Positions 1 through 64,000 of a stretch of 64,000 nucleotides of DNA are shown piece by piece; position 1 is the stretch's first letter; every line of letters starts with the position of its first letter. This DNA is from Microbacterium salsuginis (GTDB lineage Bacteria > Actinomycetota > Actinomycetes > Actinomycetales > Microbacteriaceae): contig NZ_JABACI010000002.1 in NCBI RefSeq assembly GCF_012524205.1, positions 434,001 to 498,000 on the forward strand, in the 5' to 3' direction. The notes beneath the pieces were generated by a model that saw nothing but the letters and a program-made list of their open reading frames with translations, made no database searches and was not told the DNA's origin. The translations under genes and the position numbers were made by a program.

Positions 1-3
1 ACC

Positions 4-357
4 ATGGAAATCCTCCGTCACATCGTCGTGCTCATCCACCTCGTCGGGTTCGCGGTGCTCTTCGGAGCCTGGGTCGTCGAGGCCGTCGGCGGCAAGCGGC
101 AGATCACGCGCCTGATGAACTGGGGCCTGGCCATCGCCGGCCTCGCCGGCTTGATCCTGGCCGCCCCGTGGGGCATCGAGGGCGAGATCAACTACATCAA
201 GATCGGCGTGAAGCTGGTCATCCTGGTCATCATCGGCGCGCTTCTCGGCATCGGTGCCGGCCGCCAGCGCAAGAGCGGGTCGGTCCCGCCCGCGCTGTTC
301 TGGTCGATCGGCGTGCTGACGCTCGCCAACGCCGCGATCGCGCTGCTCTGGCGCTGA
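4..357 (+). CDS. small four-helix membrane protein, unknown function
   Basis: This 117-residue protein is almost entirely hydrophobic. Four membrane segments can be read at about residues 5-27, 38-58, 66-87 and 95-116, joined by short basic loops (GGKRQ, GRQRKSG). There is no signal peptide, no catalytic motif and no domain that I recognise. The ATG lies three bases from the window edge, so the ribosome binding site and any upstream gene are out of view, and a start further upstream cannot be excluded. A strong hairpin follows 18 bases after the stop, so it probably ends its transcript. I cannot assign a function. Confidence 0.75.
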   Translation: MEILRHIVVLIHLVGFAVLFGAWVVEAVGGKRQITRLMNWGLAIAGLAGLILAAPWGIEGEINYIKIGVKLVILVIIGALLGIGAGRQRKSGSVPPALFWSIGVLTLANAAIALLWR

Positions 358-374
358 CGCGCGGACTCACGGAA

Positions 375-415
375 CGAGGGGGATGCCGCAGGCCGAGGTC
401 TGCGGCATCCCCTCG
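375..415 (+). terminator. terminator-like hairpin after the membrane protein gene
   Basis: The arm CGAGGGGGATGCCGCAG (375-391) pairs with CTGCGGCATCCCCTCG (400-415), leaving one bulged G and an 8-nt loop. No T-run follows, which is common for GC-rich actinobacterial terminators. The next 170 bases up to the MFS gene show no other clear structure. Confidence 0.6.
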
Positions 416-587
416 TCGCGAGGATCGACGCCGGGGCGCGCGACTAGGATTGATCCTCGTGCCTGGACGATCCCGTCCTCGCGCACGGTGACCCAGTGCA
501 GTGCCGCCTGACGCGTCACCACGCGGCGGACGGACGCCCACCGGCCCGTCCCACCAGGACGCCCCGCTCGCGACTTACAGGTTCTTC

Positions 588-2063
588 ATGACTTCCCCCA
601 CCGCCGCCACCGCCGCGGCCCCCGCCAATCCCCGCTCGCGCGTCATCACCGCCAGCCTCATCGGCACGACGATCGAGTTCTACGACTTCTACGTCTACGC
701 GACCGCCGCGGTGCTCGTCTTCCCGATCCTCTTCTTCCCCACCGGCAACGACACGACGGCCCTGCTCGCCTCGTTCGGCGTCTTCGGCGCCGCCATGATC
801 GCGCGGCCGCTCGGCGCGATCGTGTTCGGCCACTTCGGGGACCGGTTCGGCCGCAAGGCCACGCTCGTGGCGTCGCTGCTCACGATGGGAATCGCGACCT
901 TCCTCATCGGCTGCCTTCCCACCTACAACGACATCGGCTGGTGGGCGGCCTTCCTGCTGCTCGTCCTGCGCCTCGCGCAGGGCTTCGCGCTGGGCGGCGA
1001 GTGGTCGGGCGCGGCGCTCGTGGCCACCGAGAACGCCCCGAAGGGCAAGCGCGCGTGGTACGGCACGTTCCCGCAGCTCGGCGCACCGCTCGGCTTCATC
1101 ATCGCCAACTCGGTCTTCCTCGGGATCAACTTCCTGCTCCCCCACCCCGAAGGCGCCGGGCAGCGCTCGGCCGACTTCCTGGCCTGGGGATGGCGCGTGC
1201 CGTTCCTGTTCTCCGCCGTCATGGTCATCATCGGCCTCTGGGTGCGTCTGCGGCTCGTCGAGTCCGAGACGTTCGTGAAAGCGGAGCAGAAGGGCGCGAT
1301 CCGCAAGTTCCCGCTGGGCACCGTGGTGCGCCACCACTGGTGGCACCTGATCCTCGGCACGTTCATCATGCTGGCGACGTACGTGCTGTTCTACCTCATG
1401 ACGAACTTCACGCTGTCGTACGGCACCAAGGCGGCCGATCTCGACACCGCCTCGGCCGCGGCGCAGGCGGCCGCAGAGGCGGCGGGCGAGTCGTTCGACC
1501 CGGCGGCGTTCGCGGCCCAGTTCTACCCGGGACTGGGCTTCGGCTACACCGACTTCGTGCTGATGCAGATCATCGGCGTCGTGTTCTTCGGCATCTTCAC
1601 CCTGCTGTCGGGGCCGATCGCCGACGCGATCGGCCGCCGCCGGCTGCTGCTCTGGGTGACGGCGCTGATCGTGGTCTTCGGATTCACGTTCAACCTGTTC
1701 CTGCTCCCCCACGTCGACCCCAAGTTCACCGGCGCCCTCGTGCAGGCCTTCCTCATCTTCGGGTTCATGCTGATGGGGGCGACGTTCGGCCCGATGGGTG
1801 CGGTGCTGCCCGAACTGTTCCCCACCAACGTGCGCTACTCGGGCTCGGCGATCTCGTACAACCTGTCGTCGATCCTGGGCGCCGCCCTCGCGCCGATCGT
1901 CGCCGTCTGGCTGTGGGCCGCGGCCGGCGGCAGTCCGTGGCTGGTCGGCATCTACCTGTCGGCGATGGGCGTGCTGACCTTCATCGCGCTGCTCCTGTCG
2001 CCCGAGACGAAGGACGTCGACTACGACGCCGAACTCGGCGTGGGAGTCACCGGGTCGCTTTGA
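588..2063 (+). CDS. MFS transporter, metabolite:H+ symporter (MHS) type
   Basis: A 491-residue, 12-helix carrier of the MHS group (ProP, ShiA and aromatic-acid relatives). Seen in the sequence: the group's FYDFYVY motif at residues 31-37 after the first charged Glu, and the MFS loop motif GHFGDRFGRK at 81-90. An Ala/Glu-rich stretch near residues 285-305 sits in a periplasmic loop. I chose the ATG at 588 because homologues begin with a short tail before ITASLIGTTIEFYDF; the open frame extends to 501 without support. MHS members take up organic acids, betaines or shikimate by proton symport; the substrate here cannot be told. It stands alone, ending at a hairpin shared with the convergent operon. 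Confidence 0.85.
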   Translation: MTSPTAATAAAPANPRSRVITASLIGTTIEFYDFYVYATAAVLVFPILFFPTGNDTTALLASFGVFGAAMIARPLGAIVFGHFGDRFGRKATLVASLLTMGIATFLIGCLPTYNDIGWWAAFLLLVLRLAQGFALGGEWSGAALVATENAPKGKRAWYGTFPQLGAPLGFIIANSVFLGINFLLPHPEGAGQRSADFLAWGWRVPFLFSAVMVIIGLWVRLRLVESETFVKAEQKGAIRKFPLGTVVRHHWWHLILGTFIMLATYVLFYLMTNFTLSYGTKAADLDTASAAAQAAAEAAGESFDPAAFAAQFYPGLGFGYTDFVLMQIIGVVFFGIFTLLSGPIADAIGRRRLLLWVTALIVVFGFTFNLFLLPHVDPKFTGALVQAFLIFGFMLMGATFGPMGAVLPELFPTNVRYSGSAISYNLSSILGAALAPIVAVWLWAAAGGSPWLVGIYLSAMGVLTFIALLLSPETKDVDYDAELGVGVTGSL

Positions 2064-2078
2064 CCCGAGACGACGAGG

Positions 2079-2121
2079 TGTGAGGATGCCGCGGCCCGCG
2101 TGGGCCGCGGCACCCTCTCAC
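2079..2121. terminator. bidirectional terminator hairpin
   Basis: TGCCGCGGCCC (2087-2097) and GGGCCGCGGCA (2102-2112) form a perfect 11-bp stem with a GCGT loop; the flanks GTGTGAGGA and CCCTCTCAC extend it imperfectly. It lies between the convergent MFS gene and the DUF4166 gene and overlaps the stop codon of the latter. Confidence 0.6.
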
Positions 2122-2873
2122 CGGCGTCTCTCGTGCCGCACCGGCTTGGTGTGCGCGGGCGCGTCGGACGCCTCGACGAACTCGCAGCGGAATTCTCCGT
2201 CGTAGCCGAAGAGCAGGCCGAAGACCCGGTTGCGCACGCGCAGGCTGATGCGGAAGACCTGTGCCTCGTCGTCATAGCTCTCACGAAGCTCGGCGCGCCC
2301 GCTGAACAGCATCGGGAACCGGAAGGCCAGCAGGCCCTCGTAGAAGCGCTGCGCGTCCGAGACCAGCAGCAGGCTTCCGTCGGACTCGGCGGACAGCTCG
2401 AGGTCGACAGCCAGGTGCTGGTGCGTACCGAGGTAGTCGACGATGCGATGCCGCTCGGCATCGAGGATCATCGTGGCGTCGAAGCGGCGCCGGGCTCGCG
2501 GCATCCGGAACTCCCTCACGAACGTGACCGTCTCGCGTCCGTAGGGATCTCGGTAGGGGTAGTTCTCGATCGTGAACGGGATGTCGAGCCCCGCCTCCGG
2601 GACCAGGATGCTGCGGAAGCGACCGATCTGCAGGAACGGGATGGTCCACCACGGTCCGCGGAGGACGCGGCTCATGGTCCCTCGCCCGATGCACGCGTAG
2701 CCGTCCGCGAGGCCGACGCCGAAACGTCGCTGAAGCATCGGGTGAAGGCGCGCGAAGTCCTCCCCCATCGCAGTCGCGAACATCGAGCGCGCCGGCATCG
2801 GCGCAGGAGTGGCTGGTGTCGGCGCGACAGCGCGGGCACGTGCGGGTGCAGGTGCGAGTGCGTGGCTGCTCAC
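2118..2873 (-). CDS. DUF4166-like protein, third gene of the TetR operon
   Basis: A 251-residue protein whose body (about residue 35 onward, GEDFARLHPMLQRRFGV) resembles DUF4166 proteins, a family of unknown biochemistry often found beside SRPBCC or saccharopine-reductase-like genes. The body is rich in beta-strand pattern and basic residues and has no membrane helix. I chose the GTG at 2873 because it forms a GTGA overlap with the upstream SRPBCC stop, implying translational coupling. The first 30 residues are then an Ala/Pro-rich tail, and an internal ATG at 2783 (MFATAMGEDF) would give a more usual N-terminus. The family call is moderate; function is unknown. Confidence 0.65.
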   Translation of the reverse strand: MSSHALAPAPARARAVAPTPATPAPMPARSMFATAMGEDFARLHPMLQRRFGVGLADGYACIGRGTMSRVLRGPWWTIPFLQIGRFRSILVPEAGLDIPFTIENYPYRDPYGRETVTFVREFRMPRARRRFDATMILDAERHRIVDYLGTHQHLAVDLELSAESDGSLLLVSDAQRFYEGLLAFRFPMLFSGRAELRESYDDEAQVFRISLRVRNRVFGLLFGYDGEFRCEFVEASDAPAHTKPVRHERRR

Positions 2874-3484
2874 GGCCGGACCAGCTGTCGCAGGGTCTCC
2901 GGGGCGTCCTCCATGACGCGACGGTGCGGAGGTCGGCGGGTGGTGCGGGCGGCTCGCGGCCGATCGCGCCGCCAGAGAGCGAGCGCCGAGCCGAGCGGCC
3001 AGCGCTCCGGCGGAACGTCCGTCTCGGCCCAGATGCGCAGCCTGTCGAAGCTCCACGCGGTGAGCCATCCCACCAGCGGCCGCACGAAGAGCCGGTCGAG
3101 AGCGCGACCCCACGCGGGCTCGTAGTCGTAGCCCGTCGAGAACACGACGTGGTCGCCGTCGGGCCGATAGCGCCAGTACCCGCGCCCGGGGCCGAGCGGC
3201 GACAGCCGGTCGCCGGTGTCGAAGCGGAGCGCCGAGGTACGGGTGCCGTCCGGGCGCGAGCGCTCACCGATCGTGGTGCCGAGTCCCGCGATGGTGTGCC
3301 CCGGGATCCGGCGCTCGTAGGCGAACCGGATGCCTCCGCCGGGCAGCTCCTCGACCGGAGTGATGCTGCTGAACCGGGCATCCCAGCGCGCATGCTGCGA
3401 GACGTCCTGCGTCAACTCCCACACTCGCTCGATCGAGGCGCGGATCCGGATGCTCACGAAGATCGGCGAGAGGGCGGCGGTCAT
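2870..3484 (-). CDS. SRPBCC (START-like) family protein
   Basis: 204 residues with the helix-grip pattern of polyketide-cyclase/START-like proteins: an N-terminal strand (IFVSIRIRASIERVWELTQD), then W, DARFSSITPVEEL, and paired strands ending in YDYEPAWGRALDRLFVRPLVGWLTAW. Such proteins bind a hydrophobic ligand in a deep cavity. The C-terminal 40 residues are Arg/Pro-rich and outside the fold. Its ATG overlaps the TetR stop by four bases and its stop overlaps the DUF4166 start by four, so the three genes are read as one coupled operon. A role in handling a small hydrophobic ligand sensed by the regulator is inference. Confidence 0.75.
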   Translation of the reverse strand: MTAALSPIFVSIRIRASIERVWELTQDVSQHARWDARFSSITPVEELPGGGIRFAYERRIPGHTIAGLGTTIGERSRPDGTRTSALRFDTGDRLSPLGPGRGYWRYRPDGDHVVFSTGYDYEPAWGRALDRLFVRPLVGWLTAWSFDRLRIWAETDVPPERWPLGSALALWRRDRPRAARTTRRPPHRRVMEDAPETLRQLVRP

Positions 3485-4158
3485 GCGCGGACCTCGGCGA
3501 TCAGATCGAGCAGCTCCCGCAGCGGGCGCCTCAGGATCCGCGCACGCACGAGAGGGAGCGACAGAGTGAGAAGCCGAAGCCCGCGATCGAGCAGGCGCTG
3601 CGTGCGCTCCTGTCCCGGCGAGGAGTCGTACACCCAGAACAGCGCGAGCAGCAGATGCCCGAGCATCAGCGCAGCCGGAAGGTCCTCGTCGAACTCCGCC
3701 GGCAGCCGGTCCTTCGCGCCCGCCACCGCGGCGCGGAAGAGTCCGACGATGACGTCACGGGATTCGGAGGAGTCGGCCGACAGCGGGTTGAGCGACGACC
3801 GCGGCGACACCGCGGCCGAGAGGAACTCGGGAGCGAAGCGGTGATACGGCGCGAGCTCGGCGAGCCCGGTGCGGTAGACGATCCCCAGCCGCTCCACGAG
3901 CCCGTCGGCACCGGCGAGCAGCGGGAGCGCGGCCGTTCGGTGCGCCTCCTGCACATCGAGGTACAGCTCCTGCACGAGGTCGTTCTTCGAGGCGAAGTGG
4001 TAGTTGGTCGTGCCGACCGAGACCCCCGCCTCGTGGGCGATCAGCCGGATCGTCGTCTCGTCGTACCCTCGCTCGCGGAACGACCGCAGGGCCACATCGC
4101 GGATCAGGGACCGGGTGCGCTCGCTCTTCGTGAGCGCCGGTTCGTCAGAACTGGACAT
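3481..4158 (-). CDS. TetR-family transcriptional regulator
   Basis: 225 residues. The N-terminal HTH (residues 11-57) contains the usual TetR pattern TRSLIRDVALRSFRERGYDE, TIRLIAHEAGVSVGTTNYHF and KNDLVQELY. The C-terminal ligand domain is long and helical. It heads the operon TetR-SRPBCC-DUF4166 with 4-nt overlaps. A pair of 12-bp palindromes spans its start codon (4152-4192), so autorepression is likely. The ligand is unknown. Confidence 0.88.
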   Translation of the reverse strand: MSSSDEPALTKSERTRSLIRDVALRSFRERGYDETTIRLIAHEAGVSVGTTNYHFASKNDLVQELYLDVQEAHRTAALPLLAGADGLVERLGIVYRTGLAELAPYHRFAPEFLSAAVSPRSSLNPLSADSSESRDVIVGLFRAAVAGAKDRLPAEFDEDLPAALMLGHLLLALFWVYDSSPGQERTQRLLDRGLRLLTLSLPLVRARILRRPLRELLDLIAEVRA

Positions 4159-4192
4159 GTTCAGAAACTAGCGCGCTTTCTGAACATGTTCA
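4152..4192. promoter_or_regulatory. double palindromic operator at the tetR start
   Basis: TGGACATGTTCA (4152-4163) and the perfect palindrome TGAACATGTTCA (4181-4192) are centred 29 bp apart. Together they also form a 12-bp inverted repeat, CATGTTCAGAAA (4156-4167) with TTTCTGAACATG (4177-4188). The left copy covers the ATG of the TetR gene, which fits autorepression by that protein. Confidence 0.7.
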
Positions 4193-4242
4193 ATACTCGG
4201 CCTTGCAGGTCCGGTTTCGACCCGCGGACCCACCGACCGGCG

Positions 4243-5061
4243 TCAGTCGAGGAACAGGGCGCGCAGCCGCTTCGTCGTGAAGACCAGGCCCACCGCGATC
4301 ATGACGAGGTAGTAGAGCACGTGCCAGAGCATGTCGGGAGACAGGATGCCGGTGGTGAGCCCCCGCACCAGTTCGACGCCGTGCCACAGCGGGAACGCCA
4401 TGATGATGGACTGCACCCAGTCGGGATAGATCGAGATCGGGTACAGCGTCGCCGAGAACAGGAACATCGGCAGCAGCACGAAATTGATCCAGTCCATGTG
4501 CTGGAACGTCTTCATGTAGCTCGTGACGGCCATCCCGAGACTCGCGAAGCCGAAGGCGATGAGCAGCACGGCGGGGATCGCGAGGATCGCCGTCCACGCC
4601 AGGTTCAGTCCCAGCAGCTGCATGATGATCATGAAGCCGGTCGCGTACAGCAGCCCGCGCAGCAGCGCGTAGAGGATCTCGCCCAGCGCCACGTCGAGCG
4701 GGCCGAGCGAGGTCGCGAGCATCCCCTCGTAGAGCTTGCCGTAGTTGAGCTTGAAGAAGACGTTCCAGGTCGAGTCGTAGATCGCGCCGTTCATCGCCGA
4801 GACGGCGAGCAGCGCGGGCGCGATGAAGGCGGCGTACGAGATCTCGACACCGCTGGAGGTCTGCACATCGCCGATGATCGCGCCGAGGCCGATCCCCATC
4901 GACGCCAGGTAGAACACCGGCTCGAAGAAGCCGGACAGCACGACCACCCAGCTCGAGGAGCGGGCCGCGATCAGACCGCGCTGCACGACCGACTGGGGGT
5001 TCCCTGCCCACAATGCGCGCACGCTGCCACTGCGGACCGCGGCATCCGTCATCGTCGTCAT
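4243..5061 (-). CDS. ABC-2 type exporter permease, second subunit
   Basis: 272 residues with about six membrane helices in the ABC-2 (DrrB/NodJ) arrangement. The first core helix is SSWVVVLSGFFEPVFYLASMG, the middle helices lie near LLYATGFMIIMQLLGL, and the typical LLPMFLFSATLYPISIYPDW segment lies in the last third, followed by WHGVELVRGL. The ATG at 5061 overlaps the stop of the upstream permease by four bases; the longer open frame upstream lies over that permease and is not real. It probably pairs with the permease encoded at 5058-5942 as a heterodimer driven by the ATPase at 5939-6880. The exported molecule is unknown. Confidence 0.83.
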   Translation of the reverse strand: MTTMTDAAVRSGSVRALWAGNPQSVVQRGLIAARSSSWVVVLSGFFEPVFYLASMGIGLGAIIGDVQTSSGVEISYAAFIAPALLAVSAMNGAIYDSTWNVFFKLNYGKLYEGMLATSLGPLDVALGEILYALLRGLLYATGFMIIMQLLGLNLAWTAILAIPAVLLIAFGFASLGMAVTSYMKTFQHMDWINFVLLPMFLFSATLYPISIYPDWVQSIIMAFPLWHGVELVRGLTTGILSPDMLWHVLYYLVMIAVGLVFTTKRLRALFLD

Positions 5062-5942
5062 TTCGCGAGCCTCCTCTCGAAGAGGCGCCGCGCGATCATG
5101 AGACCGCCGACGGTGAGGACGAGGAGATACGCGATGTGCACCGTGAGCAGGAGCGGATCGATCTGCTTGCCATAGGTGACCACGCGCCCGAGCTCGGTCG
5201 CGTGCCACAGCGGCGAGATCCAGCCGATCCACTGCAGCCAGCCGATGTTGGCGAGCGGGTAGAACGTGCCCGAGAACAGGAACATCGGCATGAAGACGAA
5301 CCGCTGCACGAGCGCGAACTGGCCCTTGTCGTCCTCGATCGTGGCAGCGTATGCCATCAGGGGAATGCCGAACGAGAGTCCGGCGAGCAGGCCGATGAAG
5401 ACCGACAGCCAGGCGGTCGACGGGACCAGTGCACCGGGCTGCAGGATCGCGAAGAACAGTGCGATGAACGCGAAGTACAGCACCACCGTGACGGCCATGC
5501 GCGCCCCTGCGCCCGCGACGACGCCGTTGGCGATCTGACTCGACGACAGCGGTGACGCGTTGAAGCCGTAGAAGTACCGGCGCCACTTGAAGCCGGCCAT
5601 GACCGGGTAGGTGAATTCCTCGGACGCCACCGCGATGGCCGAGGTCATGAGCAGCGCGGGCGCGACGAAGACGAGGTACGGCACGGTCTGCCCGCCATCC
5701 TCGATCGGGGCGTCGATGATCGCCGCGAGGCCGACTGCGAGGCCGAGCAGGTAGAGCACGGGCTGCCCGAGCGCGCCGACGATGATCGTCCAGCCGTACG
5801 CCCGCATCGCGCGCACCATGTGCTCGGTGACGTACCAGGTGCCGCGCGAGCGCGGCTTGCGCCCCCACTCCATCGCCTCTGCGCGGAGTTCGTCCAGCGC
5901 CGGATCGGTTGCGACCGGCGAGCCCTCGGGATTCCCGGTCAT
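5058..5942 (-). CDS. ABC-2 type exporter permease, first subunit
   Basis: 294 residues. A soluble N-terminus of about 50 residues, including a basic stretch GRKPRSRGTWYVTEHM, precedes six hydrophobic segments. The family-typical PMFLFSGTFYPLANIGWLQW and PLWHATELGRV lie in the C-terminal third. It resembles its neighbour (4243-5061), so the pair probably arose by duplication. The ATG at 5942 overlaps the ATPase stop by four bases and the gene's stop overlaps the next permease's start, making a fully coupled three-gene operon. Relatives are annotated as NodJ-like lipo-oligosaccharide or drug exporters; the substrate here is open. Confidence 0.83.
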   Translation of the reverse strand: MTGNPEGSPVATDPALDELRAEAMEWGRKPRSRGTWYVTEHMVRAMRAYGWTIIVGALGQPVLYLLGLAVGLAAIIDAPIEDGGQTVPYLVFVAPALLMTSAIAVASEEFTYPVMAGFKWRRYFYGFNASPLSSSQIANGVVAGAGARMAVTVVLYFAFIALFFAILQPGALVPSTAWLSVFIGLLAGLSFGIPLMAYAATIEDDKGQFALVQRFVFMPMFLFSGTFYPLANIGWLQWIGWISPLWHATELGRVVTYGKQIDPLLLTVHIAYLLVLTVGGLMIARRLFERRLAK

Positions 5943-6880
5943 TCGATCAGCGACCTTCCGGTCAGCCGCAGGAACACGTCCTCGAGGCTCGAACGGCGCA
6001 CCAGGCTCGTGATGGGGTGAAGCCCGCGCTGGGTGACCTCTTCGAGCGCCGCCTCGCCGTTCTGAGCGTAGACGAGGACGCGATCGGGCAGCACCTCGAC
6101 GCGATCGCCGATCCCCTCGAGCCGGCCGGCGACCTGCTGGTTGCGATCGGACCCGAAGCGCACCTCGAGCACCTCGCGGCTGGAGTGCTCGCGGATGAGC
6201 GAGGACGGGGTGCCCTCGGCCATGATGCGGCCCTTGTCGACGACGATGAGCCGGTCGCACAGCTGCTCGGCCTCGTCCATGTAGTGCGTCGTGAGCACGA
6301 GTGTCGTGCCCCGCTCCTTGAGGCGGAACAGCCGGTCCCACAGCACGTGCCGCGCCTGCGGGTCCAGACCCGTGGTCGGTTCGTCGAGCAGCAGGATGCG
6401 AGGGTCGTTGATGAGTCCTCGGGCGATCGTCAGCCGGCGCTTCATGCCGCCCGAGAGCTGATCGACCTTGCTCTTGGCCTTGTCTTCGAGCGCGGCGAAC
6501 GCCAGCAGCTCGTCAGCCTTCTGCGCGCAAACCTTGCCCGGCAGACCGAAGTAGCGCCCGTAGATGTAGAGGTTCTCGCGAGCGTTCAGCTCGCCGTCGA
6601 GGTTGTCCTGCTGCGGCACCACGCCCAGCCGAGAGCGGATCTCGGGGCCGTGCTGGTCGGGGTCGAGCCCCAGAATCGACAGGTCGCCGCCGGTGCGCGT
6701 CGACACGGCGCCGATCATCTTCATGGTCGTGGACTTGCCGGCGCCGTTGGGCCCGAGCAGGCCGAAGGACTCGCCCGGAGCCACCTCGAACGACAGTCCG
6801 TCCACCGCGAGGAAATCGGGCTTGCCCTTCACCTTGTAGGCCTTGACGAGGTTGTTCGCTGCGATCACGGGGGCGGGCAC
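5939..6880 (-). CDS. ABC exporter ATP-binding protein, NodI/DrrA type
   Basis: 313 residues. Walker A is GPNGAGKST near residue 44, the Q-loop region is GVVPQQDNLDGELNARENL, the signature is LSGGMKRRLTIARGL and Walker B is RILLLDEPTTGLD with the switch histidine in LTTHYMDEAEQLCDRL. A C-terminal extension of about 85 residues is typical of the DrrA/NodI group, which energises paired ABC-2 permeases that export drugs, lipids or lipo-oligosaccharides. It is the first gene of its operon. The promoter must lie in the ~230-bp divergent gap to the small HTH gene, which also holds an 18-bp inverted repeat. Confidence 0.9.
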   Translation of the reverse strand: MPAPVIAANNLVKAYKVKGKPDFLAVDGLSFEVAPGESFGLLGPNGAGKSTTMKMIGAVSTRTGGDLSILGLDPDQHGPEIRSRLGVVPQQDNLDGELNARENLYIYGRYFGLPGKVCAQKADELLAFAALEDKAKSKVDQLSGGMKRRLTIARGLINDPRILLLDEPTTGLDPQARHVLWDRLFRLKERGTTLVLTTHYMDEAEQLCDRLIVVDKGRIMAEGTPSSLIREHSSREVLEVRFGSDRNQQVAGRLEGIGDRVEVLPDRVLVYAQNGEAALEEVTQRGLHPITSLVRRSSLEDVFLRLTGRSLIE

Positions 6881-6930
6881 CGGACTACCCTAGCGCCGGT
6901 CCCCGACACCGCGACGCGCTCGTCACCCCC

Positions 6931-6991
6931 GTTCGTTCGTCACCTGTGCACGCGAATCCGGCCCATCGGCGTACACAGGTGACGAACGAAC
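6931..6991. repeat. 18-bp perfect inverted repeat in a divergent gap
   Basis: GTTCGTTCGTCACCTGTG (6931-6948) and CACAGGTGACGAACGAAC (6974-6991) are perfect complements around a 25-nt loop. It lies between the divergent ABC ATPase and HTH genes, so it is not a terminator for either. It could be an operator, an RNA hairpin in a leader, or a REP-like element unrelated in sequence to the four-copy family at 13-34 kb. Confidence 0.7.
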
Positions 6992-7016
6992 AGAGGTTTG
7001 GCGGCGGAAGGGTGGC

Positions 7017-7061
7017 GTCAACGGTGGTTGACATTCGAGGATGACGTCAACTATGGTTGAC
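7017..7061 (+). promoter_or_regulatory. promoter with two GTCAAC-N4-GTTGAC operators
   Basis: GTCAACGGTGGTTGAC (7017-7032) and GTCAACTATGGTTGAC (7046-7061) are two 6-4-6 palindromes centred 29 bp apart. The same stretch reads as a promoter: -35 TTGACA at 7028-7033, an 18-bp spacer and -10 TATGGT at 7052-7057. Both core elements are therefore inside the palindromes, so a protein bound here would block transcription of the HTH and ABC exporter genes. Confidence 0.65.
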
Positions 7062-7110
7062 GGACGGATGCCGGTGAGTGAGGCGTCCGCGAGAGCCAGG
7101 GAGGTGGGCG

Positions 7111-7326
7111 ATGAGCGGTGACGACATCCGCACGCTGATCGGGGCGGCGCCCGAGCGGGAGCCGCTCGCGGAGCTTCACCGCCTTGCCGAGGTCCGTCGC
7201 GAGCTCGCCCGCGCCGAGGAGGTACAGGTGCGCAAGGCGCGCAACGTGGGCTTCTCATGGCAGGCGATCGCCAGCGCCCTCGGAGTGAGCCGACAGGCCG
7301 TCCACAAGAAGTACGGTCGTAAGTGA
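7111..7326 (+). CDS. 71-residue helix-turn-helix protein
   Basis: A small protein consisting of an N-terminal amphipathic helix (LAELHRLAEVRRELARAEEV) and a C-terminal HTH, WQAIASALGVSRQAVHKKYG. The HTH ends only three residues before the C-terminus, so there is no ligand domain. I chose the ATG at 7111 because GGGAGG lies seven bases upstream; the open frame to 7078 has no such site. The gene is preceded by two GTCAAC-N4-GTTGAC palindromes, which it probably binds, and is followed after 26 bases by an ABC exporter that it may control. Similar mini-HTH proteins occur in Microbacteriaceae, but I know of no characterised member. Confidence 0.8.
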   Translation: MSGDDIRTLIGAAPEREPLAELHRLAEVRRELARAEEVQVRKARNVGFSWQAIASALGVSRQAVHKKYGRK

Positions 7327-7352
7327 CCCCCACGCACGAACGAGGTACACCC

Positions 7353-9407
7353 ATGCCCTCCGCCGAACTCGACGAAGCCATCGAACCCGACACCACTCAG
7401 CCGTCGGCCCCCGCGAAGGGACGAGGCATCCGCAACCGTCGCGGCAAAGCCGACGACGGACCGCGCGCCAGCTTCGGACAGCTGCTGCCGTTCATCTTCG
7501 AGCACAAGGGCACCCTCGTCGCGGTCGCGGTGCTCAGCGTGCTGGGTGCCGTTGCGACCCTGGTGCAGCCGCTGCTCGTCGGTCAGGTCATCGAGCGCGT
7601 ACAGAACAACCTCGACCTCGGACTCCTCGTGTGGGCCCTGGTCGGGTTCGTGGTGGTCGGGTCGCTGATCTCGGGCTGGCAGCACTATCTCCTGCAGCGC
7701 ACCGGCACGGCCGTGGTGTACTCGAGCCGTCGCAAGCTCATCGCGCGCATCCTCCACCTGCCGATCAGCGAGTTCGACGCACGCCGCACCGGCGACCTCG
7801 TCTCGCGGGTCGGCAGCGACACGACTCTCCTCTACGCCGCCCTGACGCAGGGGCTGGCCGATTCGATCGGCAACGCGCTCCTGTTCGTCGGCTCCCTGAT
7901 CGCGATGGCCGTCATCGATCCGCTGCTCCTGGCGATCATCCTCGTGGTGATCGGCGTCTCGGTGCTCGGCGTCGTGGCGCTGAGCGGCCGCATCCGCACC
8001 GCGTCGACCGAGCAGCAGGAGAAGGTCGGCGAGCTCGCCTCGGGCGTGGAACGCGCCGTCGGGTCGATTCGCACCGTCCGCGCCGCGGGCGCCACCGACC
8101 GCGAGACCGAGGATGTCACCGCCCGCGCCGCGGACGCGTACCGGGTCGGCGTGCGCATCGCGAAGGTCTCGGCGCTCGTCGTGCCGATCGCCGGCATCGC
8201 GCTGCAGGTGTCGTTGCTGGTCGTGATCGGCCTCGGCGGGTTCCGTGTCGCGACAGGCGCGATCACGATCGCGAGCCTCGTGACGTTCATCATGTTCCTC
8301 TTCATGCTGATCGCCCCGCTCGGGTCGTTCTTCGGCGCGATCACCTCGGTGAATCAGGCCCTGGGTGCGCTCGGCCGCATCCAGGAGGTGCTCGACCTGC
8401 CGACCGAAGCGCAGGACGATGCGGCGATCGCCGCGAGCATCCGGTCTGCTGCGCCCGTCGCGGTGGCAGCGAGTCCGGCGTCAGCCGCCTCGGGTTCGGG
8501 CGAACCGGCCGCCGCGCCGGCACCGGCGATCGAGTTCCGCGACGTGCGCTTCCGCTACCCCGAGAATGTTGTCGCCGCGCGCCGCAAGGCCGCCGACGAG
8601 GCGCGCGCCGTCCTCGAGAACGCACACGTCGACACGTCGACCATCGACACCGTGGCGCTCGAGACTTCGGCGATCACCGCAGAGACCGAGGCAGAACCGG
8701 ATGCCGCGGCAGCCGTCGTTCCCGATGGCGAGGTGCTGCGGGGCGTGTCGTTCACGGTGCCGCGGGGCGCGCGGGTCGCGCTCGTCGGCCCGTCCGGCGC
8801 GGGCAAGAGCACGACGCTCGCCCTCATCGAGCGGTTCTATGATCCGACCGGCGGAGAGATCCTCCTCGACGGCGCCGACGTGCGCACCCTCGACCGCGAT
8901 CTGCTGCGCGCACAGCTGGGGTATGTGGAACAGGATGCCCCGACCCTGGCCGGCACCATCGGCGACAACTTGCGGCTGGCCTCGCCCGAGGCATCCGATG
9001 CCGAATGCGACGCCGTGCTGCGCGCCGTCAACCTGGGAGACGTGCTCGACCGCAACCCGCTGGGCCTCGACGCTCCGGTCGGCGAGAGCGGCGTGATGCT
9101 CTCGGGCGGCGAGCGGCAGCGCCTGGCGATCGCGCGGGCGCTGCTGGCCGCTCCCCCGATCCTGCTGCTGGACGAATCGACGTCGTCGCTCGACGGACTC
9201 AACGAGCAGCGCATGCGCGACGCGATCGACGCCGTCGCGGCCGGCCGGACGCTCATCGTCATCGCGCACCGCCTGTCGACGGTCGTCGACAGCGATCACA
9301 TCGTCGTACTCGACCACGGCCGGGTCGTCGGGCAGGGCACGCACTCCGAACTCGTCGTCTCGACGCCGCTCTATCGTGACCTCGCGAAGCATCAGCTGCT
9401 GGTCTGA
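7353..9407 (+). CDS. ABC exporter, fused membrane and ATPase domains
   Basis: 684 residues. A basic N-terminal tail leads into a six-helix ABC membrane domain (about 40-330) and an ATPase domain with Walker A GPSGAGKST from residue 479, signature LSGGERQRLAIARALL and Walker B PILLLDESTSSLD. Odd: between the first ATPase strand FRYPE (400-404) and VLRGVSF (461 on) about 57 residues intervene, roughly 50 more than usual, rich in Ala and Glu. The ATG at 7353 has AGG nine bases upstream; a GTG at 7323 overlapping the HTH stop is the alternative. It would act as a homodimer or with a partner elsewhere. The substrate is unknown; lipid or drug export is the common role. Confidence 0.87.
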   Translation: MPSAELDEAIEPDTTQPSAPAKGRGIRNRRGKADDGPRASFGQLLPFIFEHKGTLVAVAVLSVLGAVATLVQPLLVGQVIERVQNNLDLGLLVWALVGFVVVGSLISGWQHYLLQRTGTAVVYSSRRKLIARILHLPISEFDARRTGDLVSRVGSDTTLLYAALTQGLADSIGNALLFVGSLIAMAVIDPLLLAIILVVIGVSVLGVVALSGRIRTASTEQQEKVGELASGVERAVGSIRTVRAAGATDRETEDVTARAADAYRVGVRIAKVSALVVPIAGIALQVSLLVVIGLGGFRVATGAITIASLVTFIMFLFMLIAPLGSFFGAITSVNQALGALGRIQEVLDLPTEAQDDAAIAASIRSAAPVAVAASPASAASGSGEPAAAPAPAIEFRDVRFRYPENVVAARRKAADEARAVLENAHVDTSTIDTVALETSAITAETEAEPDAAAAVVPDGEVLRGVSFTVPRGARVALVGPSGAGKSTTLALIERFYDPTGGEILLDGADVRTLDRDLLRAQLGYVEQDAPTLAGTIGDNLRLASPEASDAECDAVLRAVNLGDVLDRNPLGLDAPVGESGVMLSGGERQRLAIARALLAAPPILLLDESTSSLDGLNEQRMRDAIDAVAAGRTLIVIAHRLSTVVDSDHIVVLDHGRVVGQGTHSELVVSTPLYRDLAKHQLLV

Positions 9408-9426
9408 CCCGCGCCCCTTCGCGTCG

Positions 9427-9720
9427 TCAGCGCAAGGCGACGGGGAACAGTTCGGTCCGGGCGATGACCCGTTCCCGTTCGTCGGCCAGCGCCGTGCGTC
9501 GCGGATCGGCCGTGTAGGCGTCCAGCGCCGCCTGATCCGGGATGCGATAGACCTGCGTCTCGATCGGCGTGCCGTCTCTGCCGTCGCCGATCGCGCGTGC
9601 GACCAGTTCGATGCCGTGCTCAGGCAGGAGTGCCAGCACGCGGTCCTCATACGCGACGAGGTCGGACTCGGTTCCGGGATGCGCCCACAGCAGGCAGCAC
9701 AGCGTCAGTCCGTCCCTCAT
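9427..9720 (-). CDS. small protein with ABM/DUF1330-like fold, unknown role
   Basis: 97 residues. The pattern LTLCCLLWAHPG then YEDRVLALLPEHGIELVARAIGDG and VYRIPDQAALDAYTADPRR looks like the beta-alpha-beta half of a dimeric ferredoxin-like (ABM or DUF1330-type) fold. There are no catalytic residues to point at. It stands alone on the minus strand, convergent with the ABC exporter with only 19 bases between the stops. Family placement is tentative. Confidence 0.65.
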   Translation of the reverse strand: MRDGLTLCCLLWAHPGTESDLVAYEDRVLALLPEHGIELVARAIGDGRDGTPIETQVYRIPDQAALDAYTADPRRTALADERERVIARTELFPVALR

Positions 9721-9794
9721 TCCGCCATCGTGCCACGCCGCTCGCCGGCCGCACGATGACGTCGTTCGCGAGAGGTCCCGTGCGTCAACGAATA

Positions 9795-9832
9795 GGCGCC
9801 CGGCCCCTCTGCCAAGAAGAGGGCCGGGCGCC
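9795..9832 (-). terminator. pckG terminator hairpin
   Basis: GGCGCCCGGCCCCTCT (9795-9810) pairs with AGAGGGCCGGGCGCC (9818-9832) with one bulged C and a 7-nt loop. It begins 17 bases after the pckG stop on the minus strand. It has no T-run. Confidence 0.65.
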
Positions 9833-9848
9833 GGTCAGGTGCTGCGCG

Positions 9849-11729
9849 TCAACCGCGCTGCAAGCGGTACCTCAGAGCGGCCAGCTCGGCCCACAGGGGG
9901 GCGGGGATGCGGCCGTCGAACGTGCGGTAGAACTCCTCGGTGAGATCGGCCTCGCGCAGCCACGAGTCGCGGTCGATCGCGAACAGCTCGGCGAGATCGT
10001 CCTGGCTGACCTCGATGCCCTCGAGGTCGAGGTCGTCGGTGCGCGGAAGACGCCCGATCGGGCTGTCGACAGCGGGAGCCTCGCCCTCGATGCGGCGGAT
10101 GATCCAGTCGATCACGCGCGAGTTCTCACCGAAGCCGGGCCACAGGAAGCGCCCGTCCGCGCCCTTGCGAAACCAGTTCACCTGGAACACGCGCGGCGCG
10201 CGGTCGAACCGCAGCTTCTGCCCGATCTTGAGCCAGTGACCGAAGTAGTCGGCCATGTTGTAGCCGCAGAAGGGCAGCATCGCGAACGGGTCTCGGCGAA
10301 GCTCGCCGACCGTGCCCTCGGCGGCCGCGGTGCGTTCGGACGAGACGTTCGAGCCCATGAACACGCCGTGCGTCCAGTCAGTCGCCTCGACCACCAGGGG
10401 CATGTTCGTGGCGCGACGCCCGCCGAAGAGGATCGCGTCGAGCGGCACGCCCTGCGGGGCCTCCCAGTCGTCGGCGATCTGCGGGCACTGGGCCGCCGAG
10501 ACCGTGAAGCGCGAGTTCGGGTGGGCGGCCGGACGACCGGATGCCGGGGTCCACGGCTTGCCCTCCCAGTCGATGAGCTCCGCCGGCGGCTCGTCGGTGA
10601 GACCCTCCCACCACACGTCGCCGTCGGGCCGCAGCGCGACGTTCGTGAAGATCGTGTTGCCCCACAGTGTCTCGACCGCCGTGACATTCGTGGACTCGCC
10701 GGTGCCCGGCGCGACGCCGAAGAACCCGGCCTCGGGGTTGATGGCCCACAGACGGCCGTCCTCACCCGGGCGCAGCCACGCGATGTCATCGCCGAGCGTC
10801 TCGACGCGCCAGCCGGGGATCGTCGGCCGCAGCATCGCGAGGTTGGTCTTTCCGCACGCCGACGGGAACGCCGCGGCGAGGTGGTACGCGCGACCAGCGG
10901 GGTCGATGACGCGGATGAGCAGCATGTGCTCGGCGAGCCACCCCTCGTTGCGGCCGATCACCGAGGCGATCCGCAGGGCGAAGCACTTCTTCGCCAGGAT
11001 GGCGTTGCCGCCGTAGCCCGAGCCGTACGACCAGACCTCGAGCGTGTCGGGGAAGTGGACGATGTACTTCTCGTCGTTGCAGGGCCACGGAACGTCCGTC
11101 TCTCCGGGGGCGAGAGGCGCACCGACGGAGTGCACCGTCTTGACCCAGTGGGCGCCCCCGGCGATCTCGCGCAGCACCTCGGTGCCCACGCGGGTCATGA
11201 TGCCGATCGAGGTGACCGCGTACGCGCTGTCGGTGACCTGCACGCCGATGTGCGAAAGCGGTCCGCCGACGGGTCCCATCGAGAAGGGCACGACGTACAT
11301 CGTGCGGCCGCGCATCGATCCCTCGAAGAGCGGGGTGATCGTGGCGCGGATCTCGTCGGGCGCGATCCAGTTGTTGGTCGGGCCGGCGTCCTCCTCGCGC
11401 TCCGAGGCGATGAAGGTTCGCGCCTCGGTGCGGGCGACGTCGCTGGGGTGCGAGCGGGCGAGGTACGAACCGGGCCGCCACTCGGGGTTGAGCTTGATGA
11501 GCTTGCCCTCGTCGACCATCTCGCGCAGCAGGGCATCGTTCTCGGCTCGCGAGCCGTCGACCCAGTGGACACGGTCGGGCTGGGTGAGAGCGGCGATCTC
11601 GTCGACCCAGGCGTGCAGGGCGACCATGCCCTCGCCCTGGATGGTCGGCACCTCGCCGTAGCGTCGCGCGACGGTGGGGCGGGACGAGGCAGAACCTTCG
11701 TTACGGGTGAAGATGTCGGCAAGCGCCAT
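9849..11729 (-). CDS. pckG: phosphoenolpyruvate carboxykinase (GTP)
   Basis: 626 residues, the normal size for the GTP-dependent enzyme, which converts oxaloacetate plus GTP to PEP, CO2 and GDP at the entry to gluconeogenesis. The kinase-1 loop [13 protein letters not shown] is present with the hyper-reactive Cys at about 292, together with the substrate-binding [15 protein letters not shown] and the GTP-site FxWPGFGEN-type motif (FLWPGFGEN). The ATG at 11729 has the site GGAGCGACC before it; an in-frame extension to 11816 has no support. A RamB-like regulator is divergently transcribed 122 bases away, which suggests control by carbon source. Gluconeogenesis would be needed for growth on the aromatic acids and acetyl-CoA products handled by the genes downstream. 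Confidence 0.97.
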
Positions 11730-11851
11730 GGTCGCTCCTCTTCGATTCGACGTGTCAGATTCGGTGTCTTCCTCCACTTTCCTCGCAGATGGGTGCCTCT
11801 TCCGAGCATCGGGCACGTCAAAAGTTGCGATTCTTTCGCTATCATCAAGGA

Positions 11852-13288
11852 ATGCCGCCCACCCCGCTCGAACTGACCACTCTGGGTCACCGCATCCGTC
11901 ATCAGCGGCTCGCCCACGGCTACACGCTGGACGAGCTGGGCGCCAAGGTCGGTGTGGCGGGCAGTCAGCTGAGTCTCATAGAGAACGGCAAGCGCGAGCC
12001 CAAGCTCTCACTCCTGCAGGCCATCGCGCACGCCACCGGCGCCGAGGTCGCGGAGCTTCTCTCGAACGAGCCGCCCAACCGGCGCGCGGCCCTCGAGATC
12101 GAGCTCGAGCGGGCGCAGTCGAGCTCGGTGTTCCGCCAGCTCGGCATCGCGCCGGTCAAGGTCACCAAGGGCATGCCGGACGAGACGATCGAGTCGATCC
12201 TCGGGCTGCATCGCGAGCTGCAGCGACGCGAGCGGGAGGCGATCGCGACGCCCGAGGAGGCGAGGCGCGCCAACACCGAGCTGCGCCTGAAGATGCGCGA
12301 ACTCGACAACTACCTGCCCGAGATCGAGAAGCTCGCCGAGAAGCAGCTCAAGTCGGCCGGTCACGTCTCGGGGGCGCTCACGCACCGCACCGTGAGCATC
12401 ATGGCCGAGAAGCTCGGGTTCGAGCTGATCTACGCCAACGATCTGCCCCACTCGACCCGGTCGGTCACCGACCTCGAGCATGGCCGGATCTATCTGCCCC
12501 CGGCATCCATTCCCGGCGGGCACGGCCTGCGATCGATGGCGCTGCAGGCGATGGCGCACCGTCTGCTCGGGCACAAGCGGCCCACCGACTACGCCGACTT
12601 CCTTCAGCAGCGTCTCGAGATCAACTACTACGCGGCGTGCTGCCTCATGCCCGAGACGGCGTCCGTGGCGTTCCTGCAGCAGGCGAAGAAGGACCGCAAT
12701 CTCGCTGTCGAGGACTTCCGTGATGCGTTCGGCGTCACGCACGAAGCGGCCGGCATGCGCCTGACCAATCTCGCGACCAGGCATCTCGGCATCCGGCTGC
12801 ACTTCCTGCGCGTCGATGGATCCGGCGCGATCACGCGCGTCTACGAGAACGACGACCTGCCACTGCCGATGGATGTCACCGGCGCGGTCGACGGGCAGGC
12901 CGCGTGCCGCAAGTTCTCGGCGCGTGCGGCGTTCGCCGAGCAGAACCGCACCACCGAGCACTACCAGTACACCGACACCCCGGCCGGGACGTACTGGTGC
13001 TCGACTCAGACGGGCACGACCTCGGCCGGCGAGTTCTCGATCACCGTCGGGGTGCCGTTCGACGATGCCCGGTGGTTCCGCGGACGCGAGACGCAGAAGC
13101 GCGCGACCTCGACGTGTCCCGATGAGTCATGCTGCCGGCGCGCGCCCGCCGACGTCGCGGAACGGTGGTCGGGCAAGGCCTGGCCGAGCGCGCGCGTGCA
13201 CATGCAGATGTTCTCGCCGCTCCCCCGGGGCGCGTTCCCCGGAGTGGACGACAACGAGGTCTACGACTTCCTCGACCGCCACGCCTGA
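11852..13288 (+). CDS. RamB-like XRE-family regulator of acyl-CoA/acetate metabolism
   Basis: 478 residues. An N-terminal XRE HTH (about 10-65: [36 protein letters not shown]) is followed by an alpha-helical linker, an IrrE-like segment ([29 protein letters not shown]) and a C-terminal Cys-containing region with [12 protein letters not shown]. This is the RamB/short-chain-acyl-CoA-regulator architecture; in corynebacteria RamB controls acetate and glyoxylate genes. AAGGA lies just before the ATG at 11852. The upstream 122-bp gap holds AAAGTTGCGATTCTTTCGC, which has a small GCGA-N5-TCGC inverted repeat, a candidate self-site that would also serve pckG. The target set is inference. Confidence 0.85.
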
Positions 13289-13308
13289 GGATCTTCGCCC
13301 CGCCTGCG

Positions 13309-13395
13309 TTGCGAAAACACCAGTCGGTGACGTCGACACGCCGGTGACGGATGCCGCGCCCCGGCGTGTCACGTGACGGACTGGTGTTTTCGCAA
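13309..13395 (+). repeat. dispersed palindromic element, copy 1
   Basis: TTGCGAAAACACCAGTC (13309-13325) and its exact complement GACTGGTGTTTTCGCAA (13379-13395) enclose a second inverted repeat, GACACGCCGG (13335-13344) with CCGGCGTGTC (13361-13370). It fills the convergent gap between the RamB-like gene and the AlkZ-like gene. Copies 2, 3 and 4 are at 20514, 30824 and 34359. Confidence 0.9.
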
Positions 13396-13409
13396 GGAGG
13401 GGTGACGGG

Positions 13410-14540
13410 CTAGGCGGTAATGAAGTCGCGGTAGCGGTCGAGCGCGGCGGTGATCTCGGCATCCGTCGCAGCCCCCGGCGTGAACAACTCGGGCACCGGG
13501 TCGAGGGCGTGCCGCCCCACAGCGACCGAATGCGTCCACACGCCCACGACCTCGCCGCGCGCGACGAGGATCGGCCGCACGATGCCGTTCATGCTCGGGC
13601 CGATCGCCTTCAGGAACTCCGGTGCGCACGGCACCGTGCGGTCGATGTACGACAGGTAATACTCCTCGAACGGAGGCAGCGCGACGACCTGGGGTGCATC
13701 CGCGGAGAGCGGAGGCGGCGCGGCGCTGACCACATACTGCGGTTCGGGCTCGTCGGCGACGAGTGTGAGGCGGTCGGATGCCGCTTCCGCTGCGCTTCGC
13801 GCGACCCCGAGCGGCAACGCCGACCACCATGCGAAGTCGCGCGGACCCGCGGGACCATGCGACGCGATGTAGCGGACGAACATCTCGGCATGCGGATCGG
13901 CCGGGGCCGCGGCATCCGTGATCCATTCCTCGGTCAGCACGATGTACTGCTCGCGCGTGGGGCCGTTGTCGCGAGGCACGACCGGCCCTTGACACACGAG
14001 CCCGCGCAGCGAGAGGTGCACCAGCACGTGGTAGCCGCGCTGACCGGCGGTCGAGACTCCGGCTGCCTCGAGCACCTCGAAGAGCTCCTTGCGGGTGAGC
14101 CGGTTGCCGCCCGTGAGGGCCGCGCGCACTGCCGCTTCGGCCCGAGCGACCTCGGCCTCATCGATGCCTTCGCGCCGATGGACCGCCGCAGCCTGACGCA
14201 GCTGCCGCTCCCCTGTGATGGACAGCACCCATGCGAGGTCTTCGGCCGGGATCGCATGGATCGTGCCGCGCATCGTCCATGAGCGCACGACCTCGCCGCG
14301 GTCCAGCGTGGCATCGACATCGCGGATCGTCGTTCTGCCGCGGGTGCGAGCAGCGAGCGCCCAGCGGCCTCCCCAGAACTCCTGAGCCTGAGTCGCCAGC
14401 ATGTGGCGAGCGGCATCGGCGACCGTCGCGGCAGGAGAGCTCAGCCGATGCGACCGAAGTCGCGTGGCGCGCAAGGCCGGGTCTGACCCGCGGCCCTCGG
14501 GTGCAGCGCGAGACGCGTCGGGAGAAGGCGTGGGGACCAT
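13410..14540 (-). CDS. AlkZ/YcaQ-family (HTH_42) winged-helix protein, possible DNA glycosylase
   Basis: 376 residues of the tandem winged-helix HTH_42 (formerly DUF1006) family. Seen: RLRSHRL near 26-33, then LATQAQEFWGGRW with Q51-A-Q53, then RSWTMRGTIHAIPAEDL, LTRKELFEVLEAAGV, a middle REQYIVLTEEW segment and the C-terminal barrel with PPFEEYYLSYIDR. In the characterised AlkZ-type glycosylases a Q-x-Q motif carries the catalytic residues that unhook interstrand crosslinks or bulky adducts, and QAQ fits it. No biosynthetic cluster adjoins, so a housekeeping repair role is more likely than self-resistance. The ATG at 14540 gives a longer N-terminus than needed; a start nearer residue 20 is possible. 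Confidence 0.8.
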   Translation of the reverse strand: MVPTPSPDASRAAPEGRGSDPALRATRLRSHRLSSPAATVADAARHMLATQAQEFWGGRWALAARTRGRTTIRDVDATLDRGEVVRSWTMRGTIHAIPAEDLAWVLSITGERQLRQAAAVHRREGIDEAEVARAEAAVRAALTGGNRLTRKELFEVLEAAGVSTAGQRGYHVLVHLSLRGLVCQGPVVPRDNGPTREQYIVLTEEWITDAAAPADPHAEMFVRYIASHGPAGPRDFAWWSALPLGVARSAAEAASDRLTLVADEPEPQYVVSAAPPPLSADAPQVVALPPFEEYYLSYIDRTVPCAPEFLKAIGPSMNGIVRPILVARGEVVGVWTHSVAVGRHALDPVPELFTPGAATDAEITAALDRYRDFITA

Positions 14541-14577
14541 GCGCCCATCATGGCGCAGCTCGCCGACGGCGTGCAGA

Positions 14578-14769
14578 TCAGCGCTCGCCGGTGTCGCGCG
14601 CGTCGTCAGGTGGCGGTGCCTGTTCGTCCTCCTCGGGCTCGAACGTCGACGGCTCTCCCGTGTAACCGGCGGCGACGCCGTCCGGGTCGTCCGGAATCGT
14701 GCCGTCGGGTCCGAGCCCTCCTGCCTTCGAGCCGCCGTCGGTCGTGGGCTGGTCTGGGTCGCGATCCAT
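14578..14769 (-). CDS. small acidic protein of unknown function
   Basis: A 63-residue, strongly acidic and probably disordered protein (DRDPDQPTTDGG, DGTIPDDPDG, EPEEDEQAPPPDDARDTGER) with no hydrophobic core. The ATG at 14769 has GGAGC seven to twelve bases upstream; the open frame to 14835 is Arg-rich and looks like non-coding sequence. Its stop lies 37 bases before the start of the AlkZ-like gene on the same strand. It may be a species-group hypothetical; I see no function. Confidence 0.5.
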   Translation of the reverse strand: MDRDPDQPTTDGGSKAGGLGPDGTIPDDPDGVAAGYTGEPSTFEPEEDEQAPPPDDARDTGER

Positions 14770-14853
14770 GCGCTGCTCCGTTCGTCGTGCTCGCAACCTA
14801 CGTCGTGCGACGGCGGAACGGAGCCCGCTTGACAACGCCCGATGACGCCCGCT

Positions 14854-15768
14854 TCAGCGCCGTCGGCTCCACGCGACGCCGGCGAGGCAGAGGATGCCGC
14901 CGATGATGCCGAGGAGCGTGGGGAGTTCGCCCAGCAGCAGCCAGGCCAGCAGGACGACGATCGCGGGCACCGCGAGCGTCGCCGACGCGGTCGCGCCGGC
15001 GGTGCCCCGCTGCAGAACGCGCGCCCACAGCAGGAAGGCGACGGCGGAGGGGAAGACGCCGAGGTAGACGGCGGCGACGACGGCGGTCGCGGGCGCCTGC
15101 GTCAGCTCGCCGGCCAGTCCGGGGAGGAACGGCAGCAGCGCGATCGCGCCGACCGCGCAGCCCACCCAGGTGGCGCTCAGCGCATTCGTCGTGCGGAGGG
15201 CGACCTTCTGCACCAGCACGCCGCTCGCATAGAGGACGGCGGCGAGAAGGCCGAGCGCAATGCCCAGCGGGTCGCTGTGGGCGCCCACCCCGCCCGCCGC
15301 GATGAGAACGACGCCGACGAAGGCGACGCCGATTCCCCAGATCAGCGGCCTGGGGAAGCCCTCCTTGAAGACGACTCCCGCCACACCTGCCACGATCAGC
15401 GGCGCGATGTTGACGAGCATCGCGGCTGTCCCGGCATCGAGATGCCGTTCGGCGAGATTGAGCACGAGGGTGTATCCGCCGAACCAGAGCAGGCCGTACA
15501 CGATGACGAGGACCAGTGAGCGGCCCCTCGGCAGCGGCGGGCGGCGCCAGATCGCGACGCCGACGAGCACGACCGTGGCCGTGAACTGCCGCGCGAACGC
15601 GAGGGAACCGGGCGAGAGGTCGTCGCCCACCCAGCGGATCGCGACGAAGGCCGAGGCCCACAGGACGAGGACGATCGCGGTGGCCGCGGGGATCGTCCAG
15701 TCTCGGCGGGGGCTTCCGTCCGCGAGGGGGACGTCGACTCGCGTCGGCGGAAGCGCAGAAGAGACCAT
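14854..15768 (-). CDS. EamA/DMT-family permease
   Basis: 304 residues with ten predicted membrane helices in two EamA repeats (about 20-150 and 160-295). Seen: WASAFVAIRWVGDDLSPGSLAFARQF, SLVLVIVYGLLWFGGYTLVLNLAERHLDAGTAAMLVNIAPLIVAG broken by loops, and in repeat two WARVLQRGTAGATASATLAVPAIVV. Such proteins are drug/metabolite exporters, often for amino acids. AAGGTGG stands before the ATG at 15768. A divergent LysR-type gene starts 82 bases away, so LysR-controlled export of that regulator's ligand is the natural reading. The substrate is unknown. Confidence 0.85.
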   Translation of the reverse strand: MVSSALPPTRVDVPLADGSPRRDWTIPAATAIVLVLWASAFVAIRWVGDDLSPGSLAFARQFTATVVLVGVAIWRRPPLPRGRSLVLVIVYGLLWFGGYTLVLNLAERHLDAGTAAMLVNIAPLIVAGVAGVVFKEGFPRPLIWGIGVAFVGVVLIAAGGVGAHSDPLGIALGLLAAVLYASGVLVQKVALRTTNALSATWVGCAVGAIALLPFLPGLAGELTQAPATAVVAAVYLGVFPSAVAFLLWARVLQRGTAGATASATLAVPAIVVLLAWLLLGELPTLLGIIGGILCLAGVAWSRRR

Positions 15769-15804
15769 GGAACCACCTTGGTTCCGGCATCCGTTCAGAA
15801 CAAG

Positions 15805-15828
15805 TGAATGTTTCTTCCGCTCCATTCA
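15805..15828. promoter_or_regulatory. candidate LysR binding site between eamA and lysR
   Basis: TGAATG (15805-15810) and CATTCA (15823-15828) form an inverted repeat with a 12-bp spacer inside the 82-bp divergent gap, the size and position expected for a LysR recognition site controlling both genes. Confidence 0.5.
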
Positions 15829-15849
15829 GCGTCACTGTATGGTTTTCGA

Positions 15850-16785
15850 ATGGTCGATCTGCAGCGCCTTCGAGTCCTCCGTGCGGTGGTTCAGGCCGGA
15901 TCCATCAACCGCGCCGCCGCGCGTTTGGGATACACGCCGTCAGCCGTCAGTCAGCAGGTCAGCGCGCTCCAGCGCGAAACCGGGCTCACCCTGATCGAGC
16001 GACATGGTCGCGGCATCGTCCCGACCGCCGCCGGTCGGGCGGTCGCGGATCGCGCGGGACGCGTGCTCGAGCAGCTCACCGATCTGGACGCGCTCACCGA
16101 GGACCTGAAGGCAGGCCGAAGCGGCACGCTCCGCATCGAGTGCTTCATGTCGGCCAATCGCGCCTGGATGCCCGACGTGGTCGCCTCGCTCGACGAGTTC
16201 AGCGATCTTCGCATCGAGATCGGGCTCGCCGAACTGAAGGGGCAGCGCTCGATCGATCCCGACCTGCAGCTCTACATCGCGGAATCCGTGACTGCGGGGC
16301 ACAATCCGTCCGCTGGTGACGGAGAGGCCGACGGCTACATGGTCGAGCACCTCCTCACCGAGGGATACCTCGCGGTGATCTCGAGCGACCACCGGCTCGC
16401 TCAGCGGCCTGCTCTGTCGATCCGCGACCTGATCGACGAGGCGTGGATCGACAACGACCACGCGCGCGGACCCTGTCGCGAGATCGTGCTCGTCGCGTGC
16501 CGCGAGGCCGGCTTCCGTCCGAGGTTCAAGGTGGCCGCGCCCGACTACGCGACCGCCTTCGACTATGTCGCGGCCGGACTAGGGGTCACCGTCGTTCCGC
16601 GACTAGGGGCCTACCTTCTCCCCCAGGGCACCGTGGCGGTGCCGATGAGCGATGCGGGCTTGCGTCGGCGGATCATGCTCAGGTTCAAGCGGTCGATGCG
16701 CACGCATCCTGCCGTCGAACGTGCGACGGCCATCCTCCGCCGCCACGCCGCAGAGGCGGCCGCCCTCTCGACCGCACCGGCCTGA
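15850..16785 (+). CDS. LysR-family transcriptional regulator
   Basis: 311 residues. An N-terminal winged HTH (residues 1-60: LQRLRVLRAVVQAGSINRAAARLG, SAVSQQVSALQRETG) is joined by a linker helix to a two-lobe effector domain (about 90-300) with AGLGVTVVPRLGAY near the C-terminus. The ATG at 15850 is placed so that the HTH starts at the canonical distance; an upstream in-frame Met at 15808 lies inside the intergenic control region. It is divergent from the EamA permease and probably activates it in response to a small molecule. Confidence 0.9.
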   Translation: MVDLQRLRVLRAVVQAGSINRAAARLGYTPSAVSQQVSALQRETGLTLIERHGRGIVPTAAGRAVADRAGRVLEQLTDLDALTEDLKAGRSGTLRIECFMSANRAWMPDVVASLDEFSDLRIEIGLAELKGQRSIDPDLQLYIAESVTAGHNPSAGDGEADGYMVEHLLTEGYLAVISSDHRLAQRPALSIRDLIDEAWIDNDHARGPCREIVLVACREAGFRPRFKVAAPDYATAFDYVAAGLGVTVVPRLGAYLLPQGTVAVPMSDAGLRRRIMLRFKRSMRTHPAVERATAILRRHAAEAAALSTAPA

Positions 16786-16799
16786 GCAGGGCGGGCACT

Positions 16800-16820
16800 C
16801 GCATCCGTCAGACGGATGCG
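16800..16820. terminator. bidirectional terminator hairpin
   Basis: CGCATCCGTC (16800-16809) and GACGGATGCG (16811-16820) are perfect complements around a single base. The structure sits between the convergent lysR and DUF1990 genes and covers the DUF1990 stop codon. Confidence 0.5.
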
Positions 16821-17320
16821 CGGTGACGGAGCGCCCGGACGTAGCGGCGGCGCGCGATGCTCTGCGCCACGAGGAGCGCGGGGTAGAGCGCCCGCCAGGG
16901 TTGGCCGCTCGCCGGCCGGGTGAGCGAACGGATGGTCAGCAAGACCGTAGCGCCGTCACGATGCACGATGAACGCCTCTTCGCCCGAGATCGGGTGGCCG
17001 GCGAGCGTCCGGTACGCGAAGCCGACACGGTCTGGCGTGTCGACGACATCGACCACCTCGACGGGTTCTCGGATCGAGAGGCCGAACGGATGCGCCAGGA
17101 TGATCGGCCGGCTCCCCCGGCGCACCGTCGTGGCCGGCGTGACGGAGAAGCCACTGCGGGTCTTGACACCCCAGCGCAGCACCTCGGAGGCCGCCCAGCG
17201 CCACACGCCATCGCTGGTCCCGAGAACAGCGGTCCGCTCCCAGCGCCGGAATCCGCGCGCCTCCCCGCGCCACACCGGGTCGCCCGGACGCGTCAGCGAC
17301 TCCCCCTCAGCTTCCGTCAC
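16808..17320 (-). CDS. DUF1990 family protein
   Basis: 170 residues matching the DUF1990 pattern: GFRRWERTAVLG near the N-terminus, VLRWGVKTRSGF, RPIILAHPFGLSIREPVEVVDV broken over two strands, and GFAYRTLAGHPISGEEAFIVHRDG, followed by a basic C-terminus with RRRYVRALR. These proteins share a lipid- or small-molecule-binding helix-grip shape, but their role is unknown. The gene is alone on its strand, with the APH-fold gene divergent 137 bases away. Confidence 0.8.
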   Translation of the reverse strand: MTEAEGESLTRPGDPVWRGEARGFRRWERTAVLGTSDGVWRWAASEVLRWGVKTRSGFSVTPATTVRRGSRPIILAHPFGLSIREPVEVVDVVDTPDRVGFAYRTLAGHPISGEEAFIVHRDGATVLLTIRSLTRPASGQPWRALYPALLVAQSIARRRYVRALRHRASV

Positions 17321-17364
17321 GGCTCGATCTTCGCATCCGGTCCCCTTGGCGGCTCCTGCGTAGT

Positions 17365-17451
17365 CTCGACGTGGAGGGGCGCGATGGCGACGAGATCTTC
17401 CGCTACGTCGGCGACTTCACTTACGATGTGCGGCCCGCATCCACTGCATGA
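17365..17451 (+). pseudogene. possible 3' remnant of an NTF2/SnoaL-like gene
   Basis: Reading the plus strand in this frame gives 28 residues ending at a TGA (17449-17451): LDVEGRDGDEIFRYVGDF followed by TYDVRPASTA. The hydrophobic/aromatic spacing looks like the last strands of an NTF2-like protein, with no start codon or upstream coding sequence to match. It lies in the gap before the phosphotransferase gene. Either it is a gene remnant or the resemblance is chance. Confidence 0.3.
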
Positions 17452-17457
17452 CGACCG

Positions 17458-18204
17458 ATGATTGTCGCGGTCGCGTCTGAGGACAGCAAGAATCGGAGGA
17501 TGCGGCAGGGGGCGGTGGGCCATATACGGCTCGTGGAGCGTGCGGGCCAGACCCTCGTCGAGAAGCGAATGACGGATGCCGCGCGCCACGACACCGAACT
17601 CCTCGCGCTGACGGCGGTGGCCGATGTCGACCTGCCGACCCCCACGATCGTCGAGGCGAGCGCGGGATCGATCCTCATGACGCGCGTGCCTGGCGAGCGC
17701 CTCGATAGCCTGAACGGCGACGAACGGCTGGCCGGGCTCAGCGCGTCGGGATCGCTGCTCCGCCGGCTGCATACGATGGTGCCCCCGCCCGACGGTCTCC
17801 CGACCGCACCCGACGACGCGCTCATCGTCCGCCGCTACCGGGATGCTGGCGGGCCGCGTTTGCCGTTCATGACACCGCCTGCCGAGCACCCGGTGTTCTG
17901 CCACGGTGATTGGACCGACGCCAACCTGCTCGCGACGGGCGGCGTCATCACCGGAATCGTCGATTGGGAGCGAGCCCACGTGGGCGACCCGATGAGGGAG
18001 CTCTCGCGTGCGGCGTGGGCTGCGTCACGCAAGGACCCGAGATCGGTTGATCGCCTCGTCACCGCCTACGGCGCGGACCCGCAACGGGTGAAGGAGTGGT
18101 TCCCGATTCACGCCGCCGAACTCTGGCTATGGTTCTCCGAAGCTGGACCGCCCGAGTTTCTCACCGAGCTCACCGCGCAGCTGGAGAACTGGTCGCACAT
18201 GTGA
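17458..18204 (+). CDS. APH-fold phosphotransferase family protein
   Basis: 248 residues with the C-lobe of the aminoglycoside/choline kinase fold: the Brenner-type catalytic loop HGDWTDANLL (H149, D151) and the metal-binding DWE at 169-171, then GDPMRELSRAAW. The N-lobe is short, with RLVERAGQTLVEKRM carrying the candidate ATP-binding Lys. Members phosphorylate small molecules such as aminoglycosides, homoserine or sugars, so resistance cannot be inferred. The start is uncertain: an ATG at 17500 has GGAGG directly abutting it, too close to work well, so I kept the ATG at 17458. Confidence 0.75.
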   Translation: MIVAVASEDSKNRRMRQGAVGHIRLVERAGQTLVEKRMTDAARHDTELLALTAVADVDLPTPTIVEASAGSILMTRVPGERLDSLNGDERLAGLSASGSLLRRLHTMVPPPDGLPTAPDDALIVRRYRDAGGPRLPFMTPPAEHPVFCHGDWTDANLLATGGVITGIVDWERAHVGDPMRELSRAAWAASRKDPRSVDRLVTAYGADPQRVKEWFPIHAAELWLWFSEAGPPEFLTELTAQLENWSHM

Positions 18205-18274
18205 AGGTTTCGGTTCGGCGCAGAAATGGGTGCCCGAACCCTGGCGAAGAGCGCGAGGCGGAGGCATCCGGCAA

Positions 18275-18844
18275 TCAATGACCGTTCTGCCGCGTCCCTG
18301 GATGCTCCTCCACATCGACGAGCCAGCCGGCATATGAGCGTCTCCGGCGCTCGAGCGGAGGGTCGGGGTCGGCGAGGAGCGCCCGAGGTTCGTCGGGCAC
18401 GGCCGGGGGCAGCCGAACCCCAGCCGCGGGCACGAGAACTGCCGAGTCCGGCACCGGCTCGGCCTCGATCACGTATCGGGACGGGCGCGACCCCGCGACG
18501 ACCCCGTTCCCCAGATCACGCGTCACCGTCGGCCACTCCTCGCCGTCGGGCGGCATGACCGCGTCCAGCGGCGCGCCGTGGCCGGGGCGGCGCAGCGACC
18601 GACGCTCCACGAACTCGCGCGTGACCGCGTGAATGGCTGTCACGCGCCCGCGCACCCGATCAGGGAAGTCCTCCTCGTGGTGCGACTCGACCGCGTCGAC
18701 AGTGCCGACGAGCGACGGACCGAGCGTTTCGCTCAGGCGAGAAGCCACGTCCCGCGTCGCGATGCCGAAGTCGACGTCATCCCCCACCACGAAAGCGTCA
18801 CCGCAGCAGGCCCACTCCCAATCCGTCAGCCACACGCGGGTCAT
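18275..18844 (-). CDS. DUF6578-like protein
   Basis: 189 residues. The N-terminus VWLTDWEWACCGDAFVVGDDVDFGI has the WxxxCCG pattern that I associate with DUF6578, an uncharacterised actinobacterial family; the rest is a beta-rich region ending in a basic and Pro-rich C-terminus. The paired Cys residues at about 13-14 could be a metal site. The ATG at 18844 is the only Met that keeps this N-terminus. It is convergent with the phosphotransferase gene and 46 bases upstream of it on the minus strand begins the tail of gabD. Function unknown. Confidence 0.65.
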   Translation of the reverse strand: MTRVWLTDWEWACCGDAFVVGDDVDFGIATRDVASRLSETLGPSLVGTVDAVESHHEEDFPDRVRGRVTAIHAVTREFVERRSLRRPGHGAPLDAVMPPDGEEWPTVTRDLGNGVVAGSRPSRYVIEAEPVPDSAVLVPAAGVRLPPAVPDEPRALLADPDPPLERRRRSYAGWLVDVEEHPGTRQNGH

Positions 18845-18890
18845 GTGCTCACGCTACCGAGCGCGAGGACACCCTCCCGGCTTGGTCGCG

Positions 18891-20360
18891 TCAGAACGGG
18901 TTCGCGGTGAGCGTGTACTTCGTCTGAAGGTACTCGTGGATGCCCTCGGCGCCGCCCTCGCGGCCCAGGCCCGACATCTTCCAGCCGCCGAACGGGGCGG
19001 CGGCGTTCGAGACGACACCGACGTTGAGGCCCATCATGCCGGTCTCGAGCCGCTCGATCATGCGCTGACCGCGCGAGAGGCTCTCGGTGAACACGTACGA
19101 CACGAGGCCGTACTCGGTGTCGTTGGCGAGGCGCACGGCGTCGTCCTCGGTGTCGAACGGGATGATCGCGAGAACCGGTCCGAAGATCTCCTCGCGCAGG
19201 ATGTCCGACCCCGGCTGCACGTCGGTGATCACGGTCGGCTCGTAGAACGTGCCGGGGCCGTCCAGCGCGTTGCCGCCGGTGGCGAGGGACGCGCCGCGGG
19301 CGACCGCATCCTGAACCAGCGTCGACGCCTTCTCGACCGCACGATCGTCGATGAGCGGTCCGATCGCGACACCCTCCTCGGTCCCACGGCCGATCTTCAT
19401 GCCCTTCACCCGCTCGGTGACCCGGCGGGCGAACTCATCGGCCACCGACCGCTGCACGATGAACCGGTTCGCGGCCGTGCAGGCCTGCCCGATGTTGCGG
19501 AACTTCGCCAGCATGGCACCGTCGACCGCCTTGTCGAGGTCGGCGTCGTCGAACACCACGAACGGGGCGTTGCCGCCGAGTTCCATCGAGGTGCGCAGTA
19601 CGCCCTGCGCCGCCTGCTCCAGCAGTCGCTGCCCGACCTGAGTAGAACCCGTGAACGACAGCTTGCGCAGCCGCCGGTCGCGGATGATCGGCTCCGACAC
19701 GGCGCCCGACGTCGACGTCGTGAACACGTTCACCACGCCCTTGGGCAGCCCCGCGTCCTCGAGCAGCTTCGCGAACGCGAGTGTCGTGAGCGGCGTCAGC
19801 TCGGCCGGCTTGATGACCACCGTGCAGCCCGCGGCGAGCGCGGGCGCGATCTTGCGGGTCGCCATCGCCAGCGGAAAGTTCCACGGCGTGATCAAGAAGC
19901 AGGGACCGACCGGATGCTGCGACACGATCATGCGACCGGTGCCCTCGGGGTTCGCGCCGTACCGGCCCTGCACCCGCGCCGTCTCTTCGCTGAACCACCG
20001 CAGGAACTCGCCGCCGTACGCGACCTCGCCCCGCGCCTCAGCCAGCGGCTTGCCCATCTCGATCGTCATCAGCAGCGCGAAGTCCTCCTTGCGCTCCTGC
20101 AGCAGGTCGAACGCACGCCGCAGGATCTCGGCCCGCTCCCGCGCCGGCGTCGCCGCCCAGGCGGGGAAGGCCTCGACCGCTGCGTCGAGCGCAGCCTTGC
20201 CGTCTTCGGGCGACGCGTTGGCGATCTCTTTCACGACCTCGCCATTGGACGGGTCGTACACCTTGAGCGTCTTGCCACCGGATGCCGGCAGCCATTCTCC
20301 GCCGATGAACAGCCCATCGGGAACGGACGCCAGCAGCTCGGTCTCACGGTTGTCGGTCAC
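18891..20360 (-). CDS. gabD: NAD(P)-dependent succinate-semialdehyde dehydrogenase
   Basis: 489 residues of the aldehyde dehydrogenase superfamily. The catalytic Cys294 lies in GQACTAANRF and the general base Glu260 in MELGGNAPFVVF; NAD-binding TPWNFPLAMATRKIAPALAAG and FTGSTQVGQ are present, and the GDSP-family C-terminus KMSGLGREGGAEGIHEYLQ is typical of SSADH (GabD). The GTG at 20360 follows GAGGGAG at good spacing, so I prefer it to the upstream ATG at 20402. It oxidises succinic semialdehyde to succinate. In this window the HpaI aldolase would release succinic semialdehyde, giving a plausible local source. Regulation is not visible. Confidence 0.88.
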   Translation of the reverse strand: MTDNRETELLASVPDGLFIGGEWLPASGGKTLKVYDPSNGEVVKEIANASPEDGKAALDAAVEAFPAWAATPARERAEILRRAFDLLQERKEDFALLMTIEMGKPLAEARGEVAYGGEFLRWFSEETARVQGRYGANPEGTGRMIVSQHPVGPCFLITPWNFPLAMATRKIAPALAAGCTVVIKPAELTPLTTLAFAKLLEDAGLPKGVVNVFTTSTSGAVSEPIIRDRRLRKLSFTGSTQVGQRLLEQAAQGVLRTSMELGGNAPFVVFDDADLDKAVDGAMLAKFRNIGQACTAANRFIVQRSVADEFARRVTERVKGMKIGRGTEEGVAIGPLIDDRAVEKASTLVQDAVARGASLATGGNALDGPGTFYEPTVITDVQPGSDILREEIFGPVLAIIPFDTEDDAVRLANDTEYGLVSYVFTESLSRGQRMIERLETGMMGLNVGVVSNAAAPFGGWKMSGLGREGGAEGIHEYLQTKYTLTANPF

Positions 20361-20513
20361 GGGGACTCCCTCGTCGGTTCCGGATGCCGCGGCCCGCGGC
20401 ATCCCGTCAATCGCTGTCTTTCGGCCAATTCTGCCGCCCGAAGCGGCGCAGTCACATGTACTCCGCGTACAGCACGCGCTCGTCTTTCGCCCGGCTGTAC
20501 CTCACCACCCGAG

Positions 20514-20598
20514 TGCGGAAACACCAGTCGGTGACACCGACACGCCGGTGACGGATGCCACCGCTCGGCGTGTCGCGTGACGGGCTGGTGTTTTCGCA
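20514..20598 (+). repeat. dispersed palindromic element, copy 2
   Basis: Same orientation as copy 1. The left end TGCGGAAACACCAGTC (from 20514) has one change from copy 1 and the right end is GGGCTGGTGTTTTCGCA (to 20598); the inner GACACGCCGG/CTCGGCGTGTC pair is kept. It lies 21 bases beyond the stop of the FAD monooxygenase gene, with gabD downstream on the same strand. The rest of the 259-bp gap shows no other structure. Confidence 0.9.
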
Positions 20599-20619
20599 CC
20601 CATGACACGGGGATCGAGG

Positions 20620-22533
20620 TCAGCCCGCCACGGCGGCGGAGGTGTGCTGGAGCAGGAACGTCTGTGCGAGGAAGCCCGACAGCTCCTCGGTCGCGGCCAG
20701 TGGGAAGATGCCGGCGACGTACTGGTCGGGCCGGACGACCACGACGACGCCGTCGCGCGAGACCCCGCGCTCCGCGAAGATGTCGGCCTCGCTCCACGCG
20801 CTGGGCGCAGCGGCATAGACCTTCTCCCAATCGGTGAGGCCGAGCGGTCCGGTCTTGGGCAGGAAGACCTCCGGCACCTGCGCGATGTCGACGTCTTCGT
20901 AGCGCTGCTGATAGATCGCCTTGACGTCGAACACGGCATCGACGTCGGCGCCGGCGGGCGTGAACCGTGCGATCGGCGCGTCGGCCGACAGCATCCATTC
21001 CGCCCATCGTGACAGCGCCGACGACTCCCCCGCAGCCGGGGCATCGGCGAACGCGTAGATGCGCCACCGCCCGTCGGCCTTGGCATGATGCCCCAGGTGC
21101 ACGACGTTGCCGTCGCACACGCGCACCACCTCGACCGACTTGAAGCGCTTGCCCAGCGGGAAGCCCTCCGCGAGCGCCTGGTGCGCAGCATCCGTCACGA
21201 TCATCGACGGGCCGTACTGCGTCATGAATCCGGACGGGAACTCGGCCGTCGCGAGATAGTACGTCGCGAGGTCCTGCGGGTCGGAGATCTCTTCGGGTTT
21301 GCGCGCCATCAGCGCCGACCATTCGCGGTCGAAGTCGATCAGCTGCTGGGCGACCGGCTGCCGCTCGGCCGAGTACGTCGACAGCAGTGTCGCGGGGCTC
21401 AGGCCGGACAGGACGTGCCCGAGCTTCCAGCCCAGGTTGAAGCCGTCCTGCATCGAGACGTTCATGCCCTGACCGGCCTTTGCGCTGTGCGTGTGGCACG
21501 CATCGCCCGCCAGGAAGACGCGAGGATCGTGGCCCTGATCCACGTCGACGTCGTCGAACTTGTCGGTGACGCGGTGCCCGACCTCGTAGACGCTGTGCCA
21601 TGCCACCTGCTTCACGTCGAGCGTGTACGGATGCAGGATCTCGTTGGCCCGGCGGATGATCTCGTCGATCGGGGTCTGACGCACGCGGTGCTCGTCGTTC
21701 TCGGGCACTTCGCCGAGATCGATGTACATGCGGCTGAGGTAGCCGCCCTCACGCGGGATGTGGAGGATGTTGCCGGCGGCGGAGTTGATCGCGCACTTGG
21801 TGCGCCAGTCGGGAAAGTCGGTGTTGACCAGCACATCCATGACACCCCACGCGTGGGAGGCGAACTGCCCCACGTGCTTGCGGCCGATCGCCTCGCGCAC
21901 GCCGCTGCGCGCGCCGTCGCAGCCGACGACGTACCTGGCGCGCACGGTCTGCTCCTGGCCGGCACGCTCGCCGGCCGTGTGACGCACGCGCACCTCGACG
22001 GGATACTCCCCATCGTCCTGGAGCGTGAGCCCGACGAACTCGACGCCGTAGTCCGGCGTGATCCGGCCGGGCCCGTACGCCGCGGCCTCGGCGAAGTAGT
22101 CGAGCACGCGCGCCTGGTTGACGATGAGGTGCGGGAACTCGCTGATCTTGAACGCGTAGTCCTCGGTGCGCGCGGTGCGGATGATGTTGCGCGGGTTCTC
22201 GGGGTCAGGACCCCAGAAGTTCATGTAAGCGATGTTGTACGCCTCGGCGATGATTCGCTCGGCGAAGCCGAAGGCCTGGAACGTCTCGACGCTGCGCGGC
22301 TGGATGCCGTCGGCCTGGCCGAGCACGAGCCGGCCGTCTCGTCGCTCGATGACCCGGGTCGTGACGCCGGGGAACTGCGACAGCTGAGCGGCGAGCAGCA
22401 TGCCGGCCGGACCCGAGCCGACGATGAGGACGTCGATCTCGTCCGGGAGTTCCACCGGACGATCGATGCCGGTCCCGGCCGCGTCCTGGATGCGCGGCTC
22501 GCCCGACACATACCCGTGGTGGTGGAACTGCAT
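20620..22533 (-). CDS. FAD-dependent aromatic monooxygenase, 3-hydroxybenzoate 4-hydroxylase-like
   Basis: 637 residues. FAD Rossmann motif GSGPAG at 39-44, the second FAD motif with Asp344 in DPRVFLAGDACHTHSAKAGQGMN, the DG motif region CDGARSGVREAIG, and a C-terminal thioredoxin-like domain (about 460 on). This architecture belongs to phenol hydroxylase/MobA-type enzymes, and the length and motifs fit 3-hydroxybenzoate 4-monooxygenase (product protocatechuate). The ATG at 22533 has GAGGAG seven bases before it. A double GTTC-N7-GAAC site lies in the gap to the divergent IclR gene, so induction by an aromatic acid through that regulator is likely. No protocatechuate ring-cleavage gene is in the window. 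Confidence 0.82.
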   Translation of the reverse strand: MQFHHHGYVSGEPRIQDAAGTGIDRPVELPDEIDVLIVGSGPAGMLLAAQLSQFPGVTTRVIERRDGRLVLGQADGIQPRSVETFQAFGFAERIIAEAYNIAYMNFWGPDPENPRNIIRTARTEDYAFKISEFPHLIVNQARVLDYFAEAAAYGPGRITPDYGVEFVGLTLQDDGEYPVEVRVRHTAGERAGQEQTVRARYVVGCDGARSGVREAIGRKHVGQFASHAWGVMDVLVNTDFPDWRTKCAINSAAGNILHIPREGGYLSRMYIDLGEVPENDEHRVRQTPIDEIIRRANEILHPYTLDVKQVAWHSVYEVGHRVTDKFDDVDVDQGHDPRVFLAGDACHTHSAKAGQGMNVSMQDGFNLGWKLGHVLSGLSPATLLSTYSAERQPVAQQLIDFDREWSALMARKPEEISDPQDLATYYLATAEFPSGFMTQYGPSMIVTDAAHQALAEGFPLGKRFKSVEVVRVCDGNVVHLGHHAKADGRWRIYAFADAPAAGESSALSRWAEWMLSADAPIARFTPAGADVDAVFDVKAIYQQRYEDVDIAQVPEVFLPKTGPLGLTDWEKVYAAAPSAWSEADIFAERGVSRDGVVVVVRPDQYVAGIFPLAATEELSGFLAQTFLLQHTSAAVAG

Positions 22534-22586
22534 GAGTGTCTCCTCTGCGACGGCGGTGTCGAGGTGGTTGTGCCCGAGTGGTTCGT

Positions 22587-22621
22587 GTTCTATATTCGAA
22601 CGCATCGTTCTTATTCTGAAC
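22587..22621. promoter_or_regulatory. tandem GTTC-N7-GAAC operator for the IclR regulator
   Basis: GTTCTATATTCGAAC (22587-22601) and GTTCTTATTCTGAAC (22607-22621) are two copies of one 15-bp palindrome centred exactly 20 bp apart, about two helical turns, in the 170-bp gap between the monooxygenase and the IclR gene. A further palindrome TCGTATACGA follows at 22625-22634. The arrangement fits a pair of IclR dimers binding one DNA face. Confidence 0.7.
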
Positions 22622-22703
22622 AGATCGTATACGACGCCTCCAGCTCCGGCAATACTCGGCCGGCGCGAGGCGTCAGCAACGTCTCCGGAAGGAACCCCAC
22701 CGC

Positions 22704-23420
22704 ATGATCGACGTGAAGCCTCGTGAGGGAGCGCCGGCGTCGCAGACCCTGAGCCGTGGCATCCGCATCCTCGAGGTGCTCGCCGACGCACGCGAACCGC
22801 TCTCGATCGACGAGGTCGCTTCCCGCCTGGCAGTGCATCGCTCGGTCGCCTACCGGCTGCTGCGCACCCTCGAAGACCACGGCCTCGTCGCGCGCGACTC
22901 CGCCGGACGCGTGCTCCTGGGCTCCCGGCTGGCGGCGCTCGCAGCCGGCGTGGCGCACGATCTGCAGGCCGAGGCGCTGCCCGAGCTCACCGCGATCGCC
23001 AACGAACTCGGCATGACGTGCTTCCTCGCGGTGCTCGACCACGACGAATGCGTCACTCTCGCCTCGATCGAACCGCGTCATGCGGTCGCCTCGGTCGCGC
23101 AGCGGCCGGGCACACGGCATCCGGTCACCCGCGGCGCCCCTGGCAAGGCGATCCTGTCCCTGCTCCCGCATGGCTCGTGGCCGGCTGACGTGCCGGCATC
23201 GCTGAAGGAGGAGGTGACGGATGCCGCGGCCCGCGGCTGGTTCGACAGCCACGACGAGGTCATCCCCACCCTGCGTGCCGTGGCGGTGCCGCTCTCACTG
23301 CGCGGCAGGGGACCCGCTGCGATCGCTGTGGTGTACCTCGCGAGCCATCACGACGACGCTGAGATCGCCGCCCGGCTCGGCCGTTCGGCCGCGGCGATCC
23401 GCGAGGCGCTCGGCGGTTAG
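22704..23420 (+). CDS. IclR-family transcriptional regulator
   Basis: 238 residues. A winged HTH (about 12-75: TLSRGIRILEVLADAREPLSIDEVASRLAVHRSVAYRLLRTLEDHG in pieces) is followed by the effector domain (about 90-235) with GTRHPVTRGAPGKAILSLL, the usual IclR ligand-site segment. GGAAGG lies before the ATG at 22704. It is divergent from the FAD monooxygenase, as with PobR/PcaU-type regulators of hydroxybenzoate catabolism. Its stop codon overlaps that of the convergent NIPSNAP-like gene. Confidence 0.9.
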   Translation: MIDVKPREGAPASQTLSRGIRILEVLADAREPLSIDEVASRLAVHRSVAYRLLRTLEDHGLVARDSAGRVLLGSRLAALAAGVAHDLQAEALPELTAIANELGMTCFLAVLDHDECVTLASIEPRHAVASVAQRPGTRHPVTRGAPGKAILSLLPHGSWPADVPASLKEEVTDAAARGWFDSHDEVIPTLRAVAVPLSLRGRGPAAIAVVYLASHHDDAEIAARLGRSAAAIREALGG

Positions 23421-23728
23421 GCCTTCGCGACCGAGAAGTCCTCGACCAGCCGGGTGTCGGAGGCTGCCACGCGCTGCGGAACTCCGGCGAACGCCTCGGC
23501 CCGGGCATCCGATGCCAGGTACTCCTTCTCGCGGGCGAGGAAGGACTCGGCGTCGCCCTCAGCGCTGACGGCCCACACGAATTCGTTGGTCTCGCGGATG
23601 CCGTACGCGAAATCGATCGCGAAGCCCGCGGCGGGCCGCACCTTCGGCATCCAGGCTTCCCACCACGCGACGAAGGCGTCGTACTCTCCCTCGACGAGCG
23701 TGTACCGGCGCAGCTGAATCGTCCTCAT
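23417..23728 (-). CDS. NIPSNAP-like small protein
   Basis: 103 residues with a dimeric ferredoxin-like pattern: RTIQLRRYTLVEGEYDAF as strand and helix, then WMPKVRPAAGFAIDFAYGI and EFVWAVSAEGDAESFLAREKEYL. This is the NIPSNAP/ABM shape, found in several aromatic-degradation neighbourhoods, with no proven role. The ATG at 23728 has GGGAG five bases upstream. It overlaps the IclR stop tail to tail by two bases and is divergent from the ThDP enzyme, with 144 bases between them. Confidence 0.75.
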   Translation of the reverse strand: MRTIQLRRYTLVEGEYDAFVAWWEAWMPKVRPAAGFAIDFAYGIRETNEFVWAVSAEGDAESFLAREKEYLASDARAEAFAGVPQRVAASDTRLVEDFSVAKA

Positions 23729-23872
23729 GTCTCCCATCATGGCCGAAGTCCTATACTCGATTCGTCCGGTGGCATCGTCGCCCGCCGGTGCTCGAAAAAA
23801 GGGCACGCAGCGCGCACGCGCGAGACACATACGGCCTCATCCTCCGTCTGACGTCTCCCAAGGGGTTTGCTC

Positions 23873-25525
23873 ATGCCCACCGTCTCTGCCCACGTCGCCC
23901 TCACCCTCGCGCGCCACATCGACCACGTGTTCGGCGTGATGGGCAACGGCAACGCCTACTTCCTCGATGCGCTCGAGCGCTCGACGGACGTGCACTTCAC
24001 CGCCGTGCGCCACGAGGCCGGGGGCGTCGTGGCCGCCGACGCGTTCCATCGCGCCTCCGGGCGTCTCGCCGCCGCGACGGCGACCTACGGGGCCGGCTTC
24101 ACCAACACCCTCACGGCCCTCGCCGAGGCGGTGCAGGCGCACGTGCCGCTCGTGCTCGTCGTGGGCGACGAGCCGACGTCGGGCCCTCGCCCGTGGGACG
24201 TCGACCAGATCGCGCTGGCCTCGGCCGTCGGCGCGCGCACGTACACCGTGGGACGAGCGGATGCCGCGGCCACCACCGTCATCGCGATCGAGCACGCGCT
24301 CACCTACCGCCTGCCCACCGTGCTCGCGATCCCCTACGACGTCGCGGCGCGCGACGCCGGGCCTGTGCCCGAGGCGCCGCAGCCGCGTCTGCCGGACCCG
24401 CTCGCGCCGACCGGAGGGTTCGCGCAGGCGACGGTGCGTGAGATCGCCGAGGCGCTCGCGGGCGCGCGCCGGCCCTTCCTGCTCGCCGGTCGTGGCGCCT
24501 GGATCTCGGGTGCCGGCGATGCGCTCGGCGCCCTCGCGGACGCCACCGGTGCGCTGACGGCGTCGACTGCGCTGGGGCGCGGTGTGTTCCCGCGGGCCGA
24601 GTTCGATCTCGGGGTCACGGGAGGGTTCGGAGCCGAAGGCGCCATGGGCCTGGTTCGCCAGGCCGACGTGGCCGTCGTGTTCGGGGCATCCCTCAATCAG
24701 TTCACGATGCGCTTCGGTGACCTGTTCGCGCCCGGCACGCGCGTGTTCCAGGTCGACGTCGCGCCCACGGCGACGCACCCGCACGTCGCGGGCTACGTGC
24801 GCGGCGACGCGCGGCTGGTCGCCGAGGCGATCGCGCACGAGGTCCGCGCGATCGCGGCCGAGCCGAGCGACTGGCGCGAGTCGGTCGACATCGCCGAGGC
24901 GCGGCGTCACGAATCGGGCGACGCGGTCGCTTCCGACGGGCGGCTCGACCCCAGGGCTGTCGCGAGCCGCATCGCCGAACTGCTGCCCGCGGAACGCGTG
25001 GTCGTCTCGGACGGCGGTCACTTCATCGGCTGGGCGAACATGTACTGGCCGGTCGCCTCGCCCGACCGCATGATGATGGTCGGCACCGCGTTCCAGTCGA
25101 TCGGGCTGGGCTGGCCCTCCGTACCCGGGGCGGCGCTGGCGAAGCCCGGATCGACGATCGTCCTGACCACCGGCGACGGCGGCGGGCTGATGGCACTCGC
25201 CGACCTCGAGACGGCGGTGCGGGTCGCCGGCGGCCGCGGAGTCGCCGTGGTGTGGAACGACCGGGCCTACGGCGCCGAGGTCCACCTGTACGGACTCAAG
25301 GGTCTCGCCGAAGAGCCCATGCTCATCCCCGAGGTGGACTTCGCCGCGCTCGCGGCGGGCGTCGGTGCCGAAGGCGTCGTGGTGCGCACGCTGGACGATC
25401 TCGACCGTCTCGGGACGTGGGCGGCCGAGCCCGCGGCATCCCGTCGGTTCCTCCTGCTCGACTGCCGCATCTCGGCGGCTGTCGTCGCGCCCTATCAGCA
25501 GGAGATCATCCGGGTGAACAGCTGA
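23873..25525 (+). CDS. thiamine-diphosphate-dependent lyase/decarboxylase (acetolactate synthase fold)
   Basis: 550 residues with the three-domain ThDP layout: PYR domain with the catalytic Glu48 in AVRHEAGG, a central Rossmann domain, and a PP domain with the Mg-ThDP motif starting GDGG at 434-437 and ending near VAVVWND. No transmembrane or FAD motif is present. Members include benzoylformate and phenylpyruvate decarboxylases and acetolactate synthase-like enzymes. Given the aromatic catabolic setting a 2-oxo aromatic acid is a fair guess at the substrate, but nothing in the sequence proves it. The ATG at 23873 has AAGGGG about nine bases upstream. A TATACT box lies at 23752-23757. Confidence 0.85.
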   Translation: MPTVSAHVALTLARHIDHVFGVMGNGNAYFLDALERSTDVHFTAVRHEAGGVVAADAFHRASGRLAAATATYGAGFTNTLTALAEAVQAHVPLVLVVGDEPTSGPRPWDVDQIALASAVGARTYTVGRADAAATTVIAIEHALTYRLPTVLAIPYDVAARDAGPVPEAPQPRLPDPLAPTGGFAQATVREIAEALAGARRPFLLAGRGAWISGAGDALGALADATGALTASTALGRGVFPRAEFDLGVTGGFGAEGAMGLVRQADVAVVFGASLNQFTMRFGDLFAPGTRVFQVDVAPTATHPHVAGYVRGDARLVAEAIAHEVRAIAAEPSDWRESVDIAEARRHESGDAVASDGRLDPRAVASRIAELLPAERVVVSDGGHFIGWANMYWPVASPDRMMMVGTAFQSIGLGWPSVPGAALAKPGSTIVLTTGDGGGLMALADLETAVRVAGGRGVAVVWNDRAYGAEVHLYGLKGLAEEPMLIPEVDFAALAAGVGAEGVVVRTLDDLDRLGTWAAEPAASRRFLLLDCRISAAVVAPYQQEIIRVNS

Positions 25526-25547
25526 GGCCGCCTGCGCAGGCCCTCGG

Positions 25548-26309
25548 TCACTCCCCGCGGAACGCGGGCGGTCGCTTCTGCTGGAACGCGGCGAAGCCCT
25601 CGCGGTAGTCGGCGGTGGTGCGCAGCGCCTCCTGCCCGCGGGACTCCTCGGCCACGGCATCCCACAGCCTTTCGTCGCGCATGCGCCCGATGAGGCGTTT
25701 CGACGCGAGGAACGCCGCGGTGGGGCCGGATGCCGCGCGCCGGGCACGCTCGCGTGCGAAATCCAGCAGCTCGTCCGCGGGCATCGCCCGGCTGAACAGC
25801 CCCGCGGCGACGGCGTCCGCGCCACTCAGGAGGTCGCCGGTGTAGATGAGGTCGAGCGCGCGGTGGGCACCCAGCCGCTCGTACAGCAGCGCGTGGCCGC
25901 CGGAGTCCAGCAGCGCCCCGAGATGGGCGAACGGCGATCCCACCTTCGCGTTGTCGGCGACGTACACGACGTCGGTCGCGATCGCGAGCCCGAGCCCCAC
26001 ACCGAGACAAGCACCGTGAACGGCCGCGAACGTCGGCGCCGGAAAGCCGGCGATGCGACGCATGAGCCGCTCGACGGCGCCGAGGTATCCCGGAACGTCG
26101 TCGGAGTCGGGGTCGACGCCGGCGATGTCGCGCCCGGCGCAGAACGCGCGGCCCTCGCCGCGCAGCACGAGTGCGCGGACCCCGGATGCCTCGGCCTCGG
26201 CGTACGCGGCATCCATCTCCTGCAGCGCGTCGAGCGAGAGGGCGTTGAGCTTCTCAGGCGCGTTCAGGGTGATCTCGGCGACAGCGTCGTCGATGGCGAG
26301 GTCGATCAC
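25548..26309 (-). CDS. paaG: enoyl-CoA isomerase, PaaG-like (ring-1,2-epoxyphenylacetyl-CoA isomerase)
   Basis: 253 residues of the crotonase fold with the oxyanion-hole segments LRGEGRAFCAGRDI and VHGACLGVGLGLAIATDVVYV. The two Glu residues of the hydratases are missing: GVGLGL replaces GGGxEL and the second position reads AHLGALLDSGG with an Asp. An Asp there is the isomerase pattern of PaaG, which turns the ring epoxide of phenylacetyl-CoA into the oxepin. It follows paaE after 21 bases on the same strand, as last gene of paaABCDE-paaG. The ATG at 26309 has AGGACCT before it. Confidence 0.8.
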   Translation of the reverse strand: MIDLAIDDAVAEITLNAPEKLNALSLDALQEMDAAYAEAEASGVRALVLRGEGRAFCAGRDIAGVDPDSDDVPGYLGAVERLMRRIAGFPAPTFAAVHGACLGVGLGLAIATDVVYVADNAKVGSPFAHLGALLDSGGHALLYERLGAHRALDLIYTGDLLSGADAVAAGLFSRAMPADELLDFARERARRAASGPTAAFLASKRLIGRMRDERLWDAVAEESRGQEALRTTADYREGFAAFQQKRPPAFRGE

Positions 26310-26330
26310 GGCGGAGGTCCTTTCGACGCG

Positions 26331-27494
26331 TCACGCATCCCAGTCGACGCTGACGGCGTCGCTGGTCGGCACGGACTGGCAGGTGAGGATGAGGCCGCGC
26401 TCGAGCTCATCGGGTTCGAGCGCATGATTCTGCGCCATGTCGACCGTGCCCTGGCGCAGGACGGCGCGACACGTGCCGCACACACCGCCCGCGCAGGCGA
26501 ACGGCACGTCCCCGCGGGTGCGCAGGGCCGCAGCGAGGATCGTCTCACTCGCCGACACCGGTGTCGTCACCGTCCCGGACGTGCCGTCCAGGCGGAACGA
26601 GATCGTGCGCACCGGCTCGCCGGGGGTGACCTCGACGGGCGGCGGTTTCGGTCCCGCGTGCTCGTCGCGACCGGTCGAGAACAGCTCGACGCGGATCGCG
26701 GAGGCCTCGACCCCGAGCCGCAGCAGCACCGCCCGCGCCCGCTCGACCAGCTCGAACGGCCCGCACAGGAACCACTCGTCGACCGTCTCGGGCCGCAGCA
26801 CCCGCGTCAGCAGGGCCTCGAGGCGCTTCTCGTCCAGGCGGCCCGAGAAGAGATCGGCAGGACGGCGCTCCCGCGTGAGCACGTGGTGCAGGGCGAGCCG
26901 CGCGGGGTAGCGATCCTTGAGGTCGGCGAGCTCGTCGATGAACATCGCATCCACAGCGGTGCGATTGGAGTAGACCAGGTCGAACGTGTCATCGGGGCGC
27001 TCGCCCAGGTGGTGCTCGATGAGCGCCATGATCGGCGTGATCCCCGAGCCGGCCGCGATCGCAGCGAACCGCGCAGGGCGGTCGTAACGGCCGTGCGGGG
27101 TGAAGTGACCGTCGGGGCTCATCACCTCGATGACGTCGCCGGCCGTGAGGTGTTCGAGGGCCCACGTCGAGAACGCGCCGCCGCGCTCGCGCTTGATCGC
27201 GACGCTGAGGGTGCCCGGCGCGCCGGTGCCGGCGGGCGCGCGGCAGAGCGAGTAGCTGCGCCGCACCTCGGCGCCGTCGAGCGTCATGCGCAACGCGATG
27301 TGCTGGCCGGGTCGGTAGTCGAACGCTTCGGCGAGCTCGGCCGGAACGGCGAAGCCGACCTCGATCGAGTCGGCCGTGAGCGGGCGCACCGACTCCACCG
27401 TCAGCGGATGGAAGACGGCCCGGCGCCGGCCTGCGGACGGCGCTGTCTCGGCAGGCGCGCTCACGGCGGTCGGAGAGGTGGTCGCGGCCGTCAT
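26331..27494 (-). CDS. paaE: phenylacetyl-CoA epoxidase reductase, PaaE
   Basis: 387 residues. N-terminal flavodoxin-reductase part: FAD-binding RRSYSLCRAP, then GSGITPIMALIEHHL for NAD(P)H. C-terminal plant-type [2Fe-2S] domain with Cys334, Cys339, Cys342 (CAGGVCGTC) and Cys372 (LTCQS). It passes electrons from NADPH to the PaaAC di-iron oxygenase. The ATG at 27494 overlaps the paaD stop by one base (TGATG) and has AGGAG five bases before it. Confidence 0.92.
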   Translation of the reverse strand: MTAATTSPTAVSAPAETAPSAGRRRAVFHPLTVESVRPLTADSIEVGFAVPAELAEAFDYRPGQHIALRMTLDGAEVRRSYSLCRAPAGTGAPGTLSVAIKRERGGAFSTWALEHLTAGDVIEVMSPDGHFTPHGRYDRPARFAAIAAGSGITPIMALIEHHLGERPDDTFDLVYSNRTAVDAMFIDELADLKDRYPARLALHHVLTRERRPADLFSGRLDEKRLEALLTRVLRPETVDEWFLCGPFELVERARAVLLRLGVEASAIRVELFSTGRDEHAGPKPPPVEVTPGEPVRTISFRLDGTSGTVTTPVSASETILAAALRTRGDVPFACAGGVCGTCRAVLRQGTVDMAQNHALEPDELERGLILTCQSVPTSDAVSVDWDA

Positions 27495-28009
27495 CACAGC
27501 TCCTTGAAACGGTCGAACGGCTCACCGCACGACTGGCACTGCCACAGCGCCTTGCACGAGGTGGATCCGTAGCGCGAGAGCTCCCGGGTGTGCAGCGACC
27601 CGCATTGCGGGCACCGGATGCCGAGACCCAGTGCCACGATGCCGTCCGCGCCGCGCGGCCGGGGCGGCGCGATCCCGAACTCCTCGAGCTTGCGGCGGCC
27701 TTCCGCGCTCATCCAGTCGGTCGTCCACGCGGGGCTCAGCGTGACCTCGACCCGGGCGTCCCGGCCCCGGGCCGCGAGTGCGGCGACGATGTCGGCGCGC
27801 AGCGCGTCGACGGCGGGGCACCCCGAGTACGTCGGGGTGATCTGCACCACCGCGACGTCGCCGTCGAGGCGCACGCGGCGGAGCATTCCGAGGTCTTCGA
27901 TGGTCAGCACCGGCAGTTCGGGGTCGACGACGGTGGCCGCGGCATCCCACACGTCCGCCAACTCAGGCTCGGCGGGACGCGGGCGTGCCTGCATCTCGAG
28001 CGCGTTCAC
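27494..28009 (-). CDS. paaD: PaaD, Fe-S/metal assembly protein for the PaaABCE epoxidase
   Basis: 171 residues. The first ~105 residues are a MIP18/DUF59-like domain (DVWDAAATVVDPELPVLTIEDLG, QITPTYSGCPAVDAL) and the last 60 a zinc-ribbon with CPQCGSLHTREL and CQSCGEPF. This is the PaaD architecture; the protein is needed for epoxidase maturation. The GTG at 28009 overlaps the paaC stop by four bases (GTGA); a second GTG directly upstream at 28012 is an equal alternative. Confidence 0.9.
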   Translation of the reverse strand: MNALEMQARPRPAEPELADVWDAAATVVDPELPVLTIEDLGMLRRVRLDGDVAVVQITPTYSGCPAVDALRADIVAALAARGRDARVEVTLSPAWTTDWMSAEGRRKLEEFGIAPPRPRGADGIVALGLGIRCPQCGSLHTRELSRYGSTSCKALWQCQSCGEPFDRFKEL

Positions 28010-28827
28010 CACGTCGCCCCCGGATGTGCGCGGGCGAGAACCTGCATCTCGCCGAGGAGCCGGCCGAACTGCTCGGAATGCCACCCTTCGCGGCCGCCGC
28101 CGCGGGCGAACGGCACCTGCGGAGCCGCGAGGCCCGCATCCTCGAGCACGGCCGTCGCGCCCGCGAGAACCTCGTCGCGCAGGGATTCGGGCGAGACCGC
28201 GATGCCGTCCAGGCCCGCGGTCGCCGGATCCGCGTCGAACAACTCGCCGACGAACGGCCAGAGGTCCGCGAGCGCGCGGGTCATGCGGCCGTGGGACTCA
28301 TCGGTGCCGAGGCCCAGGCGCAGAGTCCACAGCGTCGCGTGCTCTGCGTGGTAGGCCACCTCTTTGACGGCCTTGGCGGCGATGGCGGCGAGCGACGGGT
28401 CGGCCGAGGCCGCGAGGCGCCGGTACAGCGCGCCGAAGTACAGCGACGCGACGAGCTGCCGCAGGATCGTGAAACCGAAGTCGAGCCCGCTCTGCCCGTT
28501 CGGCAGCTCGAACAGCCAACGACTGCGGAACTCCGGCTCATCGCGGAAGTACGCCAGGTCGTCCTCCGTCTTGCCCCACGCCGAGCCGGCGTAGGCGAGG
28601 AAGCCACGCGCGTGACCGAGCAGGTCCAGCCCGATGTTGCCGAGTGCGACGTCCTCCTCGAGTTCTGGCGCGTTCGAGATCCATTCGCCGAGGCGCTGCG
28701 CCAGCACGAGAGCGTCGTCGCCGAGCCCCAGCGCGTAGCGTGCGACGGCATCCGCTGCCGGTTGCGCAGGAGCAGCGGGCGTTTCGGTCGAACTGTTCGA
28801 CTGCAGCAGAGAAAGGCGGTCGGTCAT
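28006..28827 (-). CDS. paaC: phenylacetyl-CoA 1,2-epoxidase structural subunit PaaC
   Basis: 273 residues, a ferritin-like helical protein lacking the iron ligands of PaaA and serving as its structural partner. Seen: ALGLGDDALVLAQRLGEW, EDVALGNIGLDLLGHARGF, SLYFGALYRRLAASADPSLA and VKEVAYHAEHATLW. The ATG at 28827 lies seven bases after paaB. The stop overlaps the start of paaD. Confidence 0.92.
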   Translation of the reverse strand: MTDRLSLLQSNSSTETPAAPAQPAADAVARYALGLGDDALVLAQRLGEWISNAPELEEDVALGNIGLDLLGHARGFLAYAGSAWGKTEDDLAYFRDEPEFRSRWLFELPNGQSGLDFGFTILRQLVASLYFGALYRRLAASADPSLAAIAAKAVKEVAYHAEHATLWTLRLGLGTDESHGRMTRALADLWPFVGELFDADPATAGLDGIAVSPESLRDEVLAGATAVLEDAGLAAPQVPFARGGGREGWHSEQFGRLLGEMQVLARAHPGATW

Positions 28828-28834
28828 CGGGGCC

Positions 28835-29140
28835 TCACAGGTGCGGCACGTCGGCCGAGGCCGTGTACGCGGTCGGGTAACGGTAGTCCTTGCCCTGCGG
28901 CGACTCGAAGAACGCTCCGCGGGCGTCGGGATCGGATGCTGCGATCGCGGTCGACGGAACGACCCAGATCGAGACCCCCTCGCCCCGTCGCGTGTACAGG
29001 TCGCGCGCGTTGTGCAGCGCGAGCTGCGCGTCGGGCGCGTGCAGCGACCCCGCGTGAACGTGCGAGAGTCCGCGCGACGAACGCACGAACACCTCCCACA
29101 GCGGCCAGGTCTCGGCCGCGCCGGCGCCGGGCGCGCTCAT
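28835..29140 (-). CDS. paaB: phenylacetyl-CoA 1,2-epoxidase subunit PaaB
   Basis: 101 residues, the normal PaaB size. The core [40 protein letters not shown] and [12 protein letters not shown] matches PaaB, a small bridging subunit of the complex. The ATG at 29140 overlaps the paaA stop by four bases. Confidence 0.92.
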
Positions 29141-30105
29141 GACGCCACCTTCTCTCGAGCCTGCTGCTTCTCGGCGTAGGCACGGGCGGCCTCGCGGACC
29201 CACGCTCCGTCCTCGTGCGCGCGGCGGCGCTTGGCGATGCGGATGCTGTTCGCCTGGCCGCGGCCGGCCAGGACTTCGCGGAACTCGTCCCAGTCCAGAT
29301 CGCCGTAGTCCCAGTGCCCGCGCTCCTCGTTCCAGCGCAGGTCGGGGTCGGGCAGGGTCACACCGAGGATCTCGGCCTGGGGCACGATCATGTCGACGAA
29401 CCGCTGGCGCAGGTCGTCGTTGGAGAAGCGCTTGATGTTCCACGCCATCGACTGCGCAGAGTTCGGCGAGGCGTCGTCGGGAGGCCCGAACATCATGAGG
29501 GCCGGCGCGTACCAGCGGTTGACGGATTCCTGGGCCATCACGCGCTGGGCTTGGGTGCCGTTCATGAGGGCCAGCAGGATCTCGAACCCTTGCCGCTGGT
29601 GGAACGACTCCTCCTTGCAGATGCGGACCATCGCACGGGCATACGGACCGTACGACGCGCGGCACAGCGGCACCTGGTTGCAGATCGCGGCGCCGTCGAC
29701 CAGCCATCCGATCGAGCCCATGTCCGCCCACGTCGGCGTGAGGTAGTTGAAGATCGACGAGTACTTGGCCTTGCCGGTGAGCAGCTGCTCGTACATCTCC
29801 TCGCGCGGCGTGCCGAGAGTCTGCGCGGCCGAGTAGAGGTACAGCCCGTGACCGGCCTCGTCCTGCACCTTCGCCATCAGGATCGCCTTGCGCTGCAGGC
29901 TCGGTGCGCGCGTGATCCAGTTGCCCTCGGGCTGCATGCCGATGATCTCGGAGTGCGCGTGCTGCGAGATCTGCCGCACCAGCGTGCGCCGATAGGCGTC
30001 GGGCATCCAATCGGCGGGCTCGACCTTCTGGTCGGCCGCGATGAGCTCCTCGAAACGCGCGGGGCCGGCCTCGTCGAGTTCGCGGGCTGGTGTCGCCGTG
30101 GTCAT
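29137..30105 (-). CDS. paaA: phenylacetyl-CoA 1,2-epoxidase catalytic subunit PaaA
   Basis: 322 residues. Candidate di-iron ligands are Glu53 (HSEIIG), Glu83 and His86 (DEAGH) and Glu166 with His169 (EESFH), the ferritin-like ExxH pattern. PaaA inserts oxygen into the ring of phenylacetyl-CoA using O2 and electrons from PaaE. GGAGG precedes the ATG at 30105. It heads paaABCDE-paaG and faces a TetR gene across 54 bases that hold a candidate operator. Confidence 0.95.
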
Positions 30106-30124
30106 GCGCGCCTCCTTGCGCTAC

Positions 30125-30142
30125 TTACCGTTCGTTCAGTAA
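30125..30142. promoter_or_regulatory. candidate PaaR operator between paaA and tetR
   Basis: TTACCGTTCGTTCAGTAA is an imperfect palindrome (TTAC...GTAA ends). Read on the minus strand it starts TTACTGAACG, the same ten bases as the site at 33822 upstream of the PaaF-like gene, so both operons probably share the neighbouring TetR regulator. Confidence 0.65.
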
Positions 30143-30159
30143 TGCTACTCTTGCGTTCC

Positions 30160-30786
30160 ATGACGGGCAACACGGCCGCAGCCGATGCCGCGACGTTCCG
30201 AAAAGGGAACGGCCGCACCGACCGCGCGCCGTACGACCTCGACACCGTGCTCGACATCGCCGTCGCGACGTTCAACGAGCGGGGCTATGAAGCCACCTCG
30301 ATCAGCGTGCTCGCCGAGCGCCTCGGCACCAGCAAGTCCGCGCTCTACTACCACGTGAGCGGCAAGGAGGAGCTCCTCCAGCGAGCGCTCGACCGCGCCT
30401 TGGGCGAGCTCGAGGCGGTGCTCGAAGCATCCGTTCCCGGCGACGCCGCCGACCACCTGGAGTTCGTGCTGCGCGGGGCCGTGCGCGTGCTCGTCGAGGA
30501 GCTGCCCTACGTCACGCTCCTGCTGCGTGTGCGCGGCAACACCGACATCGAGCGCGACGCGCTGCGCCGGCGCCGCGAGTTCGACCATCGCGTGTCGCAG
30601 CTGGTCGAGGCCGCGCACGCGGAGGGCTCCCTGCGCGCCGACCTCGACCCCGGCACGACCTCGCGCCTGCTGTTCGGCATGATCAACTCGATCGTCGAGT
30701 GGTACCGCCCCGGCGGGCCGCTGGATGCCGCGGCCCTCGCCGACGCCACCGTCTCTGTCGCCCTCGACGGCCTCCGCGCCCGCTGA
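30160..30786 (+). CDS. paaR: TetR-family regulator, probable PaaR
   Basis: 208 residues. TetR HTH at about 24-70 (DTVLDIAVATFNERGYEA, SISVLAERLGTSKSALYYHVSGKEEL in pieces), then a C-terminal domain containing YVTLLLRVRGNTDIERDALRRRREFD. This looks like the TetR regulators that repress paa genes until phenylacetyl-CoA accumulates. It is divergent from paaA. Two sites sharing TTACTGAACG flank the paa module. The ATG at 30160 keeps a normal N-terminus; an in-frame ATG at 30142 is the alternative. Confidence 0.85.
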   Translation: MTGNTAAADAATFRKGNGRTDRAPYDLDTVLDIAVATFNERGYEATSISVLAERLGTSKSALYYHVSGKEELLQRALDRALGELEAVLEASVPGDAADHLEFVLRGAVRVLVEELPYVTLLLRVRGNTDIERDALRRRREFDHRVSQLVEAAHAEGSLRADLDPGTTSRLLFGMINSIVEWYRPGGPLDAAALADATVSVALDGLRAR

Positions 30787-30823
30787 TCTCCCCGCGCTCC
30801 GCGCCCGAACCCCGCACCAGGTC

Positions 30824-30906
30824 GCGAAAACACCAGCCCGTCACCCGACACGCCGGGGCGTGGGGACCTTCGCCGGCGCGTCGCCGTGACCGACTGGTGT
30901 TTTCGC
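30824..30906 (-). repeat. dispersed palindromic element, copy 3
   Basis: GCGAAAACACCAG at the left end and CTGGTGTTTTCGC at the right end, with the inner GACACGCCGG-like pair (CCGACACGCCGG and CGCCGGCGCGTCG). Relative to copies 1 and 2 it is inverted. It fills the convergent gap between the paaR-like gene and paaZ. Confidence 0.88.
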
Positions 30907-30927
30907 AACCGAGGACGACGGGCGGCG

Positions 30928-33039
30928 CTACTCCTTGGCGACGAGGGTCAGCACGTCGTAGGTCGCCACGACCTCGTCGCGCTGGTTCACCAGCACGGCG
31001 TCCCAGCGCACCTCGCCGTACTCCTCGCTCTCGCGGGGGCTGATCTGCTTGGCGGTGAGCGTCACGCGCACCTCGTCGCCGGGTGACACGGGCGTCACGA
31101 ACCGCAGGTTCTCGAGACCGTAGTTGGCGAGCACCGGACCAGGATCGGGGTCGACGAACAACCCCGCGGCCCACGACAGCAGCAGGTAGCCGTGGGCCAC
31201 GCGTCCGGGGAAGAACGGATTGGCCGCCGCGGCCTCCTCGTCCATGTGGGCGTAGAACGTGTCGCCCGTGAACTCGGCGAAGTGCTCGATGTCGTCGAGG
31301 GCCACTGACCGCGGCGGCGAGACCACACGATCGCCCACGCGCAGCCGGGCGAGCGGCTTGCGGAAGGGATGGATGCCGTCATTCGTCGTCGCCCCTGCGC
31401 GCCATTGTCCGGTCAGCCGCGTGAGCACCTCGGGCGAGCCCTGCAGAGCCGTGCGCCGCATGTAGTGCAGCACCGACCGCATGCCGCCGAGCTCCTCGCC
31501 GCCGCCGGCGCGCCCCGGACCGCCGTGCACGAGGTGCGGCACCGGCGAGCCGTGGCCGGTCGACGTGCGCGCGACCGAGCCGTCGAGCACGAGCACGCGT
31601 CCGTGCCACGGCGAGATGCCCGCGACGAGCGTGCCGACCACGTCCGGATCGGCCGAGCACACGGTCGCCACCAGCGACCCGCCGCCCAGGTTCGCCAGTC
31701 GCACCGCGTCGTCGAGGTCACGATAGCCGAGCACCGACGCGACGGGTCCGAACGCTTCGATGTCGTGGACCGCCGGGGCCGAGGCATCCCGGAACCGCAG
31801 CAGGATCGGCGACACGAAAGCCCCCTCGCCGGCACCGGCGCCGGCGACTTCGGGCTCGTCGAGCGAACCCACCACGATCTCGCCACCGCCCGCCACGAGG
31901 TCCATGACGCGCGCCCGCACCTCATCCCGCTGCGCGAGGCTCGCGAGCGGCCCCATCGTCACGCCCTCGGCACGCGGGTCGCCCAGCACGACCTTCGCGG
32001 CGAGTCGGTCGCGCACCGCCTCGATGACATCGTCGACGGATGCCTCAGGCACGAGCACGCGCCGGATCGCCGTGCACTTCTGCCCGGCCTTGGCGGTCAT
32101 CTCCGTCACGACGGAGGCCACGAAGGCGTCGAACTCGGCCGTGCCGCGTACCGCGTCGGAGCCGAGGATCGCGGCGTTGACGGAGTCGGCCTCGGTGGTG
32201 AGCGACACACCCCGGACCACGACGGCGTCGTCGCGCCGCAGCATCCGTCCCGTCGATGCCGACCCCGTGAAGCCGACCGCGTCCCCAGCGTCGAGGAGGT
32301 CGAGGAACCCGTGCGCGGATCCGATCGCGAGCTGCAGTGACCCCTCGGGCAGCAGACCGGAGTCGACCATGACCCGCACCGCCGCCTCGGTGAGGTAGGC
32401 CGTCGGCGTCGCCGGCTTGACGATCGTGGGAACGCCGGCCAGGAAGGCGGGGGCGAACTTCTCGAGCATGCCCCACACCGGGAAGTTGAAGGCGTTGACC
32501 TGGAACGCGACGCCGGGCAGGCGGGACCACAGGTGCTGACCGCCGAAGCTTCCGTCGCGCGCGAGTCCCTCGGGGGCGCCGTCGACGAGCGTCGTGGCGT
32601 TGGGAAGCTCCCGCCGGCCCTTCGAGGCGTAGGTGAAGAGCACGCCGATGCCGCCGTCGACGTCGACCACGCTGTCGCGCGCCGTCGCTCCGGTCTGCGC
32701 GCTGATGGCGTAGAGGTCGTCTTTCGCCGCGGTGAGGGCCTGGGCGAGCGCCTTGAGGATGAGGGCGCGGCGGTGGAACGGCAGATCCCCGAGGGATGCC
32801 TGGCCCATCGTGCGTGCATGCTCGACGGCGGCAGCGAGGTCCGGCGCGCCGCCCATGCGTGCGACGGGAGCCCCTGTGGAGGCGTCCTGGAGGAGGGTCG
32901 TGCGGGTCGCATCGGGCACCCGCCACGCGCCGGCGATGTACGACTCGAGCAGCGGCGTCTCGGCGCCGTGCTCCCCGGTCTCGGTGGTCGCGGACTCGGG
33001 CGCGGGAGTGTCGGCGCCGATGGGGGTTTCGAGGGTCAT
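30928..33039 (-). CDS. paaZ: PaaZ, oxepin-CoA hydrolase / 3-oxo-5,6-dehydrosuberyl-CoA semialdehyde dehydrogenase
   Basis: 703 residues with an N-terminal aldehyde dehydrogenase domain (about 28-540: FNFPVWGMLEKFAPAFLAG, GFTGSASTGRML, LTTEADSVN with the Glu, AGQKCTAIRR with the catalytic Cys) and a C-terminal MaoC-type hotdog hydratase (about 560-700: HFAEFTGDTFYAHMDEEAAA, FPGRVAHGYLLLSWAAGLF). This fusion opens the oxepin ring and oxidises the resulting aldehyde. The ATG at 33039 overlaps the stop of the hydratase gene by four bases; the open frame upstream is only a shadow of that gene. Confidence 0.94.
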   Translation of the reverse strand: MTLETPIGADTPAPESATTETGEHGAETPLLESYIAGAWRVPDATRTTLLQDASTGAPVARMGGAPDLAAAVEHARTMGQASLGDLPFHRRALILKALAQALTAAKDDLYAISAQTGATARDSVVDVDGGIGVLFTYASKGRRELPNATTLVDGAPEGLARDGSFGGQHLWSRLPGVAFQVNAFNFPVWGMLEKFAPAFLAGVPTIVKPATPTAYLTEAAVRVMVDSGLLPEGSLQLAIGSAHGFLDLLDAGDAVGFTGSASTGRMLRRDDAVVVRGVSLTTEADSVNAAILGSDAVRGTAEFDAFVASVVTEMTAKAGQKCTAIRRVLVPEASVDDVIEAVRDRLAAKVVLGDPRAEGVTMGPLASLAQRDEVRARVMDLVAGGGEIVVGSLDEPEVAGAGAGEGAFVSPILLRFRDASAPAVHDIEAFGPVASVLGYRDLDDAVRLANLGGGSLVATVCSADPDVVGTLVAGISPWHGRVLVLDGSVARTSTGHGSPVPHLVHGGPGRAGGGEELGGMRSVLHYMRRTALQGSPEVLTRLTGQWRAGATTNDGIHPFRKPLARLRVGDRVVSPPRSVALDDIEHFAEFTGDTFYAHMDEEAAAANPFFPGRVAHGYLLLSWAAGLFVDPDPGPVLANYGLENLRFVTPVSPGDEVRVTLTAKQISPRESEEYGEVRWDAVLVNQRDEVVATYDVLTLVAKE

Positions 33040-33818
33040 GCGTTCTTCCTCTCCAGCCGCTGGTCGAGCCATGCGGTCATGCGCTCGTGTTTGGCGGGCG
33101 AGCCGAAGCACTCCGCCTGCGCGGCGTCGGCGGCGGCCCGCGGGTCGTCGGTGGGGTCGTCGATCAGGCGCTTCGTGTGCCGGATCGCGAGCGGATCCCG
33201 CGCCGCGATGCGATCGGCCAGCGCATCGGCCGCGGCGTCGAGCGTGGCGGGCGGATGCACTGCGGTGACGAGCCCTGCGGCGAGGGCCTCGTCGGCGCCG
33301 ATGACGCGACCGGCGAGCAGCATCTCCTTGGCGAGAGGCTCGCCCACGAGCCGGGGCAGCCGCCACGTCGCACCGGCGGCGGGCACGATGCCCAGCGACG
33401 GCTCCGGGCTGCCGAAGCGCGCCCGATCGCTCGCGATCCGGAGGTCGGCGGCGTACGCGAGCTCGGCGCCGCCCCCGAGAGCCCACCCGTCGACGGCGGC
33501 GATCACCGGCATGGGCAGCCGGGCGATGCGGTCGAACAGGCGCGAGTTGATGCCCTCGAGCGCGTCGGCGGGGGTGCGGTCGCGCAGCTCTGCGATGTCG
33601 GCGCCGCCCGCGAAGACGCCGTCGCCACCGGCGATCAGCAGGATGCGGGGATCGCGCTCGAGCTCGTCGCACACGCCGTGCAGCTCGTCGACCATGGCCT
33701 TGTCGATCGCGTTGCGCGCGTCGGGGCGGTGCAGCCGCACCCAGACCCGGTCGGCCCGGTTCTCGCGCAGGATCGTCGGCATCGGCATCCGTTCGTCATC
33801 GTCGACCGCGAGCGCCAT
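33036..33818 (-). CDS. paaF: enoyl-CoA hydratase, PaaF-like
   Basis: 260 residues of the crotonase fold. Both hydratase glutamates are present: in GGGAELAYAADLRIA and in GSPEPSLGIVPAAGATWRL. The oxyanion loop is GGDGVFAGGADIAEL. This is the PaaF pattern, hydrating 2,3-dehydroadipyl-CoA, in contrast to the PaaG-like protein at 25548. Coupled to paaZ by a 4-nt overlap, so the two form an operon. A candidate PaaR operator begins 4 bases upstream of the start. Confidence 0.85.
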   Translation of the reverse strand: MALAVDDDERMPMPTILRENRADRVWVRLHRPDARNAIDKAMVDELHGVCDELERDPRILLIAGGDGVFAGGADIAELRDRTPADALEGINSRLFDRIARLPMPVIAAVDGWALGGGAELAYAADLRIASDRARFGSPEPSLGIVPAAGATWRLPRLVGEPLAKEMLLAGRVIGADEALAAGLVTAVHPPATLDAAADALADRIAARDPLAIRHTKRLIDDPTDDPRAAADAAQAECFGSPAKHERMTAWLDQRLERKNA

Positions 33819-33821
33819 GGA

Positions 33822-33842
33822 TTACTGAACGCTCGTTCTGTA
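33822..33842. promoter_or_regulatory. candidate PaaR operator between paaF and paaI
   Basis: Starts TTACTGAACG and contains the perfect palindrome GAACGCTCGTTC (33827-33838) with TACT/TGTA flanks. It lies in the 77-bp gap between the divergent PaaF-like and PaaI genes. The first ten bases equal those of the site between paaA and paaR. Confidence 0.7.
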
Positions 33843-33895
33843 CGATGATCGCACAGCACCGCGGACGGCTCAACGCCGAGCGGGGAGGATCCGGC

Positions 33896-34309
33896 ATGGA
33901 CGATGTCTACGCGACCGCGCAGGGACGCCGCATGATCGAGGCGGATGCCGCATCCGCCGCACTCGGCATGCGCGTGGTGCGCGCGCAGCCGGGCCGCGCG
34001 ATCGTGCGCATGACGGTGCGCGCCGACATGCTCAACGGCTTCGCGGTGGCCCACGGCGGGCTCGTCTTCGCCCTTGCCGACACCGCGCTCGCACTCGCGT
34101 GCAACGAGACGGATGCCGTCACGCTGGTCGCAGGAGCCGACATCGCCTTCCTCTCCCCCGCTCGCGAGGGCGACGAGCTCGAGGCCGTCGCCGAGCGCCG
34201 GACGATCGAGGGCCGGTCGGGCCTCTACGACGTCCGGGTCTCGGCCGCCGGGCGTGTGGTCGCCGAGCTGCGGGGCCGCACCCGCACCACCGGCATGCCC
34301 CGACCCTGA
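33896..34309 (+). CDS. paaI: PaaI-type hotdog thioesterase
   Basis: 137 residues. The hotdog signature NGFAVAHGGLVFALADTAL holds the catalytic HGG and Asp of PaaI thioesterases, which release CoA from dead-end acyl-CoA intermediates of the paa route. I chose the ATG at 33896 because GGGGAGGA lies nine bases upstream; the open frame to 33845 lacks a ribosome site. Divergent from paaF-paaZ across the shared operator. Confidence 0.9.
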   Translation: MDDVYATAQGRRMIEADAASAALGMRVVRAQPGRAIVRMTVRADMLNGFAVAHGGLVFALADTALALACNETDAVTLVAGADIAFLSPAREGDELEAVAERRTIEGRSGLYDVRVSAAGRVVAELRGRTRTTGMPRP

Positions 34310-34358
34310 CCTCACCGCCCCCGACCTGACCTCACGGCCCCGACCCCACCGCCCCAGC

Positions 34359-34443
34359 TGCGAAAACACCAGTCCGTAACCCGACACGCCGGGGCGAGGC
34401 ATCCGCCACCGGCGTGTCGCGGTTATCGGCTGGTGTTTTCGCA
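34359..34443 (-). repeat. dispersed palindromic element, copy 4
   Basis: TGCGAAAACACCAGTC (from 34359) and GCTGGTGTTTTCGCA (to 34443), with inner CCGACACGCCGG and CCGGCGTGTCG. Same orientation as copy 3. It fills the convergent gap between the PaaI gene and the MHS transporter gene. Confidence 0.9.
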
Positions 34444-34462
34444 ACCGCGGACGCGGGGTGCG

Positions 34463-35845
34463 TCAGGCCTTCGAGAGCCCGTAGATCGGGCTGACCGACT
34501 GCTCGGCCTCGTGGTCGGGGCCCAGCGGGATGCCGCTGCGGTCGCGCAGCAGCAGCGTCGCGATGAGTCCGAGCATCGTCATGCCTGCCAGGTACCAGGT
34601 CACCGCGGTGGTCGAGCCGGTCTGCTGCACGAGCCACGTCGCGATGGTCGGGGCGAACGCACCGCCGAGGATGGCGCCGATGGCGTACGAGATCGACACG
34701 CCGGAGAACCTGATGGACGCCGGGAAGAGCTCGGAGTAGAGCGCCGCCTGGGGGCCGTACGTGAAGCCGAGGCCGATCGTGAGGATCGCGAGCCCGAGGA
34801 ACAGCAGCCAGATGTTGCCGGTGTTCACGAGCGGGAAGAGAGCGAACACACCGACGAGCTGCAGGATCCATCCGGCGATGTAGGTCGTGCGGCGTCCGAG
34901 CCGGTCCGAGATGAAGCCGGCGGCGAGGGTCGACAGCAGCCAGGTCACGGCCGAGCCGGTGACGGCCCACAGCACTGGTCCGCGCTCGAGGCCGAGCGGC
35001 CCGTCGGGGTTGGTCGAGTAGCCCTGGATGTAGCCACCGGTCGTCATGTACCCCACGGCGTTGTTGCCCGCGAAGACGAGAGCGGCGATGAGCACCAGCA
35101 GTGCGTGCTTGCGGAAGAGCTGGACGATCGGCATCCGCGCCTTCTCCTTGCGCTCGGCGAGCTCGGCGAACACCGGGCTCTCTTCGACGCGGCGGCGGAC
35201 GTAGTAGCCGACGAGGATCAGCACGACGCTGAGCAGGAACGGCACGCGCCAGCCCCACTGCAGGAACTGGTCACCGGGGGCGATCACGGTCATGAGCGCC
35301 ATGACGCCCGATGCCAGCAGCAGGCCCAGCGGCACGCCGATCTGCGGCGACGCGCCGAACGCTCCGCGACGCGACTTGGGCGCGTGCTCGACCGCCATCA
35401 GCACCGCGCCGCCCCATTCGCCACCCGCCGAGATGCCCTGCAGGATGCGCAGCAGCACGAGCAGGATCGGCGCCGCGATGCCGATCGCCTCGTACGTGGG
35501 CAGCACACCGATGAGCGCGGTCGCCGCGCCCATGAGGATCAGCGTCCACATCAGCACGAGCTTGCGCCCGTACTTGTCGCCGAAGTGACCGGCCAGGAAC
35601 GCGCCGAGCGGCCGGAAGAGGAAACTCACGCCGACCGTCGCGAAGGCGATCAGGGCGCTGTCGGCGCCGAGCGGGGCGAAGAACAGCTGCCCGAACACCA
35701 GCCCGACGGCGGTGGCGTAGATGAAGAAGTCGTACCACTCGACGGTGGTGCCGACGATCGTCGCGAAGACGACGCGCCGCCGGTCGACGGATGCGGCGAT
35801 GGTGCCGGTGGGCGTGAAGCCCTCGGAGGGTTGCGGGGTGCTCAT
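34463..35845 (-). CDS. MFS transporter, MHS type, probable aromatic-acid uptake
   Basis: 460 residues, 12 helices. MHS motif WYDFFIYATAVGLVFGQLF near the N-terminus, loop motif GHFGDKYGRKLVL in helix 2-3, and YSELFPASIRFSGVSISY. It is divergent from the homoprotocatechuate operon across a 130-bp gap, and its convergent neighbour is paaI. Uptake of a phenylacetate-type acid is the natural inference from position, but the sequence does not fix the substrate. It resembles the MHS carrier at 588-2063 in fold. Confidence 0.87.
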   Translation of the reverse strand: MSTPQPSEGFTPTGTIAASVDRRRVVFATIVGTTVEWYDFFIYATAVGLVFGQLFFAPLGADSALIAFATVGVSFLFRPLGAFLAGHFGDKYGRKLVLMWTLILMGAATALIGVLPTYEAIGIAAPILLVLLRILQGISAGGEWGGAVLMAVEHAPKSRRGAFGASPQIGVPLGLLLASGVMALMTVIAPGDQFLQWGWRVPFLLSVVLILVGYYVRRRVEESPVFAELAERKEKARMPIVQLFRKHALLVLIAALVFAGNNAVGYMTTGGYIQGYSTNPDGPLGLERGPVLWAVTGSAVTWLLSTLAAGFISDRLGRRTTYIAGWILQLVGVFALFPLVNTGNIWLLFLGLAILTIGLGFTYGPQAALYSELFPASIRFSGVSISYAIGAILGGAFAPTIATWLVQQTGSTTAVTWYLAGMTMLGLIATLLLRDRSGIPLGPDHEAEQSVSPIYGLSKA

Positions 35846-35926
35846 GTGCGTGACTCCTGTGTCTGTGCGTGACGTCGTCGTCTCCGGTGGACGGATCGGG
35901 ATCGCTTGCCGGAACGTGGACGATCA

Positions 35927-35945
35927 TATACGATTTCGGATACGA
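35927..35945. promoter_or_regulatory. candidate operator of the hpa-operon GntR regulator
   Basis: TATACGA (35927-35933) and GATACGA (35939-35945) are near-repeats 12 bases apart, in the 130-bp gap between the MHS transporter and the FAHD-RraA gene, 31 bases upstream of the latter's start. FCD-type GntR regulators bind such short repeats. The IclR gap carries a similar TCGTATACGA. Confidence 0.4.
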
Positions 35946-35975
35946 CGCAACAGGTCGCCGGAGTGAGGGAGCTCA

Positions 35976-37619
35976 GTGGACGAGAAGATGGATGCCGCAC
36001 CCCCGTCGAGCACGGAGGCCCCGAGCGATCCCCGGTTCGCCGCCCTCCTCGGCCGGCCCGGCAAGATCATCGCGATCCACCTGAGCTACGCGTCGCGAGC
36101 GGATCAGCGCGGACGCCGGCCGCAGCATCCGTCGTACTTCTTCAAACCGTCGAGTTCCGTCGCCGCCTCCGGCAGCACGATCGAGCGGCCGGCGGGCACC
36201 GAGCTGCTCGCCTTCGAGGGCGAGATCGCTCTCGTGATCGGCGCGCCGGCACGGCGGGTTCCGCTCGCTGCGGCGTGGTCGCACGTCGCAGCCGTCACCG
36301 CCGCTAACGACTTCGGCCTGTACGACCTGCGCGCGAACGACAAGGGGTCCAACGTCCGGTCCAAGGGCAGGGACGGCTACACGCCGATCGGGCCCGCCCT
36401 CATCGACGCCCGTGCGGTCGATCCGACGGCGCTGCATCTGCGCACGTGGCGCAACGGCGAGCTCGTGCAGGACGACACGTCGGCCGGCATGATCTTCCCG
36501 CTCGCCCAGCTCGTCGCCGACCTCTCGCAGCACTTCACGCTCGAACCGGGCGACGTGATCCTCACCGGCACCCCCTCCGGCTCGTCCGTCGCCGTGCCCG
36601 GCGACGTGATCGAGGTCGAGGTCTCGGTCGACGGCGGACCGACCACAGGCCGGCTCGTCACCTCGGTCGTGCAGAGCGAGGACGGGTTCGATCCCGAGCT
36701 CGGGTCCCTTCCCGCCGCCGACGACCTGCAGCGCACCGAGGCGTGGGGCTCACCCGAGGCCGTACCGGTCGTCGAGCGCGGGAGCGCCGCGACCGAGACG
36801 GAACGCGCTGAGGATGCGAGCGGCGTTTCGTCTCGCTTCGCTCGCTCAACGACCGAGGCGGGCGGGAGCGCCGCGGCCGAGAGCGCCCTCTCGACCGCTC
36901 TGCGTGCCAAGCTCGAGGCCGCGCCGGTGGCCGGGCTGTCGGCGCAGCTGCGCAAGCGCGGGCTGAACAACGTGCACATCGACGGCGTCTCGCCGCTGCG
37001 CCCGGCTGCCCAGAACGGCGCTCCCCTGAACGGTGCTGCGAAGCTGGTCGGCACCGCGCGCACGCTGCGCTTCGTACCGAACCGTGAGGACCTCTTCGCC
37101 TCGCACGGCGGCGGCTACAACGCGCAGAAGCGCGCGTTCGACGCCGTGGGCGAGGGCGAGGTGCTCGTGATCGAGGCCCGCGGCGAGACCGGCTCGGGCA
37201 CGCTGGGCGATGTGCTCGCGATCCGGGCGCACGCGCGCGGCGCGGCCGGCATCGTGACCGACGGGGGCGTGAGGGATGCCGCGGCCGTCGCCGCGGTCGG
37301 CATCCCGGTGTACTCCACCGGCGTGCACCCCGCCGTGCTCGGCCGCAAGCACGTGCCGTGGGACGCCGACATCGCGGTGGCCTGCGGCGGGGCGACCGTG
37401 CTCCCGGGCGACGTGGTCGTGGGCGACGCCGACGGCGTCATCGTGATCCCGCGCGCGATCGCCGAGGAGGTCGCCGACGCCGCGCTCGCGCAGGAGGACG
37501 AGGACGCCTGGATCGCCGCGCGCGTCGCGGAGGGGCATCCCGTCGACGGCCTCTTCCCGATGAACGCCGAGTGGCGCGCGCGCTTCGACGCCGACCGCGC
37601 GGGCGAGGAGTCACGATGA
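35976..37619 (+). CDS. FAHD-RraA fusion protein of the homoprotocatechuate operon
   Basis: 547 residues. N-terminal half (about 30-236): fumarylacetoacetate hydrolase (FAHD) fold with metal ligands Glu81 and Glu83 (FEGEIALVIG) and Asp112 (NDFG), as in HpaG/HpcE. Residues about 237-304 are a low-complexity linker. C-terminal half (about 305-530): RraA/HMG-aldolase-like domain with Asp412 (LGD), Arg433 and Asp434 (GGVRD), at the same spacing (21 and 1) as Asp102, Arg123 and Asp124 of the pyruvate aldolase family. Characterised HpaG enzymes are two FAHD repeats (isomerase and decarboxylase); here the second half is RraA-like. The GTG at 35976 follows GAGGGAG. It is first in the operon and overlaps gntR by four bases. 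Confidence 0.88.
   Translation: MDEKMDAAPPSSTEAPSDPRFAALLGRPGKIIAIHLSYASRADQRGRRPQHPSYFFKPSSSVAASGSTIERPAGTELLAFEGEIALVIGAPARRVPLAAAWSHVAAVTAANDFGLYDLRANDKGSNVRSKGRDGYTPIGPALIDARAVDPTALHLRTWRNGELVQDDTSAGMIFPLAQLVADLSQHFTLEPGDVILTGTPSGSSVAVPGDVIEVEVSVDGGPTTGRLVTSVVQSEDGFDPELGSLPAADDLQRTEAWGSPEAVPVVERGSAATETERAEDASGVSSRFARSTTEAGGSAAAESALSTALRAKLEAAPVAGLSAQLRKRGLNNVHIDGVSPLRPAAQNGAPLNGAAKLVGTARTLRFVPNREDLFASHGGGYNAQKRAFDAVGEGEVLVIEARGETGSGTLGDVLAIRAHARGAAGIVTDGGVRDAAAVAAVGIPVYSTGVHPAVLGRKHVPWDADIAVACGGATVLPGDVVVGDADGVIVIPRAIAEEVADAALAQEDEDAWIAARVAEGHPVDGLFPMNAEWRARFDADRAGEESR
36824..36854 (+). repeat. CGTTTCGTCTCGCTTC-type repeat inside the fusion-protein linker
   Basis: The 31-bp stretch starting CGTTTCGTCTCGCTTCGC and ending GCTCAACGACC is translated as the SSRFARSTT part of the linker (residues about 283-293). 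I recall this sequence, mostly in reverse (GGTCGTTGAGCGAG...), as a frequent short repeat of Microbacteriaceae and Nocardioides genomes, usually between genes. Confidence 0.55.
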
Positions 37620-38305
37620 AGACCGAGCCGCTCACGTCGCAGAGCAAATCGCAGCGCGCCTACCACTGGATCAAAGAGCGCATCGCACGGCAGGAGTACA
37701 CGCCGGGCTACCGGCTGGTGCTCGGCGCGATCGCCGGCGACCTCGACATGAGCGTCGTACCGGTGCGCGAGGCGATCCGCCAGCTCGAAGCCGAGGGCCT
37801 CGTGACGTTCGAGCGCAACGTCGGCGCGCGCGTGTCGATGGTCGACGACTCGCAGTACCGCTTCAGCATGCAGGCGCTGTCGATCCTCGAGGGCGCCGCC
37901 ACCGCGCTCGCGGCACGCCGGCTGACGGCCGACGACATCCGCAACGCACGCCGCATCAACGAGCTGATGATCGAGACGCTCGAGCACTTCGATCCGCGCG
38001 CGTTCACCTCACTGAACCAGGAGTTCCACGCGGCACTGTTCACCAAGTGCGCAAATCCGCGCATGCTCGAGCTCGTGAATGCCGAGTGGGCGCGGCTCGG
38101 CCATCTGCGCGACTCGACGTTCAGCTTCGTGCCGGGCCGGGCCGCCGAATCCGTGCGCGAGCACGAGAACATCGTTCAGCTCATCGAGTCCGGCGCGCCG
38201 CTGGGCGAGATCGAGAAGGCCGCCCGCCGGCACCGGTCGGCGACCCTCGACGCGTACATGATCCACGAGCACCCCGACGAGGCGCTCGGACTGCCGGCGT
38301 TCTGA
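37616..38305 (+). CDS. GntR-family (FCD) regulator of the hpa operon
   Basis: 229 residues. Winged HTH at about 12-75 (RAYHWIKERIARQEYTPGYRL, LDMSVVPVREAIRQLEAEGLV) and a C-terminal FCD helical domain with the metal-binding pattern (FTSLNQEFHAALF, HENIVQLI). The ATG overlaps the FAHD-RraA stop by four bases, so it is co-transcribed with the pathway genes. It may bind the TATACGA/GATACGA repeats before 35976. The ligand is unknown. Confidence 0.88.
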   Translation: MKTEPLTSQSKSQRAYHWIKERIARQEYTPGYRLVLGAIAGDLDMSVVPVREAIRQLEAEGLVTFERNVGARVSMVDDSQYRFSMQALSILEGAATALAARRLTADDIRNARRINELMIETLEHFDPRAFTSLNQEFHAALFTKCANPRMLELVNAEWARLGHLRDSTFSFVPGRAAESVREHENIVQLIESGAPLGEIEKAARRHRSATLDAYMIHEHPDEALGLPAF

Positions 38306-38365
38306 CCTCCGCGGACGCCGGGCCACCGGCATCCGTCACCATCCCTCCCCACGAAGGAGCACCCC

Positions 38366-39889
38366 ATGACCGACACCACCACCGCGCTCGATGCCCGGCA
38401 CGTGCCCGAAGGCCTGCCCGACCGCATCCAGCACTACATCGACGGCGAGTTCGTCGACTCGGCCGACGGCGACACGTTCGACGTGCTGGACCCGGTGTCG
38501 AACGAGACCTACGTCCAGGCTGCTGCAGGCAAGAAGGCCGACATCGACCGGGCCGTCGCCTCCGCGCGACGCGCCTTCGCCGAAGGGCCGTGGCCCCGGA
38601 TGCTGCCGCGCGAGCGATCGCGCGTGCTGCACCGCATCGCCGACATCGTCGAATCACGCGACGCGCGGCTCGCAGAGCTCGAGTCGTACGACTCGGGCCT
38701 GCCGATCACGCAGGCGCTGGGGCAGGCGCGGCGCGCAGCCGAGAACTTCCGCTTCTTCGCCGACCTCATCGTGGCGCAGGCCGATGACGCCTACAAGGTG
38801 CCGGGCCGGCAGATGAACTACGTCAACCGCAAGCCGATCGGCGTCGCGGGTCTCATCACGCCGTGGAACACGCCGTTCATGCTCGAGTCGTGGAAGCTCG
38901 GTCCGGCACTCGCGACCGGCAACACGGTGGTGCTCAAGCCCGCCGAGTTCACGCCGCTGTCGGCCTCGCTGTGGGCGGGGATCTTCGAGGAGGCCGGGCT
39001 CCCCCAGGGCGTGTTCAACCTCGTGAACGGACTCGGGGAGGATGCCGGCGACGCGCTCGTGAAGCATCCGGACGTCCCGCTCATCTCGTTCACGGGAGAG
39101 AGCCGCACCGGCCAGATCATCTTCGGCAACGCCGCCCCCTTCCTGAAGGGCCTCTCGATGGAGCTCGGCGGCAAGTCGCCGGCCGTCGTGTTCGCCGATG
39201 CCGACCTCGAGGCCGCGATCGACGCCACGATCTTCGGCGTCTTCTCGCTCAACGGCGAGCGCTGCACCGCCGGCTCCCGCATCCTCGTCGAGCGCCCGGT
39301 CTACGACGAGTTCGTCGAGCGCTACGCCGCCCAGGCCGACCGTGTGATCGTCGGATACCCGCACGACCCCACGACCGAGGTCGGGGCGCTGGTGCACCCG
39401 GAGCACTACGACAAGGTGATGTCGTACGTCGAGATCGGCAAGACCGAGGCGCGGCTCGTCGCCGGCGGCGGCCGCCCGGACGGGTTCGAGACCGGCAACT
39501 TCGTGCGGCCCACCGTGTTCGCCGATGTCGCGCCGGAGGCCCGGATCTTCCAGGAGGAGATCTTCGGACCCGTCGTCGCGATCACCCCGTTCGACACCGA
39601 CGAGGAGGCGCTCGAGCTCGCGAACGGCGTGAAGTACGGCCTCGCCGCCTACGTGTGGACCAACGACCTCAAGCGCGCCCACAACTTCTCGCAGGCCATC
39701 GAGGCCGGCATGGTGTGGCTCAACTCCAACAACGTGCGCGACCTGCGCACGCCGTTCGGCGGGGTCAAGGCCTCAGGCCTCGGGCACGAGGGCGGCTACC
39801 GCTCGATCGACTTCTACACCGACCAGCAGGCCGTGCACATCACCCTCGGCCCGGCGCACAACCCCACGTTCGGCAAGGCCTCGGCTTGA
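38366..39889 (+). CDS. hpaE: 5-carboxymethyl-2-hydroxymuconate semialdehyde dehydrogenase
   Basis: 507 residues, aldehyde dehydrogenase. Catalytic Cys300 in GERCTAGSRI, Glu266 in MELGGKSPAVVF, NAD-binding TPWNTPFMLESWKLGPAL, and the HpaE-like C-terminus FGGVKASGLGHEGGYRSIDFYTDQQAV in pieces. It oxidises the ring-cleavage product of homoprotocatechuate. AAGGAG stands eight bases before the ATG. Order gntR-hpaE-hpaD-hpaH-hpaI. Confidence 0.9.
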   Translation: MTDTTTALDARHVPEGLPDRIQHYIDGEFVDSADGDTFDVLDPVSNETYVQAAAGKKADIDRAVASARRAFAEGPWPRMLPRERSRVLHRIADIVESRDARLAELESYDSGLPITQALGQARRAAENFRFFADLIVAQADDAYKVPGRQMNYVNRKPIGVAGLITPWNTPFMLESWKLGPALATGNTVVLKPAEFTPLSASLWAGIFEEAGLPQGVFNLVNGLGEDAGDALVKHPDVPLISFTGESRTGQIIFGNAAPFLKGLSMELGGKSPAVVFADADLEAAIDATIFGVFSLNGERCTAGSRILVERPVYDEFVERYAAQADRVIVGYPHDPTTEVGALVHPEHYDKVMSYVEIGKTEARLVAGGGRPDGFETGNFVRPTVFADVAPEARIFQEEIFGPVVAITPFDTDEEALELANGVKYGLAAYVWTNDLKRAHNFSQAIEAGMVWLNSNNVRDLRTPFGGVKASGLGHEGGYRSIDFYTDQQAVHITLGPAHNPTFGKASA

Positions 39890-39924
39890 CGCCTCGCCGT
39901 AGACAAGACACGCAAGGACGCGAA

Positions 39925-41091
39925 ATGACCGACCGCAAAGACATGACCCTCACCTCATCGGGCTTCTACGTCAGCCAGGAGGCGCCGATCCACGCCGCCG
40001 ACCCGGTGCCGACGCCGACGGCGCCCGCCCCCGACATCCTCCGCTGCGCGTACATGGAGCTCGTCGTCACCGACCTCGCGGCATCCCGGGCCTTCTACGT
40101 CGACGTGCTCGACCTCGTCGTCACCGAGGAGGACGAGAACACCGTCTACCTGCGCTCGATCGAGGAGTTCATCCACCACAACCTCGTCCTGCGCCAGGGG
40201 CCTGTCGCGGCGGTCGCCGCCTTCTCGTACCGCGTGCGGACCCCGGAGGACCTCGACAGGGCCGTCGCGTTCTACGAGGAGCTCGGCTGCGAGATGCGAC
40301 GCAACACGGAGGGCTTCACGAAGGGCATCGGCGACTCGGTGCGCGTGGTGGACCCGCTCGGCTTCCCGTACGAGTTCTTCCACGACGTCGAGCACGTCGA
40401 GCGGCTCGCATGGCGTTACGACCTCTACACCCCGGGAGCGCTGGTGCGCCTCGACCACTTCAACCAGGTCACGCCCGACGTGCCCCGCGCGGTGAACTTC
40501 ATGCAGTCGCTGGGCTTCCGCGTCACCGAGGACATCCAGGACGAGGCCGGCACCGTCTACGCCGCGTGGATGCGCCGCAAGCCGACCGTGCACGACACCG
40601 CGATGACCGGCGGCGACGGCCCGCGCATGCACCACGTCGCGTTCTCGACGCACGAGAAGCACAACATCCTCGCGATCTGCGACAAGCTCGGGGCGCTGCG
40701 CCGCTCCGACGCGATCGAGCGCGGCCCCGGCCGCCACGGTGTGAGCAACGCGTTCTACCTGTACCTGCGCGACCCGGACGGACACCGCGTGGAGATCTAC
40801 ACGCAGGACTACTACACCGGCGATCCCGACAACCCCGTCGTGACGTGGGACGTGCACGACAACCAGCGCCGCGACTGGTGGGGCAACCCGGTGGTCCCGT
40901 CGTGGTACACCGAGGCATCCCTCGTCCTCGACCTGGACGGCAACCCGCAGCCGGTCGTCGCGCGCACCGACGAGTCCGAGATGGCCGTGACGATCGGCGC
41001 CGACGGCTTCTCGTACACGCGCCCCGACGAGAAGGCCGAGGAGCTGCCCAGCTGGAAGCAGGGCGAGTACAAGCTCGGCCACCAGCTGTAG
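39925..41091 (+). CDS. hpaD: 3,4-dihydroxyphenylacetate 2,3-dioxygenase
   Basis: 388 residues. Vicinal-oxygen-chelate fold with metal ligands His178 (LDHFNQV), His237 (MHHVAF) and Glu290 (HRVEIYT). The spacings of 59 and 53 are those of the well-studied Brevibacterium/Arthrobacter homoprotocatechuate dioxygenases, numbered 155/214/267. It opens the ring of homoprotocatechuate extradiolly. AAGGA lies eight bases before the ATG at 39925. The N-terminal 35 residues (APIHAADPVPTPTAPAPD) form a Pro-rich tail. Confidence 0.95.
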   Translation: MTDRKDMTLTSSGFYVSQEAPIHAADPVPTPTAPAPDILRCAYMELVVTDLAASRAFYVDVLDLVVTEEDENTVYLRSIEEFIHHNLVLRQGPVAAVAAFSYRVRTPEDLDRAVAFYEELGCEMRRNTEGFTKGIGDSVRVVDPLGFPYEFFHDVEHVERLAWRYDLYTPGALVRLDHFNQVTPDVPRAVNFMQSLGFRVTEDIQDEAGTVYAAWMRRKPTVHDTAMTGGDGPRMHHVAFSTHEKHNILAICDKLGALRRSDAIERGPGRHGVSNAFYLYLRDPDGHRVEIYTQDYYTGDPDNPVVTWDVHDNQRRDWWGNPVVPSWYTEASLVLDLDGNPQPVVARTDESEMAVTIGADGFSYTRPDEKAEELPSWKQGEYKLGHQL

Positions 41092-41099
41092 GGGGACGA

Positions 41100-41885
41100 A
41101 TGCTGTCACCTGATGTCATCGCGCAGCTCGCCGACGAGCTCGCCGAAGCCGACCGCACGCACAGCGTGATCCCGCGGATCACGGCACGCCACCCCGACGC
41201 GACGGTCGAGGACTCGTATGCGATCCAGGGTGTCTGGCGCGATCGGATGATCGCGGACGGCCGCCGCCTCGTCGGGCGAAAGATCGGGCTGACGTCCAAG
41301 GCGATGCAGCAGGCGACCGGCATCACCGAGCCGGACTACGGCGTGATGTTCGACGACACGGTGTACCGCTCCGGCGCCGAGATCCCGGTCGACCGCTTCT
41401 CGAACGTGCGCATCGAGGTCGAGCTCGCCTTCGTGCTGAAGGCGCCGCTCGAGGGCCCCGACCGCACCCCCGACGACGCCCTCGCCGCGATCGACTACGC
41501 CGTGCCCGCACTGGAGGTGCTCAACTCGCACATCGAGCTCGAGGGGCGCACGATCGTCGACACGATCGCCGACAATGCCGCGTACGGCGCGATGGTCCTC
41601 GGCACGGTGCACAAGCGCCCCGACGAGATCGACCTGCGCTGGGTCCCCGGCGTGCTGGCTCGAAACGGCGAGATCGAAGAGACCGGGGTCGCGGCGGGCG
41701 TGCTCGGCCACCCCGCGACCGGCGTCGCATGGCTCGCGAACAAGTTCCACCAGCACGGCGCGCGCCTCGAGGCGGGCGAGATCATCCTCGCCGGATCGTT
41801 CACCCGCCCCCTGTGGGTGTCGCGGGGCGATAGCGTGCTGTGCGACTACGGACCCATGGGAGTGATCGAATGCCGCTTCGTCTGA
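41100..41885 (+). CDS. hpaH: 2-oxohept-4-ene-1,7-dioate hydratase
   Basis: 261 residues of the 2-oxopent-4-enoate hydratase/fumarylacetoacetate-like fold. Seen: GRKIGLTSKAMQQATGI, PDYGVMFDDTVY, the metal site IEVELAFVL and NAAYGAMVLG, and ILAGSFTRPLWVSRGD. It hydrates the diene to 4-hydroxy-2-oxoheptanedioate for HpaI. The ATG at 41100 has AGGGGG before it and follows hpaD after eight bases. It overlaps hpaI by 16 bases. Confidence 0.92.
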   Translation: MLSPDVIAQLADELAEADRTHSVIPRITARHPDATVEDSYAIQGVWRDRMIADGRRLVGRKIGLTSKAMQQATGITEPDYGVMFDDTVYRSGAEIPVDRFSNVRIEVELAFVLKAPLEGPDRTPDDALAAIDYAVPALEVLNSHIELEGRTIVDTIADNAAYGAMVLGTVHKRPDEIDLRWVPGVLARNGEIEETGVAAGVLGHPATGVAWLANKFHQHGARLEAGEIILAGSFTRPLWVSRGDSVLCDYGPMGVIECRFV

Positions 41886-42673
41886 CGCCGACCTTCCGCA
41901 CGGCACTGGCCGAGGCATCCGGCCCCCTCGCGGGCATGTGGGTGTGCTCGGGTTCGCCGCTCGTGGCCGAGATCTGCGCCGGGTCGGGCCTGGATTGGCT
42001 GCTCATCGACATGGAGCACTCCCCCAACGGTCTGGAGTCGGTGCTGTCGCAGCTGCAGGCCGTCGCCGCGTACCCGGTGACGCCCGTCGTCCGCGTGCCG
42101 ATCGGTGACGTCGTGACGATCAAGCAGGTGCTCGACCTCGGAGCCCAGAACCTCCTCGTGCCGATGGTGTCGTCGAGGACGGATGCCGAGGCCGCCGTCG
42201 CAGCGGTGCGCTACCCGCCACGGGGCACGCGCGGGGTCGGCTCGGCGCTCGCGCGGTCGGCGCGGTGGAACCGCGTCGACGACTACCTGCCCGACGCCGA
42301 CGCGCACGTGTCGCTGTTCGTGCAGATCGAGACGGCCGCCGGCGTCGACGCGGCCGCCGAGATCGCCGCCGTCGACGGCGTCGACGGCGTCTTCGTGGGC
42401 CCGAGCGACCTCGCCGCCTCGATGGGGCTGCTCGGGCAGCAGACCCACCCGGATGTCATCGCGGCGGCCCTCCGCGTGTTCGAGGCGGTGCGCGAGGCGG
42501 GCAAGCCGGTCGGCGTCAACGCGTTCGACCCGGCCGCGGCGGACGCCTACCTCGAGGCGGGGGCGTCGTTCATCCTCGTCGGCGCCGACACCGCACTGCT
42601 CGCACGCGGGTCGGAGGCACTCGCGGCCCGGTTCACCGGCGCCCGCGGCGAATCCGGCCGGGCCTCGTACTGA
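41870..42673 (+). CDS. hpaI: 4-hydroxy-2-oxoheptanedioate aldolase
   Basis: 267 residues, class II pyruvate aldolase. His50 (MEHSPNG), Arg75 (RVPIGD), Glu154 (QIETAAG) and Asp180 (GPSDLAASMG) keep the 25 and 26 spacings of His45/Arg70 and Glu149/Asp175 in HpaI. It cleaves 4-hydroxy-2-oxoheptanedioate to pyruvate and succinic semialdehyde. The ATG at 41870 lies inside the hpaH end, so translation is coupled. It is the last gene of the operon. Confidence 0.93.
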   Translation: MPLRLTPTFRTALAEASGPLAGMWVCSGSPLVAEICAGSGLDWLLIDMEHSPNGLESVLSQLQAVAAYPVTPVVRVPIGDVVTIKQVLDLGAQNLLVPMVSSRTDAEAAVAAVRYPPRGTRGVGSALARSARWNRVDDYLPDADAHVSLFVQIETAAGVDAAAEIAAVDGVDGVFVGPSDLAASMGLLGQQTHPDVIAAALRVFEAVREAGKPVGVNAFDPAAADAYLEAGASFILVGADTALLARGSEALAARFTGARGESGRASY

Positions 42674-42718
42674 CGCGTCCCACGCGCCGACCACGGCAGG
42701 ACGTGGCACAGTGAACGT

Positions 42719-43282
42719 ATGAAGAAGTGGGTCGTGCGATTCGTTTCGCTGCTCGTGTTCAACGTCGTCGTGCTGCTGCTGATCGGGTGGCTCACCCCCG
42801 CTCGCGTGGGCTGGGCGGCATTGTGGGCCGGCATCGTGCTGACCGCGATCGTCATCTGGATCAAGCCGCTCGTCGAGAAGTGGTTCCGCTCGATGGCGGC
42901 CAAGTCGGCCGGGCGCCGCACCCGCGCCGGCGAGAAGCTGGTCGAGGCGCTCCTCGCCTTCGCCGTGGCGTTCCTGGTCTGGATCGGAACCGTGCTGCTG
43001 ACCGGTGTCTCTATCGGCGGCGGGATCTTCGGCGCCTTCTGGGGCTACGTGCTGCCGCCCGTGTTCCTCCTCATCGGCTGGGCGATCTACGGCGCCATCG
43101 ACGACAAGGTCGAGTCGCAGGCAGGGGCTCTGTACGACAAGGCGACGGGCACCAGGACCGCGGCCACCGGATCGTCCGCCCCCGCAGTACCGAGATCCGA
43201 GTCTTCCGCCGCCCGAAACGAGCTCAACGACGGCCTCACCGAAGAGCAGCGCCGCATGCTCGACGAACTGGGCAAGTCCTGA
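42719..43282 (+). CDS. membrane protein of unknown function
   Basis: 187 residues with four hydrophobic segments at about 7-26, 33-50, 78-99 and 104-128, then a ~55-residue soluble tail rich in Ser/Thr/Ala that ends in NDGLTEEQRRMLDELGKS. A basic loop (KSAGRRTRAGEK) lies between helices two and three. It starts 45 bases after hpaI but is unrelated to that pathway. The helical LTEEQRRMLDEL end resembles a protein-interaction tail. Function unknown. Confidence 0.8.
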   Translation: MKKWVVRFVSLLVFNVVVLLLIGWLTPARVGWAALWAGIVLTAIVIWIKPLVEKWFRSMAAKSAGRRTRAGEKLVEALLAFAVAFLVWIGTVLLTGVSIGGGIFGAFWGYVLPPVFLLIGWAIYGAIDDKVESQAGALYDKATGTRTAATGSSAPAVPRSESSAARNELNDGLTEEQRRMLDELGKS

Positions 43283-43355
43283 TTCTCGTCAGCTGTCGAT
43301 TGCCGGCTCGCTCGATCGTCATCGCAGTGTCACCGTTCCGACGAAAGGACACATC

Positions 43356-43736
43356 ATGCGGTACACCCTTCTCCTGCACTACCCCGAGATGACCCCCGAC
43401 GACCTCGGCCCCGAAGCGCTGGCCGAAGGCATGCGCGAGTTCGACGCCTACGCCGCAGCACTCGACGCGGCCGGCGTGCTCGTGTCGGCCGAAGTGCTGC
43501 AGCCCTCCTCGGCCACCACGACCGTGACCGCCCAGGGCGGCACCCTGCGCGTGCAGGACGGGCCCTTCGCCGACACCAAGGAGCAGATCGGCGGCACCTT
43601 CGTGATCGACGTCGACGACCTGGACGCCGCCATCGGCTGGGCCGGCAAGGCGCCCTCGGTGAGCTGGGGCACGGTCGAGATCCGCCCGACGATGACCCGG
43701 TTCCACGACGGCGCGTGGACGGCGTTCGCGGGCTGA
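43356..43736 (+). CDS. YCII/DGPF-domain protein linked to the ECF sigma factor
   Basis: 126 residues with a dimeric alpha-beta fold and the family motif DGPF at 68-71 in VQDGPFADTKEQIGG. AAAGGA lies before the ATG at 43356. Its stop TGA overlaps the ATG of the sigma gene by one base, the standard pairing of DGPF proteins with ECF42-group sigma factors. The DGPF protein is thought to act with that sigma factor, but its biochemistry is unknown. Confidence 0.88.
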   Translation: MRYTLLLHYPEMTPDDLGPEALAEGMREFDAYAAALDAAGVLVSAEVLQPSSATTTVTAQGGTLRVQDGPFADTKEQIGGTFVIDVDDLDAAIGWAGKAPSVSWGTVEIRPTMTRFHDGAWTAFAG

Positions 43737-44830
43737 TGCCCATCCTCCCCACGCCCCCTCCAGGCCGCGTGGGCCCGGCCGACGACGCACGGGAGGCGGC
43801 CGCGTTCGCCGCCCGTGCGTCGTACGGCCGCATCCTTGCCATGGTCGCCGCGGTGACCGGAGACGTCACGATCGCCGAGGACGCCCTCGCCGACGCCTTC
43901 GAGCGTGCGCTGACGACCTGGCCCGATGCCGGCATCCCCGCCAATCCGGAAGGGTGGCTCTTCACCGTGGCCCGCAACCGTCTGCGCGACATGTTCCGCT
44001 CCGCGGCGCACCGCACCGGCACGCCCCTCGACGACTCACTGGAGGCGACGCTCGCCGACCCCGACCGGCTCGACGCGTCGGACGTCCTCGAAAGACGCGA
44101 CGCGATTCCCGACAAGCGCCTCGAACTGCTCTTCGCCTGCGCGCACCCCGCGATCGATCCGGCCATCCGCACGCCGCTCATGCTGCAGACCGTGCTCGGC
44201 TTCGAAGCGGCCGACGTCGCGCGGGCGTTCGGGGTGGAGCCGGCGACGATGGCGCAGCGGCTGGTGCGGGCCAAGCGCCGCATCCGTGACACCGGCATCC
44301 TGTTCCGGGTGCCGACGCGGGCCGACATGCCCGCCCGGCTCGAGGCCGTGCTCGAGGCGATCTATGGCGCCTACGCGATCGACTGGCTCGACGACGTCCG
44401 TCATGAGCAGGCCGGCGATCCGCGCCTGACGATCGCCGACGAGGCCCGCTGGCTCGCGGTCCTGACCGCCAGCCTGCTCGAGGACGAACCCGAGGCGTGG
44501 GGTCTGGCGGCCCTCCTCACCTACGCGCAGTCCCGTGTTCCCGCCCGCGCAATGAGTCCCTGGCCGCCCCTGGACGAGCAGGATCCAGCGCTGTGGGATC
44601 GCGCTCTCATCGCCGAGGCCGCCGCGCTCCTGCGCCGGGCGTCCGCGCTGGGTCGCCCGCTCGGCCGATTCCAGCTCGAGGCGGCGATCCAGGCCGTGCA
44701 CTGCGACCGCGCGCGCACCGGCGAGCTCGACGTCGACGCACTCGTGAAGCTGTACCGGGGTCTCGTCGCGATCGCCCCGACCGACGGCGCTCGCGCCGCC
44801 CTCGCCGCCGCCGAAGCCCGCCTGGCCTGA
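43736..44830 (+). CDS. ECF sigma factor, ECF42-like, with long C-terminal extension
   Basis: 364 residues. Region 2 is about residues 25-95 (TIAEDALADAFERALTTW, NPEGWLFTVARNRLRDMFR), region 4 about 120-180 (LLFACAHPAIDPAIRTPLML, FGVEPATMAQRLVRAKRRI), then a helical C-terminal domain of ~180 residues (DUF6596/TPR-like) ending in DVDALVKLYRGLVAIAPTDGA. ECF42 factors have this extension and an adjoining DGPF gene, and no separate anti-sigma factor. The ATG at 43736 is inside the DGPF stop codon, so the two are translationally coupled. The targets are unknown. Confidence 0.88.
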   Translation: MPILPTPPPGRVGPADDAREAAAFAARASYGRILAMVAAVTGDVTIAEDALADAFERALTTWPDAGIPANPEGWLFTVARNRLRDMFRSAAHRTGTPLDDSLEATLADPDRLDASDVLERRDAIPDKRLELLFACAHPAIDPAIRTPLMLQTVLGFEAADVARAFGVEPATMAQRLVRAKRRIRDTGILFRVPTRADMPARLEAVLEAIYGAYAIDWLDDVRHEQAGDPRLTIADEARWLAVLTASLLEDEPEAWGLAALLTYAQSRVPARAMSPWPPLDEQDPALWDRALIAEAAALLRRASALGRPLGRFQLEAAIQAVHCDRARTGELDVDALVKLYRGLVAIAPTDGARAALAAAEARLA

Positions 44831-44972
44831 GCCGGCCACGCGGGGAGCGGCATCCGCCCCATCCTTCCGCGTAACAATCCGACCTGCGCGGCCAGTCCCG
44901 CCGCGCAGTCGTCAAGATGGAATGCACCGGGTCGCGACAGCACGCGCCCGCACACCCGGCCTTGGAGGCACC

Positions 44973-45821
44973 ATGTCGCGTCGCACTCGCCTGCTCCGTC
45001 TCACCATCGCCGGCGCTGCCGTGCTCGCACTGGCCGGCTGCGCCTCGACGGCCGCCCCCGCCGGCACGGACTCCGGCTCGGAAGAAGGCTGGGTCACCCC
45101 CGGCAAGATCACCGTCGCCACGGGAGAGCCCGCCTACTACCCCTGGGTCATCGACGACGACCCCGCGTCCGGTGAGGGCTTCGAGGCCGCGGTGGCCTAC
45201 GCCGTCGCCGAGCAGCTCGGCTTCGAGGCGGAGGACGTGGTCTGGGTGCGCACCGGATTCGAAGAGGCCATCGCCCCCGGCCCGAAGGACTTCGACGTCA
45301 ACCTTCAGCAGTTCTCGATCACCGACGAGCGCAAGGAGTCGGTCGATTTCAGCTCGCCCTACTACGAGACGACGCAGGTCGTCGTGACGACGGCGTCGTC
45401 GCCGGCCGCCGATGCGACGTCGATCGCCGATCTCCAGGACCTGCTCATCGGCGCGCAGACCGGCACGACCAGCTACACCACGATCGAGTCGGTCATCCAG
45501 CCCACGCAGAGCGCGCAGGCGTTCAACACGAACGACGACGCCAAGCTCGCGCTCGAGAACGGCCAGGTCGACGCGATCGTCGTGGATCTGCCGACGGCGT
45601 TCTACATCTCGGGCGTCGAGCTCACCGACGGCGTGCTCGTCGGCCAGCTGCCCACCCCGGACGGCGAGACCGGAGACGAGTTCGGATTCGTGCTCGCCAA
45701 GGACTCGCCGCTGACCGACCAGGTGAGCGCCGCGGTGGATGCGCTGCGCGAGGACGGCACGCTCGACGAGCTCGCGGCCGAGTGGCTCGGCGGCGAGGGC
45801 CAGGCGCCGCTGCTGCCGTGA
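44973..45821 (+). CDS. polar amino-acid ABC transporter, substrate-binding lipoprotein
   Basis: 282 residues. A signal sequence with lipobox LALAGC (Cys23) is followed by an Asp/Ser-rich stretch and an SBP_bac_3 domain: ITVATGEPAYYPWVIDDD, EDVVWVRTGFEEAIAPGPKDFD, FSITDERKESVDFSSPYYET and IGAQTGTTSYTTIE. GGAGG lies before the ATG at 44973. It is followed by a permease and ATPase, so a complete importer is present. The ligand is probably an amino acid or opine. Confidence 0.9.
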   Translation: MSRRTRLLRLTIAGAAVLALAGCASTAAPAGTDSGSEEGWVTPGKITVATGEPAYYPWVIDDDPASGEGFEAAVAYAVAEQLGFEAEDVVWVRTGFEEAIAPGPKDFDVNLQQFSITDERKESVDFSSPYYETTQVVVTTASSPAADATSIADLQDLLIGAQTGTTSYTTIESVIQPTQSAQAFNTNDDAKLALENGQVDAIVVDLPTAFYISGVELTDGVLVGQLPTPDGETGDEFGFVLAKDSPLTDQVSAAVDALREDGTLDELAAEWLGGEGQAPLLP

Positions 45822-45846
45822 GCACGCGCGCCGCTACCCTGGCCGG

Positions 45847-46778
45847 ATGACTCCCGCTCCCGGCAGCACCGCGGCCGACCGCGCACGCGGGACTGCGCCC
45901 GACCCTGCCACGTCGGCCCGCGAGGTGAGCAGCCCGCCCCGCGAGGTCAGTCCCGTCGAGCTCGAGCGCCGGGCGTTCCGCAAACGCCAGGGCGCGGCAT
46001 CCGTCGCGATCAGCGTCGTGTCGACACTCGTGCTGGCCGTGCTCGCGTGGCTGCTCGTCATCAACACGCCCGGCTGGGCGCGCGTGCAGCAGCAGTTCTT
46101 CGATCCCGGGATCGCGCTGGCCTCGCTGCCTCGCGTGTGGGACGGGTTCCTGCTGAACCTGCGCGTGCTCGCGATGTCTGCGGTGCTCGTCCTGGTGTTC
46201 GGGCTGCTGCTGGCGACGCTGCGGACGCTGCGTGGCGCGGTCTGGCTGCCGTTGCGGGCAATGGCAGCCGCGTACACCGACGTCTTCCGCGGCACTCCGC
46301 TGATCATCGTGCTGTACCTCGTCGGGTTCGGCATCCCCGGGCTTCAGATGATCCCGGTGCGCATGCCGACGGAGTTCTGGGGCACGATCGCCATCACGCT
46401 CACGTACTCGGCGTACGTGTCGGAGGTGTTCCGCGCCGGCATCGAGGCGGTGCATCCGTCACAGCGGCACGCCGCGCGGTCGCTCGGGCTCACGCACGGC
46501 CAATCGATGCGGCTGGTCGTGGTGCCGCAGGCGTTCCGCAAGGTGACGCCCGCCCTCATGAACGACTTCGTCGCAATGCAGAAGGACGTCGGCCTCATCT
46601 CCCTCCTGGGGGCGGTGGATGCCGTGCGCGCGGCGCAGATCGAGACCGCGGCGTACTTCAACTTCACGCCCTACGTCGTGGCGGCGCTGCTGTTCGTGCT
46701 CCTCGCGATCCCCACCATCCGGCTCACCGACTGGTACACCGCGCGGGTGCGCGCCCGCGAACAGGTCGGGGGGATCGT

Positions 46779-46782
<4 letters not shown>
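45847..46782 (+). CDS. polar amino-acid ABC transporter permease
   Basis: 311 residues. An unusual ~55-residue soluble N-terminus rich in Pro, Ala, Arg and Ser precedes five or more membrane helices; the HisM-type domain follows, with FRGTPLIIVLYLVGFGIP, EVFRAGIEAVHPSQRHAARSLGL and the EAA loop region GLISLLGAVDAVRAAQ. It lies 25 bases after the binding-protein gene and overlaps the ATPase gene by four bases. Homodimer or single-type permease. Confidence 0.9.
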
Positions 46783-47516
<734 letters not shown>

Positions 47517-47531
47517 GTGTCGCGGCCGCGC

Positions 47532-48413
47532 TCAGCCGACGGTGCGCTCGGCGGCCTCGACGACGTTGGTCATGAGCAGGGCCACCGTCATCGGGCCGAC
47601 GCCGCCCGGGTTGGGCGAGAGCCAGCCGGCGACATCGGCGACATCGGGGTGCACGTCGCCGTGCACCTTCGACTTGCCCGTCTCGGGGTCGCTCTCGCGG
47701 GTGACGCCGACATCGAGCACCGCGGCGCCGGGCTTGACGTCCTCGGCGCGGACGATGTGCTTGACGCCCGCCGCTCCGACGATCACGTCGGCCTGGCGCA
47801 GGTGGTGGCCGAGGTCGGTCGTGCCGGTGTGGGTGAGTGTGACCGTGGCGTTGTACTCGCGGCGCGTCAGCAGCAGCCCGATCGAGCGACCGATCGTCAC
47901 GCCGCGGCCGACGACCACGACGTGCTTGCCGGCCAGGTCGTACCCGTTGCGCACGAGCAGTTCGATCACGCCGCGTGGCGTGCACGGCAGCGGCGACGTG
48001 ATCGGGGTGTTCACGTTGAGCACCAGGCGGCCGAGGTTCGTCGGGTGGAGACCGTCGGCATCCTTCGACGGATCGATGCGCTCGAGGATCGCGTCGGTGT
48101 CGAGGTGCTTCGGCAGCGGCAGCTGCACGATGTAGCCGTGACAGGCCGGGTCGGCGTTGAGCTCGTCGATGAGGGCTTCGACCTGCTCCTGCGTGGCATC
48201 GGCCGGCAGTTCGCGCTGGATCGAGTTCATGCCGATCGACTCGGACTGCTTGTGCTTCATTCCGACGTAGAGCTGGGATGCCGGGTCGGCCCCGACGAGC
48301 ACCGTGGCGATGCCGGGCACCACGCCGCGTTCGCGCAGCGCGGCCACCCGTTCGGCGAGCTCGTTCTTGATCGCGTCGGCGGCTGCCCGCCCATCGAGGA
48401 CGCGTGCTGTCAT
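47532..48413 (-). CDS. folD: methylenetetrahydrofolate dehydrogenase/cyclohydrolase
   Basis: 293 residues. Catalytic [14 protein letters not shown] with the Tyr-x3-Lys pair, [28 protein letters not shown] and the NADP loop [18 protein letters not shown]. FolD interconverts methylene- and formyl-THF. It follows glyA after 86 bases on the same strand, so the ZTP riboswitch upstream of glyA likely covers both one-carbon genes. Confidence 0.95.
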
Positions 48414-48458
48414 GTCGTGCTCCTTCGCAGTCGCGCGGCGAACCCGCGGCTCATATAA

Positions 48459-48488
48459 CTATGGCCATAGGTACTTGCCCGAGGCAAG
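48459..48488 (-). promoter_or_regulatory. two short palindromes between glyA and folD
   Basis: CTATGGCCATAG (48459-48470) is a perfect 12-bp palindrome, and CTTGCC-CGA-GGCAAG (48474-48488) is a hairpin right after the glyA stop. There is no T-run. They could attenuate read-through into folD or hold a folD promoter; no function is shown. Confidence 0.35.
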
Positions 48489-48499
48489 CGCGCTTCCAT

Positions 48500-49774
48500 T
48501 CAGTAGTGCAGGCCGGGATACAGCGGGAACGCGGCGGTCAGCGCGGCGACGCGCAGGCGCAGGCCAGCCACGTCGGCGCCGGGCAGCAGGGCGAGCGCGA
48601 TGATATCGGCGACCTCGGTGAACTCGGCATCGCCGAACCCACGGGTCGCGAGGGCAGGCGTCCCGATGCGCAGGCCCGACGTGACCATGGGCGGCCGCGG
48701 GTCGTTCGGCACGGCGTTGCGGTTGACGGTGATGTGGATCTCGTGCAGCAGATCCTCGGCCTGCTTGCCGTCGATCTGCGCATTGCGCAGGTCGACGAGC
48801 ACGAGGTGCACGTCGGTGCCTCCCGAGCGGACCGAGATGCCGGCATCCGTCACGTCCTGCTGCGACAGCCGATCGGCGAGGATGCGCGCGCCGCGCAGCA
48901 CCCGCTCCTGCCGCTCGGCGAACTCCGGGGTCGCGGCGAGCTTGAACGCGGTCGCCTTCGCAGCGATCACGTGCATCAGCGGCCCGCCCTGCTGGCCGGG
49001 GAACACCGCCGTGTTGATCTTCTTGGCGAGCTCGGCGTCGTTGGTGAGGATGAATCCCGAGCGCGGGCCGCCGATCGTCTTGTGCACCGTCGACGAGACG
49101 ACGTGCGCGTGCGGGACCGGGTTGGGATGCAGACCCGCCGCGACGAGTCCTGCGAAGTGCGCCATGTCGACCCACAGGTAGGCGCCGACCTCGTCGGCGA
49201 TCTCGCGGAAGCGGGCGAAATCGAGCTGACGCGGGTAGGCCGACCAGCCCGCGATGATGACCTTCGGCTTGTGCTCACGGGCGAGCCGCGCCACCTCGTC
49301 CATGTCGACCGTGGACGTCTCGGGGTCGACGCCGTAGGCGACGATGTCGTAGAGACGGCCCGAGAAGTTGATCTTCATGCCGTGCGTGAGATGACCGCCC
49401 TGATCGAGCGAGAGCCCGAGCAGCGTGTCGCCGGGCCGGGCGATCGCGTGCAGCACCGCGGCGTTGGCGGTCGCTCCGGAGTGCGGCTGGACGTTGGCGA
49501 ACGCGGCACCGAAGAGGGCCTTCGCACGCTCGATCGCCAGCTCCTCCGCGACGTCGACCTCTTCGCAGCCGCCGTAGTAGCGGCGGCCCGGATAGCCCTC
49601 GGCGTACTTGTTCGTCAGCACCGAGCCCTGCGACTCGAGCACCGAGACCGGCACGAAGTTCTCGGAGGCGATCATCTCGAGGTAGCCGCGCTGGCGCTCC
49701 AGCTCGCGCTCGAGCACCTGAGCGATCTCGGGATCGACCTCGGCGAGGGGGGCGTTGAAGAACTGATCGGTCAT
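48500..49774 (-). CDS. glyA: serine hydroxymethyltransferase
   Basis: 424 residues. PLP-dependent GlyA: active-site Lys in [49 protein letters not shown] in pieces, and [12 protein letters not shown]. It makes glycine and methylene-THF from serine. AGGAG lies before the ATG at 49774. A ZTP riboswitch occupies its leader, linking expression to folate/purine status. Confidence 0.96.
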
Positions 49775-49829
49775 GCGATCTCCTGACTCACGGCTTTCTG
49801 GTGCGGCACGGGGTGCCGGGAATCACATC

Positions 49830-49906
49830 GGCCCAGGCGTGCGGTCGAATGCCGTAGTCAGTCGCTCCCCGATGGTGGCCCACCTCAACGCCAGTCGCGA
49901 CCCCCC
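49830..49906 (-). promoter_or_regulatory. ZTP (pfl) riboswitch upstream of glyA
   Basis: On the minus strand the leader reads GGGTCGCGACTGGCG, then the hairpin GGTGGGCCACC, then GGGGAGCGAC, and 25 nt later CGCCTGGGCC. These are the conserved blocks of the pfl/ZTP motif in order. The class binds ZTP/ZMP and controls glyA, folD, purH and similar genes. A -10-like TATGCT (49913-49908) lies just upstream, so transcription would begin close to the aptamer. Between aptamer and ATG is the small hairpin GGCAC-CCC-GTGCC. Confidence 0.88.
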
Positions 49907-49986
49907 GAGCATAACCGATAGGCTGAGCCCACGCCTTTTGTTAGGACGCTTTACATGCAACGCTTCCGACGAGCCGCCGCCGGGGA

Positions 49987-51612
49987 ATGAACCGGCGCCG
50001 ACGAACGGCCCTGTTCGCCGCGTTCCTCGCGGCGGCGCTGGCCGGCTGTGCACCGGCGTCGCAGAATGGAGACACTGTGTCCGTGCCCCCCGTCGTTCCC
50101 GCCCCCGCCTCGATCCAGGCGGCCGGGGCCGCATTCGCCCTCGGCGCCTCGACCGCGGTCGAGGGGGATCCGGATGCCGCGGCCGCGCTCGTCGCCCTGG
50201 TCAAGGCCCGCACGGGTGTCGGCCTCGGCGATTCCACCGGCACAGGCGGCGGGCGGATCGAGCTGCGGGTCGCGGCCGGCGGCGCCCCCGAGTCCTATCG
50301 GCTGACCGTCGCCGAGAGCGGCGTCCACGTCACCGGCGCGGACGCGGCCGGTCTCTTCCACGGCGTCCAGACTCTCGGGCAGCTCCTCACCCGCGACGGC
50401 GACGGCTGGGTCGTCCCCGGAATCACGATCGATGACGCCCCGCGCTTCGCGTACCGCGGCGTGATGCTCGACGTCGCGCGGCACTTCCACCCCGTCTCGA
50501 CGGTCAAGGCCTACATCGACCGAGCCGCCTCGCTCAAGTTCAACGCCCTGCATCTGCACCTCAGCGACGACCAGGGGTGGCGCATCCACCTCGACTCGCG
50601 TCCCGAGCTCACCGCGCGGGCGAGCGGCACCGCCGTGGGCGGGGATGCCGGCGGCTTCTACTCGAAGGCCGACTATCGCGAGATCGTGGAGTACGCGGCA
50701 TCCCGTCACCTGATCGTCGTCCCCGAGATCGACATGCCCGGCCACACGCACGCGGTGGGGCTGGCGTACCCGGAACTCGCGGAAGCGCCGGTGCTCAGCG
50801 ACGACATCCGCGAGACGGCGCGCGTGCACGGCGGTGGGCTGCCCGCCGCGGGGGCGCCGTACGAGGGCATCGCCGTGGGCTTCTCGTCGCTGAGGATCCA
50901 CGACGAGGCGACGTACGACTTCGTCGCCGACGTGTTCGGCGAACTCGCCGCGATGACGCCGGGGCCCTACCTGCACCTCGGCGGAGACGAGGCACTGGGC
51001 ACGTCTGCCGACGGCTACGCGACGTTCGTCTCTCGGGCGAGCGACGTCATCGCCGACCTCGGCAAGACCCCGGTGGCCTGGCACGAGGCGGGCGCGGCCG
51101 AGAACCTCGCCGACACCACGATCGGCCAGTACTGGGGCTACATGTCGCCGACAGATGGCATGGACGTCCGTGCCCGCGCGTTCGTCGCGAACGGATCGCA
51201 GCTGATCCTCTCGCCCGCCGACGCGATCTACCTCGATATGAAGTACCCGCCTTCGAACTCCGACGTGGCCGGGCCGTCGCTGGGCCTGGAATGGGCCAAC
51301 GGACCGACCAGCGTCGAGCAGGCGTACTCGTGGGAGCCGTCGGATGTCATCGCGGGCATCGACGACGCCGACATCCTCGGCGTCGAGGCGCCGCTGTGGA
51401 CCGAGACGATCCGCGACCTCGATGACATCGACGTCATGGCTTTTCCCCGCATCGCGGCCGCGGCCGAAGCGGCCTGGTCGCCGGCGACCGGGGAGAGCGA
51501 GCTGCGCACCTGGGCGTCGTTCCGCGAGCGCGTCGGGGCGCTCGGCCCGCTGTGGTCGAGCATGGGCATCGGATTCCACCCGTCCGACGAGATCCCCTGG
51601 GCCGCCGAATGA
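49987..51612 (+). CDS. secreted GH20 beta-N-acetylhexosaminidase lipoprotein
   Basis: 541 residues. Signal peptide with lipobox ALAGC (Cys21), an N-terminal GH20b-like domain (about 35-155) and the GH20 barrel (about 160-535) with RGVMLDVARHFHP, SDDQGWRIHLDSRPEL and the catalytic Asp334-Glu335 in HLGGDEALG. It would cleave terminal GlcNAc/GalNAc from chitin oligomers at the cell surface. The ATG at 49987 is right after AAC CGG-type upstream sequence with only GGGGAA as a ribosome site. The stop overlaps nagA. Confidence 0.9.
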   Translation: MNRRRRTALFAAFLAAALAGCAPASQNGDTVSVPPVVPAPASIQAAGAAFALGASTAVEGDPDAAAALVALVKARTGVGLGDSTGTGGGRIELRVAAGGAPESYRLTVAESGVHVTGADAAGLFHGVQTLGQLLTRDGDGWVVPGITIDDAPRFAYRGVMLDVARHFHPVSTVKAYIDRAASLKFNALHLHLSDDQGWRIHLDSRPELTARASGTAVGGDAGGFYSKADYREIVEYAASRHLIVVPEIDMPGHTHAVGLAYPELAEAPVLSDDIRETARVHGGGLPAAGAPYEGIAVGFSSLRIHDEATYDFVADVFGELAAMTPGPYLHLGGDEALGTSADGYATFVSRASDVIADLGKTPVAWHEAGAAENLADTTIGQYWGYMSPTDGMDVRARAFVANGSQLILSPADAIYLDMKYPPSNSDVAGPSLGLEWANGPTSVEQAYSWEPSDVIAGIDDADILGVEAPLWTETIRDLDDIDVMAFPRIAAAAEAAWSPATGESELRTWASFRERVGALGPLWSSMGIGFHPSDEIPWAAE

Positions 51613-52754
51613 GCACTCTCATCCACCCGGTGCGCGTGTTCGGCTCGGCCGAAGCCGACCCCGACGACGTCGACGGGTGGGTCCTCCTCGACGGCGGACG
51701 GGTCTCCGCCGTCGGCTCCGGTGGACAGCGTCCGGCGGCTGACGAGATGGTCGACGGCGGGAACGGATGCCTCGTCCCCGGCTTCGTCGACATCCATGGG
51801 CACGGCGGGGGCGGCGTCAGCTTCGACGACGGCCCCGAGGCGATCCGCACCGCGCGCGCGCTGCACCGAGCCCATGGCACGACGCGCGCGGTCATCTCGC
51901 TCGTCACGGCCTCCATCGACGACCTCGCGGCGCGCGTCGCGATGGTCGCCGACCTGTGCGAGACGGATGCCACGATCCTGGGCTCGCATCTGGAGGGACC
52001 GTTTCTCGACCCCGGGCACAAGGGCGCGCACGCCGAAGGGCTGCTGCGAGCGCCGGACGCGGCATCCGTCGATCGTCTGCTCGAGGCCGGCCGCGGCACG
52101 ATCCAGCAGGTCACCCTGGCTCCAGAGCTGCCCGGGGCCGACGACGCCATCGCCCGCTTCAGCGCTGCGGGAGTCGCGGTCGCGGTCGGACACACCGCGG
52201 CCGACGCCGCCGGCACGCGGCGCGCCTTCGACGCGGGTGCGACGCTGCTGACCCACGCCTTCAACGCGATGCGCGGCATCCATCACCGTGCACCGGGTCC
52301 GGTGGTCGCAGCCCTGCGCGATGACCGCGTCACGCTCGAGATCATCGCCGACGGCGTGCACGTCGATCTGGACCTCGTCGCCACCGTCTTCGCGGCCGCT
52401 CCCGGCCGCGTCGCCCTGGTCACCGACGCGATGGCAGCCGCGGGCGCGCACGACGGGCACTACGAGCTCGGCGGTCTGGCCGTGGACGTGACGGCCGGTG
52501 TGGCCAGGCTGCAGGACGGCGGGGCGATCGCCGGATCGACGCTCACTCAGGATGAGGCGGTGCGCCGCGTCGTGGGCGCCGGGGTGCCGCGGGCGCTCGC
52601 CTTCGCGGCGGCCGCATCGGTGCCGGCACGGGCGATCGGGCGCGAGGATCTGGGGCGCCTCGACCTCGGTGCGACCGCCGACGCGGTGCTGCTGACGCCG
52701 GAACTGGCCGTGCGGACGGTCTGGGTCGACGGCGTCGCCGCCGCCTCGGCATGA
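51609..52754 (+). CDS. nagA: N-acetylglucosamine-6-phosphate deacetylase
   Basis: 381 residues of the amidohydrolase family. HxH metal motif DIHGHGGGG (His63, His65), GSHLEGPFLDPGHKGAH with Glu129, VGHTAADAA, THAFNAMRGIHHR and LVTDAMAAAG with the catalytic Asp. It forms GlcN-6-P for NagB (57912-58691). Overlaps the GH20 stop by four bases. Confidence 0.93.
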   Translation: MSTLIHPVRVFGSAEADPDDVDGWVLLDGGRVSAVGSGGQRPAADEMVDGGNGCLVPGFVDIHGHGGGGVSFDDGPEAIRTARALHRAHGTTRAVISLVTASIDDLAARVAMVADLCETDATILGSHLEGPFLDPGHKGAHAEGLLRAPDAASVDRLLEAGRGTIQQVTLAPELPGADDAIARFSAAGVAVAVGHTAADAAGTRRAFDAGATLLTHAFNAMRGIHHRAPGPVVAALRDDRVTLEIIADGVHVDLDLVATVFAAAPGRVALVTDAMAAAGAHDGHYELGGLAVDVTAGVARLQDGGAIAGSTLTQDEAVRRVVGAGVPRALAFAAAASVPARAIGREDLGRLDLGATADAVLLTPELAVRTVWVDGVAAASA

Positions 52755-53123
52755 CCCCCGGCGCCGGACGCGCGGCGAGAACGGTGTAGGCGGGGCCGGA
52801 GGTCCCTCCCCCGAGTTACCTCCGAGCCCCGCCGGGTCCGCGGCTGAGCCGCGGCGGCGCGCATCTGCATGCCCCACGCACGAGATCGGGCGCACCACTC
52901 TGACGAAAGAGACGGAGCCAGGGCGGATCTATTACGCGACTTCGCAGAGATTCCTTCGGCACGGATCGAGGGCGTCAGCCCGGCCCTGGTCAAACCGCGC
53001 CGGAGCGGCGACAATGGACCCACATGCGGCGCCAGTCGGACTCCGCGCCGGGGAGCGCCGAAGTCACCTGCCGGGTCACCTGCTGAGGTCACCGGTCGAC
53101 GTCGCCGCACCACTGGGGGACAC
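52755..53123. other. 369-bp gap: terminator, then unassigned sequence before the sigma gene
   Basis: The first part holds a terminator-like hairpin (52789-52833) and a small perfect one, CCGCGGC-TGA-GCCGCGG (52838-52854). The middle has no gene I can support. Near the end GTCACC occurs at 53063, 53075 and 53088, 12 and 13 bases apart, close to where the sigma promoter must be. The open frame running through into the sigma gene has no ribosome site and shadow-like composition. Confidence 0.6.
52789..52833 (+). terminator. nag operon terminator hairpin
   Basis: GGCGGGGCCGGAGGT (52789-52803) pairs with ACCTCCGAGCCCCGCC (52818-52833) with one bulged A and a 14-nt loop, 35 bases after the nagA stop. 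No T-run. Confidence 0.65.
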
Positions 53124-54869
53124 ATGGATCACGAAGAAGTGCGACAGCGCGAGACGGTTGCGCTCGGCGACGCCGACCTCGTCCTGCGCACGCGATCGGG
53201 CGATGCAGGGGCTTTCGGCGAACTATGGCGTCGCCACTACCGCGCAGGCGTCACCGTGGCGCGCAACATGACCTCGAGCCTGGATGCCGACGACCTCGTG
53301 CAAGAGGCGTACACCCGCATCTACCAGTCGATCGTGGCCGGCGGCGGGCCGACCGGCTCGTTCCGCGCCTACCTCTTCACCAGCATCCGCAACACCGCCG
53401 CCGCGTGGGGACGCGCGCGGCGCGAGACCGCCTACGACGAGCTCGACCACATCGAGGACCCGGCAGCGCGCGACGACAGCGACGCCGCGCTGGACCGCAG
53501 CCTCACCCACCAGGCGTTCCGCAGCCTCCCCACCCGGTGGCAGGAGGTCCTATGGTACTCCGAGATCGAGCAGATGAAGCCCGCCGAGATCGCGCCGCTG
53601 CTCGGGCTGAAGCCGACGGCGGTCGCGCAGCTCACCTTCCGGGCCAGAGAGGGCCTGCGAGAGGCGTGGGTGCAGGCGCACCTGCGCGCCGTCGCCGATG
53701 GATCCGACTGCCAGTGGACGATCGAGCGGCTGGGCGCGTACGCCCGCCGCAACCTCGGCCGGCGTGACCGCGGCAAGGTCGAGCGGCACCTGGTCTCGTG
53801 CGTGCGCTGCGGGATCGTGGCGAGCGAGGCCGAGGAGGTCTCGGGCCGGCTGGCCCTGATCCTGCTGCCGCTCGCGCTCGGCGCCACCGGAACCGCCGGC
53901 TACCTCGCCACCGTGCAGGGCGGCGGAGCGCCGATTCTCGCGCTGGCGGCGATGCCCTCGAGCGTCATGCCCGGCGCGGTGGTCGCTCCCGCGGGAGCCA
54001 CGTCGGCGGTGGCCGGGGCGTCGGCAGCGTCCGCCGGATCGGCTGCGGTCACGGGTGCCGGCGTGGCAGGCGGCGCGGCCGGCACGACCGCGATCGCCGC
54101 CGGGGCCGCGTCTGCCTCCGCGCTCGCGAGCATCGGCGCGACGACCGGCATCGCCGCGGCGGGGCTCGTGGTCGTGAGCGGTGTCGTGGCGGCGGCGGTC
54201 GGGCTGCCTGCACTCGTGCCTCCCGCAGACACCTCGGACAAGACGACCGTCTCCGACACCGTGCCGGCCGGCGACGACCCGGTCGGCGGAGCGGACGGGA
54301 TCGGGGAGTCCACCGACACGACGCAGATCTCCGATGAGTCCGGCCCGGGTCCCGCCGACATCCCGGTCCTGCCCGAAGCGCCCGTCGACGACTCTGCGAC
54401 GGACGGCGCGGCCGGGGATGCAGGACCCGGCACGTCCGCCAACGGCAATCCGGCACCGGGCGCCGGGACGCCCGCGAACCCCGCCACGGGCACCCCGGCG
54501 AGCCCGGCCACCGGCAACGGCGGGGCGACCGGCAACGGCACGCCGAGCCTCGGCAGCGGCAACGGCGGGACCACCGGCAACGGCGGCGAGACGGGCAGCG
54601 GCACTCCGCCCCAGGGCACCGGTGCCGGCAACGGCGGCAGCACGGGGCCAGGAACCGGCGCCGGCAAGGGCAACGTGCCCGAAGGGCAGGGCGACTCCCC
54701 CTCCACGGCGGCAGCGCCGATGGCGCGGGTGCCCACGACCCAGGGCACTTCTCGCGCCCCGGCAGGGGTCACGTCCGCGCCGGCAGCCCCTCCCAGCGCC
54801 GTCGCACCCGATGCCCCCGTCACAGCGCCCACCGAGACCGAAGCGGTGACGGGCACTCCCGCGCCCTGA
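53124..54869 (+). CDS. ECF sigma factor fused to zinc anti-sigma motif, membrane segments and disordered tail
   Basis: 581 residues in four parts. Sigma region 2 (25-100: ADDLVQEAYTRIYQSIV, SFRAYLFTSIRNTAAAW), region 4 (125-190: FRSLPTRWQEVLWYSEIEQ, PAEIAPLLGLKPTAVAQL), then a putative zinc-binding motif H222-x3-C226-x2-C229 like that of ZAS anti-sigma factors, then hydrophobic segments near 242-262 and 340-365, and finally ~215 residues of Gly/Pro/Ser/Thr/Asn-rich low-complexity sequence with TGNGG-type repeats. The protein would be tethered to the membrane with the tail outside. The ATG at 53124 has GGGGGA before it; no separate anti-sigma gene follows. Confidence 0.85.
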   Translation: MDHEEVRQRETVALGDADLVLRTRSGDAGAFGELWRRHYRAGVTVARNMTSSLDADDLVQEAYTRIYQSIVAGGGPTGSFRAYLFTSIRNTAAAWGRARRETAYDELDHIEDPAARDDSDAALDRSLTHQAFRSLPTRWQEVLWYSEIEQMKPAEIAPLLGLKPTAVAQLTFRAREGLREAWVQAHLRAVADGSDCQWTIERLGAYARRNLGRRDRGKVERHLVSCVRCGIVASEAEEVSGRLALILLPLALGATGTAGYLATVQGGGAPILALAAMPSSVMPGAVVAPAGATSAVAGASAASAGSAAVTGAGVAGGAAGTTAIAAGAASASALASIGATTGIAAAGLVVVSGVVAAAVGLPALVPPADTSDKTTVSDTVPAGDDPVGGADGIGESTDTTQISDESGPGPADIPVLPEAPVDDSATDGAAGDAGPGTSANGNPAPGAGTPANPATGTPASPATGNGGATGNGTPSLGSGNGGTTGNGGETGSGTPPQGTGAGNGGSTGPGTGAGKGNVPEGQGDSPSTAAAPMARVPTTQGTSRAPAGVTSAPAAPPSAVAPDAPVTAPTETEAVTGTPAP

Positions 54870-54927
54870 AGCACGGCGCGCGCTCCGGCCGAATCTCTGC
54901 CGCGAGGCGGCGTCCTAAACTGGGGAC

Positions 54928-55320
54928 ATGTCCGACACGCCCACAGACCCGCCTGCCACAGCCGCCGGAACGGCGCCGGGAACGCGGACACCACTGACGG
55001 CCGTCGACATCGTCGCGTTCCTCTGCGAGATCTTCGCCTTCGCGACCCTCGCACTGTGGGGATTCACGATGTGGCCCTTCCCGTGGAACATCGTCGCCGG
55101 CATCGCCGCCCCCGTGGCCGCGATTCTCGCGTGGGCCCTGTTCGTCTCACCCCGCGCCGTCGTCGCGGTCCATCCGTTCGTCCGGGCGCTGGTGGAGCTC
55201 CTCGTGTACGCGTCCGCCACCATCGCGTGGTGGATGATGGGCAACGCCTGGATCGGACTGGCCTTCGGCGTGGTCGCGGTGACGGTCGGCGTCATCGCCG
55301 GACGTCGTCGCCTGGCATGA
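54928..55320 (+). CDS. YrdB-family (DUF2568) membrane protein
   Basis: 130 residues. After ~25 Thr/Pro-rich residues come four hydrophobic segments: IVAFLCEIFAFATLALWGF, FPWNIVAGIAAPVAAILAW, LVELLVYASATIAWWMMG and IGLAFGVVAVTVGVIAG. The pattern matches YrdB/DUF2568. Role unknown. Stop overlaps the next gene's ATG by four bases, so the two are co-transcribed. Confidence 0.82.
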   Translation: MSDTPTDPPATAAGTAPGTRTPLTAVDIVAFLCEIFAFATLALWGFTMWPFPWNIVAGIAAPVAAILAWALFVSPRAVVAVHPFVRALVELLVYASATIAWWMMGNAWIGLAFGVVAVTVGVIAGRRRLA

Positions 55321-56768
55321 CGGGCCCGTCGATGACAGACCCATCCGTGACAGCGCCGATCGAGGCATCCGCCCTCGCGACTCCTGACGCCGACGTGGTC
55401 GGTCGCCTGCGCGACGCCCTCGGCGATCGCGTCGACACCGCCCCGGCATCGCTCGCTGCGGCACGGGCCGACAAGTCCGGGCATGCGGCCTCCGGTCTTC
55501 CCCTCGCCGTGGTCCGTGCGCGCTCGGTCGAGGATGTGCAGCAGACGCTCCGAATCGCGACCGCGACCTCCACTCCCGTGGTGACCCGCGGGGCGGCCAC
55601 CGGGCTCGCCGGCGGTGCGAACGCCGGCCGCGGCGAGATCGCCCTCTCGCTGCGCGAGATGGACCGCATCCTCGAGGTCCACGCCGATGATCTGCTGGCC
55701 GTGGTCGAGCCGGGCATCCTCAACGCCGATCTCAACGCCGCACTCGCCGAGTACGGACTGTGGTGGGCCCCCGACCCGGCGAGCCGCGCGATCTCGACCG
55801 TCGGCGGCAACATCGCCACGGGCGCCGGCGGCCTGCTGTGCGCCAAGTACGGAGTCGTGCGCGACGCAGTGCTCGGCGTGGACCTGGTGCTCGCCGACGG
55901 CCGGTTGATGCAGCTCGGGCACCGCACCGTCAAGGGCGTGACCGGCCTGGATCTCACGTCGCTCGTCATCGGGTCCGAGGGCACGCTCGGCGTCATCGTC
56001 GGCGCGACGCTCAAGCTGCGGCGCCTGGTGCCGGGCGACGTGTGCACGGTCGCGGCGACCTTCGCCGACGTGCGCACCGCGGCCGAGGCATCCGCCGCCG
56101 TGACCGCGTCCGGGGCGCAGCCGGCGATCATGGAGCTGATGGATGCCGCCTCTCTGGCGGCCGTGCATGCCCTGCTCTCGCTGCAACCGCCGACCCCGGG
56201 CGCCGCCCAGCTGACCATCCAGACCGACGGACCGGCAGCGGCCGCGGAAGCGGACGCGATCGCGTCCGTGCTGCGGGCGACCGGCGGCACCGTCGCGGTG
56301 TCGCACGACCGCGAGGAGGGCGAGCGGCTGCTCGCGATCCGGCGATCCATGCACCCGGCGATGGAGTCCCTGGGCACCGCCCTGATCGAGGACGTCTCGG
56401 TGCCGCGCAGCGCCCTGCCCGCCATGTTCGACGAGATCGCCCGCGTCGAGCGCGAACACGGGATCACGATCCCGACCGTGGCGCACGCCGGCGACGGCAA
56501 CCTGCACCCCAACTTCATCTTCGACGGCCAGCCCGACCAGTTCGGCGTGATCGAGGCGCCGCCGTACGTCTGGGCCGCCGCCGACGACCTGTTCCGGGCC
56601 GCGCTGCGTCTCGGGGGCACGCTCACCGGAGAGCACGGCGTGGGCGTGCTCAAACGACGCTGGCTCGCCGACGAGCTCGGCGACGATCAGTGGGAGCTGC
56701 AGCGCCAGATCACGCGGGTCTTCGACCCGCAGGGCATCCTCAATCCGGGCAAGGTCTTCGCGCCCTGA
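55317..56768 (+). CDS. FAD-linked oxidase, GlcD/D-lactate dehydrogenase type
   Basis: 483 residues. PP-loop FAD domain with RGAATGLAGGANAG and TVGGNIATGAGGLLCAKYG, and a C-terminal FAD-oxidase domain with AHAGDGNLHPNFIFDG and GEHGVGVLKRRWL. The family oxidises 2-hydroxy acids such as glycolate, D-lactate or 2-hydroxyglutarate. The ATG overlaps the YrdB stop. No GlcE/F partner genes adjoin. Substrate cannot be decided. Confidence 0.88.
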   Translation: MTGPSMTDPSVTAPIEASALATPDADVVGRLRDALGDRVDTAPASLAAARADKSGHAASGLPLAVVRARSVEDVQQTLRIATATSTPVVTRGAATGLAGGANAGRGEIALSLREMDRILEVHADDLLAVVEPGILNADLNAALAEYGLWWAPDPASRAISTVGGNIATGAGGLLCAKYGVVRDAVLGVDLVLADGRLMQLGHRTVKGVTGLDLTSLVIGSEGTLGVIVGATLKLRRLVPGDVCTVAATFADVRTAAEASAAVTASGAQPAIMELMDAASLAAVHALLSLQPPTPGAAQLTIQTDGPAAAAEADAIASVLRATGGTVAVSHDREEGERLLAIRRSMHPAMESLGTALIEDVSVPRSALPAMFDEIARVEREHGITIPTVAHAGDGNLHPNFIFDGQPDQFGVIEAPPYVWAAADDLFRAALRLGGTLTGEHGVGVLKRRWLADELGDDQWELQRQITRVFDPQGILNPGKVFAP

Positions 56769-57089
56769 CCCGCCCGGGTTCCCGTTCCGGGGCGCCTCGC
56801 GACCCGGTCCGTCCCGCAGCGCTGGTGACGGCATCCGTTGCACTTCACCCTTCCCCGCCCCCGGCTCGCGGTGCCGCCGTCCCACAATCCCGGATCCGGA
56901 AACCGGAGATCGCGCCCTTTTCCGGATCGCCACGCGGCGTCCGCTCCGGAAAGGCACGAGAAGTCCGGATTCCGGATCCGGTGGGACAGCATCACCATCG
57001 CCGCACGGCGCTGCCCCGGAGAATCCGCGCCGTGAGGCGGCGCCCCGTCCGCGCACCGCGGGTTCGACGAGACGGCGACGGATGCCTCG
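56769..57089. other. 321-bp convergent gap with a long palindromic element
   Basis: Holds the GGATCCGG-rich palindromic element at 56879-56987. Before it the sequence is C-rich with no structure I can defend, and after it is the 3' region of the membrane protein gene. I see no gene. The gap separates convergent glcD-like and membrane-protein genes. Confidence 0.7.
56879..56987. repeat. large imperfect palindrome of TCCGGA/GGATCC units
   Basis: The ends GTCCCAC (56879-56885) and GTGGGAC (56981-56987) are complementary. Next inward are CCGGATCCGG (56890-56899) and CCGGATCCGG (56972-56981). Several TCCGGA units lie between. Total 109 bp, between convergent genes. It could be a bidirectional terminator or one copy of a repeat family; no second copy is in the window. 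Confidence 0.65.
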
Positions 57090-57791
57090 CTACGAGACGG
57101 GCGGGTAGATCTGCACCGTCGTGGGGTCGGCGCGCGGCGGCTGCTGGACGCCCGCCACGATCGCGGCGATGCCGACCGCGAAGAGCGCGAGCGCGGGAAC
57201 GAGAGTGGTGACCGCGACGAACAGCGAGAGCACCTGCTGCCCCAGCGTCGGGACCTGCATCGCGATGATCTGGGCGCCCGCGAAGGCGGTCGCGACCACG
57301 ATGACGGCGATGAGCGGAAGCCACCGCAGACCGGGCGGAACAACTGGAGCACGGCCGATCTGGACGGTCGCCGTGAGCAGTGCCGCCAGCATGAGCACCA
57401 GCTGGATCTGCGTGATCGGTATCGCCGCGCCGGGCGTGACGGAGCCGGCGGGCACGAATTGCCAGGCGAGCGTGCCGGCGAGCGGCAGGAATCCGGCGAG
57501 GAGCAGAGCGGTCACGCCGAGCGGACGCCGTGCCACGACGCTGCCGGCACCACGCACGCCGAAGGCGAAGAGCGTGAGAGCCGCGGCCCAGAGCGCGTCG
57601 CCGAAGAGATCGAGGCCCGGGACGAACACCGACGCGGCCTGCAGCGCCATCGGCAGCAGACCGACGGCGATCAGCAGCGAGCCGCCGATGATCCACGCGA
57701 GCCGGGTGTCCTTGGCGGAGCGCGCGCTCGCATTCACCGAGGCGTCGCGCCGCGCTTCGGCGCCCTGCGGCGCAGGCATCGGGCCGGTCAT
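57090..57791 (-). CDS. membrane protein of unknown function
   Basis: 233 residues. A ~30-residue charged N-terminus precedes six or so hydrophobic segments (LAWIIGGSLLIAVGLLPMAL, LWAAALTLFAFGVRGAG, LGVTALLLAGFLPLAGTLAW, QIQLVLMLAALLTATVQ, WLPLIAVIVVATAFAGAQII, LVPALALFAVGIAAIVAG). The C-terminus is soluble (PPRADPTTVQIYPPVS). No recognised family. It lies 120 bases after nagB on the same strand, with a small CCGCT/AGCGG hairpin in between, so it may or may not be in that operon. Confidence 0.75.
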   Translation of the reverse strand: MTGPMPAPQGAEARRDASVNASARSAKDTRLAWIIGGSLLIAVGLLPMALQAASVFVPGLDLFGDALWAAALTLFAFGVRGAGSVVARRPLGVTALLLAGFLPLAGTLAWQFVPAGSVTPGAAIPITQIQLVLMLAALLTATVQIGRAPVVPPGLRWLPLIAVIVVATAFAGAQIIAMQVPTLGQQVLSLFVAVTTLVPALALFAVGIAAIVAGVQQPPRADPTTVQIYPPVS

Positions 57792-57911
57792 GGCGCCAGC
57801 CTAACGACGCCGCGCGCCGCAGCACCATGCTTCGCGCTGTGCACACCGGCATCCGCTGCCCGAGCGGACGAACGCGGCTGCCGGGCGAGCAGCGCGCTGG
57901 GCGGAGTCGGC

Positions 57912-58691
57912 CTACAGGCCCTGCCAGTCGGGCTTGTTGGCGTACGCGTAGCGGTAATAGCCGGCGCGCGTGAGGTGAGACGCGGCCGCCTCGTCGACGA
58001 CGACGGTCGCGTGCGGGTGCAGCTGGATCGCCGACCCGGGCAATGAGGCCGTGACGGGTCCTTCGACCGCCCCGGCGACCGCAGCGGCCTTGCCCTCGCC
58101 GAAGGCGAGCAGCACGAGATGCCGGGCGCGCAGGATCGTGCCGAGCCCCTGAGTGATGCAGTGCATGGGCACGTCCTCGATCGAGTCGAAGAAGCGGGCG
58201 TTGTCGCGGCGGGTCTGCTCGGTAAGCGTCTTGACGCGCGTGATCGAGGCGAACGACGACCCGGGCTCGTTGAAGCCGATGTGCCCGTCGGTGCCGATGC
58301 CGAGGATCTGCAGGTCGATGCCGCCGGCCTCGACGATCGCGGCCTCGTACTCGTCGCCGTGATGCTCGATGCCTTCGGGCGACCCGTCGGGCGTGCGGAT
58401 CCGCGACGGGTCGAGTCCGAGCGGCTCGACGACCTCGCGCGTGATGACGGAGCGGTAGCTCTCGGGGTGGGCCGGATCGATGCCGACGTACTCATCGAGG
58501 GCGAAGCCACGAACGCGCGACACGTCGACGCCCTGCAGGCGCGGGCGCAGTGCCTCGTACACCGGCAGCGGCGTGGACCCGGTCGCAAGACCGAGCACGG
58601 CCTCGGGGTCGGCTCGGATGAGTCCGGCGATCTCGTCGGCGACCAGCGCGCCGGCCTCCGCCTTGTCGCGGACGATGACGATCTCAGCCAT
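57912..58691 (-). CDS. nagB: glucosamine-6-phosphate deaminase
   Basis: 259 residues. LGLATGSTPLPVYEAL, RGFALDEYVGIDPAHPESY with the catalytic Asp, and GIGTDGHIGFNEPGS match NagB. It turns GlcN-6-P into fructose-6-P and ammonia. The ATG at 58691 lies inside the end of the ROK kinase gene (8-base overlap), so the two are coupled. NagB closes the pathway started by GH20 and NagA. Confidence 0.95.
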   Translation of the reverse strand: MAEIVIVRDKAEAGALVADEIAGLIRADPEAVLGLATGSTPLPVYEALRPRLQGVDVSRVRGFALDEYVGIDPAHPESYRSVITREVVEPLGLDPSRIRTPDGSPEGIEHHGDEYEAAIVEAGGIDLQILGIGTDGHIGFNEPGSSFASITRVKTLTEQTRRDNARFFDSIEDVPMHCITQGLGTILRARHLVLLAFGEGKAAAVAGAVEGPVTASLPGSAIQLHPHATVVVDEAAASHLTRAGYYRYAYANKPDWQGL

Positions 58692-59631
58692 GTGCCAGCG
58701 CCTCCTCGGCGTCGTGTTCGGTTTCGCCCGCACCCACCAGCGCGGCTCCGAGCGCCGCCGCCGGAGAACCCGGCGGCAGGAACTCCACGCGCTCGCCCAG
58801 ACGCAGCGAACGCATGAAGGGGGATGCCTCGGCGCTGGCGGTCAGCTCGGCTGCGACATCCGTCATCAGTCGTTCTCCCAACGCCGTCACGCCCCCTCCG
58901 AGCACCACGATATCGACGTCTGCCGTCAGGACCAGTACCCGGATCGCGGCTGCGACACCGCGCGCAAGACCCGCGCGCAGCTGGAGGGCAGACGCGTCAC
59001 CCGCGTCGGCGGCATCGAACACGTCGCGCACCGGCAGCGCGCCACGCCGCGCCCAGCGCTCGGCGATGGCTCCACCGCCCGCGAAGGCCTCGATGCATCC
59101 CCGCTGGCCGCAGCGGCACAGCGGCCCGTTCGGGTCGACCGAGATGTGGCCCACCTCCCCCGCCGTGCCGCGGGCCCCCCGCCAGAGCATCCCGCGCGAG
59201 ACGATGCCTGCCGCAATGCCCGTTCCGACGTTGAGGTACGCCATCGACTCGGGCGCTCGTCCCTCGGCGGCGTGCAGGGCGTAGGCGCCGAGCGCCGCCG
59301 CCTTCACGTCGTTCTCCAGCCGCACCGGCACACCGAGCCGCGGCGTGAGGGCGGCGGCCAGGTCGAGCCGCTCGACACCGAGATTCACGGCGTGCACGAC
59401 GCGACCCGAGCCCGGCTGGACCTGTCCCGGAATGCCGACGCCGACGGAGCCGACCTCGCCGGGGTCCGCACCGGCATCGGCCGCGACCGCGTGGACGGCG
59501 TCGAGGATCGTCTGCGTGACGGCATCCGGTCCCCACCCGGTGGGCAGGCGGACACGCCCGATGATCGCTCCCGCCGCGTCGAGCGCGACGGCGTCGGTCT
59601 TCGTACCGCCGACATCGAGCCCGACCTTCAT
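58684..59631 (-). CDS. ROK-family sugar kinase, probable N-acetylglucosamine kinase
   Basis: 315 residues. N-terminal phosphate loop DVGGTKTDAVALD, sugar and ROK motifs NVGTGIAAGIVSRG, the zinc motif CRCGQRGCIEAFAGG and VLGGGVTAL. There is no HTH, so it is a kinase rather than a regulator. In this operon GlcNAc is the likely substrate, giving GlcNAc-6-P for NagA; glucose or GlcN is possible. It lies 43 bases after the permease gene. Confidence 0.88.
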   Translation of the reverse strand: MKVGLDVGGTKTDAVALDAAGAIIGRVRLPTGWGPDAVTQTILDAVHAVAADAGADPGEVGSVGVGIPGQVQPGSGRVVHAVNLGVERLDLAAALTPRLGVPVRLENDVKAAALGAYALHAAEGRAPESMAYLNVGTGIAAGIVSRGMLWRGARGTAGEVGHISVDPNGPLCRCGQRGCIEAFAGGGAIAERWARRGALPVRDVFDAADAGDASALQLRAGLARGVAAAIRVLVLTADVDIVVLGGGVTALGERLMTDVAAELTASAEASPFMRSLRLGERVEFLPPGSPAAALGAALVGAGETEHDAEEALAHG

Positions 59632-59674
59632 CGGCCGACCTCCTCGGTGAAGGCGGCGTGGTTCACTGCGCGCA

Positions 59675-60526
59675 TCAGCCCTTGACCGCCCCCGCGACGA
59701 GGCCGTTCGTCATCCGCGTCTGCACGATCAGGAAGAAGATCACGACGGGGATCGCCACGAGCGTGGAGCCGGCCATGAGCTCGGCCCAGTTGATGCCGCC
59801 ATTGGGATCGAGGAAGGTGCGCAGCCACACCGGCAGCGTCATCGCCTCGGGGCGCGGGTTCAGCACCAGGGCGTACAGGAACTCGTTCCACGCCTGGATG
59901 AACCCGAAGATGCCGGTGGCCACGAGGCCCGGCGCCAGCAGCGGGAACGTGATGCGCCAGAAGGCCTGCGAGCGGCTCAGGCCGTCGATCATGGCGGCCT
60001 CCTCGAGCTCGACGGGCACGCCGTTGACGAAGCCGCGGAGCGTCCAGATCGTGAACGGCAGCACGGTGGCGATATAGACCGCCGAGAGGCCCAGCACGGT
60101 GTTGAGCAGGTGCCAGCCGTCCATGAGACGGAAGATCGAGATGATCATCGCCTCGGCGGGGATCATCTGGATGATGAGGATCGTGATGATGAACAGCGCG
60201 CGGCTGCGGAAGCGGAAGCGCGTGACGGCGAGCGCGGCGAAGAACGCGAATACCAGGGAGACGACGACGGTGAGCAGCGTCACCATGACCGAGTTGCCGA
60301 GGGCGGGCAGGAAGGGCGCGCGCGCGGAGTTGAAGATGACGTTGACGTAGTTCTCGACCGTGCCGTTGTCGGGCCAGAAGTGCAGCTCGCTGCCGCGCAC
60401 CTGGCCGTTCGGCTGGAAGGACGTGTTCACCATCCAGTACACCGGGAAGACGGATGCCACGAAGACGCCGATCGCGGCGATGCCCGCGAGGATCGATCCG
60501 ATCCTGTGCGTGAGACGACCGTTCAC
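59675..60526 (-). CDS. carbohydrate ABC transporter permease, MalG type
   Basis: 283 residues, six membrane helices. The EAA loop reads VPVELEEAAMIDGLSRSQAFWRI in pieces and the C-terminus has VQTRMTNGLVAGAVKG. The GTG at 60526 has GGAGGAG upstream and overlaps the preceding permease's stop by four bases. It imports the sugar caught by the lipoprotein at 61657-62901. Confidence 0.92.
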   Translation of the reverse strand: MNGRLTHRIGSILAGIAAIGVFVASVFPVYWMVNTSFQPNGQVRGSELHFWPDNGTVENYVNVIFNSARAPFLPALGNSVMVTLLTVVVSLVFAFFAALAVTRFRFRSRALFIITILIIQMIPAEAMIISIFRLMDGWHLLNTVLGLSAVYIATVLPFTIWTLRGFVNGVPVELEEAAMIDGLSRSQAFWRITFPLLAPGLVATGIFGFIQAWNEFLYALVLNPRPEAMTLPVWLRTFLDPNGGINWAELMAGSTLVAIPVVIFFLIVQTRMTNGLVAGAVKG

Positions 60527-61518
60527 AGCGTCTCCTCCTTGATGCTGCGTCGCACATAGAAGATCGACAGGGCGACAAGCAGGAGCACGACGATCACCGA
60601 GATCGCGCCTCCGGTGCCGAAGTCGCCCGAGCCGAGCGAGACGCGGTAGATGTACACGCCGAGCGTGTTGGTCTGCTCGGCGAGGCCGCCGATCGACTGC
60701 AGGGCGTAGATCTGCGAGAAGACCCGCAGGTCCCAGATCACCTGCAGGATCGTCACGATGATGAGGATCGACCGGATGTACGGCACGACCACGAGCGTGA
60801 AGCGCTTGACGGCGCCGGCGCCGTCGAGCTGCGCGGCCTCGAGCACCTCCTCGGGCACCTGGGTGAGCCCGGCGTAGACCGTGAAGGCGACGAACGGGAC
60901 GGCGCCCCACACGATGATGATCGTCGCGACGAAGAAGAAGCTGAGCGGATCGATCAGCCACGGGTGTCCCTGGAACTGCGCGAGTCCGAACCAGTTGACA
61001 AGGATGTAGTTGAGGACGCCGTACTGGGTGTCGAAGATCCAGCCCCACACGATTGTCGCCGACAGGGGCGGCATCGCCCAGGCCAGCAGCAGGCCCACCG
61101 AGACGAGCGTGCGCAGCACCGCCCCGAGCCGCTTCATCAGCAGCGCGACCAGCACGCCGAGCACCATGGTCCAGATCACGCAGACGGCGGCGAAGGCGAG
61201 CGAGCGCCCGAGCACCTGCCAGAACTGGGGGTCGGTGAGCACCGATACGTAGTTGCCCAGGCCCACGAACTCGGGCGGGGCGCCGAACACCTGCGCACGG
61301 CCGAACTCCTGGAACGACATGATGAACAGCTGCAGGAGCGGCCATCCGGTGATGACGGCGAGGACGATGAGAGCGGGCGTCAGCAGCGCGTACGGCGTGA
61401 AGCCCCCGGCGCGTGCGAAGCGACCGCGGCCGGGGCGTCCGGGATCGGGCGGCGCCGTGAGGCGCTCGCCGTCGATGGCACTCACTGCCGGCGGCAGCTC
61501 GCGGGACGCGGTGGACAT
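60523..61518 (-). CDS. carbohydrate ABC transporter permease, MalF type
   Basis: 331 residues. A ~55-residue N-terminal tail rich in Pro/Arg precedes six helices, the first ALLTPALIVLAVITGWPLLQL. The EAA loop is QVPEEVLEAAQLDGAGAVKRF in pieces. ATG at 61518 has GGAGT before it. It is the first of the two coupled permeases. No ATPase gene is in the operon, so a shared MsiK-type ATPase elsewhere probably drives the importer. Confidence 0.92.
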   Translation of the reverse strand: MSTASRELPPAVSAIDGERLTAPPDPGRPGRGRFARAGGFTPYALLTPALIVLAVITGWPLLQLFIMSFQEFGRAQVFGAPPEFVGLGNYVSVLTDPQFWQVLGRSLAFAAVCVIWTMVLGVLVALLMKRLGAVLRTLVSVGLLLAWAMPPLSATIVWGWIFDTQYGVLNYILVNWFGLAQFQGHPWLIDPLSFFFVATIIIVWGAVPFVAFTVYAGLTQVPEEVLEAAQLDGAGAVKRFTLVVVPYIRSILIIVTILQVIWDLRVFSQIYALQSIGGLAEQTNTLGVYIYRVSLGSGDFGTGGAISVIVVLLLVALSIFYVRRSIKEETL

Positions 61519-61571
61519 GCAGACTCCTGTACTTCTCGAGTATGGCCCGGACCTCGCGGCGGTGGGCATGG

Positions 61572-61603
61572 CCCGGGCCGGCGGCGGTGGCCGCCGGCCC
61601 GGG
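61572..61603 (-). promoter_or_regulatory. perfect 14-bp intra-operon hairpin after the binding-protein gene
   Basis: CCCGGGCCGGCGGC (61572-61585), loop GGTG, GCCGCCGGCCCGGG (61590-61603): every base pairs. It lies 54 bases after the binding-protein stop and 54 before the permease start. It could stop most transcripts or protect the upstream mRNA so that the binding protein is made in excess. Confidence 0.7.
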
Positions 61604-61656
61604 TCGTCGGTGCAGCGCGGGCGAGCCGCACCGGTTCAGCGCGTGAGCGCTCGGCG

Positions 61657-62901
61657 TCAGCCGTTGAGGATGTCCTCGATCTGGACGTCGACGTCCGCCG
61701 CGAGTGCGGCGACGTCGCCGCCCTGCGCGATCTTGACGAAGAAGTCCTCGAGGATCCGCGCGGCCTCGACCTCGGCCCAGTTCGGCGATGCCGGGGTGAG
61801 CTTGGCGTTGCCTGCGGCTTCGGCGAACGCCAGAGCCTCGGGAGTGTCGCCGAGTGTCGACGACAGCGACTTCTTGGCCGGGATCAGCCCGTTCTCGCCG
61901 TAGATCGTCTGGAACTCATCGCTCAGGATGATCTCCAGGGCGCTCTTTGCGAGGTCGGGGTTGGCCGACTTCGCCGAGACGCCGATGTTCGATCCACCCG
62001 CGAACACCTCGGCGGCGTCGCCGTCCATGCCCGGTAGGGCGTAGACGAACGGTGCGGCCGGCGGGTTGTCGGTCTCGCACTCGCTGGCCAGTCCCAGCGC
62101 CCAGTTGGGGGCGGAGAACTGGATCGACGAACCCTCGCAGTAGGGCGTCCACGGCTCGGCGTTGTCGCCGTCCTTGGGCGCGACCGAGGCGGTCGTCATC
62201 AGGTCCTGCACCTGCAGGAGGCCGGCGACCGACTCGTCCGAGCTCAGCTGCGCGTCCCACTCCTCGCCGTCCTGGACGGCGATCTCGCCGCCGTTCTCCC
62301 AGATGAAGGGGAGAGCGTTGTACCAGTCCTGGCCGGCGAAGTAGATGCCCGACTTGCCGGGGTTGGCGGCGGCGAGCTCCTTCGCCTTCGCGATGTAGTC
62401 GTCGAGCGTGGCCGGCGCCTCGGTGACGAAGGCCGGGTCGGCGAACACGACGCGAGCGCCGGCGTAGAGCGGCGGAGCGTAGAACGCCCCGTCGTACGAG
62501 CCGGCCTCGACGAAGCCCGGCAGCAGGTCGTCGCCGCCGAGGTCTTCGTACATGTCGCTGAGGTCCAGCAGCGCGCCCACCGACGTGAAGGCGGGTGCCT
62601 GGGTGTTGCCGAACTCGACCACGTCGGGGCTGTCGGAGCTCGACAGGCTCGTGGTCAGGCGGTCGACGAGGCCGTCCCAGCTCTGCTCCTCGATGGTGAG
62701 GGTCGCGCCGGGGTTCTCCTCCTCGAAGGTCTCCTTGAGGTAGTCCCGTGCCTCCTGCGGCGTGTCGGTGCCGTTGAGCCACACGCGGATCTCGGCGCCT
62801 TCGGTCTCGGACGAGGATCCGTCGTCACCGGCGCCGGCACAGCCGGCGAGCACGAGCGCAGAGGCGCCGAGGAGCGCCACAGCTCCGAGCGTCTTCTTCA
62901 T
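61657..62901 (-). CDS. sugar-binding lipoprotein of the amino-sugar ABC importer
   Basis: 414 residues, SBP family 1. Signal with lipobox LVLAGC (Cys21) and then an acidic Ser-rich tether (AGAGDDGSSSETEGAE). The fold body starts at IRVWLNGTDTPQEARDYL and contains VEFGNTQAPAFTSVGALLDL and FAGGSNIGVSAKS. The ATG at 62901 has AAGGAAGA before it. GlcNAc or chitobiose is the likely ligand from its neighbours. Confidence 0.9.
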   Translation of the reverse strand: MKKTLGAVALLGASALVLAGCAGAGDDGSSSETEGAEIRVWLNGTDTPQEARDYLKETFEEENPGATLTIEEQSWDGLVDRLTTSLSSSDSPDVVEFGNTQAPAFTSVGALLDLSDMYEDLGGDDLLPGFVEAGSYDGAFYAPPLYAGARVVFADPAFVTEAPATLDDYIAKAKELAAANPGKSGIYFAGQDWYNALPFIWENGGEIAVQDGEEWDAQLSSDESVAGLLQVQDLMTTASVAPKDGDNAEPWTPYCEGSSIQFSAPNWALGLASECETDNPPAAPFVYALPGMDGDAAEVFAGGSNIGVSAKSANPDLAKSALEIILSDEFQTIYGENGLIPAKKSLSSTLGDTPEALAFAEAAGNAKLTPASPNWAEVEAARILEDFFVKIAQGGDVAALAADVDVQIEDILNG

Positions 62902-62998
62902 GGTGTCTTCCTTTGTGTTCTCTTGGTGTTCGGCTGGGTCGGGTGACCCATCCGGGGGGTTGGGGGCCGAGGCCCCGCAGGAGGAGCGCCGCGCGGTG

Positions 62999-64000
62999 CT
63001 ACGACACTCCGAGCTGACCCGACAGGACCATGACCGCCGCGCCGCGCAGGACGATGTCCTGGCCTTGCTCGGTCATGCGCACCCGGACGGCGTCGTCCGC
63101 CGAGGGAGCGAGTGTGCGGGCACGCAGGGTCTCGACGGTCTGGTCCGCGAGGGATCCGCCGAGCAGTTCGGGGGGACCGGAGAGCACGATCTCCGAGACA
63201 TCGAGGGCGCCCACAACGGGAGCGAGCGCGATGCCGAGCCGCTCCCCCGCGTCGCGCAGCACGCCTTCACGGGCGTCGTCATCGGATGCTGCGGCCAGCC
63301 GCTTGCTGAGCGAAGGCACCGACAGCCACGCCTCGAGGCATCCCACTTTCCCGCACGCGCACTGCGGCCCGCCGTCGGTGCCGACCGTCACGTGGCCGAT
63401 CTCGCCCGCGGCGAATCGGCTGCCGCGCATCGGCTGGCCGGCTGCCAGCAGTCCGGAGCCCACACCGCGGCCGACTTTGACGAGAAGCACATCCTCGGCA
63501 GAGCCGCCGAAGGTGTACTCGGCCAAGACGGCGGCGTTCGCGTCGTTGGCGACGAGCACGGGCAGACCGAGCGCCTGACGGAGCGCGCCTTCGAGGTCGA
63601 ACCCGGCCCATCCGAAGTTCGGGGCGGTCACGATCACGCCGTGATCGTCGACGACGCCCGGCGTCCCGACGCCGATGCCGAGGACCGGGGCGTGGGAGTC
63701 CGCGACGAGTTCGCGCGCCAGCTCGACCACGGTCGCGACGAGATCCGATGCCGCCGGGACCGGCACCTCGCGCCGCGCGACGATGTCGCCGTCCAGCGTG
63801 AGGACTGCGCCGATGAAGGTGTCGCTTCCCGACAGGTCCAGCCCGACGATGCGGTGCCCGGCACGGTCGAGGTCGACCAGGATCGCCGGCTTGCCGGGTC
63901 CGGAGGCCTCGCGCACGCCCATTTCGGCGACGAATCCGTCAGCGATCAGCTCGGCGATCAAGTCCGAGATCGTGACGCGCGTCAGTCCGGTCTCGCGTGA
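62999..64000 (-). CDS. ROK-family transcriptional regulator, NagC/Mlc type (5' end outside window)
   Basis: At least 333 residues, cut at the window edge. The visible N-terminus is the end of a winged HTH (RETGLTRVTISDLIAEL), then the ROK domain: VGLDLSGSDTFIGAVLTLDG, GTPGVVDDHGV, NDANAAVLAEY, the zinc motif CACGKVGCLEAWL. The gene ends 97 bases before the binding-protein gene with the small GGGGGCC/GGCCCC hairpin (62962-62976) between. It probably represses the operon until an amino-sugar phosphate or the sugar binds. The start and its promoter cannot be seen. Confidence 0.88.
   Translation of the reverse strand, partial: SRETGLTRVTISDLIAELIADGFVAEMGVREASGPGKPAILVDLDRAGHRIVGLDLSGSDTFIGAVLTLDGDIVARREVPVPAASDLVATVVELARELVADSHAPVLGIGVGTPGVVDDHGVIVTAPNFGWAGFDLEGALRQALGLPVLVANDANAAVLAEYTFGGSAEDVLLVKVGRGVGSGLLAAGQPMRGSRFAAGEIGHVTVGTDGGPQCACGKVGCLEAWLSVPSLSKRLAAASDDDAREGVLRDAGERLGIALAPVVGALDVSEIVLSGPPELLGGSLADQTVETLRARTLAPSADDAVRVRMTEQGQDIVLRGAAVMVLSGQLGVS

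Follow-up and report, generated by a model that had tools for sequence, protein, structure and literature searches.

A fused FAHD-RraA protein tied to the homoprotocatechuate pathway of actinobacteria and its putative role in place of HpaG

The fusion gene and its operon

The window, which is the whole stretch of 64,000 nucleotides of Microbacterium salsuginis DNA that was analysed, contains a run of genes in the order fusion-GntR-hpaE-hpaD-hpaH-hpaI, with the fusion gene first. The features considered here are as follows.

20638-22533, minus strand: FAD monooxygenase, 67% identical to one flanking a Rhodococcus plasmid hpa cluster
34463-35845, minus strand: divergent MFS transporter upstream of the fusion (nearest metabolite/H+ symporter model TIGR00883, 392 bits, below the cut-off of 443)
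35923-35945, plus strand: conserved element that resembles an operator, upstream of the fusion gene, with the palindrome ATnnTATAnnAT
35976-37619, plus strand: FAHD-RraA fusion of 547 aa, NF009399/PRK12764
36066-36668, plus strand: FAHD half of the fusion (residues 31-231), with the codons of E81, E83 and D112 at 36216, 36222 and 36309
36669-36884, plus strand: joint, made up of a conserved bridge (about residues 239-258) and, after it, a variable linker with low model confidence
36885-37604, plus strand: RraA half of the fusion (residues 304-543), PRK08245 subfamily, with the codons of D412, R433 and D434 at 37209, 37272 and 37275
37616-38305, plus strand: GntR/FCD regulator, whose ATG overlaps the fusion stop (ATGA)
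38366-39889, plus strand: hpaE, CHMS dehydrogenase (TIGR02299, 649 bits, cut-off 638)
39925-41091, plus strand: hpaD, 3,4-dihydroxyphenylacetate 2,3-dioxygenase (TIGR02295, 429 bits, cut-off 321; scan begun at 40000 for Pfam and at 39976 for NCBIfam)
41100-41885, plus strand: hpaH hydratase (TIGR02312, 331 bits, below the cut-off of 351.5; without a Pfam match at 0.001; scan begun at 41109)
41870-42673, plus strand: hpaI aldolase (TIGR02311, 316 bits, below the cut-off of 368.8; scan begun at 41840)

The ORF of the fusion starts with GTG, which is preceded by a purine-rich stretch, stops with TGA, and is open throughout. Pfam recognized both domains on this single chain, FAA_hydrolase at residues 31-231 (E 1.5e-49) and RraA-like at residues 349-490 (E 1.4e-31), as the original prediction had supposed. 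NCBIfam assigned residues 20-545 to the equivalog NF009399/PRK12764 (792.1 bits, cut-off 444), a 'fumarylacetoacetate hydrolase family protein' whose architecture is identical to that of the fusion in the window. The architecture is thus already catalogued and the function is not: the model carries no named reaction, and the link to the homoprotocatechuate (HPC) operon and the role of RraA come from the present analysis. No published work on the fusion was found in a literature search whose reach mostly stopped short of subscription papers.

The AlphaFold model of the fusion was of moderate quality (pLDDT 71.9, pTM 0.45), with pLDDT below 50 at residues 242-254 and 256-301. The bridge after FAHD contains columns that are invariant among fused sequences. 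Among the matches listed, the top Foldseek matches of the model were the HpcE structures 1WZO and 1I7O; the 50 matches listed of 595 were all FAHD proteins and included no RraA protein.

The palindrome was found upstream of the fusion in 72 of 80 relatives, compared with 0/80 in an in-gene control and a mean of 0.05 in shuffles, the pattern having been picked after inspection of the same upstream stretches. The element is a possible operator, perhaps one recognized by the GntR protein. The FAD monooxygenase, to judge from its Rhodococcus counterpart, is a possible entry hydroxylase.

Catalytic residues and family assignment of the two halves

The residues predicted for the two active sites were all located where expected. 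E81, E83 and D112 correspond to positions 276, 278 and 307 in the C-terminal half of E. coli HpcE (1GTT) in an alignment counted by hand. The two glutamates of this metal triad are absent from the one HpaG1 compared, that of Burkholderia. Exactly 20 residues lie between D412 and R433, and D434 adjoins R433; in a phmmer alignment, also counted by hand, these three residues match positions 102, 123 and 124 of the HMG/CHA aldolase 3NOJ, and the predicted spacing is borne out. Arg-123 is named as catalytic and Asp-124 as metal-binding in the HMG/CHA aldolase (PMC5065237, available text).

All six residues were intact in 93/93 fused rows, so that every row carries both the E, E, D triad typical of the HpaG decarboxylase half and the D-X20-R-D signature of the HMG/CHA aldolase (ligK_PcmE). 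The 93 rows comprise the window and 92 loci and, with three genes entered under two handles each (L119/L136, L123/L138 and L126/L130), represent at most 90 distinct genes; the ORFs were aligned untrimmed, some with long N-terminal extensions. The fusion is real and conserved.

Subfamily models place the RraA half in PRK08245 (228.7 bits, NF006093 cut-off 208). This half resembles the HMG/CHA aldolases of LigK/GalC type in the sequence of the catalytic region and in the D-X20-R-D site, and differs from them in missing their cut-offs (TIGR02798, 90.6 vs 304.5 bits; NF006731, 94.1 vs 179 bits). A role as RNase E regulator was ruled out, as the cut-offs for regulatory RraA were missed (NF006875, 54.9 vs 136 bits; TIGR02998, 27 vs 241.25 bits) and the catalytic residues are kept. 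Among solved structures, the closest to the RraA half is 5X15 (E 1.1e-35), which has the same D-X20-R-D spacing and which we take to be RraAS2 of Streptomyces coelicolor (cited in PMC8563752). Unlike the fusion, RraAS2 is a stand-alone protein, studied as an RNase E inhibitor and outside the HPC pathway.

Distribution of the fusion and descent of its FAHD half

Homoprotocatechuate is a product of tyrosine-like compounds, for which other bacteria use separate or paired enzymes of another kind. The fusion belongs to an HPC operon, as predicted, and the same holds for its relatives. At least 313 relatives were present in genome_contigs, and the best 80 of these, which are the nearest relatives and mostly from Microbacterium, were kept. 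Among these best 80, hpaE and hpaD were on the same stretch as the fusion at 79 loci, hpaH was near it at 78 and hpaI at 77. Where hpaH or hpaI was missing, the locus was a short contig of 8.9-9.2 kb. The sole locus of the 80 without hpaE and hpaD, from Streptomyces (L057), retained GntR, hpaH and hpaI.

In a sample of 396 genomes from the phylum, HpaD scored over its cut-off in 13 and the fusion in 8, all of which fall within the 13. A plain hypergeometric calculation gave 9e-14 for this co-occurrence, which is no true probability because the sampled genomes are related. The distance from the fusion to hpaD was at most about 2.6 kb in 7 of the 8 genomes. In two genomes (G225 and G268) hpaH and hpaI precede the fusion and do not follow hpaD; in another (G338) the fusion and hpaD are on separate contigs, and an HpaE-like gene (53%) and a DapA-type relative of HpaI adjoin the fusion.

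At least 80% of the fusion was covered by 4 of 72,556 plasmid records, all from Actinomycetota by name. A complete cluster is present on a plasmid of Rhodococcus sp. NBC_00297. On pTC2 of Paenarthrobacter aurescens TC1 the fusion gene is labelled 'dimethylmenaquinone methyltransferase', and the gene table, which is incomplete, has no entry at the expected position of hpaD. Growth on 4-hydroxyphenylacetate, HPC and tyrosine is described for Arthrobacter sp. Rue61a, and growth on tyrosine for A. arilaitensis, in the available parts of PMC3534580 and PMC2991359. The hpaGLEDHI cluster of Corynebacterium aurimucosum, likened by gene order alone, also has hpaG before the regulator, and its hpaF is placed elsewhere, at cauri_0890 (PMC2830990, available part). 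The fusion is tied to the HPC pathway of many actinobacteria.

The original prediction held that RraA replaces the second FAHD of HpaG. The fusion does resemble HpaG/HpcE (1GTT, 1I7O) in its place in the logic of the operon, in the FAHD fold and in the metal triad of the C-terminal half. It differs in having one FAHD and an RraA domain instead of two FAHDs, in missing the TIGR cut-offs and in belonging to another clade. The FAHD half scored below the cut-offs of both HpaG halves (HpaG-C, 149.6-152 vs 276.4 bits; HpaG-N, 96.8 vs 228.65 bits), and the model of bifunctional HpaG with two FAHDs (NF011750, cut-off 811) gave 141.1 bits for the fusion, which has a single FAHD.

In the FAHD tree, the fused FAHDs formed one group (support 100/98). 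Their nearest neighbours were six unfused FAHDs of distant actinobacteria (97/90, and 100/99 with fewer long rows). A separate clade (98/98) contained Burkholderia HpaG2, a Deinococcus FAHD and the FAHDs of three HPC clusters that lack RraA. In four HpaD-positive genomes (G032, G058, G081 and G111) the cluster includes a FAHD, and RraA gave no match in it; the FAHD of G081, whose stretch contains Ns, is absent from the trees. Forcing the fusion into the HpaG2 clade was rejected by the AU test (p 0.034), in which the grouping was named after the first tree had been seen and the reduced tree was without HpaG1 and two long FAHDs of the M. salsuginis genome. Given this post hoc choice of grouping and the weakness of the deepest split (75/34), the trees are moderate evidence for a position of the FAHD half outside the HpaG2 clade. 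A simple exchange of RraA for the second FAHD of HpaG was rejected on this placement. As the FAHD half groups with unfused FAHDs and not with HpaG2, the whole of HpaG, and not one half of it, appears to have been replaced.

The genomic surroundings of the closest unfused kin were inspected for the FAHD-only matches above 220 bits. Seven of these eight (L158-L163 and L168) have a gene of the ADC (acetoacetate decarboxylase) family within 5 kb, detected by Pfam at three loci and by tblastn at the others; on the 6.5 kb contig of the other, L131, there is none. In the trees, the group labelled 'adc' contains L131, and L163 and L168 are absent from it. No HPC genes were found at six of the seven ADC loci, and the remaining one, L162, has an HpaE-like gene (499 bits, below the cut-off), a HpaB-family gene and a LigB-type dioxygenase. 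The arrangement is as if a FAHD of this kind worked with a separate decarboxylase, although proteins of the ADC family also carry out other reactions.

A complete HpaG elsewhere in the genome was sought and ruled out, since no FAHD of the genome exceeded the cut-off of HpaG-N (best 121 vs 228.65 bits) or HpaG-C (best 200 vs 276.4 bits). A stand-alone FAHD (C5:386121), which has a close relative in G343, scored 200 bits against HpaG-C, higher than the fusion, and could act in trans.

Candidate reactions of the two halves

It is probable, with considerable confidence, that the fusion is an HPC enzyme standing in for HpaG (HpaG1 and HpaG2). Its role in the pathway is much firmer than the assignment of reactions to the domains. 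Two successive steps on one chain, as proposed originally, remain the best reading. On balance we lean slightly to the view that the fusion replaces HpaG and converts OPET to OHED in one chain, with RraA decarboxylating and FAHD isomerizing; for this division of labour taken by itself, our confidence is evenly split.

OPET is a 2-oxo-3-enoate whose departing carboxylate is on C5, and loss of CO2 gives the dienol(ate) of a 2-oxo acid. In the proposed mechanism, OPET would be anchored in the RraA half through its 2-oxo acid end, on a divalent metal that D434 binds. R433 would steady the enolate, and D412 presumably also has a role at this site. The carboxylate at the vinylogous position would then be removed, giving HHDD. 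The FAHD half, which has a metal triad of its own, would ketonize HHDD to OHED for HpaH. The preceding conversion of CHM to OPET would be left to spontaneous isomerization or to another tautomerase.

Three lines of evidence favour decarboxylation by RraA and isomerization by FAHD. The first is the HMG/CHA aldolase of the RraA fold, which decarboxylates oxaloacetate at its R/D site (PMC5065237, as far as available); the decarboxylation of OPET may be likened to this reaction, which proceeds through the shorter pyruvate enolate at a metal/arginine site. The second is FlDet of Flavobacterium, an RraA-family enzyme that decarboxylates a 2-oxo diacid and is likened to the fusion by description only (PMC8563752, accessible text). 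According to the same text, FlDet converts 2-keto-3-deoxy hexarate to alpha-ketoglutaric semialdehyde with removal of water and CO2, a loss of CO2 that would be vinylogous in like manner. It differs from the fusion in its substrate, in being a stand-alone protein and in being indifferent to EDTA, which did not inhibit it, and it accepted only its own substrate among the 2-oxo acids tried (PMC8563752, accessible text). The likeness to a metal enzyme is therefore loose.

The third is an unfused RraA in G109, which scored 239 bits with NF006093 (cut-off 208) and is 52% identical to the RraA half in the window. On a GC3-based gene list that is wrong in places, its gene overlaps a HpaI-type DapA gene (312 bits, below the cut-off of 396.7) and hpaD is next (349 bits, over the cut-off); no FAHD match was found on the 17 kb read around RraA and hpaD. 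It shares 18 of 19 chosen positions with the RraA of the window, N replacing H451; K385, R402 and H459 are common to the two and absent from the Rhizobium and G257 RraAs compared. In the RraA tree, which has little resolution (14 of its 18 inner branches are open) and was used for this pairing only, the unfused RraA of G109 paired with the fused RraA of G338 (98/99). These two distant genomes both have a DapA-type HpaI relative beside RraA. The pathway of G109 may be incomplete, given an IS110 transposase upstream and an aldehyde dehydrogenase of just 42% identity.

The metal triad of the FAHD half, whose two glutamates are lacking in the Burkholderia HpaG1, and the FAHD clusters without RraA are points against RraA as the decarboxylase, and they lead to the reverse assignment, which we consider less likely but a serious rival. 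Here the FAHD half would be the OPET decarboxylase, like the C-terminal half of HpcE, and the RraA half would be the HHDD isomerase or a partner needed by the decarboxylase, like HHDDI of Acinetobacter. The C-terminal half of HpcE, with which E81, E83 and D112 align, is the assigned decarboxylase, the roles of the two domains being still ambiguous, and the Acinetobacter OPET decarboxylase depends on HHDDI for efficient activity and benefits from CHMI (PMC12718150, available portion). The top places of HpcE structures among the Foldseek matches listed agree with such an assignment. Against it are the position of the FAHD half outside the HpaG2 clade and below the HpaG-C cut-off, the G109 RraA beside hpaD with no FAHD match, and the cleavage or decarboxylation reactions of the RraA-fold enzymes in the available text of PMC5065237 and PMC8563752.

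HpaF, as predicted, is missing from the operon, and the HpaF model PF02962 had no match in the whole genome either, and a copy elsewhere was rejected. The model works, as it was positive in the records of Deinococcus radiophilus and Burkholderia stagnalis (W01 and W02). The proposed survey established the fusion itself in 8 of 396 genomes and overturned the supposed link with hpaF absence: PF02962 had no match in any of 33 HpaD-hit genomes, including HPC clusters without RraA, or in 14 control genomes. As HpaF is lacking in clusters without RraA too, the loss cannot be attributed to the fusion and is not specific to it. That the RraA half replaces HpaF in the isomerization of CHM to OPET, leaving the work of HpaG to the FAHD half alone, is improbable for the same reason. 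The general lack of PF02962 matches would suit it, as would the D. radiophilus cluster, in which a single FAHD occurs with HpaF, and the exchange of pyruvate methyl protons, i.e. the enolization of 2-oxo acids, by the HMG/CHA aldolase (PMC5065237, available text). CHM is also reported to isomerize spontaneously (PMC12718150, available portion), however, and the genome encodes one tautomerase of 4-OT type elsewhere.

That the RraA half serves the end of the pathway, outside the OPET segment, as an additional pyruvate aldolase or oxaloacetate decarboxylase is very improbable despite the D-X20-R-D site shared with HMG/CHA aldolase, given the low LigK score, the DapA-type HpaI relatives beside RraA in G338 and G109, and an adjacent hpaI that recurs in all of the best 80 relatives (of at least 313) except three cut at contig ends.

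We tentatively propose, returning to RraA as the decarboxylase, that the RraA-fold domain is a vinylogous OPET decarboxylase that has displaced the FAHD decarboxylase in the actinobacterial HPC pathway. It would occur free beside hpaD in G109 and, in the fusion, joined to an isomerase that descends from a separate line of FAHDs; two steps would then be carried on one chain, and HpaG and HpaF would both be unneeded. If this is true, a catalogued fusion family would gain a function, names such as that of the pTC2 gene could be corrected, and a gap in the breakdown of tyrosine and 4-hydroxyphenylacetate by Gram-positive bacteria would be filled. The fusion would also offer a clean test of domain roles in an enzyme of HpaG type, and it would add a new reaction to the RraA fold, whose members are known chiefly as regulators of RNase E and as pyruvate aldolases.

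Surroundings of the fusion gene and its operon

An operator-like element was located upstream of the gene encoding the FAHD-RraA fusion, and a FAD monooxygenase gene was located about 13 kb away from the hpa operon:

Window 35923-35945, operator-like element upstream of the fusion
Window 20638-22533 (-), FAD monooxygenase of the type flanking the hpa clusters on two plasmids (the Rhodococcus sp. NBC_00297 plasmid and Paenarthrobacter aurescens TC1 pTC2)

With up to 3 mismatches allowed, the element gave a single match in the window and none in 100 shuffles, and it was also retained upstream of the fusion in relatives. Inspection by eye placed phenylacetate (paa) catabolic genes at window 25548-34309, adjoining the hpa operon. 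The ORF at 29137-30105 has a relative at 12 of the 80 loci representing the best 80 of at least 313 relatives of the fusion. Two loci (L166 and L167, in genomes G225 and G268) showed the variant order hpaH-hpaI-fusion-GntR-hpaE-hpaD.

Other RraA loci

At L139 (4876-7311), an aldo/keto reductase and an Amidohydro_2 protein adjoin an unfused RraA (37%), a neighbourhood suggestive of sugar-acid breakdown. The Rhizobium RraA relative (43%) at L148 (7971-8669) is annotated as a ribonuclease regulator and has SDR oxidoreductase and amidohydrolase/amidase genes as neighbours.

Loci with unfused FAHD and an ADC-family gene

Glutamine-synthetase-like, VOC/extradiol-like and acetoacetate decarboxylase (ADC)-family genes adjoin the unfused FAHD at L158, L159, L160, L163 and L168, with a cytochrome-P450-like gene also nearby (by eye). 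This gene set forms a putative catabolic cluster, retained by several distantly related actinobacteria. Another set was found at a further locus:

L162, 2859-9656, HpaE-like, ADC, FAHD, 414-aa protein, HpaB-family and LigB-type HpaD_Fe-like dioxygenase genes

The HpaE-like gene (499 bits) and the dioxygenase (159 bits) both scored below cut-off. The L162 cluster looks like another homoprotocatechuate-type pathway, with ADC in place of the RraA of the fusion.
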